From contig NC_088303.1 in NCBI RefSeq assembly GCF_032854445.1, positions 23,601,265-23,665,264 of the forward strand: a stretch of 64,000 nt of DNA, read 5' to 3'. This stretch comes from Liolophura sinensis (taxonomy: Eukaryota; Mollusca; Polyplacophora; Chitonida; Chitonidae). This document shows, piece after piece, positions 1 to 64,000 of this stretch. The first letter of the stretch is position 1; the number at the start of each line of letters is the position of its first letter. The notes under the pieces are model-generated. The model saw only the letters and a program-made list of their open reading frames with translations. It did no database searches and was not told where the DNA came from. The position numbers and the translations under genes are program-made.

Positions 1-242
1 AATTCGTTTGTTGGCGAGGGATGGATGTGGATTAGGGTGGGGAATGGAATATTTGAATACACACTTCACACGCTTTAGACTCATTTTGAATACAGTTGAT
101 TCTCTTCTTAATTAGGATTTGTTTTTATGTGAAAGACAATAATAGCAAATGTTCTTGGATAAGACGTACGCCTGATTAAAAAAAAAATATCTTTGCTACG
201 TCGTTGACCAAGACATATAGAGACGCATCACCTCTTACAACT

Positions 243-318
243 GGCAACCTGCGGTTTTCCCCGGCTATGAAATATACTTGAGTACGGCGTAAAACAGCAA
301 TCAAATAAATAAAATAAA
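243..318 (+). repeat. V-type SINE fragment, internally deleted
   Basis: The stretch joins the 'caacctgcggttttcccc' part of the SINE directly to its 3' tail (gaaatatacttgagtacggcgtaaaa, then an AAATA-rich end). The central part carried by the better copies near 17.7 and 43.5 kb is missing. It is an old, non-functional copy. Confidence 0.7.
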
Positions 319-488
319 ATGGCTTTTGTTACCTGTATCTTGGCGCTATGGTTGTGCGGTACAATCTGGTTGGATAGGCCTTGTATCAATCTTTAGCTAA
401 ACAGCGCAGTTGTATAAAATATTGAGTTACAGTATATAGAATATAAGCGAAAGTGTACAACAATGTACAGTCACAATAGCGTGTGCGT

Positions 489-645
489 TTATTTATTTAT
501 TTGATTGGTGTTTTACGCCTTATTCAAGAATATTTCACTTATACGACGGCGGCGAGCATTATGGTGGGAGACCCAGGCAGAGCCCGAGGGAAACCCACGA
601 CAATCCGCAGGTTGCTGGAAGACCTTCCCACTCACGGCGTGTGCG
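489..645 (-). repeat. V-type tRNA-derived SINE, 3' part
   Basis: On the minus strand this reads the SINE body and the A/T-rich tail (TAAATAAATAAA) of the family seen whole near 17.7 kb. The tRNA-like head is absent. Small open frames on both strands here are SINE sequence and not genes. Confidence 0.8.
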
Positions 646-2485
646 TTTAAAGAGACGACAATATCACATCTAGTCGTAAGTCGTAAGTCAGTTGCTTGTA
701 TAGAAACACGCTTCAAATAGGGAGAAATGATTTCATTAATCTTTGTCCACTTAATTAAAACATTTCAGCTTTGTACAGTTCAATAAAAAGGCTAGTTAAC
801 GCCTTCGTGCCATAGGGCATGTTGGTAAACGTGCACTGCAATGCGCTTATTTGGAAATCTAGTCGACGTAATTTTAGAATGCACAATAAATACACAAAAG
901 AGTGTCGACAGAATAAACACATTTTCTTTCAGTGATGTGATTTGAGCAGATTTTTCTATGAACATTATTTTTACTCGCTTCAGGGATTCAACGTCACTTT
1001 CTACGTCGTCTCCGATTTACCTCGCCTTTGGTTGTGGTAAAGCAGTCAAATTTTAAAAATGTTGGCACAAGCAAAGACTTTTAACGTCTGGGTGAGGCTG
1101 GCAAGTTGAACACTCTTTTTCGTAGAGTTATCAACAGGAGGCGATGAGTTTGGATAGTTTCATGTTTACAGGCCCACGGCATTAGTGAGAGCCACGGGCG
1201 ACCTTGCATGACCATCTTGCAGTGAGCAGGTGATAAAACGATGTGTATATGTAATCATGGAGGTGTGAACACAATTAAGATGATTGCTCACACGTTTGAG
1301 CACACGTGATAGGCCCAAACAGAAACTCAGTTAAGGATTTTTTGATCTGGTTTCTAACACATATTGAGGTATGTTGATAGGCGAATGGCTATATACTCTA
1401 TACAAATAGCTTGGTTTACTCTGGGCACTCCGGTTTCCTCTACCTCCTAATCCTGATCACACTATGAATCAAGAATATATCTGTGGCGTTTAACATCTGG
1501 GAAGTAAACACCAAAAACCCAGAGTACTAGCACTGGGGCAGAAAATTGCTTGAGACTGAACTGCTTGGTTTCCTGGTCGAAATCGGTCTTCATTTTATAT
1601 ATTTATAATATATTTACGTCTTCAGACGTCGCAAATAAGTAAAAGGATATAGGTGGAATTAATGAAAGTCGCTATGACAGTCAGGTAGATGTAGCGTTAC
1701 ACCGGAATACATTCATTAAAACCATGCTGGCTAAATTCTTTATTGATCCTGGACGAAACTAGCTCTTACAATGTTTTAATTGACAGCCTGCGTATACCTC
1801 AAAATTTATCAATGCCTCGGCCCATTTTGTAGTGTGCGTGGATGCTTTTAATAAATCAGCAATAAAAACTATCGGCTGCTTAGATGCTTTTATGGTAATA
1901 ACGGTCGGCAAACCACCAAACATTTACATCTCGTTTCTGGGTTATTCAGACCTTCGGAGAGATGCGCAGCATTACCCAGTTTATGTCAATCTGCGCAGAT
2001 AATCATTTTCGAAATAATTGCAGTCGGGAGCAATGCAAAGATAGTGGATATCATTTAGAAAGTTGTTTAAATATCAGCGTTATAATTATAAGGGTACACC
2101 ACAGATTTTAGTGATGAAAACTGACCACTCCGTTTAATTAGGACTAATTGTGAACCTTTTGTACACAGCGGCATAATTTGTCCTTGACACTAAAACGACT
2201 ACAAGTCTTTCCATTGATTAAAATAATATACATGTGTTCCAAAGCAGCTGGGAACTGTGTTGTGGTCGAATTTAATTCTGTATCGTCTCTCAAAATGGCT
2301 CAATGTTATTTGATTAATCTGAAAACATCTGTGAGAAGCGCACTCATGGGTAATTCGTGTAAGGTAGACTACTTTTCAATATGAATATGAATTCACATTT
2401 AAGAAGGCTCTGTTTTAGCAGAGCTGATATCAGCGGGAGGCATAGGAAAGAATGTGCTGTGTAGGAAAATATGGTGGGGAGGAGT
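646..2485. other. Intergenic stretch, no gene seen
   Basis: No long open frame, RNA gene or clear element is visible. A weak SINE-like fragment (gggcactccggtttcctc) lies near 1425. The stretch is upstream of the Pax gene and could hold its enhancers, which cannot be recognised by eye. Confidence 0.5.
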
Positions 2486-2556
2486 GTGTGTGTGTTGGGG
2501 GGGGGGGGGGAGTCGGGGATGTGTGTGTGTGTTGCGGGGGGGGGGGGAGGGGGTCC
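2486..2556. repeat. GT-rich and poly-G low-complexity tract
   Basis: Two (GT)n runs are each followed by a long G run, as a near-duplicate block. The plus strand could form G-quadruplexes. It lies about 130 bp upstream of the proposed TATA box of the Pax gene. Confidence 0.8.
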
Positions 2557-2672
2557 TGGTGGATGAGGAGGAATGAATTGTGCTGGTGCAATGAATCACA
2601 AACGCTAGTCACCTGAAATCTCAAAATAAGTATTGTCTGAATAAACACTAGTTTGACGATCACATATACTCA

Positions 2673-2682
2673 TATATAAAAG
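2673..2682 (+). promoter_or_regulatory. Candidate TATA box of the Pax gene
   Basis: TATATAAAAG lies about 160 bp upstream of the proposed start codon. An initiator-like 'agtcattc' follows about 25 bp downstream, which is the usual spacing. TATA-like strings are common in AT-rich DNA, so this remains a candidate. Confidence 0.4.
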
Positions 2683-2842
2683 CAACTTTATCCACAGTCA
2701 TTCAAACTCCGTCTCTGATCACGACAACACCGTTATTTCTCAAGGAAATCAGTTACCATTCCATGCTACGGTTCGTTATTTCACGACCTTTCATTTTTAA
2801 CCAACCCTCGTCCCGTGGATTTCTAAAAACGACATTGGCAAA

Positions 2843-2882
2843 ATGACTTCCGAGCTTAATGAAAATGATTTCTCAACCCGAG
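2843..2882 (+). CDS. Pax exon 1 (start codon exon)
   Basis: It encodes 13 residues from ATG and ends in phase 1 at a GTAAAC donor. The split codon joins exon 2 to give Gly, followed by QGKVNQLGG, the normal entry into a paired domain. The context (GCAAAATGA) has A at -3. It is too short to find by length, and the call rests on phase and domain continuity. Confidence 0.75.
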
Positions 2883-5525
2883 GTAAACATTAATCTTTAT
2901 TTTGAATATACTGATTGGGACGCTTCCTTACAGGGTTTGTTACCTACATTGTTTTTTTCTTTGCAAGATAATCAGGTTTTGCGACATTTTCCGCAATAAT
3001 TCCACACCAAGAGTTCGAATCTGACTTTTGTCGATATTGTTTGACCATCCTTGAATGAAAGGTTCATCTTGACCATACTCTCTTAAAACGGAAATCTTAA
3101 CTATTCAACATTTCCTAGGTGTTACAGAGACACAAAACGTTTAATGCTATATAATGTGAATGCCAACATTTTTAACTTTTTCACCGCGAAATAATAGGTT
3201 GCAAGTTATAACATGATGTTCCATTCAAAGATTTTAGCATTGATAATGCAAAATACAACTCCGTAAAGGCGAAATTGACATTAGACATTGGTAGATTACA
3301 ACATTTTTTTAAACATTTCTGTAAACTATTACACTGAAATTACTGTCTTTATGTAAGCGTTTGTGATATGCTCCATTCAAGTTTTCATCCTTCATCCCTT
3401 TTACAGGACAGGGAAAAGTCAATCAGCTGGGTGGTCGATTCATTAACGGTAGAGCCTTGCCCACACCTGTGAGGAGACAAATCGTGGAGCTGGCTGCCCG
3501 GGGGGTAAGGCCTTGTGTCATCAGTCGTCAGCTCCGAGTCTCACACGGCTGTGTCAGCAAGATTCTTCTCCGCTATCAAGAGACCGGAAGTTTTCTACCA
3601 GGAACAAGTCGACGAAGAAGAAACCAGATATCCACAGAAAAACAAGACAAATCGACAACATCTAATAAATCAGCGACCAAGGAGCCAGCGAGACTTTTGG
3701 CATTCTCTGAAAGTCCATGTTCAGATGATATGATCATTCAAACTTCTCAGAGCTCACCGCTTAGAGGTAAGTCAGTTATAACAGTCTAATTTAAATGAAC
3801 CACATTTTTCTCTTTATTAAGCTCTTTTTTTATCTTCTGTAGCAGTACATTAGAAAGAGAACAAACTACATGCAGTTGACCTTGCTAATAATGAAAATAA
3901 AATAGAATCATAAATTTTACATTGGCTTCCAGAGATTCCCAACGGTCGACGTCGGCTTCAGTTGCGGAGGAACAGAACGAATTTCTCTGAGGAGCAAGTG
4001 GATGAACTGGAGAAAATATTTGAGCACACTAGCTATCCTGATGTGAATGCGAGAGAAGAAATAGCTCAGCAGTTAGGGTTAACAGAGACTCGGGTACAAG
4101 TCTGGTTCAGTAACCGACGGGCCAAACACAGGAAAGTGGAGTATGGACGATCTGCATCTGGCACCAAATGCTCTGTTTCTGAAACGGAAATAGTAACTGG
4201 CTCACCGAAAATTGATGACAGTGCTAATTTCATTGCCGGGCTTCTGTTAGACGACACCGATGTGCTACAATCCATGGAGATGAACATGATCCCGGGTAAA
4301 GGTGAAAACAGCCATTCTCCTGGCCACCACGGGAACAATCTTTTGGAGATGAAAGCGGGAGTATCGCCATTCTCATGCGCACAACGGGTCTCAAGAACAT
4401 TGGAGCATAGCGTTGTCAAGTCCCCTTATCACCCGAAATTCTTCCCATCAGTCGACTCTTTCCTGTCGAGTACGCCGATATCAACCAATTGCCAAGTGAT
4501 CGATAATAGCTGTTCTTCGATCAACAATTTTGGCAGAAACACCAGTTACCCAACAAGTCCAGTTTCTAACACCGCAGCAGAGTTTACTATCTGGCCTCAG
4601 AACGTTGTGGAAGATTCACCTGTGCAGACGTATCAATTGTCTTCAATTATCTCCTCTGAGTCAAGTGGTCACATGTCTTGGGCCAGTGGTGAGTGTTCGG
4701 AAAGAGCCGAAATGATCCAATACGTCACGGACTCTTCTATATCTGGGTATGCCTCGGGCGAAGGTCATAGTTCTCCTCATAAAACACCACCAAATTTGAG
4801 CTATTTATGCAGAGATGCAAAAACAAACCAAGTGAGCGGAGAACGTCTTGAGAAAATGTTTGCATTCGGATCAGCGGCATCGCCTTTCATTGAAGACAGG
4901 TCAGAGGCAAAAGGATCCTGGTCATCTTGTATGTTTCAAGGAGCGAAAGACATAGGTGCTTCCGAAAATGGTAAATATTCAATGTTTTGTAATTAGCAGT
5001 TTATTAAATCAACGTTACACATGAATAAAATCAAATTGTACAATATACTCATGCAGGAGATGAGATTTATAAATAAGAAAAACTTCAGCCAAATTACTTG
5101 AAAAGTTAGATCATTTCAAGTAGCACAGCTGTAGCTTTCCTATGATGAACGAAGGCGCAGTAATTCATTGTATTTGATCGCCTGACAAATTTCTCAATAT
5201 AAAACAATGACGAAGTATGATCTGCAACGAGTGCGACACCGTTTAAATAGAATACTAGATCAGTAATGGCTTTGACCAGTATGAATGATAAGGCCCACTG
5301 GTGCAATTACAGAAGATAGTGTAAATAATCGATGGATTAAGTATTAGTTCTACAGAAATTTACCTTTTCTTGAAATGCTTTCTTCTCACAGGGCCATTAT
5401 CTATTTTTGATGAAGTAGAAACCATTCCTACAAGCACTCCTGAATCGCTCAGATCGGACGTCCAGAATGATGTTGTTTGGCTACAGACAGATTTTATGGA
5501 TTTAATACCGTACATACAGGTATAA
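2843..5525 (+). CDS. Pax transcription factor (Pax3/7-like) lacking the RED half of the paired domain
   Basis: Gene-level entry joining exons 2843-2882, 3407-3766, 3933-4970 and 5392-5525. They total 1572 nt, 523 codons plus stop, and all splice phases agree. The product is a predicted nuclear DNA-binding regulator. Residues 14-76 form the PAI half of a paired domain ([18 protein letters not shown] and RYQETGS, the Pax3/7 signature). Residues 144-203 form a homeodomain with WFSNRR, that is Ser at position 50 as in Pax proteins. Between them lie only about 68 Ser/Thr/Lys-rich residues. The second paired subdomain (RED) is absent and no octapeptide is recognisable. The C-terminal 320 residues are Ser/Pro/Asn-rich, as in transactivation tails. 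Full Pax3/7 proteins carry a paired domain of about 128 residues. This looks like a diverged lineage-specific paralogue. A lophotrochozoan-specific Pax class is the alternative. Confidence 0.88.
3407..3766 (+). CDS. Pax exon 2, PAI subdomain and linker
   Basis: It follows a clear acceptor (cccttttacag) and ends at GAG|GTAAGT-like sequence, phase 1. It encodes the complete first helix-turn-helix half of the paired domain. After ETGSF the sequence turns to [10 protein letters not shown] and a Ser/Thr/Lys-rich linker in place of the expected RPG-IGGSKP linker and the RED helices. Confidence 0.9.
3933..4970 (+). CDS. Pax exon 3, homeodomain and C-terminal region
   Basis: The acceptor is ggcttccag. 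The exon starts in phase 1, which fits exon 2, and encodes the whole 60-residue homeodomain followed by about 285 residues rich in Ser, Pro and Asn. The donor GTAAAT follows GAAAATG. If it is not used, the frame runs 8 codons further to a stop at 4994-4996, giving a shorter isoform ending YSMFCN. Confidence 0.9.
5392..5525 (+). CDS. Pax exon 4, C-terminal end
   Basis: The acceptor tcttctcacag matches the phase of exon 3. The exon stays open for 44 codons to TAA at 5523-5525. The tail is acidic and hydrophobic ([18 protein letters not shown]), which would suit a short transactivation motif, though that is inference. Confidence 0.7.
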
Positions 5526-5639
5526 AATCATCAACTGATTGTCACCTGCAAGTATTTCCCGTCTTTTGTAAATATTATTGTACAATTATCAGAATTAACA
5601 TTGTCTTCCTCGTCACTCTGGTTATTATTACGATCATGA

Positions 5640-5805
5640 GCGCCGTCAGAATCATTGATATCGCCACCAGCAGTATCATCATTGTGATCCTCAATCAACG
5701 TTCTCGCCATCAGTATGATCGTCGTCATCAGCGCCATCAGCATCACATCTGATGGTTACGATGTGATCCTCATCGTCATCATCCTCATCATCGTCATTAG
5801 ATGGC
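5640..5805 (+). repeat. ATC/GTC trinucleotide-rich tract in the Pax 3' region
   Basis: Imperfect runs of CAT/CGT-type triplets (tcatcgtcatcatcctcatc) lie between the stop codon and the polyadenylation signal, so they probably belong to the 3' UTR. The small open frames here are by-products of this repeat. Confidence 0.6.
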
Positions 5806-5954
5806 AGTCATTAGAAAAGTTCTGTGCGACATAACATAAGAAGATGGAATCACAGATTGCAGAAGCTGGAATGTTTACAGCAGTGTATATACCGTGGAGT
5901 TACATTCAAGAAAACGTTGGTAGCGTGGGATTTAAACATTTTGTAAATATGTGC

Positions 5955-5960
5955 AATAAA
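5955..5960 (+). other. Polyadenylation signal, Pax gene
   Basis: AATAAA lies 430 bp after the Pax stop, and a second AATAAA lies at 6021-6026. Either would end the transcript with a short 3' UTR. Confidence 0.5.
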
Positions 5961-6594
5961 TAATCTATTTAAAAAATGTTACTGAATATTTGAGTGTCCC
6001 ACTGTATTATAAGTATATGCAATAAATCCCATGATTTTTTGCCATGAAATCCTTATGTTTTTTATGCATTTTGACTTTAGTTTTGCATTATTCCAGCAGA
6101 CCAATTCTATTGCCCTTCAGTATCGCTTATACCAGTAAATCATTTAAAATAAAAATAGGAACCTTAGCCGCAATGGAACGATTTGGGGCAAAGCTGCGTG
6201 GTCATTCCTGCTCGCGACAATATGTATGACAAGAGCAATTCTCAAACCAGCTTGGATCCCGGTCGCCAGTGAAAGTGAAAATGTACCCTAACTAATGCGC
6301 TGTTTTCAGTTTGTTTATGGCTTTGATAATTGTTTAATCCAGTGAATCCTTCAGACAGTTAGTTAACCACCGCACTGTTTACAGTGCGATGTTTAAACAG
6401 GGAGCCAAACTATCGATCAAAATTATCGTGTGGAGGCTGACATTATGACTTCACGCAGTCACAACTAATTGCTTTGCAAAATGCCCGACTGCTAAGTGTA
6501 CCACGCTTGAGGAAAAGCTGATAAAAGATTTGTCAGCATCCTGGACCCAAAGAATAAATCCTTTACATGCTCTCAAACGATCAGTTTTTGTTGT

Positions 6595-6822
6595 ACGCTC
6601 AAAAATCTATCTGTTATGCTAGAATGTATTCTATTATTATAAAACAATATTGAGTCATATTCAACATAATATGCTGTCGGCGTGATAGAATTGTTATGTT
6701 AAGTTGATAGAATTATTGTGTTATGTTTGTTCAGACTAATTGTCTGAAGTAACAGAATAATTCTTGCATCACTCAGATAACAGACTTTCTGTTAGATTTA
6801 ACAGAATTATTTTTTGAGTGTA
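6595..6822. mobile_element. Non-autonomous inverted-repeat element (MITE), copy 1
   Basis: It begins ACGCTCAAAAAT and ends ATTTTTTGAGTGTA, so the ends are imperfect inverted repeats (TACACTCAAAAAA in reverse). The interior shares 'atgctagaatgtattct' and repeated 'aacagaat' blocks with the copy at 39.97-40.23 kb. There is no coding capacity. The transposase class is not clear. Confidence 0.6.
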
Positions 6823-7887
6823 GCTTTCAACACGGTATGGAAGAATTCTGTTCTGGAGTTCTCATGGAACCATGAAAATTTTAATGGACTAGTGATACAT
6901 GTGTGCATTTGGGTAACAAAATATAGATATACACGCCTTACAATAACGCACACTGTATTTGCGTGCAAATTTTACGTGTATGGAATTGCCAAATGTAACA
7001 CCTGTACATTGTGACGTTTGGATTTATTACAGAGAAAATTGTTTGTTTACTCAACTAATTCACCTCACCAGGGAAGCAATAACCAAATAAAATAAAAGTG
7101 ATACAACTAACTGACAGCAGATCACAGCAGTTATATAAGATCAATCAGATAACGCCATTTTTTCGAGTGAACTGTCATTATGGCCTGTAATTTATGCATT
7201 TTATGAGTTGAAAAAGAAATTCGTATGCCAGCCGTCAACCATGATATACGTTCAGATTCAGTGCTCGCAAGGGAATTTCCCGAAACGATCATGTCTCATA
7301 GCACTTGGGTCAGTCGTGCTCTGATCGCTGGTCTGGCGTTACCTGTACAATTCAAACATACCTAAATGTATAGGTACGGAAGCGAAATTTTTCCAGTTTG
7401 TGTGTTGTCCTTCAATTTAAAGGAAAATACAACAGTTAATATAAACTTAGTTATTTCGGAAGAGGACGGAAATAGGCCTAAACGGCAATAGCCATTTAGC
7501 CATGTTATGGCCTAAATAAGTCCACGAGCCATTGAGTCTGTAAGCTTATCCCTTAATCATTCAGCATATTCTTTGAACTGTCAGTAATACATTTTTTATG
7601 CTTGCTTGTTAATAGATCAGAATGTTCATCTAACACTTTGTTAAAAAAAACAGATAGAAATTTAAGATGTGAAGACGATGATCGGTTTTACGTGGTCTTT
7701 TAACGATCAAATTTGATAAAAACCAGAGAGGAAATTTCTGCCAATTTGGCTTGCTCATTGACAAACACAAGTGAGATAACTGCAGCTTGAAAGAAGACAT
7801 CGATTTTTCATGTCATGGACAAAGAGCTTATGGGCTAACAGCAGAAAGAATAGAGGACATATCTCTTCTACATATCTTCCCATCCAT

Positions 7888-8118
7888 TAGCGCCCTAATG
7901 CAGCAAAATGACACAGGTGCCCCTTACCAATGCGATCGCTGTGAGTCCAGGTCATGCTGGCATCATCTCTGATCGAAGGGAAGGCCTGAGAGCAACCAGA
8001 GGATGGTGGTGGGTTTTCCCCGGACTTTGTCCGGTTTCTTACCATCATAAAATTGCTGGTTGCCGTCGTGAAATATTCTTGAGTACGGCGTAAAACCCCA
8101 ATCAAGGAAATCAATAAA
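7888..8118 (+). repeat. V-type tRNA-derived SINE
   Basis: It holds the 3' part of the tRNA-like head (ccaatgcgatcgctgtgagtcc, the box B region), the body (tccggtttcttaccatcata) and the tail (cttgagtacggcgtaaaac). It is diverged and lacks the 5' end of the head. Confidence 0.8.
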
Positions 8119-9471
8119 TGTATTTCTTCCGTACATGTAAAATAATGCCTTGCTAAACATGCTAAAACATATTGGCAAAATGGCAAATTGCTACTTTTCG
8201 AGGTAAACGTTTACGACAAATTGGATCACTTATGTAGGCCTAAACTTCAGACTTGTAGGCCCAGCTGTGCGCTTGTATAACAATATATAGATTTATACCT
8301 TCATAAAACGTTGTGTTTACACAACAAATGCATTTCCTACATATATGGACTTTTTAGGTGTAACATATGTACACAATAGGGTGTGGATTTATTATTTATT
8401 GTTAAGAATTCAAACATTACGTAACACGTAATTCTCAGCTTGTCTGTGTCGTTGTGGCTCCGTAGGAGAAGTTCTGCGTTCAGGATATGGTGTCAGCACG
8501 ATTAATAAACAAATAAAACAAGCACCAAGCAGATATTTTGGGGCTTTACCTGAATAACGATGAGCGCGATTTCAAACATGATGGCCAAAAAGCTTTAAGC
8601 CGATGGCTCTGTACCGTTATAAGATCGCAGTCGGATGATAACCGCTGTCCGTGCGGTCAATGATTATGGCTTTGCAGAGCGATTTCTGGCAGACCCTTGT
8701 CACGTGACGATTATCGTCTCAAAGGTGTAGGATTTATATATATATATTTATAGGTGTGCGTGTATAAAGCTGTCCACTGACAGATGCACATTGATTTCGG
8801 CGATGCATTCTAAAAGCATGGCTAGAGTGGATCCATGGACTAGTACAGGGGTATGTACTGGTATGTTTCATTGTTTCGAAAGTTCCTGCTTCAATTTGGA
8901 AACATTCAAGAACCAAATAGTCATGACACACATTGTTTTCACCATTTGGTGAATCTGTTTATTAGTTGAAAACACTTTTTATCCGATATAAACTAAATGA
9001 ACCAAGGTTGTTAAGAGCTTGAAAAACCCGTTGTTGTACACCAGCGTGACCGATGGAATGCGGGTATTTCATGAAATCATGCTATTGGCAAATGCGGCAG
9101 AGGTAAATGTTTTCGATTTGAAAGACAAAGGTGAAATCATTAGCTTGATGTACTTTCTTCCTTCGGTACTCAAATTGCTTCCCGTAAAGGTAAAATGGGA
9201 TTAGGATTAGATTGCGGGGCGTGCTTTAACAATGGTCGAGCATTTCTCGCCGTGGTCTCTCTGCATCTCGTCACTTCCTATCTAGCGGTGAGTACGCCAG
9301 TGCCACGCTCACGATAGCACTGTATCAACAGTCGTGTAGAGGTTTCGGCTTGCTGAGATAATTGTTGCGTAACTTCTACGGGATTTCCTTTGTTTCAGTC
9401 ACATTGTACTAGTCAATAATGTAAGCGTGTTTCGAAAGGAAGGATGACAAAATTGATGGGATGAAGATGGA

Positions 9472-19804
<10,333 letters not shown>

Positions 19805-19950
19805 AATCCTGTACATGTATACTTTTCGGGAAAGTATCACAGCTATTACAAATCAAGCTGCAAATGGCAGCAATCCACTCAGTGCAGAGTTGAGTCCCTT
19901 ATATTGCCATTAACTGTGGAAACAAAAAACGGTGGTAGCTGAGATGAAGG

Positions 19951-21009
19951 TACGGAGCCGTAAAAGTGATATCGTGAAAAAAAAAATTTTGAAAGAGAAC
20001 ATTTTTTTTTGAAGTTAAAAAAAAATGACATGGTCAAAAAAATTGGGGAAAGAGAAATTTTTTTCTAACCCTTAATTGGCCAACCACAGGTCGTTTGCCA
20101 AACAGCCAATATGGCAGCCACAGACGAGCATCTCTCACTGATAACTATTCGTTTTGACTAGGGTTTTACCATGAGATAAATAACTTGTATTTTAAATCAA
20201 AAACAAGGATTACAATGGACACGATCAACTACACAGGTCAATTCCAATCTGATTAAATGCTTATGAGCTTTATGTACATGTACGACTTTGCTTGACCGGC
20301 ATGACTACGTCTACGCAGAAACAGTGAGGCAATGAAAGAATAAAGGAGTACACTTGTTTTAGGCGGGCAATGCATTTCCCTATATCAACGAGACAGCTTG
20401 TTAATAAACAGACTCAAAGAGACAATATATCGACTAAATAAAAATAAAATACAAAATACAGCGAGCAGCCCCGCCCTTACATAGCCTAGTTGAGTTCTTT
20501 CAATCTCAACCTCAGCTTTATGTGAGGCACTATTCTAATACATGTACTTATCAAGCCAAGGTGGAACTAAGGTAAGCTATATATATTTAGGAAACATGGC
20601 CTTAACTTTATGTCACAGTGAGAACGGCTGTGATAAGTTCTAATCTTATCGTATTATTTGGTTGAGTGTTAATAAAAATCCTAGATTGTTGAACGTTATA
20701 CTATAAATCGCGTTGGCGTTCCTCCTTGTCTAAAAGAACATTTTGGGACGGAGAAAGTATAATTTGCAAGTGGCCAAAGCTAATTTGCAAAAGCATAATG
20801 GCACTAACGATCAGGCAGTAGCCCTCCATGTATAGATGAGATTATAGCTTAACACTTAATTATGATTGGTCAGTTATGTCAGGAACCCGATTTTTTAACT
20901 CGGGGCCTCGACTTGAATACTGGGAGCCCCGAATTTTAAAGTCGGGGGGTAAAAAAATTGCACTTTCCCCCCAAATTTTTTCTCACCATGTCATTTTTAC
21001 GGCTCCGTA
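19951..21009. mobile_element. Non-autonomous DNA element with terminal inverted repeats, about 1.06 kb
   Basis: The left end is TACGGAGCCGTAAAAGTGA and the right end, reversed, TACGGAGCCGTAAAAATGA. Similarity continues inward (aaaaaattggggaaag versus aaaaaatttggggggaaag), and a subterminal block near 20015 repeats the right-end motif. The inferred target duplication is TA. Another inverted motif (cccgatttttt...cggggcctcgac) lies near 20890-20950. No transposase frame exists, so it would need a partner in trans. Confidence 0.75.
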
Positions 21010-24000
21010 CGTAAGACGACGGATGTATCATAAATGAAGGATGTGTTATTATTAACACCTGCGTGAAACCTCATTTCTAATTCATTTGTTAAGGTTTGAA
21101 GACTGAACATCTACACATAAAAAACGTCTACACCAACAGTTTACGGAAACGCTTGAGGATGGCGTCAACGGCACTTGTCATACGATAAGACAGGAGAGAT
21201 ATTTATCCAGAACAATGTTCGAATATTTCACGCTTTTGTTCTTCAACTGTGTGAAACACCTGACCGTGATATCAATACCGACAACGACAACATAAACAGA
21301 ACGTTCAGCTTTTTCACCGTTCTGAGTAATGACAATTTGTGAAATGTGACCTCGAATTCTGAAACTCTCTAGGTGTGAAAAAAAACCGTTTCGTATATAT
21401 CCAGATCAGCTTATGTTCATGATTAAAGCGCATTTGATTCCATTTTGTCTTAATTAAACCGACTGTGGCGGCAAACTATAGTCTGGAATTGTCTTCCTGT
21501 GAAAATACCCGGAAACTGAATGAACGGTGTTGCGGTCTATGTGACCGGTTAGGAGGTAACCGTTAAACTCCCTTATCATAGCCCGGAGGTAACGCTAAGC
21601 TTTGTGAAAACGGTTTATTTTGGCTAGTCTATTTGATGGTAACAGTGATGTCTTGGAATTTGTAGTTTATATTTTGACCTAAGTGATTTATCGGCGAATG
21701 CTGAAAAGTGCTGAATTTCGTCGTATGTGTATTATTTTACATTCTTTACCCGCGATTATTGGCAGTTTTCAGCTAATTGATCTTTGAGATAATAATTCAG
21801 ATTAGCGTGGAAAAGCCAAAACTGTGTCGTGAGTATGTGAAGATACATTTTGCAAAAACTACACGGAACAAGAAGACAACACTTTGCCATGTAGGTATTG
21901 GCACAACATCACAGTGCTTCTATACGCGATTCGAGGCTTCAGTGACATCCTGTATATTTGTTGAATCGGTGAAAGGTAAATCAACATCACCGATGGAATG
22001 TTTGTCATATTACAAAACGAAGCTGTTCAAAATTTTGCCTGAAATGAGAAACCCTCTGTCAATAAAAAATTTATGAAATGATGAAGACAGCTTACAGATT
22101 CTTTCCACGAATCCTTGACAATGTCTTTATATTTTATTAACTTATTTGATTGTTGCTGAAAGCTGCACTGTGGTTAAAGGGGAATAAACATTTATACACG
22201 CTTTGGGATTTAAGTAGTTGTTTATTTCATACACATTTGTCAAACATCAAAAACGAAATAAATGAGGTTGAGATCGTGCCAGAAAGTAGTAAATGTACAC
22301 ATGCATCAATTTATGTAGTAGCTGACTGATGCAATAATTGATTCTTTCATTTACTAATTTTATTTAATTTATTAGAGTAAATATTACGCTGGTACCTTTC
22401 CTAAATGCTCCATAGAAACCCTCGATTAGATGTGTAAATGGCTCTAGTCTTTGTCCTCTGAACGGATAAGCAGCCATTATAGTAGCACCATGATGAGGAC
22501 TACCTATGAGCCTGTAAAGGAGATATTTTTGCTAAAATATGGAGGGGGGAGGGGGCGCATCTCAGGTAACGTTTGAAGTAAACTACATGATAGATCAGTT
22601 TGAACAGGTGACGGAGGGTTGATACGTGCGGTCTGTTTGCTCTTGGTGTTGTTTACCTGGTGATGTTCAAGTTTAGGCGACGGAGGAATTTCTTGACCTC
22701 TTCACATACGGATGTGTATTCAAAATTCCTCATGTGAACGGGGTGTGACTGCGGGCGGTTAGTGCGCATGTCTTTCCATAGCTTAATCGAACGAGACCTT
22801 GCGTTCAATACCATTCTCAGAAAAAGAATTTTCAAGATTGCCCACGCTCTATTGTTGGTAACAATAACGATCGACATGGTTTATGGCAGGCAATACTGGA
22901 AACCACTTGCCTTTCACCACATGTGTAACACGTGGAAAAGCTCGCCAGTAGTATAACATACCAAAGGTCGGTGATTTACTCAGGGGCACCTGACCAAGTA
23001 CCCACCCTTAGAATGCTTTTTATGCACATTTACTTCAGAATCATACTATGCCTTCTTTGGATAGAAAAGAAACCCATTAGTATGAAAATTAGAATTTCTT
23101 TTTTTTCTAACTGAAAAGCATGTCGTGCATTATTCATCAAAATATCTTGGTGATGTGGAAGAGATCTGTCAATATTTCTCTAACCATTACAGTGAAAGAG
23201 AGCAGATTTTACGGTGTCAGTGAGTAGGGGTGCTGAGAATGACAATGGTGTAGTGCTGTACGTACTTCATTAGGGTTTCTTGTCGCAGCCTCTCTGCGCA
23301 GTGTGTATCGCCAAGAGACAAGCTTATAGCTTTATAGTGCACTACGTTTGATAAAAGGCTTTTAGTTGAATGAAGCGCATGCATTACAGACATGCATGCG
23401 CTTATACCACTTAGTTAGGATACATGTAGCAAATGAAACTCAATTTATGCTCCAGGGATTCGAGGAATAAGGCCTGTATGGCGGGCAACATTTTCAATCG
23501 ATCAGTAAACTCTTTAACAAGTGGTATAAATGTGTACAACGCACATCACCCAAACTACATTTGCAGCATAATAGGCATAATGAAGTGGATTGGAGCACTT
23601 GTAATTAAGCCTTTGGTGCTCGTGCGTGGGCAATAGGCAATATTTGTGAGCTTTTGGCTGATGACATTGAGCGTATTAAAATGGTCGTGTTCATAACAAA
23701 TCACTACCCATTTTATTTACCCCAAGTGATAAGTTTCGCATTTTCTCACCAAGTAATTCGTTATCGAACCTGATCTGAGCTAAACGGTCCAGTGTTTTGA
23801 GGGAAAGAATGATTTATTTAGCGGAGGTCGTTGCCCGTTGATATATTTATTTACCCTTTAACATAGGTACATGTATGTAATATTTGATGTTCTTTTGAGT
23901 CGATTGTTTTTTCTGCTATTTCGGCACCGTACATCAGTAATTCTAGTTTAGTGTCTCCATCATAAATAAAAGGCTGTTTTTTTTTCTTTTTGTCGTAGGC

Positions 24001-25100
24001 GTCATAGTATCAGGAAGCTATTCACATTAAATAACGCCTGACCTAGAAAAATGACACTCAGAACATATTTCCGGGGATAAAGGGTATTGGAGTAGCGTAG
24101 GCCTGTCCTATTGTTGTCAGTAAACACAGCTAGGTCAGTGCCGCGTGTAACAGTTACACATACACCTTCTATCCGCCCGTTGTCTAAAAACAACGTCCGA
24201 TTTTTTACCAGTGAGATCGCGTATATAGATCCACTGTACGCTGACTGGGGTGGAGTCTGATCACAAGGCGTTCATCAATTGTCAGATACCTGGCAAAAGC
24301 AGTACTGTTTTTTCCCGCTTTAATCCTGAAGGTCAATATTCTAATTGAGTACTGTACGGACAACTGGATAGGTGACATGTGCTTCTGGTAATCTCTGTTA
24401 ACACGTCAGCCTGGAAGAGACTCGAAGTTAGTGAAAACCTAACTGGCTTTCCTGACAGCTTTTTTCAAAAAAAAAAAATAAATAGTAAAAAACAATTAAA
24501 ACCTTTACTGCACCAGGGAACGTTTCTGTTGCATGCGTTATACACACGCAGAGCATGTGGTTGTAGACCTACTTTCTGGGTGGTAGCTGACAGTGGTAAG
24601 CGGTTGTAATCTCTAAGCTTCTGTAAATACTCGACCAAATTACATCTGAAATGAGTCCATCAATAATCATCATTAATTTGTTTTTAGCATGACCCAACGC
24701 AATATTCAGGCTCAACCTTCTACAAAACAAAGTGAATTAGACCCCTTACTGCCATCTTGCCTGCTTACTGGGCTTTAAGGTGCGGTGGATTCCAGATAGC
24801 ATTTAAAGTAAAGGGTGAGTAAACTCGTGATATACATTAATCTGAGGTGATAACAAGTCACTGACTTTTTTCCCTGCACATAAGTGTAAAGTCGTGCCAT
24901 GATGAGAGATGTCATATGACCTGAAATAAAACACAATGTCATTAACCAGAAATGTTAATCAGAAATGTCATTGATCTCAAATGTGATGGCCTGAAATAAA
25001 GAACAGTTGTGAAATGTCCATAAGTGTTACTTGGATTCAGAACTCGACTGTTAACTGAAACACACGCACTGTTCAAATATGTCAGTTTACAACATAGCCA
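21010..25100. other. Intergenic stretch, no gene recognised
   Basis: A 99-codon frame at 21777-22076 has no recognisable domain, no clear splice sites and AT-rich codons, and I treat it as chance. A short perfect hairpin is at 23373-23403. Nothing else is supported. Confidence 0.5.
23373..23403. other. Perfect 12-bp stem hairpin
   Basis: AAGCGCATGCAT and its exact reverse complement ATGCATGCGCTT flank a 7-nt loop. No gene is nearby. The function is unknown. Confidence 0.7.
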
Positions 25101-25126
25101 CTTAAATGTCGAGGAAGCTTCACTTC

Positions 25127-25864
25127 TCAGCCTCTTCGAGTACTGCGCAAAGAAACACTATGTTGCGCCGTGGGGTTGATCGTCTGGCCAGATGTTGAAG
25201 TTTCCCTTTCTAACTCTGTGTCGGAGTCAGTTTCGCAGTTATCAGTGTCACAGTTTCTCTCCTCATGAAAGACTTCAACATGAGAAACATTCCGTTTGAA
25301 AGTAGAACCGTTCCTGTTCTTCGCAGTACCTGTACTTCCCTTCATGTTCACTACAAAAATTGCGTTCTGTGAAAGTTAGTGGAAAGTTTGTTGACTTTCT
25401 TCTGACGTAACAGTGCTTTGTCTTCTGGTTTCACTTCGCCAGGAATTGCACGACGCCTGTTATCTGCATACTATCGGGGTTTCTCCTTGTGGTTATGGTC
25501 GGCGTGTTCTACCTGTGAGTGTTCTGATGGGTGGGTAGAGTACTGTGGAATTTTATTCTTGAATGGCCAGTTAAACAGTAAGTCAGCTGGCGACTTTCCT
25601 GTGGCTGAATGTGGAGCGGTGCGGTGACTGAGAAGTACGGAAGGCAATTTACTTTTCCAGTTCTGGTCGTCACTGTGGGCTGCATGACTGTATGACTGCA
25701 ATTTCTGGATATGTAAAGTAATTATTCATCAAAGCAACAATATACTCTCCAGCTAGGAATGGACCCAGGACATCCAAGAAAAGTTCTTTCCATGGTTCAT
25801 TGGGTAACATGGTCAGTTGCAAAGGTTCCGGTGAAAGGTGATTTTGCGACTGTTTGACATGCAT
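25127..25864 (-). pseudogene. Retrotransposon integrase remnant and pol C-terminus
   Basis: Fragments at 25670-25864 (EPWKELFLDVLGPF) and 25471-25701 (HRTAPHSATGKSPADLLFNW) match the integrase core and its C-terminal region but lie in different frames. The stretch 25127-25351 is a hydrophilic tail ending in SLRSTRRG, typical of gypsy pol ends. It is not functional. Confidence 0.8.
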
Positions 25865-26147
25865 GGCACTGTCGAAAAAGTTTCGATCTCTTTGTCTAAT
25901 CCTCGGCTGTGCCTGTAGGGTTCAGGGAAATTCTTAGAGTTACCTCCCTGGATAGCAGTGGTAGGCTTCTGTATTTCAGCGCCTGGATTAGAAGCTTGCT
26001 CAATGTCGGTTAGCTTCAATGCTCTTGGTTTAGCGTACCAAGTTAAGTTCACGCATTCTTCAGCTATATTCCCTTTTCGCCTTACAGCTGGGATAGAAAG
26101 TCTTGAGAGTGCGTAGGATGCATTTGTCGGTCTGGATCTGTAGGGTG

Positions 26148-26450
26148 TCATAAACTGAGAAAAGTTTGAAGACGTAGAACCCATCTTTCAATGCCTAATG
26201 AGCGCATTGATCGTGCTGAATAAATCACTTCCAGAGGTTTATGGTCTGTGATAAGCTCGAATTCGAGGCCATACAGGTACAGGTGACAATGTTCACATCT
26301 CCATACAACGGCTAAGGCATCTTTTCCCATCTGAGAGTAATGTTTTTCAGTAAGTGCAAGGTTGGCAAAGAGTACAGGTTGATATTCACCGTAACGTTGT
26401 TGTTGCGCTAGTATGAGAGCAAAACTGACTGGACTAGCATGAATAATCAA
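26148..26450 (-). pseudogene. Retrotransposon RNase H remnant
   Basis: The frame shows the order QPVLFANLALTEKHYSQM, then KDALAVVWRCEHCHLYLYG and TDHKPLEV, which is the RNase H pattern of gypsy elements (ALTEKHYSQ, EKEALAV, F.L.TDHKPL). It breaks off at both sides. Confidence 0.85.
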
Positions 26451-26459
26451 TCTGGTTTT

Positions 26460-27284
26460 TGCTTACCGTTGAAAATATGCCAACACGGTGTCACTCGACA
26501 GCTGTACCTTTAATTTGTCGAAAGCGTTTTGCAGCGGTTTGCCTCAAGTCCAATTTTCACTTTTTCTGGTCAGCGAAAATCTGCTGAGCGAAATCAGCAA
26601 TGTACTGGGAGCAACAGTTGACAAGACCAAGGGAACTCAGCACTTCTGATGCGTTGGTTGGTTCTTTCGTCTGTTTAATTGCTTTAATCATTGCTGAATC
26701 CGGATAGGCCTATACTCCATTAGAGGATAGCACGTGTCCCATGGAAACTAACTTGTCCATACCAAATTCAAATTTTTTTCTGCATTGAGTGTTAGTCCAT
26801 TTTCACTCAGTGTTTGAATGACTTTTTCAAGATTTCTGTCATGACTCCCTTTCCACAAGTGATAATGTCGTCGGAAATGTTTCGAACTCTATCACAACCT
26901 CGAAGGACTTGTCCAATAATGTGCTGACATTTCGGGAGCGGCTAATATTCCAAACATCAGATGTTTATATCTGAATAACCCTTTGTGGGCCACAAACGTA
27001 GGAATGTCCCTTGACGATGGTTCCTATTCGATCTGGGAATAGATATCATTTCTGGTATCTATTCGATTTCAGGCCTAATTTGGAGAACACCAGCCAGCAC
27101 CTCGTCCACGGTTGGAATTGCACAACGTTGTTTGTAGCTCGTCTTCGACTTTCTTACGGACTAGGTAAGGTAATTTGCGCAATGGCTGGGCTACAGGCTT
27201 GACTGTTTTGTCCACATGTATTTTGAGCTGAAAGTCTTTGAGTTTAACCAGTCCATTAAAACATTCCTTGTGGTTTATTTTCAA
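26460..27284 (-). pseudogene. Retrotransposon reverse transcriptase remnant
   Basis: Scattered minus-strand pieces recall the domain: VKPVAQPLRKLPYLVRKKVE near 27180, RYKHLMFGI near 26960, an ISDDII catalytic-loop relic near 26865 and a MDKL/MGHVLS piece near 26740. Frameshifts and stops separate them. Confidence 0.75.
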
Positions 27285-27554
27285 CTGTTCATATATACAT
27301 GTATCAGAAGTGGTCGTGAAACTAACCCCAGTGGTCTTAGAACACCTTAAATGACAGCAGTTTGTCGACTTAGCAATGAAACCCTGTCATTGCCCTGTCA
27401 TCCTGTCTTCTCAGGATACAAGGCTCTCGACTCTCTAGATTTCTGTTCAGCAGAGATATTAGCCGTAAATTTACCCATAAGCTTCAATGATTGATTTAAT
27501 TCATATGAATAAATGTGTTTGTTAAAGGCTTGTAGCTTTATTCCTGTTTCAGCT

Positions 27555-27610
27555 AGTTTCCCCCATGTCGATGATCAATGATGTTAACACTAGCACCAGT
27601 CTATCAAAAC
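27555..27610 (-). pseudogene. Retrotransposon aspartic protease relic
   Basis: The minus strand reads TGASVNIID preceded by a stop where the catalytic Asp codon of D-T/S-G is expected. The active site is therefore destroyed. Confidence 0.6.
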
Positions 27611-27862
27611 TTTGACAAATGAGATGTGGATGTGAATTTGGCCATCTGAATTGTGATTTTGGTTTAATACAAAAACATACTAATCGTCTGCAGATAATAC
27701 GTTAGCACAGGTATCTCTACTTTCACCTGTTGTATTTGGATGTACTTCATTAACAGGGGATTGTCGAACAGTTTTTCCTTTTTTTATCATGCTTGGTTTT
27801 ACGCATGGAAGAAGTGTCAGATAAAACCACATTTCTCACATGTGTGTTATCTCAGTAATTTC

Positions 27863-27904
27863 ACAATTTCGAGCATAATGTCCGAAATGTCCACATCTGT
27901 TGCA
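27863..27904 (-). pseudogene. CCHC zinc knuckle of gag
   Basis: CNRCGHFGHYARNC fits C-X2-C-X4-H-X4-C. It lies between the gag and protease remnants, as expected for nucleocapsid. Confidence 0.8.
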
Positions 27905-28149
27905 AATGATGCCTTGTTTACTGCCCTTGCGACTGGTTTTCTTTCTTTTCAAGTTTTCTCTTCTGGTAACAAGACTTCAAAGTATTGACTTCTGACCTAG
28001 CATTGACAAGTGTTTCAATATTAGCAGCCTGCTGTTCAGCTATTTCACACGATCTGGAAATTGTCAACAGTTTATTCAGTGTGAAATCAGTTTCATGAAG
28101 AAATCTTCTGCGTAGACGATTTGAAGAACATTTCTCGATGACATGGTCA

Positions 28150-28573
28150 AGGATGAATTCTTTTTAGTCTCCTCCAAACTCACATGATAAGGCGAGTGAG
28201 CGCAGACGAGTTACAAGACTCTGGATTGTCTCCCCTTCTTTCTGTCTGCCCTGGCTAAACATGTGCCGTTCAAACGCTATGTTTTTCTGTGGCTTAAAGT
28301 TTTCATCAGACTTAATGACAGCTGAATCATAGTCATCTCTGGTATCTATGAGAGCTTCAGATTTATCCTGCACATCGGAACCAGCTAAAATGTAATAACA
28401 GAGCTCTTTTCTGTTTCCCATCGGTCATACCCGGAATCAACAACATAGTATTCAAATAATTGTTTCCACCGTTGCCCACGATGAGGGTTTGATCGGCCAG
28501 TTTGTCGAATGGATGAAGTGCTGGTATATCTATACGTGTAGCTCGGGTAGCCATCCTTTATACACGTCTCCAA
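28150..28573 (-). pseudogene. Retrotransposon gag remnant
   Basis: Overlapping broken frames contain PALHPFDKLADQ and LLHYAG-like pieces, then KNIAFERHMFSQGRQKEGET and SLVTRLRSLALSCEFG, the pattern of gypsy gag proteins (RYVFN.R.Q..GE....FV..LR.L...C.FG). Confidence 0.75.
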
Positions 28574-28744
28574 TGTAATGTCGCTATCTTATTTCTGACT
28601 ATGCTATAAATGATATCTGACGTGCGCTGCACATGTTTTTGTATTCTGCGACCACGCGAAGTACTTCATCCGGGTACTTGCCAGTATATATAAAACCACG
28701 ACTTCACAATAAAGTCGGAGCAGTACAAAATGGATTTACATTGT

Positions 28745-30480
28745 TAAAGTTTTCATTTATCGATGCCTGAGGAATGTGTCCTTTTCTACTTGTCGAAATG
28801 GGTTTATTGCATTAGTATTGTCGATGGATTTTGCGCTCTTTTTTTCTCGAGTGTTTTTTTTTTTCAGATTCATTCTTCGGTCCTTGTCGGCCATTGTTCA
28901 GTTACTCTTTGAAATTTGCGTTCTTTTTCATGTCACACTGTTATCAATATTTCTTGATGGGCTCGGTATTAAAAGAAAGGATGACAACGACATAATCAAT
29001 CCCGTCAGCTGGCTATTCTGTAACAGGGCGGAGAATCAATACGGAGATACAGTATACAAGTTCACAGGTTTCCAAAATTGTCTAGTGAAGTACATTATGG
29101 TGTAGTGGTTAGGATTACAATGTATTGGTACGTTAGAGTGGCGTAGGCCTTACACTGTTAATCGTTAGAATTGTGCAGTGTACCCTTGATTGTATCTCAA
29201 AACTGTAACAAAGTTGTAAATTTACACCAAAGATGCTGGCAAAAGGGAGACCCGCAAATTTCAATGTATAATTACAGCAGGGGTAAATATCTTATAGCAC
29301 GCTGGCCTTTGTATATAGCAAATAACTGTATGTGGATGTAGCATATCATATGTGAAGAAAACATATGTGATGTGCTATAACCATCTTGCTGTAATAGTAC
29401 CTGTGTTTGAATGTTTAACTTAGTCTTAAGAATATTGATAAATATGGGTCTAGGTGTGAGTAGGCTCTAAATGATAAGACAAAATACACAAAAGGGTGAT
29501 TGAAAAGCGGTTTGTTGCTAAGTGGTTAAGATACTTGAATTGCAATCACTTTCAATTTCACGATTCCCTGGCTTTCATTATTCTCGGGACCTGGATGACA
29601 TTAAACATATTCCTTACAGCGCATGCGCCGCACTCTACATTAGTTTTACTTCAGTGTCACGATTAACAAAACTTGTACAGAACGCCCAGATCACAAGGGT
29701 TGCTTGGTGATGAGGGAGGAAGTGATGTCAGAAAACACAAAAATTCTATCTCAGCCTAGTCATACATTATACAGATGCATTTTCTTTATGAAATATGTAC
29801 AATATGATTCAAAACAACACATGAAACAATTGTGCCATAGGCTGCATCCCACGGAGCGCGAGGCGAGATGGCGTCATCCGGCTTCCATAAAACATACCCA
29901 TATGGAACAAAGTGTATTGCTGGAGGATATATCTGGTTGATGGACGTAATGGGCGTACACTAAAACAGGATTAGGCACTAAAGGAGATCCCCAACACTTT
30001 TATTTTCACGCTTGTTCCTTAGACACAATATTTATGCTATGTAAGTCTGTAAACCTCATTTAAAAATATAATGTTAACCAGTTCCACTAAAAAAACAAAC
30101 AACAACAACAACAAAAAAACATTTAAGTTGGACTGTTTTCCTGATTTGTCGGTCGGGGAGCCCTGGCCGGTTGATGTTATGCCGTGAAGCACCTTCGGGG
30201 ATATGTATTGAAAAAGCCTTAAAAGCAGTAAGAAATCTACTTAACACTGTTCAGAAAGCATGGTATGCCTTAACCTGCAATGATCTGCAGATTGGAACAA
30301 CGAAAATGATATAGGTAAAATAGCTCTACCGGGAATATTTTGAGTTGCATTTGATCCTTGAAAAGCGTACACAGCATAGCTACTAGGCGTTACGATGACA
30401 GATTTTCGTACACATACCGGTCACTGTAGATAACACAAATGCGCTACCTTCTTGTTAGTCTCACACGCATTCGGCCGGCA
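28745..30480. other. Intergenic stretch, no gene seen
   Basis: AT-rich, with short chance frames only. An imperfect palindrome (agcatatcatatgt, 7-nt loop, acatatgtgatgtgct) lies at about 29348-29384, and a CAA-rich run at about 30088-30120. Confidence 0.5.
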
Positions 30481-30484
30481 TCCA

Positions 30485-30598
30485 TTGCACGTCGGAAGGT
30501 CTGCGAGCAACCTGCTGATGATCATGGGTTTCTTCAGGCTCTGCCGTCGTATAAGTTAAATATTCCTGAGTAAAAACATCAAACAATCAATCAGTCCT
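30485..30598 (+). repeat. Degraded V-type SINE
   Basis: It keeps 'caacctgctgatgatcatgggttt', 'ggctctgccgtcgtataagtt' and a decayed tail. Most of the body is lost. Confidence 0.6.
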
Positions 30599-32592
30599 TG
30601 GAATGATGATAGTACCAATGGAGAATCTGCCACGGTTTCGCAGTCTACAAGAAAATAAATTGTTTAAGGCCAGATCGAGCGATACAGGCTGTAGCACGAG
30701 GGACGATGTAGTCGGATTGTGAGTGGAAGTGACAAAAACGCCGGTAAAAGTCGTAGTCGAGATTACGTTTTATGTTTTAAAAAATACCATGCAAGCTATC
30801 TAGGCCTACCTGCAGTTTGACAGGCATAGCGCTGTGGATCTACTTTAACGTTTCACAGTCAACAGTATCATGATGGGGCCTCTTTTGGTTTCATAGACGA
30901 GCTATCTGTATTGGACTTTGTTCAGTACCCCGTATTCCTCTAATTTACAACACCAAGGCAACGTTATCTCATTTGACATCGCGGTTGTAAAGCAATTATG
31001 CAAATGACGTAGCCGAATTTGATTTTCCTCGGCATGTGTCATCACACATGGCCGTCACGCCAGGGAACAGATGACGTACCCGTGTGATGCACGCGTGTCC
31101 TCAGGTTGTGACGGTGAGTTGACCGTCTGCTGCATCACATGGCACGTGCAACAGCCACAGTAGATAGTCGAGCCTGGAGCATAGCAACCGCTCGCTCACA
31201 TTTAATAGTTGCAAGGCGTGGCATGCGAATTGTTTACGATCTCAAGAATTGCTAGCATGTTTTTTCTAATCACTAGCAAATTTTCCCACGGCTTGCATGG
31301 TGTTCAGCCACATGATATTGTGATCATGTGACTACGCCAGGTCGCTTTTTCACGAAAGAGAGCGCTGCTTGCACCCCGCGTGGTTCATCAAAATGGTAGT
31401 ATACGTCAGATTAGACCTTTATGGTATTCTCCCATATTAACTAACTTGCACTACCCATTTTCAATATAGTCACTGTAAGTCGTAGACTTACTTGAGCTGT
31501 TAAGAGATCATTGTTATTTTATAAAGTGACTGATTGATTAGTCAGTGATCTAACTTGATTTTTTAGGGGATGTTTGTTATTTTATAAACTGATATATTGA
31601 TTAATTGTCCAGTGATAGATTTACTTGAAATGATGTTTGATGTATTTTTACAAGGGGATGCTTATTATTAGATATCGATTTCATTAAGTACACATCCGCA
31701 CGTGTATGTTCTTGTAAATGCGCCGTTGATTTAACCTCTTTGCATAGCCAATCATTCATAATTAGGGCATTTGGTCGATGTTTTCGAAGGTCTTTGGTCA
31801 TTGATGTTTTATTTGCACTCGTACGGTTGTCAGGGAATATAATGCTTTATTCGGCCTCTCTAGAATAGATTCATTTCCGCATCACCACAGTTCAAGAGAA
31901 TGCACTAATTACTCAAAGCTACGATTAAATATTGTTCTTGTACCTTACATCGCTAACAAGGTATCAATTTGGTGATTAGATGATCACAGAGCAGCACAAA
32001 ATCATGTGTTTGCTGTTGTCTCAGCACTCAGTAGTTTATATTGACCAGCAAAAAGAAAGTATACATGGTAGATGCTTTTGTTCTGCGGAATATGAATTTT
32101 ACAGGATATTTTCAATTTTCAGGCATGTGCGCGTGCGCAATGCCATAACATCGAATCTAACTGATATAGTTTCGTTTGCTGGCCAGTATACATGTACTTG
32201 TTCACAGCGAACACTCTGGTCATATATCTGGTTCCTTATCTAGACGTGGTGGAGTCCTCGACTTGTCAACTGCTAGGACAAAGAATATCTGGGGGCTTAG
32301 TTGTAATCCAGAAAGTTAAGTCTACTGATAATCTATGGTTTGAAAACAAACCACTGTCTGCTAAACCAGTGAGTACCCACTGTAGCGAGTGGGTTTGGAC
32401 AGGGTCGTGTGGTGCGAATTCTATCGCACGGCTTATAAAGTGTTTACAGTGTTTTAATTAGAGATTATCATTGGATACTACTTAGTGCGAACACAATATA
32501 ATGTAAGACTAATAGTAATTCATTTCACAAGGAGAACAGAATAATTTCCGATATGTCGACTTTCAGGGACTAGTTATTGAAGCGAACAGAGA

Positions 32593-32919
32593 ATGGCTTA
32601 CCAAATTTATAAGTTGCTGCTGTTGTTAACTGACCTTTACTACGTTATGTCAGCAGCAGCCACTGGTCCTCTATCGGAAACCCTAGATGATTATATCGAG
32701 ATTTACACCACGGTTTCTAGGAACACCAGACTGATGGGGAATAACCTCTCTGTCACCACTCGGAGTTTTTTACAGTGTGGTGTCACATGCAGCATTTCGG
32801 AGGATTGTTCTGGTGTGAACTTCTGTAACAACACCTGTGAGCTTTTGTTCAGCAAATCAACACTGGTTCCTTCAGGGAAGACAGAATCGTGCTGGATTAG
32901 CCTCATCCTTCAACTACAG
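32593..32919 (+). CDS. Lectin gene exon 1: signal peptide and cysteine-rich module
   Basis: It begins with ATG followed by a 20-residue hydrophobic leader, then LMGNNLSVTTRSFLQCGVTC and CSGVNFCNNTCELLF. The pattern of paired cysteines with a final SCW resembles the N-terminal PAN-like modules found in many molluscan lectins. It ends CTACAG|GTAACT in phase 0. Confidence 0.85.
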
Positions 32920-35900
32920 GTAACTCGTACATTTTTAGCCATTTCTTGAAGGTTGCATTTATAAGTGTGGTGATTTACGGGTGTGATAAGTTACAGGTGT
33001 GGGGATTTCAGTGATCTAAAATGAGTCTATAAATCCGAACTTCTTCTTTACAGGAGACAGAAACGACGGGTTTGAGTTTAACCAGTGAAGAGGTTGTGCC
33101 TTCAACAACGCCTTTCAGTAAGTCTAAAATTCATATCATATAAATACCAAAAACTTGAAATTAATTCTGAAATAAAAAATCTAAATAATTACCGTTTTAA
33201 TCGAGTCATGCTCAATGGCTTCTGATATATCCTTTAGGACAATGGTCGCTTTCCCTGCTTCCGGTCCCTTGGTGATAATCAGCTATCGACGACGGTAGTT
33301 TCCGCAGTGTTGCGTTCTTTGAAGATAATTGTCTTCTACCAGTATGACGTGTATATGTAAACGTTTTTGGTTTACAACGAACACCATGGTTTCCTCCACC
33401 CAATATACCGATTGCTGTCCTGCAGGTGAAAAATCTGAAGTATGGTGGTAAATAACCACCAAATCAATGAGCTCAGTGAGCTCACCATATACAGAGGCAA
33501 ATCTATTCTACAACTTTAGGCAGTTTTAGCATGCCTTTCCTTTACGAGGACACACAAATTTATATATTCAACAGCTGTCGTATTCAACAGGGCCGGTAGT
33601 GTACCCCGGGCACTCCAGTTTCCTCCGCCCCTATAACTCACCGCCATCGTATATGTCAAAAAACTTTTGAGTATTGTGTTACGGTATTGAAAACGGCAAC
33701 AGAAAACAGACTCAGTGACTCAATATTACAATGTAAACAATGCTTTATATATAAAATGAGACGTACAGTTTTACAGACAGTTCAACAACAACAACAACAT
33801 ACACATCAGTATTACCGGTCTTTACAAGTTTCCAGTTCACCTTTGCATCCCAAGGAATGTATTCCAGGAAATCCAACGTAAAGACCATGGGATAAACACA
33901 CAATTCACACAAGTCACAAATTGTCCTAGACAGGTACTTCGCCAGGTTAGCGAACACGAACACAGTACACAGGTTACACAGAACTGGAACAGTCAAGCCT
34001 TTGAATGACGTCACACCCGCAGAGCACAACACAGGGTAAATACAGGCATGGAGGTATAATCCACTTCAGATCAGTCACAGCTCCCGCAGAAGCTCACAAA
34101 CGAGCCGTTCAGAGACGTAGAGTAATGTCACCTTGTGGCAGAACGAACGTCCTTTGCAAAACTGAAAACTTCAGTTTAGAGTCCTTGACGACCTTGTCGG
34201 TCAGGTGAGGTCAGCGTGTTAAACAAATTACACAGTCCACACTGTATAATCATAATCAAGATCCGAACACCAATAAACGTGACTTCCGCAGAAATTCACA
34301 TAAACCAGACATCAGTACTACTGTGGTACATAAACGGTGCCGGCATAAAAAACTGTCCTCCCAAATGAAACTGGCATCACCAGCTCATATCAAAATAATG
34401 GACTCGATACGAGAGCGTCTCACACTCTCCTGGCTCCCAGTGGATGCAGCAAAAATACCTCCCCTCTGCACAGAAAACACGGCTTATATACGTGCCAGGT
34501 GGATTCAACTATTCTTAGACACAGAATTAACAGCCAATGAACATCCAGTTAAATAAACAGAGCATTGAACAAGGTGCTTTCGGCCAGGTCCGCACTGTAC
34601 ATATATAACAGGGCCTGTTATGCTTATAACATATAACACAAAGGTCCGCAGACTAACAGTACATGAAGACGTTAAATAGTCATACATAACAATTGCGATA
34701 AGCAACAGTCAGATCTGATACCTCTGCTCATGTACTACCACGTTATTACTCCCTTACCGGTACCCGAGAGAACTATTGCAGAGATTAGGTTTACATTTCG
34801 TCTGTCGTGATTCAGTTTTCAGGGATGTGTTTTTTTTTTTTTTTTTTTGAAAACGGATCAATGTTCTCTGACGGTTCAAAACCAGAAGGGGTTATGTATT
34901 GTTCTCGCTCAAATAGGTAAGGGTTATCTATGGCTATCGCTCAAACCGGCAGGGGTTATCTATGGATATCGCTTAAACCGGTAGTGGTCATCTATGGCTA
35001 TCGATCAAACCGTTAGAGGTTATGCATTGCTATCAGTCAAACGGGTAGGGGTTATGTATTGCTATTCCTCAAGCCGGTAAAGATGATGTACTGCAATCGC
35101 TCAAACCTGTAGAGATTATGTATTGCCATCGCTCAAACCTGTAGAGATTATGTGTTACCATTACTCAAACCGGTAGGGTTATGTATTGTCATTGCTCAAA
35201 CCGGTAGAGATTATATATTGCTATAGGTCAAACTTGCAAGGGTTATGGTTGTAAAATTTCATGCATAATCTCACCATATGTGGGCCTATTTGTTTTGATG
35301 ACTGGGTGTAGCCCTGGAGCCGTGGAGGTTCGTGCTGACTGTGTTTCGCTGTGCTTGCACTACATCGCCATGGATCTGACGTATTTTGTTTTTATCTAAG
35401 AGTTGCATTTTCCACTGAGCGAGTGTTATCATGTTAAAATCTTCTCTTTACCCAGTGTGCAATGCCATCTAGGTTCCGGAGACTTTCTAAGGTTATGAAG
35501 GACTGAAACCAGGATGTCACTTTCCTAGGTGCAACCCCCACACGCATGCGTGACCAATCAAACATAGCATGGGTTCATGTGGTTCTACACATTGCAGCTT
35601 ACACAGTATATGTAAGATCATAAGTTGATGCTTTGCCACTGTAGACATCGGGATGTAATAGCAAATGGTCAAAGGAATTAATTTTAATGCAACTTTCAGA
35701 TGAAGATTTGTAGTATTTTGATGAGTTTATGGTTGTGGACGACGGTTGATTCACCCATGACAATGTAAATGGCAGGCTTTATAGCCTTGAGATCGGCACC
35801 AACCTATCGTGTTTCCGCTTCTGAAACTTTTACAGCTCGGTGTGGTGGTAATAAACAAATCCAAATCTTGGTCAGGCGCTGAGAGCACACGAAGAATCTC

Positions 35901-37478
35901 AAAGTGCCATTCTTGTCGAAGGTATGACATGTTATCTTTGCTAAAAATATTTTTCATTCCTTTATTTGCAGGCTGTCCGGCTACTTTTACGAAGATTGGG
36001 AATGGCTGCTACACAGTTGCGGAGGAAAAAACTGGACTTGCGTATACGAATGCCATCGAATTATGTCAAGGTCTGAATGCCTCACTGGCCTCGCTGGAAG
36101 CTCTGGAGGAATTGAACAGCTTGCAGGAGTATTTAACAAATCTATATCGTAAGAGAATACACATTTTGTCTCACTTACAAAAAAGAGGCAATAGTCTTGC
36201 TCACTAGGACGTAGAAATGGGTATTTGGAGAGAAAATAACAAAACAAAGACCACACTTGCTTATATCAATGAGAAAACTAATACTACTAGTCTTTATGAA
36301 CTAAAAGCCTTGAAATAACTGGACAAAGCCCCTGAATCTGTCTTGCAACCACAACAGGTTATATTGGTCATGCTGTAAACATTGCGACACTAAGATAGCT
36401 CACGTGCAAGGGAAAATTTGTGTTCTCACGAGAGCATATGCCTATTATATATGTCTAGGGCCGTTTCCACAAAGCCACACTACAAAGTTGAGTTAAAATT
36501 TAAAACCAGGGCCGTCTTTATCAAACATCTTAAGACTGATGTGAAAAATTCAAACACAGCTACAACTAAAATGTTTTTCTCTAGAAATTTAAAATTTGAA
36601 CATGAATTTTTTTCTTGTAAAACAGTGTACCAACTACAATTTGATCTCTTTACTGTTAGCCCTTTTAAGCGCTTGCAATTTATGACTTCAGTTGAAAAGT
36701 TGATAAATACTAGCCCTGGTCAAAATGCTTAGGTTTCGTCGTGGCGGTTGAACTTTGTGTTTCGATAACATTGATGATATGATTAAAATGTTAATTTTCA
36801 AGGCCTAAAAATAAGCTCTAAAATTATATTTCTAATTGTCTTGTGGAATCTTAACGCGACCATAGATAGGCTTATAGTGCTGCCTGACTGAAACGCTATG
36901 TTTAAAATACTTGCCACTACTTTCTCCTGTGAGTTAAATCACAGACAATTGATTAGCGTTCTAACGCACTAACAGCTCGTGCTGGCTTCCTCTCCGGTCA
37001 AAAGGGTGTATGTTTCCGCCAGGGTCTGTTCGGTTTCCTCCCACCATAATACTGGCCGCCGTCATAAGAGTGAAATGTTCTTGAGTTCTGCCTAAAATTC
37101 AAATCAAATCAAATAAATAAATACATAAAATCACAGAATCAAGAAAATATATATCACTCTCTTTTAAATAAATACCTTCACCCAGAAGGAAGTAAGATTT
37201 TACCTAAGTATTTCTTTCTAGGGAAAATATTACTACTTTTTTCAGCTCTGATACAGTCATCGGTTTCCAAAAGTTGGCTAATTGGAGCGTACCAAAACAA
37301 CTCCTCGGGTACATTCTTCTGGTTGTCAGGTGCCAAAGTGGTCGGCGATATCTGGGCCCCCGATGAGCCGGACAAGCCTGAACAACAAGACTGTGTGTCG
37401 CTGAGAGCCGATGAGGGCTTTAAGTTGGTTAGCGTCTACTGTGGCGAGTACAATCGCCAGTACATTTGCGAGCTGTAG
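32593..37478 (+). CDS. Secreted apple/PAN-like and C-type lectin domain protein
   Basis: Gene-level entry joining exons 32593-32919, 33054-33117, 35972-36148 and 37246-37478 (801 nt, 266 codons plus stop), with all phases in agreement. A signal peptide (hydrophobic core KLLLLLTDLYYV) is followed by a module with six cysteines (residues about 50-105) resembling a PAN/apple fold. A Thr/Ser-rich linker comes next, then a long-form C-type lectin domain from Cys132 to the end (CPATFTKIGNGCY, WLIGAYQNN, WAPDEPD, ending YICEL). Such proteins act outside the cell in recognition, often immune or adhesive. The sugar-binding EPN/QPD tripeptide reads EPD and no clear WND motif follows, so calcium-dependent sugar binding is doubtful. 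The PAN assignment is weaker than the lectin one. Confidence 0.88.
33054..33117 (+). CDS. Lectin gene exon 2: Thr/Ser/Glu linker
   Basis: 64 nt between ctttacag and GTAAGT, phase 0 to phase 1. It encodes a linker (ETTGLSLTSEEVVPSTTPF) that could carry O-glycans. It is needed to join the phases of exons 1 and 3. Confidence 0.75.
33587..33700 (+). repeat. SINE-like fragment in lectin intron 2
   Basis: The string 'ccgggcactccagtttcctccgcccc' and a decayed 'cttttgagtattgtgttacg' resemble the body and tail of the SINEs here. A similar piece is near 1425. It is too diverged to place in a family. Confidence 0.4.
34910..35245. repeat. Minisatellite, about 33-bp unit, in lectin intron 2
   Basis: About ten units of 'tatcgctcaaaccggtaggggttatgtattgc' with moderate divergence. 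A run of 18 T lies just upstream at 34831. Confidence 0.85.
35972..36148 (+). CDS. Lectin gene exon 3: first half of the C-type lectin domain
   Basis: It encodes CPATFTKIGNGCYTV, the alternating first two cysteines of a long-form lectin domain, then ELCQGLNASLASLEALEE, the family's 'A...C...GA.LA.I....E'. The acceptor is tttatttgcag and the donor GTAAGA, phase 1 in and out. Confidence 0.92.
36507..36718. mobile_element. MITE-like inverted-repeat element in lectin intron 3
   Basis: It starts CAGGGCCGTCTTTATCAAAC and ends, reversed, CAGGGCTAGTATTTATCAAC, giving imperfect terminal inverted repeats about 210 bp apart. The chance open frame here is element sequence. No transposase is present. Confidence 0.55.
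36955..37123 (+). repeat. V-type SINE in lectin intron 3
   Basis: It contains 'cggtttcctcccaccataat', 'ctggccgccgtcataagagt' and the AAATAAATA tail. The tRNA-like head is nearly gone. Confidence 0.8.
37246..37478 (+). CDS. Lectin gene exon 4: second half of the C-type lectin domain
   Basis: It encodes WLIGAYQNN, FFWLSG, WAPDEPDKP, QDCVSL, then YCGEYNRQYICEL and TAG. Core cysteines are conserved. The calcium/sugar tripeptide is EPD and not EPN or QPD. Confidence 0.93.
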
Positions 37479-38130
37479 CAACTGAACCTACTTCAGTGTA
37501 CCTCTGCCCTGAATAACGAACCGAATTCTTCATTTTGGGGCTTTAGTTTTCAGTAGAACATAGAGCAACCGTCATTCATTCCTCTTTGTAGCAATTTTGG
37601 CGGGTACGTAAGACAAAATGTCTTAATTTCCCAGATGGAAGACATTACACACATTCCATACGCTCTACTTACAAAAATAACGTTTGTACATGTATGAATG
37701 ACCTGCCTACTATATGCGTGCGTCCTGCACGCGTTAGATACGCCTGTCACGGTGGTTTGGTTTCATGTATTAAATTAATGAATGAATGATTATGGCTTAA
37801 TGCCACATCTCCTGTCGTACTGACGGGTTGTGGTTTCAGGTATACCTATCATTGAAAGTTTGTTGCTTCAGGTCTATCTGTCAATGAGAAGTTGTGACTT
37901 CAGGCCTGTCTGTCAATTTGACAGATTGTGGCCGAGGGCGTACCCCATACAATGAAAGTCATATTGGGGCTTCATGTCTACGTTTTATGTTGACGGGTTG
38001 TATCTTCAGGCCTACCTGTTATATTGGGGGTTGTATCTTCAAGCTTACCTGTTATATTGAGGGTCTGTATCTTCGGGCCTACCTGTTATATTGAGGGGTT
38101 GCATCTTCAGGGCTACCTGTTATATTGGCG

Positions 38131-38318
38131 CAAGGAACCGCTTGCTCTGAGCTCAAGTCCAGCACACGCTGGCTTCATCTCCAGCCGTACGCTTTTCCTG
38201 CAGCCTGCGGATTGTGTTTCCGGTGTGTTTCCGTCGGGATTTACCGGGCTTCCTCCCAACATAATTTTGGCCACTGTCGAATAAGTGAAATATTCTTGTG
38301 TACGGCATAAATTTCCAA
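38131..38318 (+). repeat. V-type SINE inside the 32-bp array
   Basis: It begins in the box-B region (gagctcaagtccagcacacg) and runs through the body to 'tgtgtacggcataaat'. It cuts an array unit after 'ctacctgttatattgg'. Confidence 0.8.
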
Positions 38319-38699
38319 CGTAGTTTTGGAACTTGGTCTTGGGATAATTGACTGGGACGTCCAATATGATAGACGCTGATTAAACGAACATCTGATTGGA
38401 CGACTAAGTTCAGTTTCAGAAAGAAATAGAACATATTTATTTGTAAACGTCACCTTAACATTCATCCACAAGCTGAAATGAAGCATTGACTCACACCTTA
38501 GACATTTAATAAAGGTAAATGCACTGAATGGTCATATATACTATATACATTCTTCAGTACCTCATAAAATACCAATGAATTAAATAAATAAATATTGAGG
38601 CTATGTACCTTCAAGTCTACCTGTAATAAGAAAGGATTGCTATTTACTACTTGTCATATCAAAGGGTTGTGGCTTCAGGATTCACTGTCATATTTGGGG

Positions 38700-39014
38700 G
38701 ACCGGCCCGGATAGCACAGTCGGTAGAGCGTCCGCTTCGGGACCGGTAGATCCAGGATCAATCCTTGATCGAGTCACACCTAAGACTTTAAAAGAGGAAG
38801 TTGTAACTTCCTCGCTTGGCGTTCAGCATGAAGAGGATAGTGCAACGACTGGTTGACCCGTATCAGTATAATGGCTCGGGCGGGGCGGCTTGCTTGCCTT
38901 CGGTAAGTCGTCTCAGTGAGGCAGCACTAAATAAAAGAGCGGTGGAAATGACTGAATATGACTGAAAAATTGTTGAGAACGACGTTAAACCCCAAGCACT
39001 CACTCACTCACTCA
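38700..39014 (+). repeat. Meta-type tRNA-derived SINE, near full length
   Basis: The head has box A (TAGCACAGTCGG) and a box-B-like GGATCAATCC. Then comes 'aagaggaagttgtaacttcc', 'agtataatggctcgggcggg' and the 3' domain 'acgacgttaaaccccaagca' with a (CACT)n tail. It is inserted in the 32-bp array. Confidence 0.88.
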
Positions 39015-39972
39015 TATTTGGGCTACAGGACTACTATCATATCAATGGGTTGTGGCTTCAGGTCCACCTGCCATATTGAGGGATTTTAGCTTCAGGCCTA
39101 CGTGTCATATTAAGGGACCGTAACTTGTGGACTACCCGTCATATTAAGAGGTTGTGGTTTCAGGACTACCTGTCATATTAAGGGGTTTTGGCTTCAGGTC
39201 TTCCTGTCATATTGAGGGGCTTTAGCTTCACGTCTACGTGTCATATTAAGGGATCGTAATTTCGGGACTACTTGTCATATTAAGGGCATGTGGTTTAGGA
39301 TTACCTGTCATACCTGTCCCCCAGCAGCAAAGCTATCAACGTTGACGTCACCACAGCAGGCTACTGAAATTCCTGACTGACAGCTGGGATCCTAAGAAAA
39401 CTGTAGTTTAAAGACAATTTTACGTCTTAAGAAGAATGCTGCAAAGCTTTTTTTGTACCTTAATATGTTCGGCTAGAAATAAAAACCGTGCCATTCGTCT
39501 ATCTTTTAACGGTTTGTGGCCTCAAGCCTCTTTCCATGCACGTGCCAGGTTGGGGCGTTGGTTTACCTGTTATATCGATATATCTGGCTCTTTTGTATAA
39601 TGGTTTTGGTATATGCTAACTTTCTTTCACATCGATTCTTTTTGATTTCTCTATAATAACAATATAATAACTAATCATGTGTTCCATGTATCAGGCTGTG
39701 GCAGTGGCGGTACGATCTATTTGTTACTAGTATCTAATTTTCCGGCAAGACAGTTCAATTATTGTATTCAAGAATAGTCCAACATACTGATTTATATCAC
39801 GCTCGTGTTCTGTATGTGCATGTATCTCTTGTCTGGCAGGGGTCTGGTCGATTTTTGGTTGGTAAATGACTAAACAAAGGCGATCTCCAGAGCAACTTGA
39901 GATTTTTATTGACTTGTTCCTTGTGAATGAAATTACCAGCAAATTACAAGTGATGGAACAAAACCCGGGTCT

Positions 39973-40229
39973 TCACTAAAAAATTAATCCGATAATTTTA
40001 TCAGAAAGTCTATTGTCTGAATTATGCTAGAATGTATTCTGTTATTATAACATAATATTCTTTCGTATTCAACATAATACCCTGTTAGTCAAATAGAACT
40101 TTCATGTTGAATTAATAGAATATGTGTGTTGATTTTAACAGAACAGTCTGCTACATTGGCAGAATACATGCCGCCATCACACAAAGAACAGAGTTTCTGT
40201 TAAAATTAACAAAGTCGTTTTTTGAGTGT
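39973..40229. mobile_element. Non-autonomous inverted-repeat element (MITE), copy 2
   Basis: Its interior matches the copy at 6595-6822 (atgctagaatgtattctgtt, tattcaacataatac, ttttttgagtgtt). The 5' end is CACTAAAAAATTAAT, the imperfect reverse of its 3' end. Two copies 33 kb apart establish a dispersed family. Confidence 0.6.
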
Positions 40230-41713
40230 TCTAACACAGAGACTGTAGGAAATAAGGTCTATTCGATTTATTTATTCCATGACGATTATTTCTACTCAGT
40301 GAGCTAGCTCTTAGGTAAAGAGTTTGTTAGGGGAAGGTACGTTATGATACAGATTCTGTGACATAAAGGCGGGCAACGTGATACAGTGAGGAGAATGGAA
40401 TGCGGAAAACATGGTCATTCTAAGTGCTGTAAGATACGTAGGCTAATCACCAGCCAAAATGGACCTTTGCAAGAACAGAACAACGTTTAAGACAAAACCT
40501 CCACAGAAACTAAGAAAATACATGTATATAAGTCAGAAATCAGGACTGCGCGTTGCAAAGATAAGCAATCAGCAGTTCTGAAGTCATCAAAACCGAAGTA
40601 ATGGTATATCGGAACGTTACCAAATCTGGAAGTGCTAATGGAAGGTATGCAGGTGATCACTATCAAAAGTGAAAACGCATTACCTGACTGTTCATTAATA
40701 CCTCTAACCCCAGCATTGCTACTTGTGGCAAAATTCCATATTTTATTCTTAATATAACGTTTGTATATTATTTTAAGATATTTTGATACACTAAAAGTGT
40801 GTATTATGTCATTTGATCAAACTCAGTTTTTAGCAATATCGGTAAATTATAAAACAATATGTGCAAATATAACAAAGTATGTTTAGCAAAAAGAAGATTC
40901 TGTGTCGTAACTGTGTTTAAGCCTATTCAGTATGACCCAAAAAGTACTCGTGTAACTTCATTTTATTCACCGTAATAAATTCATGAAAACCGTCTTTGAA
41001 TCAGCATGACATGGCCTTTCAGCTGATGATGACCGAAGCCACTTTGGACACAACCATGCTGGAGCATAGACTATTGGTTTTGCATTTTTTGCGTCTCTAC
41101 TCAGCCTTCAATGAGACTGTTCTTTTTACTATTCTGTCGCTGGAAAGTTTCATTATCGGATTTCGTTTAACAGAAAATTATGCACGTTTATACTACATGG
41201 CAAAGACACCAAACTTGTACAATAAGCGTAGATCGAATCTAGCGGTCGAGTGATTGGTGGCTTTAGCGCGAGCGTGCAGAACAGGCTCAGACCCAGCAGA
41301 AAATGTACACAAGTTATGGGATAAGCACCTACACAGTAGCTACACTTCACAACTGTTGTGGAAGAAAGTGCCTATCAAACACCTTTACTCGATATTTTAC
41401 TTTTGTAAGAGCTGTATTCTGACTATCTGCTAGAACTCGCAACAATGTGCACGTCTCGAACCTTCATTGATAACGTAACAAGAAAGTAATACATTTTAAC
41501 TTCGCGTGACCGCCACAGCAAAAAAAAAAATAGGCAATGTGTGTTCTGTGTTATGGACCTGCGGGAAGCACGTGAGTAGATGCATGTACTATAGATCCGC
41601 CATGTATGCGAGGCGTATCTGCGTCTGGAATCTGGGTTTTGGTCTTCACTACCCAGTAACAACAGCAGATATTATCTCCTGCGGCACGGGATTATGTCGT
41701 TAATTAGAATACG

Positions 41714-41919
41714 ATTTCTAAAAACGTCAGACTGATGGGGAATAACCTCACTGTGACCCCTTGAAGTTTTTACAGTATGATGTCACGTGCAGCATTTCGG
41801 AAGATTGTTCAGGTGTTAACTTTTGTAACAACACCTGTAAAGTTTTGTTTTTATGAGCATGGCTAGTCTCTTTATGGAGAACAGTATCCTGCTGGATGTA
41901 CCTTAAACTTCAAGTGCAG
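41714..41919 (+). pseudogene. Broken copy of lectin gene exon 1
   Basis: It aligns over about 200 bp with 32720-32919 (cagactgatggggaataacc, gcatttcgga-gattgttc, ttctgtaacaacacctgt). It carries TGA in place of the Arg codon CGG, a one-base loss in the T run that shifts the frame, further stops, and TT in place of the GT donor. The signal-peptide part is absent. It is a truncated duplicate, not expressed as this module. Confidence 0.85.
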
Positions 41920-42536
41920 TTAAGCCAAAAGATGGCATGTTGTCTATGAGCACAAATTGACTATTTAGACGTTATCTCTAGAATTTCTGTCCAAGGTTCA
42001 ACAACTGATATTACCGAAAAGTGCTCAAAATCTCAACACCTAACAAATACTTGAAATAAATAACGTCTGGTTTGTTGTTTACATGTTGCTGGCATGCCTG
42101 TTGTGTCTTAGCACTTCAAACTTTACATCCAAACTGATTAAAGTCATTACTATTCCTTTCATTAGCCAAGCACAAGGACCCAACTGAAGTATTGTACCAA
42201 CGACTCTCTACCGGTATGCAAAAAACTAACGGGTATCTGTTTCCGACTTCGAAAGGGACGCACCCATAAATGGATACAATTTTGTAAGAAGACTATGTTA
42301 GGTTAAAAAACCTAGATACAAACGTCTCCACACAGACGGTTTTCTTCCGGTATTTAAAGTGCACATGGACTACGTCTTTATCACATAGAAAAAGCCTACG
42401 CCCACTAAACACCCGTGATTAAGGCGTAGTGGGATCTTCGTCCACGATTGTACTGGACAGTTGCAAATCTACCAATGGATTAAGGTACATACATGTTCTA
42501 GATGCAATTCTGAGATTACTTCTGTTTGTTTTTCAG

Positions 42537-42592
42537 ATCATAGAAAAACCAACCCCCGACGGAAGGTATTACACTACAAACAACGCTCGGTA
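42537..42592 (+). pseudogene. Probable broken copy of lectin gene exon 2
   Basis: An acceptor (gtttgtttttcag), a short segment ending 'cactacaaacaacgctc' and a GTAAGT donor resemble exon 2 at 33054-33117 ('gccttcaacaacgcctttcagtaagt'). It lies downstream of the exon-1 copy in the right order. I found no lectin-domain exons after it. Confidence 0.45.
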
Positions 42593-43120
42593 GTAAGTCC
42601 CATTATATAGCTTTTAATCTATGAAATAAAGAGGCTTCATACATTTGACAAAATATCAAACCAGCCAGGGGTAATCTTTTACTTTAAATACCTTTTTAGT
42701 TCTCGTGTTTGTGTTGAACGTAGTTTTGGAAATTGATCTTGCGATGTTTTATCCGGGCATTATTTATGGTTGACGGCTCATTTATGAATGTTTGATTGGG
42801 CGACTAGATTAAGCTTCAGCAAGAAATTTTTTCAGACTAAAACAAAATATCTCTAAAGTTATAGTTAGCGACAAGTAAGTATAATGAGCGGCTATTAGAT
42901 GCGACTTGAAAACGGTAATTCATCTTGGGGAGAGGCTACTAGATGTGACTTAGGCGACAAGTCAGTATGGGGAGCGGCTACTATAGTCCATTTCCTTTAG
43001 GGGGTTGCCTATATTCAGTTCTCTGTAAAATCAGTCATACTCGCTACCAAAATTGCCTTTAGTCAGTGACACGTAACAACACAAGTCTCTACACATGGAT
43101 ATGTTGGAAGTCTATATTAT

Positions 43121-43478
43121 TGACCTGCTCCGATAGCATAGCTGGTGGACCGCCCGCTTCGGGAGCGGTAGATCCAGTGTCAATCCTGGATCGAGTCACA
43201 CCTCAGACCTTAAAAGAGGAAGTTGTAACGTCTTCGCTTGGCATTCAGCATGAAGGAGATAGTGCAACAACTGGTTGATCCGTATCAGTATAATGGCTCG
43301 GGCGGGTCGGCTTACTTGCCTTCGATAAGGCGCCTCAGTGCAGCAGCACTAGATAAACGAGCGGTTGAAATCCGTCCTGCGACAAGGAGGCACATTACAT
43401 GCACTCTAAGGACTCCTGCGTCGTCATATGAAAAATTGTTAAGTATGACGTTAAACCCCAAGCACTGACTCACTCACT
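43121..43478 (+). repeat. Meta-type tRNA-derived SINE
   Basis: Box A region 'gatagcatagctggt', 'cgcttcgggagcggtagatc', the middle 'agtataatggctcgggcggg', then 'cgtcatatgaaaaattgtta' and the (CACT)n tail. A V-type SINE follows within ten bases. Confidence 0.87.
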
Positions 43479-43486
43479 TTATATTA

Positions 43487-43711
43487 CTGCACGGCTCAGT
43501 TGGTTAGCGCAGCGTAATGAACCAGAAGTCTCTCACCAATGCGGTCGCTGTGAGTTCAAGTCCAGCTCACGCTGGCTGTCTTTCCGGTCGTACGTGGGAA
43601 GGTTTTCTAGCTCTGCCCGGTTTCCTCCCACCATAATGCTGGCGGCTGTCGCATAAGTGAAATATTCTTGAGTACGGCGTAAAACACCAATCAAATAAAT
43701 AAATAAATATA
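43487..43711 (+). repeat. V-type tRNA-derived SINE
   Basis: It has a head with box A (CACGGCTCAGTTGGTTAGCG) and box B (GAGTTCAAGTCC), then the body 'cggtttcctcccaccataat' and the tail 'gagtacggcgtaaaacacca' with AAATAAATAAA. It is one of the best-preserved copies. Confidence 0.9.
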
Positions 43712-43784
43712 TTACTGCAAGAAGAATGAAGTTAGAACACGTTTTCTAATTCATAAGTCCATAAGCTCGGTTTCGACGGTAAGA

Positions 43785-43941
43785 ACCATTTGCCTCGGGG
43801 GACGTCTGTCAGCAACCTGCGGATGGTCCTTGGTTTCCCCGGGCTCTGCCTGGTTTCCTACACCATAATGCTGGCCGATGTCGTATAAGTAAAATATCCT
43901 TGAGTACGGCGTAAAACACCAATCAAATAAATAAATAAACA
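43785..43941 (+). repeat. V-type SINE, 5' truncated
   Basis: It begins at 'ccattt' and 'tcagcaacctgcggatggtc' and runs to the AAATAAATAAA tail. It is the third SINE within about 800 bp. Confidence 0.85.
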
Positions 43942-45977
43942 AACATGAAAGAATTCAGTATCCTGCGGGAATACTTATAAGAGTACGATTCGGTAAGCGT
44001 TCCTTCCAAAACATTTAGCCACATTGCTTAGGCTTGTATCAATTTATTGCATCTGAAAGGCAGCTATGTTTAAAACTTATACTTATATATAGTTGGAGAG
44101 TTCAGAGGTCAAGTACCAATCTAAATCCTCAATTGTATACACAAATCATTGCAAAGTGAACTTTAGTTAGTCTTTGTAGAGAGCAGCTGCTAAATCCGGC
44201 TTTACAGGAGATGGTGCCAGAAACGTGTTCTAACTGTGTAGCATCGTTGTGGTGGAATTAAGCTTTAGCGAGAACGCAACCAACACGAAGTTGTATTACA
44301 TATACAGTGCATTAAAAATCATAGGTCCTGTTTTAAAATGTAAGCAGACTTTAGTTTGTTAGGTTTGCTCCCTCTTAAAAGAGTGAGACTATAAGGCGTA
44401 TTATAACATAATTTCATTTTATTTTACTCTTTAAATTTGAATAACAGTCCGCTAACGCTTATTTATTACATCTAAATTTGTAATGGTTGCATTGACACTT
44501 GGAATATGTTATTTCTAGTACATGGAGATAACCTATATATCCGTATTTTTGCTTTCAGCATATTGTCAACCTATTCCTGTTGGAACACCAGGTATGGTAT
44601 GGTAAACTTTTTCAGATATGTATACTTCTTTTTCTGAATTTTTGAAGGAGAAAATATACCGAGTCTATTTGAATTAGGTATTGAAACAATGCTCTCATGT
44701 CGTGTCAGTTTTGGATACATGACGCCATGTAAACTTCAGTTTTGTTTTCAAATCGATAAATCGTGCAAGCATTATGTGACTTGATTAGTCAGTGATCTAT
44801 TCACAAAAGGGTTCACCAATCTGACCAAAGGATATATATATCTTGGCACTCATAATTATTATTGTAGCATTACTCTGATTTGGAAAATTTAATTAGGTTT
44901 GATAAACGATATATTTGGCTTCTGGGTAATCATTTAAGCAGTGATTTGCGCATTATGAACAAAGTGCTATTCTAGCCAAAATGATCAACGATTTTAAGAA
45001 TGGCGAAGGGGTTACCAATCAATAAGCATAACAAGCGGAGACTGAGGTGTCATATTTATTATGCGATGTCACACTCTGTAAAGGCACTTTATATAATTGG
45101 CCTGTGACGCTTTTCAGCCAGACTACAGTCAGAAGGGACAGAGCTTGGCAAGGGTTGGTTATTATCAGCACGTCAAGCCGAGACTACCGGGTCTGAGTTG
45201 TAATAAAACTACATGCCAGTGATCGTCAGTACATATGTCATCTGTAATAAAACTACCATCGCAGAAGCAGCAGCCATTTTGCCTTCACCACAGTTATAGG
45301 TCTTGCCAAAATTGTCGTTCATGGATGACGCATGTGCGTTAAACCTGAAAAGAAGAGCCTAATGACTGATTTGTTTTGAAATTATTTGCCTTGTCGTGAA
45401 TTTGGGTCTAGTATGCTTTCACCGTGTGGAATACACACGTGGCTTTACGTGTGCGGGCGAGCTGTGAGGTACACACTAGTCACAGCTGACACCTGTATAG
45501 ACATTGTTTATAAAGGGCATATCGGTGTATGATTTGCCATTGACGCTGTGCCTATAAAACTCCACCATCCAAAACGTCGGAGTTTGTTGTTGTTGGCTAC
45601 GTCGCAGTGCGTAGATCCAGAAACGGCCTATACGTCATAAAAGTCAAAAGAAGGGTGTGGAGAAGATGGATCGGTAGAATAGGTAGCCCATGTCAAGTTT
45701 CTGTCGTTCACGTCCAAAATGACATGTGATATTGTGATGAACAACCACGAACGAAACTGATCTGTGTCCGGACAATCAGGAATGACGAAGCCCCTCCATG
45801 GAGAAAGGTTTATGCAGAATTCCATGTCATGTTGTCATGCATCCAAGCCAAGGAAAAAGTGCTGTAGCATTGTATTGTTCTGAACGAAACACCTCAAAAG
45901 CTTCCATTTGCCACATCTCAATATGGTAGCAACGACAAATGATGACGACGGTCTCTTTGGCCCAGGTGGTTGGCATG

Positions 45978-46035
45978 CCAGCGCGGCGCAATGACCCAAG
46001 AGACCAATGCGGCCGCTATGAGTCCAGCTCCATCC
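45978..46035 (+). repeat. V-type SINE head fragment at the edge of a minisatellite
   Basis: 'gcggcgcaatgacccaagag', 'ccaatgcggccgct' and 'gagtccagctcc' match the tRNA-like head. The body is missing and the 44-bp array begins at once. Confidence 0.65.
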
Positions 46036-46912
46036 CATATCAAGGTAGACCCTACTGGCATGACATGGCGATATTAAGGTAGGCCCTACTGGATAACTGA
46101 CACAGCAGTATGGGGACATGACATAGCGATATTAAGGTAGGCAATACTGGATAACTGACACAGCAAACTGCCGACATCAAGGTAGGCCCTACTAGATACC
46201 TGACACAGGAACCTGCCGACATCAAGGTAGACCCTGCTGGATAACTAACACAGCAGTCTGGGGACATGAGATTGCGACATCAAGGTAGCCCCTGCTGGAT
46301 AAATGACACACCATTCTGGAGACATAATATGGCGACATCACGATAGGCCCTACTGGATAACTGACTCAGCAGTCTGGAGACATGACCTGGCGATACCAAG
46401 GCAGACCCTACTGGATAAGTGACACAGCAACCTGGTGACATCAAGGTAGACCCTACTGGATAACTGACACAGCAATCTGGTGACATCCAGGTAGACCCTA
46501 CTGGATAACTGACACAGCAAGTTGGCGACATCAGGGTAGGTCCTACTGAATAACTGACACAGCAAACTGCTGACATCAAGCTAAGTCCGACAGGATAACT
46601 TACACATCAACCTGGTGACATCAAGGTAGGCCATACTGGATAACTGGCACAGCAGCCTGTTGATATCAAGGTAGGCCATACTGGATAATTAACGCAGCAA
46701 CCTGACGACATCAAGGTAGGCCATACTGGATAACTGGCACAGCAGCATGTTGACATCAAGGTAGGCATACTGGATAACTGGCACAGCAACCTGGTGACAT
46801 CAAGGTAGGCATACTGGATAACTGACACAGCAGCCTGACGACATTAAGGTAGGCCATACTGGATAACTGGCACAGCAACCTGGTGACATCAAGGTAATCG
46901 ACACAAGAATCT
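46030..46912. repeat. Minisatellite, about 44-bp unit, around 19 copies
   Basis: Units read 'gacatcaaggtaggccctac' then 'tggataactgacacagcaacctggt'. Several long minus-strand frames here (repeated CCVSYPVGPTLMSP) are artefacts of the period. It separates the lectin region from the MIB-PARP gene. Confidence 0.92.
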
Positions 46913-47520
46913 AGGGACATGAGACGGGATGGATAATTGATACAAAATCCGGGGACAAGGCATGAGGGCAACAAACCACTGGAGAAAAGACACAAGCATG
47001 TGGGACATGATCGACATACGCACAAACAAATTCTGGGGAATATTACAAAAAATCCCAACTGATGTAAAAAAAAAAAACAACAAAAAACAGATTAACCTAC
47101 TGACAAATCTTCTCTTTTCACCCCAAGGCTGTTGACAATTTCCATACGTTATAAGTTATTTGATAAACGAAATATCCAGTCCAATAGAGAAGAAGAAAAA
47201 TTAGCAAAGTACAGTATTAAATATAAATGACAGAAAAAAACAATTTTGTAGATAAACCAAAAAATTGTCAAAGAAAACAATAAAACAATACAATATGATT
47301 AGTCTCAAACACTGACGTCAACAGTCTGGTGCAACTAAACTTGTAAGAGTATATGACTTAATATGTTGTTATGCAAATTATCAATTTACATCCTTCGACA
47401 AAACCATCTTCAAGACTGAAATTAACTTTGAAAGGAAAATCGTGCAAACTGTGTCAAACATGTGAAGATAAAAAGCAATTTGCATCATTGAGGAAATTTG
47501 ATTACCATCAAATAGCCTCT

Positions 47521-47941
47521 TTAATATTTGTAGCAGATAAGGAATTCTGGGTAATACTGGTCCTTGTCAAAGAGGACAAAGATGCTAGGCTTTTGTGGAT
47601 TGTCCGTGCAGGAGTCGAACAGTTGGTTGGGTTTTCCCGGATCCAAAGGGGGTGGACGCCTCAATTTCTCTTGCCCCTTTGCAGTTTTACCGACCAGCAC
47701 GCGGGCGTAAAACATGAAGCGATGACCGTGTTGATCTGGTTTTGCGTAATGGTTAGATTTGCTGGCATCCACAGCAAAGTAAGCCCCATTGCCATATAAG
47801 GCCCCAACAGCTGAGCCATACAGCCTCCAGTCAAAGTTCTGTTCACAGATGGGGTCGACAGCTCCTGGCGAAGTGCCATGAAATAACTTCTTCTCGTTAG
47901 TTGTTCCTCCTTCGTACTTACGCTTCATTATATTGCTTTTC
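47521..47941 (-). CDS. MIB-PARP last exon, PARP catalytic core
   Basis: It encodes NEKKLFHGTS (NAD-binding His), GSAVGALYGNGAYFA and SNHYA (catalytic Tyr region), RVLVGK, and PSIFVLFDKDQYYPEFLICY before TAA. His and Tyr of the H-Y-x triad are present. The third position falls in PEFLICY and is not obviously Glu, as in PARP7/10/11/12/14/15, so mono-ADP-ribosylation is expected. Confidence 0.96.
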
Positions 47942-50900
47942 CTGAAAAGAGAACCCAAAGCAGTTCAAACATTTGAAAAGAATATCGAACAATGAAATCA
48001 AGTTGGTACTATGCAGTGTATTGCTCTGTCTCGCCCTTTGGTTATAATAATTCAATATACACATGCATTCTCTTTGTCTAAATTTTAAATGTTGGTTAGA
48101 TAATTCTAACCAACACCTGGATAATTTTGTAGATGAATGTTGATTAAACAGTTCCACGCGAAGACACCTTTCTCTCTTTATCTAAAAGGTTTACAAGATA
48201 ATTCTAAAAAAAAGCAAAACAACTGGACAATTTCTGTAGTTGAATGCTGATTATATAGTTCCGCGCGAGGACATAAGTGGTGATGCTAAACCTAAATAAG
48301 CCTACGTGAGTCACACATCAAGGTATACATCAAGGTTAGGCTTGTCTAGTGGTGGCAGTGATGTAAAGCCGCGGCAGAGAGCGGCACATGCGACGTAACG
48401 ACTATGATACAGTGTATGGCAAAGTGGCGTCATAGTGGGAGATCTACTTACATTTGAAACGTCAACCACAGGGAAGGGTTTTGTACGCGCTTTATGTAGA
48501 TAATGGAGGCGTTGGGCATTGTCATGAGAAAAACATCCTTTACTGTAGCAAACTTGTCCGACGAGGAAGGGATGTTCACTATTTTCATGTCATAGGTGCC
48601 CATTGGTCCCCACTCAACAGGTATGTTCGTGGAAGTCGTAGCTTCCTTCTTGGCCTTCTCATGCAGCCTGAAACGTGTCATTGTGCGGATAGACTGATAA
48701 TTTTGTGTATAACGTTTGCATCACACTTTCAGTTGTTTCATCTACATGTGCCTATGATCAGATTCCTCATCCCCTCCAACTCAAGTCCATACACATTTAT
48801 TTACTTGGACTACAGTTTAGACAGCGAGGAACATCTCATATCTTTATATCTATGGACACAACCCTGTGCGTGTAAACGCACGTGAGTCGGGCCATGGCGG
48901 CATCTGCACGCCAACAGGGATCTAGGGAGATGATTTTAAAGTTCCAGGTTCTAGACGGCAGTATACAGAATAGGGTTGAAACAAAACCAGGTGAGGATAG
49001 AAACAACTTTACACAGTGCAATTTGTATGGGCGCCTTGACGCTTCCATGACCTAATGGAAAGAGCGTCAGGCTCCCAGAAAAATGGTTGCTGCCTCGGTT
49101 GGCATTCAGAACTTAAAGGTTAGAGCAAAGAAACAGGACTGGTTTACCCAGTGTCAGTATAATGTTACTGATCATGTCTGATGTCTTCGGCTTTCAGTGG
49201 CGGCAGCACTTTGGTGGCATGTACTCGCCCTGCCACAAGTAGACAAAGCATATGCACACACACCGATAAATTGCTTAGTGCAATACGATGTAAAACCCAT
49301 AAATTAAAAAGCAAACATTACATAGCGCAGTATATATGGCACCCTATTACAACTACTCAATACAGCAAACCATATGTTGTTTTTGATAACACCATATAAC
49401 TACCTGATAGCTTTCTTCACATCTTCAGGGCCCATGTAGGCTGGGCGTCGTCGTAAACGTGTCTCTTTGTCTGACTGACAATTTCTCTGTTTCAGATTGG
49501 CGAAGTCAACTTCATAACGAACGCTGTCGATTTCGATGATCTCCTCAGTCATGACACTGGAATTACACCAATAGGCCTGTTCTAGTTCAGTCTGCAGCTT
49601 AGTAACCTGCCTCTTGTCCTTTTGCTTTTCCTGGAGGAGAAAAAATTATTAAAATATTTCATTACTGTGAGAGATGGTTCTAGAAATCTTGGACGATCGA
49701 TTGTGCACATCATACACCTGCAGCTTAAAGATCATGGGAAATCTTCATCAGATACAATCCTTTGCAGCTAGCTCAGCAAAGAAATATTTCCATTGTCTAC
49801 ATTATAAATTTCTTTTAGAAAAATGGACCCCTTGACGCCCTCTATATTTAAACTCTAGAAATTTACCTAATAACCATCACCAATACCATCGCCATTATCA
49901 TTACCAATATCATCATTGCTATCACCACCACCACAACCATCATCATAATTACCTCTAGATGTTAGGAATTACCTTTTGACCACACGGTACCCAGCCGTCA
50001 TCACTCTCCCAGTACCACGTCCACTGAGTGAGAAAGCGCTCATGGTCATCTCCGCTTACGTATGAGACTGTAGACAGGCGACGAACTGGGATGCTCATAT
50101 CGTCAGTTTTGGCTGTCATTGTATCAAGGTCTACCGAAAACATCTGACTGAAAAATACATATTCAACACAAACGCATATAAACATTCTGGCAATCAGTCA
50201 AGTCTTTCACACAGACAAATATCGCTCAGTATGAAATTAAGTAAAAACTGGTAAAATGATAACATGAAGTATCCCATTTTATGTTTGAATCAGTTTTACA
50301 ACAAAGCATGGATGGACTGTAACCAACATAATTAATGCTTGAGACAAACAGATAAGCCTTTAGCTCTGTATTACTCGGAATTACACACAAGTATTCTGTA
50401 TTACTCAGAATTACACACACGTATTCTGTATTACTCAGAATTACACACACGTATTCTGTATTACTCAGAATTATACACACGTATTCTGTATTACTCAGAA
50501 TTACACACACGTATTCTGTATTACTCAGAATCACTTACAAGTATGTCTACACTAAACTTTACCAATACCATGGACACAGAAGCATGGATAATCCACGGAA
50601 CCCTTGGTTACAGAGCCACCCTTCTAAAATAGCTGAGTAGGATCCAGTCGTGACAGCACAGCAGATCTGCTCCAGCATCTACCTTCAGACCTCAAGTGCC
50701 CTGACTTACCCTTCTACAATAACAGACCACGATCCACTCTTGACATCACAGTAGCTTTGCTCCAGCATTAACTCTGAAGAGCTGTGATCACCTATACTGT
50801 CACAGCCCTATCTTGTTCCATAAGCTTACCTCGAACACCTCTGTACTTTCCTTGCTGGTCCAACTTTCCTTGCAGTCCAACTCCAACCGCCATGATTGAA

Positions 50901-53900
50901 TGCATAATCCTAAGAGTGAAGCGATAATTATCACTGCCACTATTAGGCAAGTTAGACCTTTTGAAACGCAATACTGGATAATTTTTTAACATCAACCTCC
51001 CCAGTAATGACACAGAACTAACCCATAATGAACATTGATGAATAAAAAAAATTCTCAGACAATTAAAGAATAGATTAAACAAGATGTACACAATATAATA
51101 ATTGCTAGTAATGTCAGTAGTTATCTCCCTTGTATGGGCCGTGAGGAGTATGCATTCAAACATGGCGGTTGGAATTTATCCAGTTTCATGCTTGTGTGTA
51201 TTTATTAGTGATGACTCATGGGAACACCTATCTGAAATTGATACCTGAAACGACTGTGACTGCGGACAGACAAATTATTTGGTGCCCAGCAGTGGTATAT
51301 TAAAGCTAGCAAGGCAATTACAGAGGTGTTCAAGGTAAGCTTATGGAACAAGACAGGACTGTGATAGTATACCTAATCACAGTCCTACAGGGTTATTCCA
51401 GCATGTATCTGCAGATCTCATGTGCCCTGACTGGCTCTTCTACAATAGCAGAACACGATCCAGAGTTGATCACACAGTACCGTAGCTCTGCCTCCTCATG
51501 CATTTTCTTATCACAAGTTCCTTAACTTACCCTTCAACAATAACAGAACACGATCCAGTGTTGACTCTGGAGTAGCTCTGTTCAAGTAGCTGAACATTAT
51601 CCTCGCTGAAGGAGCACCATTTCACCCCACGTTGCAACGTTTTGTACTGCCACACGTAGGGTAGTAGCAGATGGTGATTTGGGCAGTCTTCTCCAAAGGC
51701 ACATCGTCCACTGATGAAGTACAGGCAGATGTCTGCATCAGTCTCATCACTTATGTGTTCAGTACGTTCAATGGCTGCAGAATCTGAGGGCTTCGGTGGG
51801 GTTGGCTGGGGGGTGGATGGCACATGTGCTTTGGCGCTTCCCCCTTTGCTCGTTGTTTCAGCCTGTCGTTGTGGCACCTGAACCTGAGTCGAGCTGTTAC
51901 GATGGAAACACAAGACCATAAGACACTCTGGTAACGATAATAACGATAAAAGGAAGAAATCACATTCCACTCTTAAAACTAAAATGTAACATTTAACACA
52001 GTAAATATCATAAGGAGTGACTGGACTTATTAGAGTTATCTGACCACTTTGATAAAGCGTTCATATCTTAACGCTCGTTCAGTTGTTCGCATTCCAGCTC
52101 CATTAACAAATGGTTATCAGCATTTTAAATTAACACACGAAACAGCGTTTTAAAAAAAACAACCCTTTTTATGGAGTTGGGATATGAAAAAATTTGAATT
52201 TAGAGTCTGGAAACATTATCCCTGAATAAAACTGGCCCGATACATGTAACTCTTATAAGTCCAGGCACTCCTGGTGATCTGTGCAGTGTTAAATATAACA
52301 CTTAAGTTTTAAGAGAGTCCTTGTATTATATTCTCTGGCAGTAAAACAAAAGCTGTTTTCCACCCCACTTTTGTACTTACTGTGTTGAAGAAAACTGTAC
52401 GATCAATCCCTTGATATGTGGATCATCAATTAGATCTAGGGGTGACTTGCCCTGGTGGTTCATGTGGGAGAGGCTGGCGCCCTGCTGGGCAAGAAAGCAG
52501 GCCGTAGCGACACACATTTTACTTTCATCTTGACTCATGCTGAGCTGACCATGAATCTGGAAGGGAGCGAAATGTTATTCTTCTCAGTTTCCCGTCGGAA
52601 TTTTCTTTTAAAGCAAAACATACCAAATTGCTAATGTTTCTTTCCAATGAACTATTTAAAGTGTCTTACACCTGAATTATTATTATATATTTTTTAAATT
52701 TTTTTAAACCAAATAAAAGTTTAGTGAAAGCTGGTCTACACAGAGCGTTAGCACGTCGACATTATCGAGAGAGGACTAGGTTGGTGTGACCTACGTCACG
52801 ATTAACCACGGTCTTTAACGGGGGAGGTATTTTCAATTTAAATGTTTCAAATATTCAGTGTATACCAAATACGTTCGGCTACACGTATTTAAATCGTTAT
52901 AGCCGGTCTCTAAGCGACGTTAATGTTATCAGATGTACAGTCATGAAGTAAATAGGTAAAGACTACGTCACATTCTCTTCGCCCAGTCGAATAACGGCGT
53001 GTTTGATCGAAGACAATTTTTTTTAAGATAACTGCCTCCATTCGCACCAGCTCTTTCCTCCGTCATGACGTTTTATTTTACACTTAACTGGGCGAAATTA
53101 CACCGGAAAGATTTTTAACATTCTGCTTTCGCTGGAAATATATGTTTCACCCCAGATGATGTCTGATCCTTTTATCCCTGTTTCAGTCTTAACTTTAGCA
53201 CATGTATCTATATATAATTACAAATTTCCAGAACGTATCTTGTATTCCTGGAAATTCATGACAGCAAATTCCAAACCTCGTCAAGTAAGCCTGGCGATAT
53301 TTCGGTGAGATTTCTAATTTCTTCACAACAAACTATCGCATCAGTGTGAGGTGCAAATACGTATCCCCGTCTTAGTTACGGCCTGTACTAACGGCGAATT
53401 TTCTAATTACTCAAACACGAACTATCGCATCAATGTTAGGTGTAGACACTTATCCCTGTTCTAGTTACCGCCTGTGTTAACGGCAAAGTTTCTAATTTCT
53501 TAACAACGGACTATTGCATCAATGTTAGGTATAGCCACTTATCCCCGTTCTAATTACGGCCTGTAATTAGATGTTAGCTTACGGCCTGTAATCAATGTTA
53601 GGTGTGAACACTCATTCCCGTCCTAGGTACCGCCTCTACTAACGGCGAGTTTTCAAATTTCTCAGCTACGGATTTTCGCATCATTGTGAGATGCAAACAC
53701 GTATCACCGTCCTACTTACGGCCCGTACTAACGGTGAGCTTTCTAACTTCTCAACAACGGACTTTCGCATCAGCGTCAGGTGCAAACAGGTGTCCCCGTC
53801 TTCATCTTCAACATTCAGGTCGGCGCCTGTGGAAATATCAAAGTATCACATAAATAGCTAAATACACCAACGTCACATCAAAACACCAATGGTTGCTTCA

Positions 53901-56900
53901 AATCACACCAAAATTAAACTGTCACAACCACAATTACACTGTTCATCTAAAGTCACCGACACAAACCACCACAACCACCGTTACACTGAAACGCAAGAGA
54001 TACAGTGAAATAAAGCCTTTCATTTTAAAAGATCTCCCAGAATACGAACACATAGTATGGTGTTAACGCGATGATCTATCTGTATGACCATGCAACGCAG
54101 CAAGCAGTAAAGCTGTTAACACTACAGCTCTTACCTTTGGTAAAGAGATGCTCTATCTATCACAGCAAGCAGTAAAGGTGTTAACACTATAGCCCTTACC
54201 TTGATAACGAGGAGCTGTACAATATAAGTATCATAGACACAGCCAGCAGTAAAGGTGTCAACACTATAACATTTACCTGTGGTAAAGAGATGCTCTATCT
54301 ATCACAGCAAGCAGTAAAGGTGTTAACACTATAGCCCTTACCTTGATAACGAGGAGCTGTACAATATAAGTATCATAGACACAGCCAGCAGTAAAGGTGT
54401 CAATACTATAACTCTCACCTTTGGCAACAGGAACTGTACAATATAAGTATCACAGACACAGCTAGCAGTAAAGGTGTCAACACTATAACATTTACCTTTG
54501 GTAAAGAGATGCTCTATCTATCACAGCAAGCAGTAAAGGTGTTAACACTATAGCCCTTACCTTGATAACGAGGAGCTGTACAATATAAGTATCATAGACA
54601 CAGCCAGCAGTAAAGGTGTCAACACTATAACTCTCACCTTTGGCAACAGGAACTGTACAATATAAGTATCACAGACACAGCTAGCAGTAAAGGTGTCAAC
54701 ACTATAACATTTACCTTTGGTAAAGAGATGCTCTATCTATCACAGCCAGCAGTAAAGGTGTCATTACTATAACTCTCACCTTGGGCAACATGAGCTGTAC
54801 AATATCTGTATGCCCCTGAGACACAGCCAGCAGTAAAGGTGTCAACACTGTAACCTTACCTTTGGGAACTATGAGAGCGATATGCCCCTGAGACACAGCC
54901 AGCAGTAAAGGTTATGTTACCTTTACCTTTGGTAACGGGGAGCTGTACAACATCTGTATGATAGACACAGCCAGCAGTAGAGGTGTCAACACTGAAATCT
55001 TACCTTTGGTAACGAGGAGCTTTATAAGAGCAGTATCAACTGAGACACAGCCATCAGTTGAGGTGTCAACACTGTAACCCTTACCTTTGGTAACAAGGAG
55101 CTCTATCAGATCAGTATGCCCCTGAGACACAGCCAGCAGCAAAGGTCTCAACACTGTAAGCCTACCTTAGGTAAGAAGGAGTTCTAAGAGAGCAGTATGC
55201 CCCTGAGACACAGCCAGCAGTTAAGGCCTCAACACTCTCTTAGAACTCCTTGTTACCCAAGGTAGGCTACCTTAGGTTAAAGGAGTTATAAGAGAGCAGT
55301 ATGCCCCTGAGACACAGCCAGCAGTGGATGTGTCAACACTGTAACTCTTTTCTTTGGTAACAGGAGCTCTATAATATCCATATGATAGACTCCGCCTGCA
55401 GTAGAGGTCTCAACAGTATAACCCTTACCTTTGGTAACGGGCAGCTCTATGATATCTGCATGATAGACTCAACCAGCAGTAGATGTGTCAACACTGTAAT
55501 ACTTACCTTTGGTAACGGGGAACTCTACAATATCTGTATGACAGACTCAACACTGTAGCCCTTACCTTTGGTAACAGGGAACTCTACAATATCTGTATGA
55601 CACACTCAACACTGTAACCCTTACCTTTGGTAACGAGGAACTCTATGATATCTGTATGGCCCTTGATCACAGACAACATGAGAGGTGTGTGTTTTTTGGT
55701 GTTTCTAATGTCGATGTCCGCTTTACCCTGGCAATAGCAAATTAAACACAACAGTGTAAAATGATTTTGACAAACAACTTACGCACTTTTTAATCAACCA
55801 CGCTAGGTTGTTTTCAGTGAATTCGGTGTGTCTAGTCAAAAAGTTGAGTATACAATTTAGCCTATCGTTTTAGTCGAATCTAATAAAACCTGCAACATTT
55901 GAGCATAGCCAAAAGATTCGATTTTTTTTTTGATTGGTGTTTTACGCCGTACTCAAGAATATTTCACTAATACGACGGCGGCCAGCATTATGGTGGGTGG
56001 AAAACGGGCAGAGCCCGGGGGAAACCCACGACCATCCGCGGGTTGCTGGCAGATCTTCCCACTTTCGGCCGGAGAGGAAGCCAGCATGAGCTGGACTTGA
56101 ATTCACAGCGACCGCATTGGTGAGAGGCTCCTGGGTCATTACGCCAAAAGATTCGAGTCTAGTGACAGCATAAGTCTGGAGAGACAGATATTAAGTCTCA
56201 TCATGTAGGCCAGTTTAGTGAAACCGGCGTGCAAAGTGAGGCAAAAAAACGGGTCAAATAGGTCCGAAAAGATAATGAGTAAAATGAGACACCCGATTCA
56301 AGTTAGGCAGATGCTTCTAGTCTGGTAGTTGAGTCTAGTTAGAACTGATGCTGGACACCATCACTGTATCTATGCAAGTGAGACAGGTAATTCTAGCGAA
56401 ACGTCTGAGTCAAGCGAAACGTCTGAGTCAAGAGAGGCAGGTGAGCCTAGAAGATACCTTGCGTCTGTCCAACATCATTGAAAACTGTTAACTGCTTCTC
56501 TTTGCATGATTCCGTCCAGTTTTTCGTACTTTGTATACTTTCTTAGTTCTTTTGGTGGTTTGTGTTATACGTCATTTTTGGGAATTGACCTTACGATTAA
56601 TGACTCACAGAACCCCCAGAAAAAGCGGTCGGGTTGGAATTTTTCTTTTTTTAAGCAGACAAAAAAGAATAACTGCCAGAAAAAGATCTCGGGCCCCGAA
56701 ATAACAAGCCAATCGGATTACGCTTTATTTTGTTTGAAACACTCATGCATGTGACACTATAACCCGGTGATTATCTCGGGGCTGGAGATAACTAAATCCG
56801 GTTCCGTGATAATCAAAATCATTTAACCGCAGGTATCGCGATTTAGACGAAACCACGAACCAGGTTGTATTCCGACTGGCTGACTCTCTCGGGGCCTGAG

Positions 56901-59900
56901 ATCTTTTCCTTGGAGTTTTTCTTTTTCGACTGCATTACCATGATTAAAACAGTTTTAAATAGTAATATTTAAGACAGAACAAAGCAAGGGTATAATTGCG
57001 ATTTTCATGTAAAATAAATCCATAAATCTATCCGCAAATGCTGGATAGAAACTTACCACAGTCAGCAACGTGTCACAAGTTTGCTTGTGGCCATTCAGTG
57101 CTGCTAAGTGAAGGGCAGAAAATCCATCCTCCTTCTGGATGTCAACAATTTGTCGACATCTCCGTAATACTTTCTCGATCACACTGTGATGAAACGAAAA
57201 TAAATACACTTGTTATAAATACGAAGATATATGTAAGACAAGGATGAATAAAAGAACAGCACACTAACAGCAATAAAGATAAAAAAGATCCAAGTTTAAA
57301 ACCATGATACTTTGCCGATAACTCACAAGTTGTTTCCCTCTTTTGCTGCAACGTGTAGAACGTTGAAGCCATTCTTGTTTTGTACAGTGAAGTCGGTGCT
57401 TGGATAGTTCACTATCATGTCTATGATTTCTCTATTGCCCTTACGAATGGCGTCGTGAAGCGGTGTGTCCCCAACAGAGTCCTGGAGATAAAAACACAAA
57501 GTCATCTAACCAGAGTGTCCAAAAAGAACAATTTCTCTTCTTCTATTGAAAACCCCTGTGTTATAAATGAATAAAAAAACATTAAACGAGAACTGTATCA
57601 AGATATCAAGACAAAACTCGGCCATTCATCAAAAAAAGTGATGTGTATCCATGGTTTTTCGATAATTGGATTAAACCAAATTGGTACCAGAGGAACTCAC
57701 CACTGAGGGCATCAAAACCACCAGGCCCAGTTGCTCAAAAGTGTATTAGCTAATGCTAGTATTAAGTTATATTTTATTTTTAAAATTTCACCAGCCAAAG
57801 CAATTGTCCAAAATCAAAGTATAACGGCAACAGTTTTAGTTCATATTTGATATACTGTACGTAATTTCTTTTAGACTAAGCACAAACTTGAAAGACTTGG
57901 CTTAAAGTTAAATCTGGTATTAGGTCTTAAAACAGTTTCGAACAACTGGGCCCTGAATAACAGTTCACGCGCGTATATAGAGGTAACCATAGCAACGGGA
58001 AAACACATTGTTTCAGTAGGGTATTCGTGTAAAACATGAATTTGGTAGTACTATACTGTATTGTACAAAAACATGTAGTATAGGTAGGAACAACCAAGCT
58101 GTATACCAGAAGTACGACGTTGTCAAGCAATATTTTGACCTGAGTACATCAGAAATAATAATTAGATTTAAGTGATAGTGGGAACAGATGTCAGGTGGCG
58201 ACGATCACAACTAATCCCTAAGTAATGGTGACACAGGGATTACGTCTATGTGTGAAATCGAATTAAAAGTCATGTATGGTACGTTTTATTATTTTATTGG
58301 ATTCTGTAAACAGGACAGCTCTATACATGTGACGACTAGCAAATATTACAGTTGTAATAGTCTTTTAAAGGTCCTCGTTATTTGACGATTCTTTGGAACG
58401 GACAACTCATAGAAAAGCCTTCAAAGCAATGCCCGTAAGCCCGGCATATATACGAGAGCTTAAGACCCAACTCAACTCGAATGTTGCGTAGTACTTTAAG
58501 CGCTCGTGCATATGAAATAACGATGTTATTTAACTGGAGCAGTACTCCTATCATTACGTTTACGCCGTTGATTCTTCAAGTGGCACGGTCATCAGCGACT
58601 GGGACAAACTTCATGCAACTAATTGTGTTCAGTCGTGCCCTATGCTCTTGTGTATGAAGAACTTTACAAACATGGCGTCCACATGCGTTTGACGAATACC
58701 TAAAACTCGTCGTACTACTATTGCGTCGGGTCTCGGCACTACAGTACAATGATCTACTAAATAACGACGTGACTTATCTAGAGTTGTACTGTATTTCAGT
58801 CGTTACGTGTATACCAGTTGAGTCCAAAGTCCAATGGCCATCAGCGACTGGAACCAACTGTGAACGACCAGTTTAGTCGAGCTGAGTTTTAAATTTATTT
58901 TCTTTCTACGAACTCGATCTGTGTAAATTCGTTCGTTCACTTGGCTGTTATTTTTAAGAGGAACAGTCTTTTCCAAAACAATTTATTTGAATGAACCTAC
59001 AAACATGTCGAATCTTTATCAAACATTTTCATTCAGTTTTCATGATTATTTTTCTCAAATTCAGTACGGATTTGCCCTCCGCAAAAAATGTTTAGAGTAC
59101 TTCTACACTCGAAAATAACAATTAATACCGTTCTAAACAGATAATATTACCTGAGTGTTGACTTTGCACTTGTGGTTGAGAAGAGCTTTGACGCACTTCA
59201 GGAGTTGCTTGTTAACAGCCAAATGCAGGGCGCTATATCCAGCATTGTTAACCGCATCTCTGTCTGCACCCCTCTCTAGGAGCAGCTCTGTTATTTCTGG
59301 TTCATCGCTACAAACATACAAGCACACTGATCATTTATCTCTAGACTGGTCTAATGTGCCTGGAATCACATAGAGTAATGATTTATCTTACCTTGGATGA
59401 CATATTTCTTTGCTTTGATGGTGAACTAAATGAAACTTGTCTCTTAGCTTGTGGAAGCAGGACCATTCCGATGCCATTACCTTGTCCTAGGGCTGATTCA
59501 CTTAAAATGTTCAAGCTAGCTCTGATGTGCGAAATATATGTGAATTTGTAAGTATCAAATTTGAACATTTAATAGTATAATACATCAAAGTACTACATCA
59601 CAACGTTCCAGGTTAATCTAACGCCGTGATGCACAAACGGGATCGTCTTTACAATATTCTATCTTGGTTAAACACTACAATGTTCTCCGCTGAAGTACAG
59701 GACTCCAGGTTGAGCTAACACTTTGTTGTGTAAAACTGAGTTGACAGTACAGTACAATAATCCAGATTAAACTAACACTGTGAAGTGAAAAGCTCACTTG
59801 ACACTACAGTATAATGATCTAGGTTGAGCTAATACTGAAGAGAGCAAAACTTGATTGACACTACAATAATCCAGATTGAGCTGACACTGTGATGTGCAAA

Positions 59901-62900
59901 ACTCACTTGACACTACAGTACAATGATCCAGGTTGAGCTAACACTTTGATGTGCAAAACTCACTTGACACTACAGTACAATGATTCAGGTTGAGCTAACA
60001 CTGTGATGTGCAAAACTCACTTGACACTACAGTACAATGATCCAAGTTGAGCTAACACTGTAATGTGAAAAACTCACTTGACACTACAGTACAATGATCC
60101 AAGTTGAGCTAACACTGTGATGTGAAAAACTCACTTGACACTACAGTACAATGATCCAAGTTGAGCTAACATTGTGATGTGCAAAACTCACTTGACACTA
60201 CAGTACAATGATCCAGGTTGACCTAACACTGTGATGTGAAAAACTCACTTGACACTACAGTACAATGATCCATGTTGAGCTAACACTGTTATGTGCAAAA
60301 CTCACTTGACACTACAGTACAATGATCCAGGTTGACCTAACACTGTGATGTGAAAAACTCACTTGACACTACAGTACACTGATGCAAGTTGACCTAACAC
60401 TGTGATGTGAAAAACTCACTTGACACTACAGTACAATGATCCGAGTTGAGCTAACATTGTGATGTGCAAAACTCACTTGACACTACAGTACAATGATCCA
60501 GGTTGAGTTAATACTGAAGAGAATAAAAAACTTGGTTGACACTACAGTACAATGATTAAAGCTCAGCTAACACTGTGGTTTGTGCAAAACTGTGTTAACA
60601 TTGAGATAACGCTGTGAATTGTGCGCGTATGGGCTAGACTGTACTGGACCACTCCATTTTATAGATGCCTGTCATTGTTTGGGAGATGTATGACTGACCC
60701 ATAGATTGAGTAGAGAAGGGCAGTGTCCCCATCTTCATCCCGTAACTCCAGCTTTGCACCAGCGGTCAGAAGTACCAGGACCACTTCCCTGTGACCCTGA
60801 TGACTGGCCACCTGTAGGGCAGTCTTATTGGAGCTCTTCTTGTCCACCTGATCAACACAGATCATGTTGGTGAGACAATCACACAAACCATTCAACAACG
60901 CAGATCACGCTTATGAGACAACTGCACAGACCATACAACAAAGCAGACCACGCTTATGAGACAACCGCAAAAACCATTCAATAACGCAGATCACGCTTAT
61001 GAGACAACACACAGACCATTCAGCAACACAGACCAAACTGGTGAGACCACCGTACAGAGCAACAACACAGACCAAACTGGTGAGACAACTGCATAACCCA
61101 TTCAACAACACAGATCACACTGGGGAGACAACCACACAAACCATTCAACAACACAGACGACACTTTTGAGACAACCACACAAACCGTTCAACAACACAGA
61201 CGACACTGTTGAGACAACCACACAAACCGTTCAACAACACAGACGACTATATTGAGACAACCACACAAACCGTTCAATAACACAACGACACAAACCATTC
61301 CACGGTATTACTGTATTAAAATACAGTTATTAATGACAGCCATTAATGTTCAACTTAGTTTTTAACTAAACACCATTAACTTCGAAAGATAGATATAAAC
61401 GTTTTTGTAAGCCTTTAATCATCTTTGTGAAATCACTGTCAGTTTCTATTTACGATAGAAACGAAGCCAATTTGCAAAGGCATTGATAAGTAAACCTTCC
61501 CTAAAGAATAAATAAAAGAATGATGCAAATATCAAATGAAAGCGTGTAAAAAATTATTTTTAGATGTGGTTTTTAATATTACACAAAAGAGTATTTGAAT
61601 ATGTTTGTTGTAAGGTAGATATTTGGGACCATCTCTTGGTACTGATCATCTCTGCTCAATAATGTTCTGAAAAAGGATGTTTAATAAATTTATTTCAATG
61701 TATATTTGTTTTTTTACATCAAGACCATTCATTTAATCTGACTTAGGATATTATTTATGCACATATTAAAACATAATTATGATTAGAACTCAGGCTGAAT
61801 AAATCTGATAGCTGAAAAGATAAAATTCTAGTACAATTCTATTTATTAAACATGCGTCACATTTGATTTGAAACATTATTATGCAAAGACAATATGCACC
61901 AAGGAATACAAAAAATATTTTCAAATGTTTCTTCCCATGAAGGAAAAATCGAAAAATACCATATTTTACAAGCAACTTTTCGGATCCTTTCATTCTAGCT
62001 TTATGTAATTTTTATGTTTTCTCCACCTTCAACATTGTCAGTTATATCATTTTCAACCTTGTCTCCCTGGCTAAATTACGAAGGAAACGTGTTTTCAAAC
62101 ATATACCGCGCGTAAATATAAGTTTATATCGTGAAGTGTAAATAACACATAACACTTCACATGTTCTGACCTTGTCCGGGAAATTTGTGAGGATATCACG
62201 GACGGCCTGGGTGTGACCTTCTGCAGCCTCCTTGACCAGATCATCTTGGCCCGATCCAAGCCTACGAAGATCCCTCATGAATAAGCTCATTAGTCCCGAA
62301 AAAAGATCTGTATGTACAGCGATAAACCACCAATCAGAATAAGACAGGGAATTACCCGCTTTAGACAGGTAAATTTCCTTATGTTTGTGCTTTTAATAAG
62401 ATAGAGCTAACTCAAGTTGTAGATACAGGAAAACTTCTATATTGGTACATGCCAATTGTTTACATGTAACATCGGTTGCACGTATGGTTACCATAGTGAG
62501 GGAGAAGTTATTAGTATTTCACAACTATATCACTGCACTAGCTATCACTGTTTGTAGACCCTGAACATCACAAAATGGCCTTCGAAAGTCATGTCAGAGT
62601 GGCCAATCGTTAAAGACCACTTATCCTCAACCAATATGGTGAACGCATCTCTATTACTTTATTTATTTATTTGATTTGTGTTTTACGCCGTAGTGAAGAA
62701 TATTCCACTTATACGACAGCGGCCAGAATTATGGTGGGAGGAAACAAACAAGGGAAGAAACCCACGACTATCCGCAGGTTCTAGGCTACTTGTACACGTG
62801 AGAAAATTCGTTTTTAGTAACAAGAAGTCGGTGGTCTACCCTGGTTTCTCCGACTTTCTTTACCCGCAAGACTAACCACCATCATTTAAGTGATTTTTTT

Positions 62901-63482
62901 TTCGGTCAAACAATAATTTAAAAAGTAATATTTTATTATATTTCAGAAATTCAGAAGATGTAGGGCCAATTGCTTTTTATCAAATGCTTCCTGAGAGAAG
63001 GGAGTGTCATATCATTATTCCTTGTTTAAATCCGTATTTGCCATTTATTTTCTTAGGCTTTTAAGACAACAGGAAGGTCATAGACCTATGACAGTATGAA
63101 GAAAAGAAGATATCATTTTTGTCAAGTCAAAATTAAGACACGACTGATAGTACTGTGTACAAAACGTCAATACCGCATGTATTAATCAGTGTAGAGTGGC
63201 AAGGTACATGCAAAGTGTGACATGTAATAGGAAACAACCCATACCATTTTAAAATTTCAAACCTCTATTTCAATTACCCACTGTAATAAAGCTGTTTCAT
63301 ATAAATAGCCCCTCACCTGTGTCGCCATCATCATCGTCATCCTGGGTGTTGCTGGTGTCCTGGTCACCGTGTCGTACCAGGGTACAGCACGACGGATTGA
63401 AACACCACGTCATTCCGTTCACCTCCACGTGTACATCGCCGTCACCATCCACCTTTTTCACCTGTCCTACCTCGTCCAATGC
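47521..63482 (-). CDS. MIB-PARP fusion: Mind bomb-like ankyrin half joined to CCCH, WWE and PARP domains (5' end outside the window)
   Basis: Gene-level entry. From ANK exon 60699-60847 to the stop at 47521 there are twelve exons, 2376 nt, 791 codons plus stop, and all eleven junctions agree in phase. Two further exons lie upstream (62171-about 62289 and 63317-63482), and the start is beyond the right edge. Order: SH3_15/REP-like repeat (GDGDVHVEVNGMTWCFNP), about eight ankyrin repeats that follow the Mind bomb series one for one, a CCCH zinc finger, two WWE domains and a PARP catalytic domain. Mind bomb is a ubiquitin ligase that uses its N-terminal half to bind Notch ligands and C-terminal RINGs to ubiquitinate. 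Here no RING is seen and a probable mono-ADP-ribosyltransferase takes its place. CCCH-WWE-PARP is the layout of PARP12/13-type proteins, and WWE can bind ADP-ribose. Role and partners are inference. Confidence 0.85.
48452..48667 (-). CDS. MIB-PARP exon, N-terminal part of the PARP catalytic domain
   Basis: It encodes VEWGPMGTYDMKIVNIPSSS, then IIYIKRVQNPSLWLTFQ, the PARP family stretch 'I..I.R.QN..LW..Y'. It lies between cgtttcag and GTAAGT, phase 2 in and out. Confidence 0.93.
49045..49300 (+). repeat. Degraded tRNA-derived SINE in a MIB-PARP intron
   Basis: 'gacctaatggaaagagcgtc', 'ctggtttacccagtgtcagtataatg' and 'ggcggcagcac' recall the Meta-type SINE in order, with heavy decay. Confidence 0.45.
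49404..49630 (-). CDS. MIB-PARP exon, end of second WWE domain
   Basis: It encodes LEQAYWCNSS, then SVRYEVDFANLKQRN and RLRRRPAYMGP. This is the usual second half of WWE ('YEVDF..M.Q.N..T...R.VRRRP'). Phase 0 to 2. The donor AG|GTAGTT is weak but phase-correct. Confidence 0.9.
49870..49945. repeat. CAT/ACC trinucleotide tract
   Basis: Imperfect (ATC/ACC)n run in the intron just after exon 49973-50147. It has no coding role. Confidence 0.7.
49973..50147 (-). CDS. MIB-PARP exon, start of second WWE domain
   Basis: It encodes MSIPVRRLST, the end of the first WWE unit, and LTQWTWYWESDDGWVPCG, the W-W core of a second WWE domain. The acceptor is tatttttcag and the donor AAG|GTAATT, phase 2 to 0. 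Confidence 0.92.
50370..50550. repeat. 30-bp minisatellite, about six copies
   Basis: Highly uniform units of 'gtattctgtattactcagaa' plus 'ttacacacac'. Because 30 is a multiple of three, frames stay open on both strands, producing spurious ILYYSELHTR-type peptides. It lies in the intron upstream of the second WWE exon. Confidence 0.92.
50610..51500 (-). repeat. Copies of the WWE exon end with its 5' splice site
   Basis: Segments near 50615-50695, 50695-50775 and 51410-51500 resemble, on the minus strand, the end of exon 51531-51893 and its donor (ggatcgtgttctgttattgt, GAAGG|GTAAGT). The copy ending near 50706 keeps GTAAGT. The others are decayed. All lie in the intron after that exon. Confidence 0.7.
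51531..51893 (-). CDS. MIB-PARP exon, linker, CCCH zinc finger and first WWE domain
   Basis: It opens with a Ser/Thr/Pro-rich linker (PSTPQPTPPKPSDS). Then comes a C-X7-C-X5-C-X3-H finger (CLYFISGRCAFGEDCPNHH), as in PARP12/13, followed by a WWE-type strand (LPYVWQYK, GVKWCSFSEDN). It starts and ends in phase 2 (acceptor cgtaacag, donor GG|GTAAGT). Confidence 0.93.
52381..52556 (-). CDS. MIB-PARP exon, last Mind bomb-like ankyrin segment
   Basis: It encodes CVATACFLAQQGASLSHMNH then QGKSPLDLIDDPHIKGLI, corresponding to Mind bomb '[29 protein letters not shown]', the last piece before the linker and RINGs. It ends ACA|CA|GTAAGT in phase 2 and joins the CCCH exon in frame. The fusion boundary lies at this junction. 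Confidence 0.94.
53290..53719 (-). repeat. Array derived from ankyrin repeat 7 exon and its donor
   Basis: On the minus strand four to five diverged units of about 88 bp follow the exon. They contain GACGGGGATACGTGTTTGCA, 'ctgatgcgaaagtccgttg', 'gaaaactcgccgttagta' and 'GGCCGTAA'. They are recognisable copies of the exon's second half plus the 5' splice site. Confidence 0.8.
53720..53826 (-). CDS. MIB-PARP exon, ankyrin repeat 7, source of a second array
   Basis: It encodes ADLNVEDEDGDTCLHLTLMR then KSVVEKLESSPLVRA, like Mind bomb 'KLDVQDKDGDTPLHEALRH'. The donor is GCC|GTAAGT. The end of the exon with its donor is repeated downstream. Phase 1 to 0. Confidence 0.9.
54040..55624 (-). repeat. 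Array derived from ankyrin repeat 6 exon and its donor, roughly twenty units
   Basis: On the minus strand units read 'acacctctactgctggctgt', 'gtctcaggggcatactga', 'tagagctccttgttaccaaa', GGTAAGGGTTACAGTGTTG. Some still translate as TPLLLAVSQGHTDLIELLV, an ankyrin repeat. Units nearest the exon are shorter. Those at 54.1-54.8 kb form a higher-order repeat of about 220 bp. Many units keep a usable GTAAGG-type donor but none has an acceptor. Confidence 0.88.
55625..55727 (-). CDS. MIB-PARP exon, ankyrin repeat 6, source of the downstream array
   Basis: It encodes GKADIDIRNTKKHTPLMLSV then IKGHTDIIEFLVTKG, matching Mind bomb 'GNANLDVQNVNQQTALHLAV'. The last two thirds of the exon and its donor (ACCAAAG|GTAAGG) are amplified about twenty times in the following intron. 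Phase 0 to 1. Confidence 0.92.
55922..56146 (-). repeat. V-type SINE with target-site duplication
   Basis: The SINE body and tail (T run at 55923-55931 on the plus strand) end in the head region at 'gggtcattacg'. The flanks 'ccaaaagattcga' are repeated on both sides (about 55909-55921 and 56144-56156). The missing box A part shows a 5'-truncated insertion. Confidence 0.88.
57057..57183 (-). CDS. MIB-PARP exon, ankyrin repeat 5
   Basis: It encodes VIEKVLRRCRQIVDIQKEDG and FSALHLAALNGHKQ, like Mind bomb 'DEKKDDGYTALHLAALNNH'. The donor is GTG|GTAAGT, phase 2 to 0. Confidence 0.94.
57327..57481 (-). CDS. MIB-PARP exon, ankyrin repeat 4
   Basis: It encodes DSVGDTPLHDAIRKGNREII, then TVQNKNGFNVLHVAAKEGNN. 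It follows Mind bomb 'DSEGDTPLHDAISKK' and 'NNNGFNALHHAALRGN' almost word for word. The acceptor is ttatctccag and the donor TT|GTGAGT, phase 0 to 2. Confidence 0.95.
57722..57955. mobile_element. MITE-like inverted-repeat element
   Basis: Left end CAGGCCCAGTTGCTCAAAAG and right end, reversed, CAGGGCCCAGTTGTTCGAAA form terminal inverted repeats 234 bp apart. Both ends continue with related 'taatgctagtattaa' and 'taataccagatttaa' motifs. It is intronic and non-coding. Confidence 0.7.
57956..59150. other. Intronic stretch, nothing recognised
   Basis: Part of the intron between ankyrin repeats 3 and 4 of the MIB-PARP gene. Only short chance frames are visible. Confidence 0.5.
59151..59307 (-). 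CDS. MIB-PARP exon, ankyrin repeat 3
   Basis: It encodes DEPEITELLLERGADRDAVN, then YSALHLAVNKQLLKCVKALL. It matches Mind bomb 'GGADLNARN...TPLHIAVNKGH...VK.LL'. The acceptor is tgtttgtag and the donor CAG|GTAATA, phase 2 to 0. Confidence 0.94.
59690..60600. repeat. Minisatellite, about 60-bp unit, around 14 copies, with donor-like motifs
   Basis: Units of 'cttgacactacagtacaatg', 'atccaggttgagctaacact', 'gtgatgtgcaaaactca'. In the sense direction of the gene (minus) each unit contains CAAGTGAGTTTT, a 5' splice-site-like string. The inner units are nearly identical. It lies in the intron between ankyrin repeats 2 and 3. Confidence 0.92.
60699..60847 (-). CDS. MIB-PARP exon, ankyrin repeat 2
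   Basis: It encodes NKTALQVASHQGHREVVLVL then AGAKLELRDEDGDTAL. This parallels Mind bomb 'TALQAASQNGH..VL..LL......EDKDGD'. The acceptor is tgttgatcag and the donor GG|GTCAGT, phase 0 to 2. Confidence 0.92.
60850..61290. repeat. Minisatellite next to an acceptor site, about 43-60-bp unit
   Basis: Units of 'gagacaaccacacaaaccgt' and 'tcaacaacacagacgacac'. On the minus strand they read as pyrimidine/GT-rich segments with TCTCACCAG or CTCAACAG, and the last one runs straight into the real acceptor (ctgtgttgatcag) of exon 60699-60847. Confidence 0.88.
61291..62170. other. AT-rich intron, nothing recognised
   Basis: Between the first and second ankyrin exons of the MIB-PARP gene. No repeat family or exon could be identified. 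Confidence 0.5.
62171..62289 (-). CDS. MIB-PARP exon, start of the ankyrin region
   Basis: It encodes QDDLVKEAAEGHTQAVRDIL and then TNFPDK, like the first ankyrin repeat of Mind bomb (L..AA..GDL..V..IL). It ends AAG|GTCAGA, phase 0, fitting the next exon. The acceptor is uncertain: AG sites at the 62289, 62278 and 62265 areas would all give phase 2. Confidence 0.7.
62655..62790 (-). repeat. V-type SINE, truncated
   Basis: Tail and body segments (ttacgccgtagtgaagaata, cggccagaattatggtgg, cgactatccgcaggtt) in minus orientation. The head is missing. Confidence 0.8.
63317..63482 (-). CDS. MIB-PARP exon, SH3_15/REP-like repeat
   Basis: It encodes LDEVGQVKKVDGDGDVHVEV, then GMTWCFNPSCCTLV and an acidic run (DDDDDGD). 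This is the pattern of the repeat found between the ZZ region and the ankyrins in Mind bomb and in HERC2-type proteins. It begins after gttgtag, phase 0, and ends ACACAG|GTGAGG, phase 1. That phase does not fit the next exon I can see, so another exon probably lies between. Confidence 0.75.
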
Positions 63483-63818
63483 CTACAACGACAACATCGG
63501 ATAAACCGCTGTATTTCATTTAGCAAAGACCACTGTAAAATACAAGGAAACCATAAAAACGCAGGGTTTAATCGAAATTTTATTCACATTTATGTGCACG
63601 TGACCGTCATAGTGACATACTAAATCACTTCAAACTATAAACAGTAAGCATGCTTGACAGGATTTCAACTTTGGCAGGAAATATGTCGGTCACAGTGAAT
63701 ACATTTGTAAATACATCCTTTTTGTTGTGTGTTTGAGTGAAGATATAAAAGATATAACAACAAAGCCTTCGGTTGAGTTCAAGGCTGAATAATACATACT
63801 AGAGGCCCTGGGGCATTA

Positions 63819-63883
63819 TTTCAAAAATTTGTTTATTGATGACAAATTTACCTAATTTGTCATCAATAAACAAATTTTTGAAA
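63819..63883. other. Perfect 30-bp inverted repeat with 5-nt loop
   Basis: Arms 63819-63848 and 63854-63883 are exact reverse complements around 'tacct' (central part gtttattgatgacaaatt). It lies at the right edge, within the intron or upstream part of the MIB-PARP gene. It could be a fold-back element or a hairpin RNA. Nothing in the sequence decides. Confidence 0.85.
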
Positions 63884-64000
63884 ATTTTTGAGGCTGTCAT
63901 AAAAAGTTTGCATTGAATTCATAGTCAATGGTTTCTCTTAATTTTAAGTCTCTCAGTCCTGAGGCCGTTAAGTATGGGAAATGTTGCTCGTATAATGGCT

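Follow-up and report, generated by a model that had tools for sequence, protein, structure and literature searches.

In the chiton Liolophura sinensis, 14 exons lie on the minus strand of the window (the whole stretch of 64,000 nucleotides analysed), from position 63482 to 47521. Their junctions agree in phase in 13 cases out of 13 over 892 codons, a count that replaces the 11 junctions and 791 codons of a preliminary description of this DNA. The MIB/HERC2 and ZZ domains which that description proposed to seek past position 64000 are located there, on seven further exons encoding MIB_HERC2-ZZ-MIB_HERC2, and the 5' part of the gene reaches window-equivalent position 73087. The full gene comprises 21 exons and a 1240-codon frame uninterrupted by any stop or frameshift, whose translation is identical, letter for letter, to an existing NCBI protein named 'MIB2-like' (P0001).

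Exons and domains

Within the window, exon 8 of 21 (63317..63482, phase 0 to 1) encodes the end of the second SH3_15/REP repeat (Pfam SH3_15, 3.9e-7), in line with the REP-like repeat initially noticed in an upstream exon. Exon 9 (62171..62307, phase 1 to 0) contains a linker and the start of the ankyrin region, and aligns with chiton MIB2. Ankyrin repeats then occupy exon 10 (60699..60847, Pfam Ank, phase 0 to 2), exon 11 (59151..59307, Pfam Ank 1e-10, phase 2 to 0) and exon 12 (57327..57481), which includes the motifs GDTPLHDAI and NKNGFNVLH and is 70% identical to its chiton MIB2 equivalent. Exons 13 (57057..57183, with GFSALHLAALNGH), 14 (55625..55727) and 15 (53720..53826) each add a repeat seen in the joined in-frame translation, and exon 16 (52381..52556, with QGKSPLDLIDDP) is the last ankyrin exon; all four ankyrin motifs quoted in the preliminary description were recovered in this translation. 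A 487-bp intron without N (51894..52380) separates the Mind bomb part, or head, from the PARP part, or tail. Exon 17 (51531..51893) encodes a Ser/Pro/Thr-rich linker of about 51 residues, the last CCCH finger and the first part of WWE1; exon 18 (49973..50147) the remainder of WWE1 and the start of WWE2; exon 19 (49404..49630) WWE2 including Gln1001 (Pfam WWE 8.8e-5); exon 20 (48452..48667) the start of the PARP catalytic domain; and exon 21 (47521..47941) the rest of this domain and the stop codon (Pfam PARP 4.5e-21). The catalytic His and Tyr announced earlier correspond to H1122 and Y1155, and the third position is I1221.

The Pfam values above come from a search with ten single-exon reading frames taken separately, which also returned a second ankyrin exon (9.6e-6) and a second WWE match just under the cut-off (5.1e-4), while four frames gave no family match when searched alone. 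A second search, with the whole 1240-aa protein, detected MIB_HERC2 (7.8e-42, two stretches), ZZ (4e-10), SH3_15 (1.6e-35, two), Ank_2 (2.4e-43), WWE (5.7e-12, two) and PARP (1.4e-22). The earlier account of the tail as CCCH, two WWE and PARP is thus borne out by Pfam for WWE and PARP; the CCCH models all scored under their cut-off (best 17.2 bits versus 29), despite the presence of a C-x8-C-x5-C-x3-H pattern in the finger. In the same protein, Pfam found no RING family at E 0.1, no SAM domain at E 0.1 or better and no upstream tandem CCCH finger family; the ZZ stretch keeps 9 of 9 Cys/His. Comparisons with known structures gave scores far beyond chance for the head with MIB1 MZM-REP (2.4e-110), for the ankyrins with those of MIB1 (1.6e-67 in a single unbroken stretch, some unrelated ankyrin proteins outscoring MIB1 there by adding up several stretches) and for the ADP-ribosyltransferase (ART) domain with the PARP12 catalytic structure (6.7e-44). 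The latter aligns H1122-Y1155-I1221 with PARP12, whose triad we take to be H-Y-I. The tail matches the central ZAP structure (ZnF5-WWE1-WWE2) at 7.6e-18 over 199 of 201 residues.

Parental genes of the two halves

An intact, RING-bearing MIB2 gene of the same chiton is located at 20.99 Mb on contig C9, and the head is 64% identical to it over 714 columns. Compared across species (up to 435 columns), the head is 65% identical to chiton MIB2 and at most 61% to the others, which leans towards an origin of the head within the chiton lineage. Its branching point in a MIB tree of 19 rows and 783 columns is ambiguous: bootstrap support (200 trees) for a group of the four chiton MIB2-like rows is 42%, and this grouping is not rejected by the AU test (p 0.385). 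Against its parent, the head has a dN/dS of about 0.15 (dS 1.46). Its branch length is 0.66 versus 0.14 for canonical MIB2, and it is altered at 47 of the 225 positions invariant across 15 other MIB2 rows; with such fast drift, substrate choice may have changed. Further MIB2-like pieces were seen near 23.38 and 23.48 Mb of C9.

Over 439 codons, the tail and a standalone PARP12-like gene of the chiton at C9:20.48 Mb are 63% identical; they have intron positions in common, on which ground retroposition of the tail was rejected. The tail begins within a 423-codon exon of this paralogue. No match at E 1 or better was obtained in the window for the first part of this finger exon (residues 1-317), so that the tail lacks a 5' end of its own. 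Its dN/dS against the parent, as an NG86 estimate, is about 0.19 (dS 1.40). A tankyrase-like origin was discarded on the absence of SAM and on the wrong triad, with Ile in third position. Judged from these comparisons, the gene is a Mind bomb 2 derivative carrying a PARP12-type ART.

The junction between the Mind bomb and PARP parts

The last-ankyrin donor is common to both genes: CCA/GTAAGTAC in MIB2 and ACA/GTAAGTAC in exon 16, at the same place and in phase 2 in both, retained although identity at third codon positions in the head is just 52%. After this donor come the RINGs in MIB2 at C9:20.99 Mb, and ZnF5-WWE1-WWE2-ART in the gene studied here. The best RING match in the window is no better than E 1.9, whereas a control on the canonical MIB2 locus returned matches of the 1e-44 class. 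We consider that the locus is a chiton MIB2-PARP12 fusion gene, predicted from DNA, with a probability of nearly nine in ten. The 13 in-phase junctions and the 1240-codon frame matching the NCBI model argue for it, and the fusion put forward in the preliminary description gains from the shared donor, the two parental genes, the lack of a RING relic in the window and a PARP tail without its 5' part.

Alternatively, but improbably, two adjacent genes may have been falsely joined in the NCBI model: a RING-less MIB2-like gene stopping at the in-frame TAA (52379-52377) that overlaps the exon 16 donor, and, independent of it, a short PARP gene whose start would lie in the 487-bp gap, for instance at the in-frame ATG at 51919. 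RING-less MIB2-like copies ending at the same point do exist close by, at C9:23.52-23.53 and 23.56-23.57 Mb, and the exon 17 frame stays open upstream, through an ATG. However, both copies have a degraded donor (AAA/GTAAAAGT) that reads into a stop, whereas the gene in the window keeps its donor as in MIB2, which splices past the equivalent TAA. The PARP part, moreover, has neither the paralogue's first 317 coding residues nor a first exon of its own, the NCBI model joins both parts, and a pyrimidine occupies position -3 of the ATG at 51919, a weak start context. No AATAAA or ATTAAA is present in the 487-bp intron, nor in the 1,000 bp past the final stop, so that poly(A) signals favour neither reading.

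Splice strength was rejected as proof of fusion: the junction sites are average (donor and acceptor each rank 13 of 20 in the gene), and the acceptor used is beaten by at least eight of the AG sites scored around it. A transcript search with residues 100-370 of a 370-residue junction piece, covering records of about query length in one database, gave five matches among 309 candidates, none across the ankyrin-CCCH junction. Both results would also fit two genes and, with the occurrence in one species and the fast drift of the head, they weaken the fusion and the mechanism proposed below. The two parts occur together only in the fusion protein among the 120 matches listed (of 395 and of 578) in each of two homology searches.

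We hold it very improbable that the halves are adjacent through assembly error or that the gene has gone out of use. HiFi coverage is reported as only 14x (PMC11068029), which would favour a mis-assembly, but the window and its 10-kb flank contain no N or other ambiguous base, and an assembly search (37 scored of 269 candidates) listed no second copy of either half, the next best matches being the parents at 57-74% identity. Decay is at odds with 1240 codons free of stops and frameshifts and with a dN/dS well under 1. What the sequence establishes for the fusion gene is its architecture, compatible splicing, the parental genes, selection on both halves and the H-Y-I positions; from these we infer transcription as one mRNA, catalytic activity and substrates.

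Predicted function of the fusion

In the scenario that we propose, a MIB2 duplicate would have shed its RING exons, and its former last-ankyrin donor would splice to the duplicated 3' portion of a PARP12-like gene, which carries ZnF5-WWE1-WWE2-ART. The resulting protein, with a predicted length of 1240 residues, would retain the MIB2 recognition head (MIB_HERC2-ZZ-MIB_HERC2, REP and ankyrins) and, if catalytically active, would attach single ADP-ribose units from NAD+, in place of ubiquitin, to head-bound targets; its WWE2 pocket may read ADP-ribose chains, holding the protein at modified complexes. That one functional gene combines the fusion with this RING-to-ART swap, its mono-ADP-ribosylation aimed by the MIB2 head, is the reading towards which we incline. 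The shared donor, the missing RING relic, the tail without a 5' end, low dN/dS, the ZZ ligands and the H-Y-I positions are all consistent with it. In a Drosophila study, the MIB and ankyrin parts of Mib2 account for most of its function in embryonic muscle, where the RING is hardly needed (PMC5345843); flies carrying a missense allele of the RING cannot fly, so that the RING matters in some tissues (PMC5345843).

A real fusion could have another job, chiefly self-modification, ADP-ribose-reading scaffolding, or innate immunity as in PARP12/ZAP relatives, which we see as unlikely. ZnF5-WWE1-WWE2 is retained as one unit, the head evolves fast, and PARP12/ZAP relatives are frequently antiviral; ZAP WWE2 is reported to bind poly(ADP-ribose) (PMC11361444). 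The antiviral option, already raised in the preliminary description, is weakened since, of the CCCH fingers of PARP12/ZAP, the last one alone is kept, the RNA-binding fingers upstream of ZnF5 in the paralogue having no counterpart in the window. Unlike an inactive ART, the domain retains its H-Y-I positions, and the head is under purifying selection with its zinc ligands kept.

The predicted fusion shares with MIB2 its N-terminus, MIB_HERC2-ZZ-MIB_HERC2, SH3_15 repeats, ankyrins and last-ankyrin donor, but ends in a PARP12-type tail instead of C-terminal RING fingers. With PARP12 and ZAP (PARP13) it has in common the last CCCH finger, two WWE and an ART with H-Y-I, the MIB2 head replacing the upstream CCCH fingers. 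In tankyrases, a SAM domain separates the ankyrins from PARP, and the triad is H-Y-E. Ankyrin repeats precede the PARP domain in these and other ankyrin-PARP proteins (PMC4245714); the fusion differs by its lack of SAM (E 0.1), MIB2-descended ankyrins, PARP12-type PARP, WWE pair and third-position Ile. The Dictyostelium U-box-PARP (clade 3) likewise unites a ligase and an ADP-ribosyltransferase history in one protein (PMC4245714), but its ligase-type domain is present, while that of the fusion is lost with the ART in its place.

We tentatively envisage, as a possibility still to be doubted, a natural change of enzyme class, with the MIB2 ligase retained and, beside it, a MIB2-derived head writing mono-ADP-ribose on like cargo. 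If true, ubiquitin and ADP-ribose would compete for one substrate set, the shared cargo would be of the kind bound in other animals (Notch ligands, or muscle and trafficking partners), and the RING-less MIB2-like copies would be head-only competitors. The exchange of RING for ART on a natural ligase head would test cleanly, in evolution, whether substrate choice depends on the head alone; with the two parent genes still present on the contig of the fusion, a single animal suffices to compare the head, the tail and the fusion. The fusion would also provide a natural template for directing ADP-ribosylation by proximity, and would have a bearing on the way in which signalling by ubiquitin and by ADP-ribose became interlinked.

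Gene model and domain composition

On the minus strand of the window (C9:23601265-23665264 in the 609-Mb assembly G000, C9 being contig NC_088303.1), 14 exons bounded by AG and GT join in phase at 13/13 junctions and encode 892 codons, followed by a stop ending at 47521. The in-phase joining claimed in the preliminary description thus stands, and its counts (11/11 junctions, 791 codons) are superseded. The flank beyond the window carries seven further exons, and the 21-exon translation is exactly P0001, a Liolophura sinensis protein of 1240 residues; the NCBI annotation had joined the same exons beforehand as 'E3 ubiquitin-protein ligase MIB2-like'. The authors of the Liolophura japonica genome deposited their own annotation in figshare, according to PMC11068029 (a paper later corrected with regard to the species name), so P0001 is probably a predicted model produced automatically by NCBI.

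Pfam searches of the whole protein recover the expected SH3_15 (two), ankyrin, WWE (two) and PARP domains, together with the MIB_HERC2 (two stretches) and ZZ domains for which the preliminary description had proposed a check beyond position 64000, where the seven flank exons are found; CCCH models stay under their Pfam cut-offs. By sequence, the head matches the MZM-REP (2.4e-110) and ankyrin (1.6e-67) structures of MIB1, and the tail the catalytic domain of PARP12 (6.7e-44) and the ZAP central unit ZnF5-WWE1-WWE2 (7.6e-18, residues 2-200 of the 201-residue query). H1122, Y1155 and I1221 occupy the catalytic positions. Gln1001 of the chiton WWE2 aligns opposite the second Gln of ZAP FQGMIQTN, which, judging from WWE structures, is probably Q668. 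In ZAP, just one of the two WWE domains is functional (PMC11269756); ADP-ribose is bound by WWE2, less strongly in the Q668R variant (PMC11361444). At the sequence level, the architecture, an intact frame, selection on both halves, the zinc ligands and the catalytic positions are all in place.

The window also holds, on the plus strand, a Pax-like gene with paired-box (3367-3786, 7.2e-33) and homeodomain (3914-4993, 1.8e-24) frames close together, a 546-residue frame (14601-16238) with NIT (1.1e-15), HNOBA (2.9e-5) and guanylate cyclase (1.8e-34) domains, and a C-type lectin exon (37074-37475, 2.9e-5); a reverse-transcriptase RNase H fragment lies on the minus strand (26151-26462, 3.4e-20). 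Introns of the fusion (window 53.3-53.7, 54.1-55.6 and 50.7-51.5 kb) contain degenerate tandem or stray copies of adjoining exon ends, for example NTGSCSVIVEG-like pieces, and similar intronic pieces occur in the PARP12-like paralogue.

Origin of the PARP tail

This standalone paralogue (C9:20.483-20.490 Mb) has intron positions in common with the fusion tail, and the last exons are 72% identical. Its 423-codon exon encodes CCCH fingers of PARP12 type (zf-CCCH_PARP12, 2.9e-10), along with the final finger and half of WWE1. Fusion exon 17 aligns with the last 106 residues only of that exon, and DNA-level similarity starts only at 51740. As no stretch of the window matches paralogue residues 1-317 with an E-value of 1 or lower, the PARP piece lacks a start of its own; it is joined through a new acceptor and a Ser/Pro/Thr-rich linker of about 51 residues preceding the tail. 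Synonymous distances to the parents, both near saturation, are 1.46 for the head (669 codons) and 1.40 for the tail (439 codons), similar values that are compatible with, and no proof of, both duplicates being born at about the same time. The corresponding dN/dS values are low, 0.15 and 0.19.

One gene or two at the last-ankyrin donor

Both RINGs are present in canonical chiton MIB2 (C9:20.991-21.006 Mb), whose last ankyrin exon closes with CCA/GTAAGTAC; that of the fusion closes with ACA/GTAAGTAC, and both are in phase 2. The TAA at which a head-only fusion product would terminate is spliced past in canonical MIB2. With the chiton's two RING peptides as query, the whole window gave no RING better than E 1.9, and the canonical locus, as positive control, gave 7e-45 and 4e-45.

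Outside the window, C9:23.38-23.57 Mb (L018-L020, L041 and L042) is occupied by a cluster of MIB2-like copies, assembly searches placing further MIB2-like exons at C9:23.38, 23.48, 23.51-23.53 and 23.55-23.57 Mb. Among at least 18 assembly matches, a PARP domain in this part of C9 occurs only in the fusion. Two copies of the cluster, which share 91% identity over 390 columns, have no RING match reaching E 1 in searches up to C9:23529000 and 23573500; weak RING matches turn up farther on, outside 23573501-23575000, at 0.046 in L024, where stops interrupt the match, and at 0.57 and 0.42 in L025. The last ankyrin exon of the two copies ends AAA/GTAAAAGT and reads on into a stop, which in both sits at the old last-ankyrin donor.

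In the fusion this donor has been kept despite an identity of only 52% between head and MIB2 parent at third codon positions, and it is lost in the copies that stop, which points to its continued use. Two adjacent genes, a head-only MIB2-like protein stopping at the TAA and then a separate PARP gene, would fit the average splice scores at the junction (exon 16 ending at 52381, exon 17 starting at 51893), the stronger AG sites near the used acceptor and the lack of any transcript found for the fusion, but would leave unexplained both the retained donor and a PARP piece without a start; we consider this very improbable. That the fusion is real has a probability of roughly 0.88.

Novelty, evolution and predicted role

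Two homology searches were considered, through the best 120 of 395 matches (from 7992 scored candidates) and the best 120 of 578 (from 3866 candidates); within the searched length range, MIB and PARP domains occur together in none of the other 119 matches of either list. The architecture is not described in the title or abstract start of any open-licence paper matched by literature searches; ankyrin-PARP proteins and a Dictyostelium U-box-PARP are precedents of other composition (PMC4245714). We regard the fusion as known modules in a combination found nowhere else in our searches, and in one species so far.

The head retains 178 of the 225 positions invariant in 15 other MIB2 rows (28/38, 20/21, 28/40, 20/26 and 82/100 in five regions), and its tree branch is 0.66 long, versus 0.14 for canonical MIB2; it is MIB2-like yet drifting. 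The antiviral role proposed earlier is weakened as a prediction, because the upstream RNA-binding fingers are absent. According to PMC5345843, the main role of Drosophila Mib2 in embryonic muscle rests on its MIB and ankyrin regions and hardly requires the RING, although a RING missense allele is flightless. A head copy without RINGs could therefore have persisted until a new tail was captured, a stage that the two RING-less copies resemble. The fusion together with the following mechanism seems moderately probable: the head would choose its partners in the manner of MIB2, with the ART modifying those bound partners, or itself.
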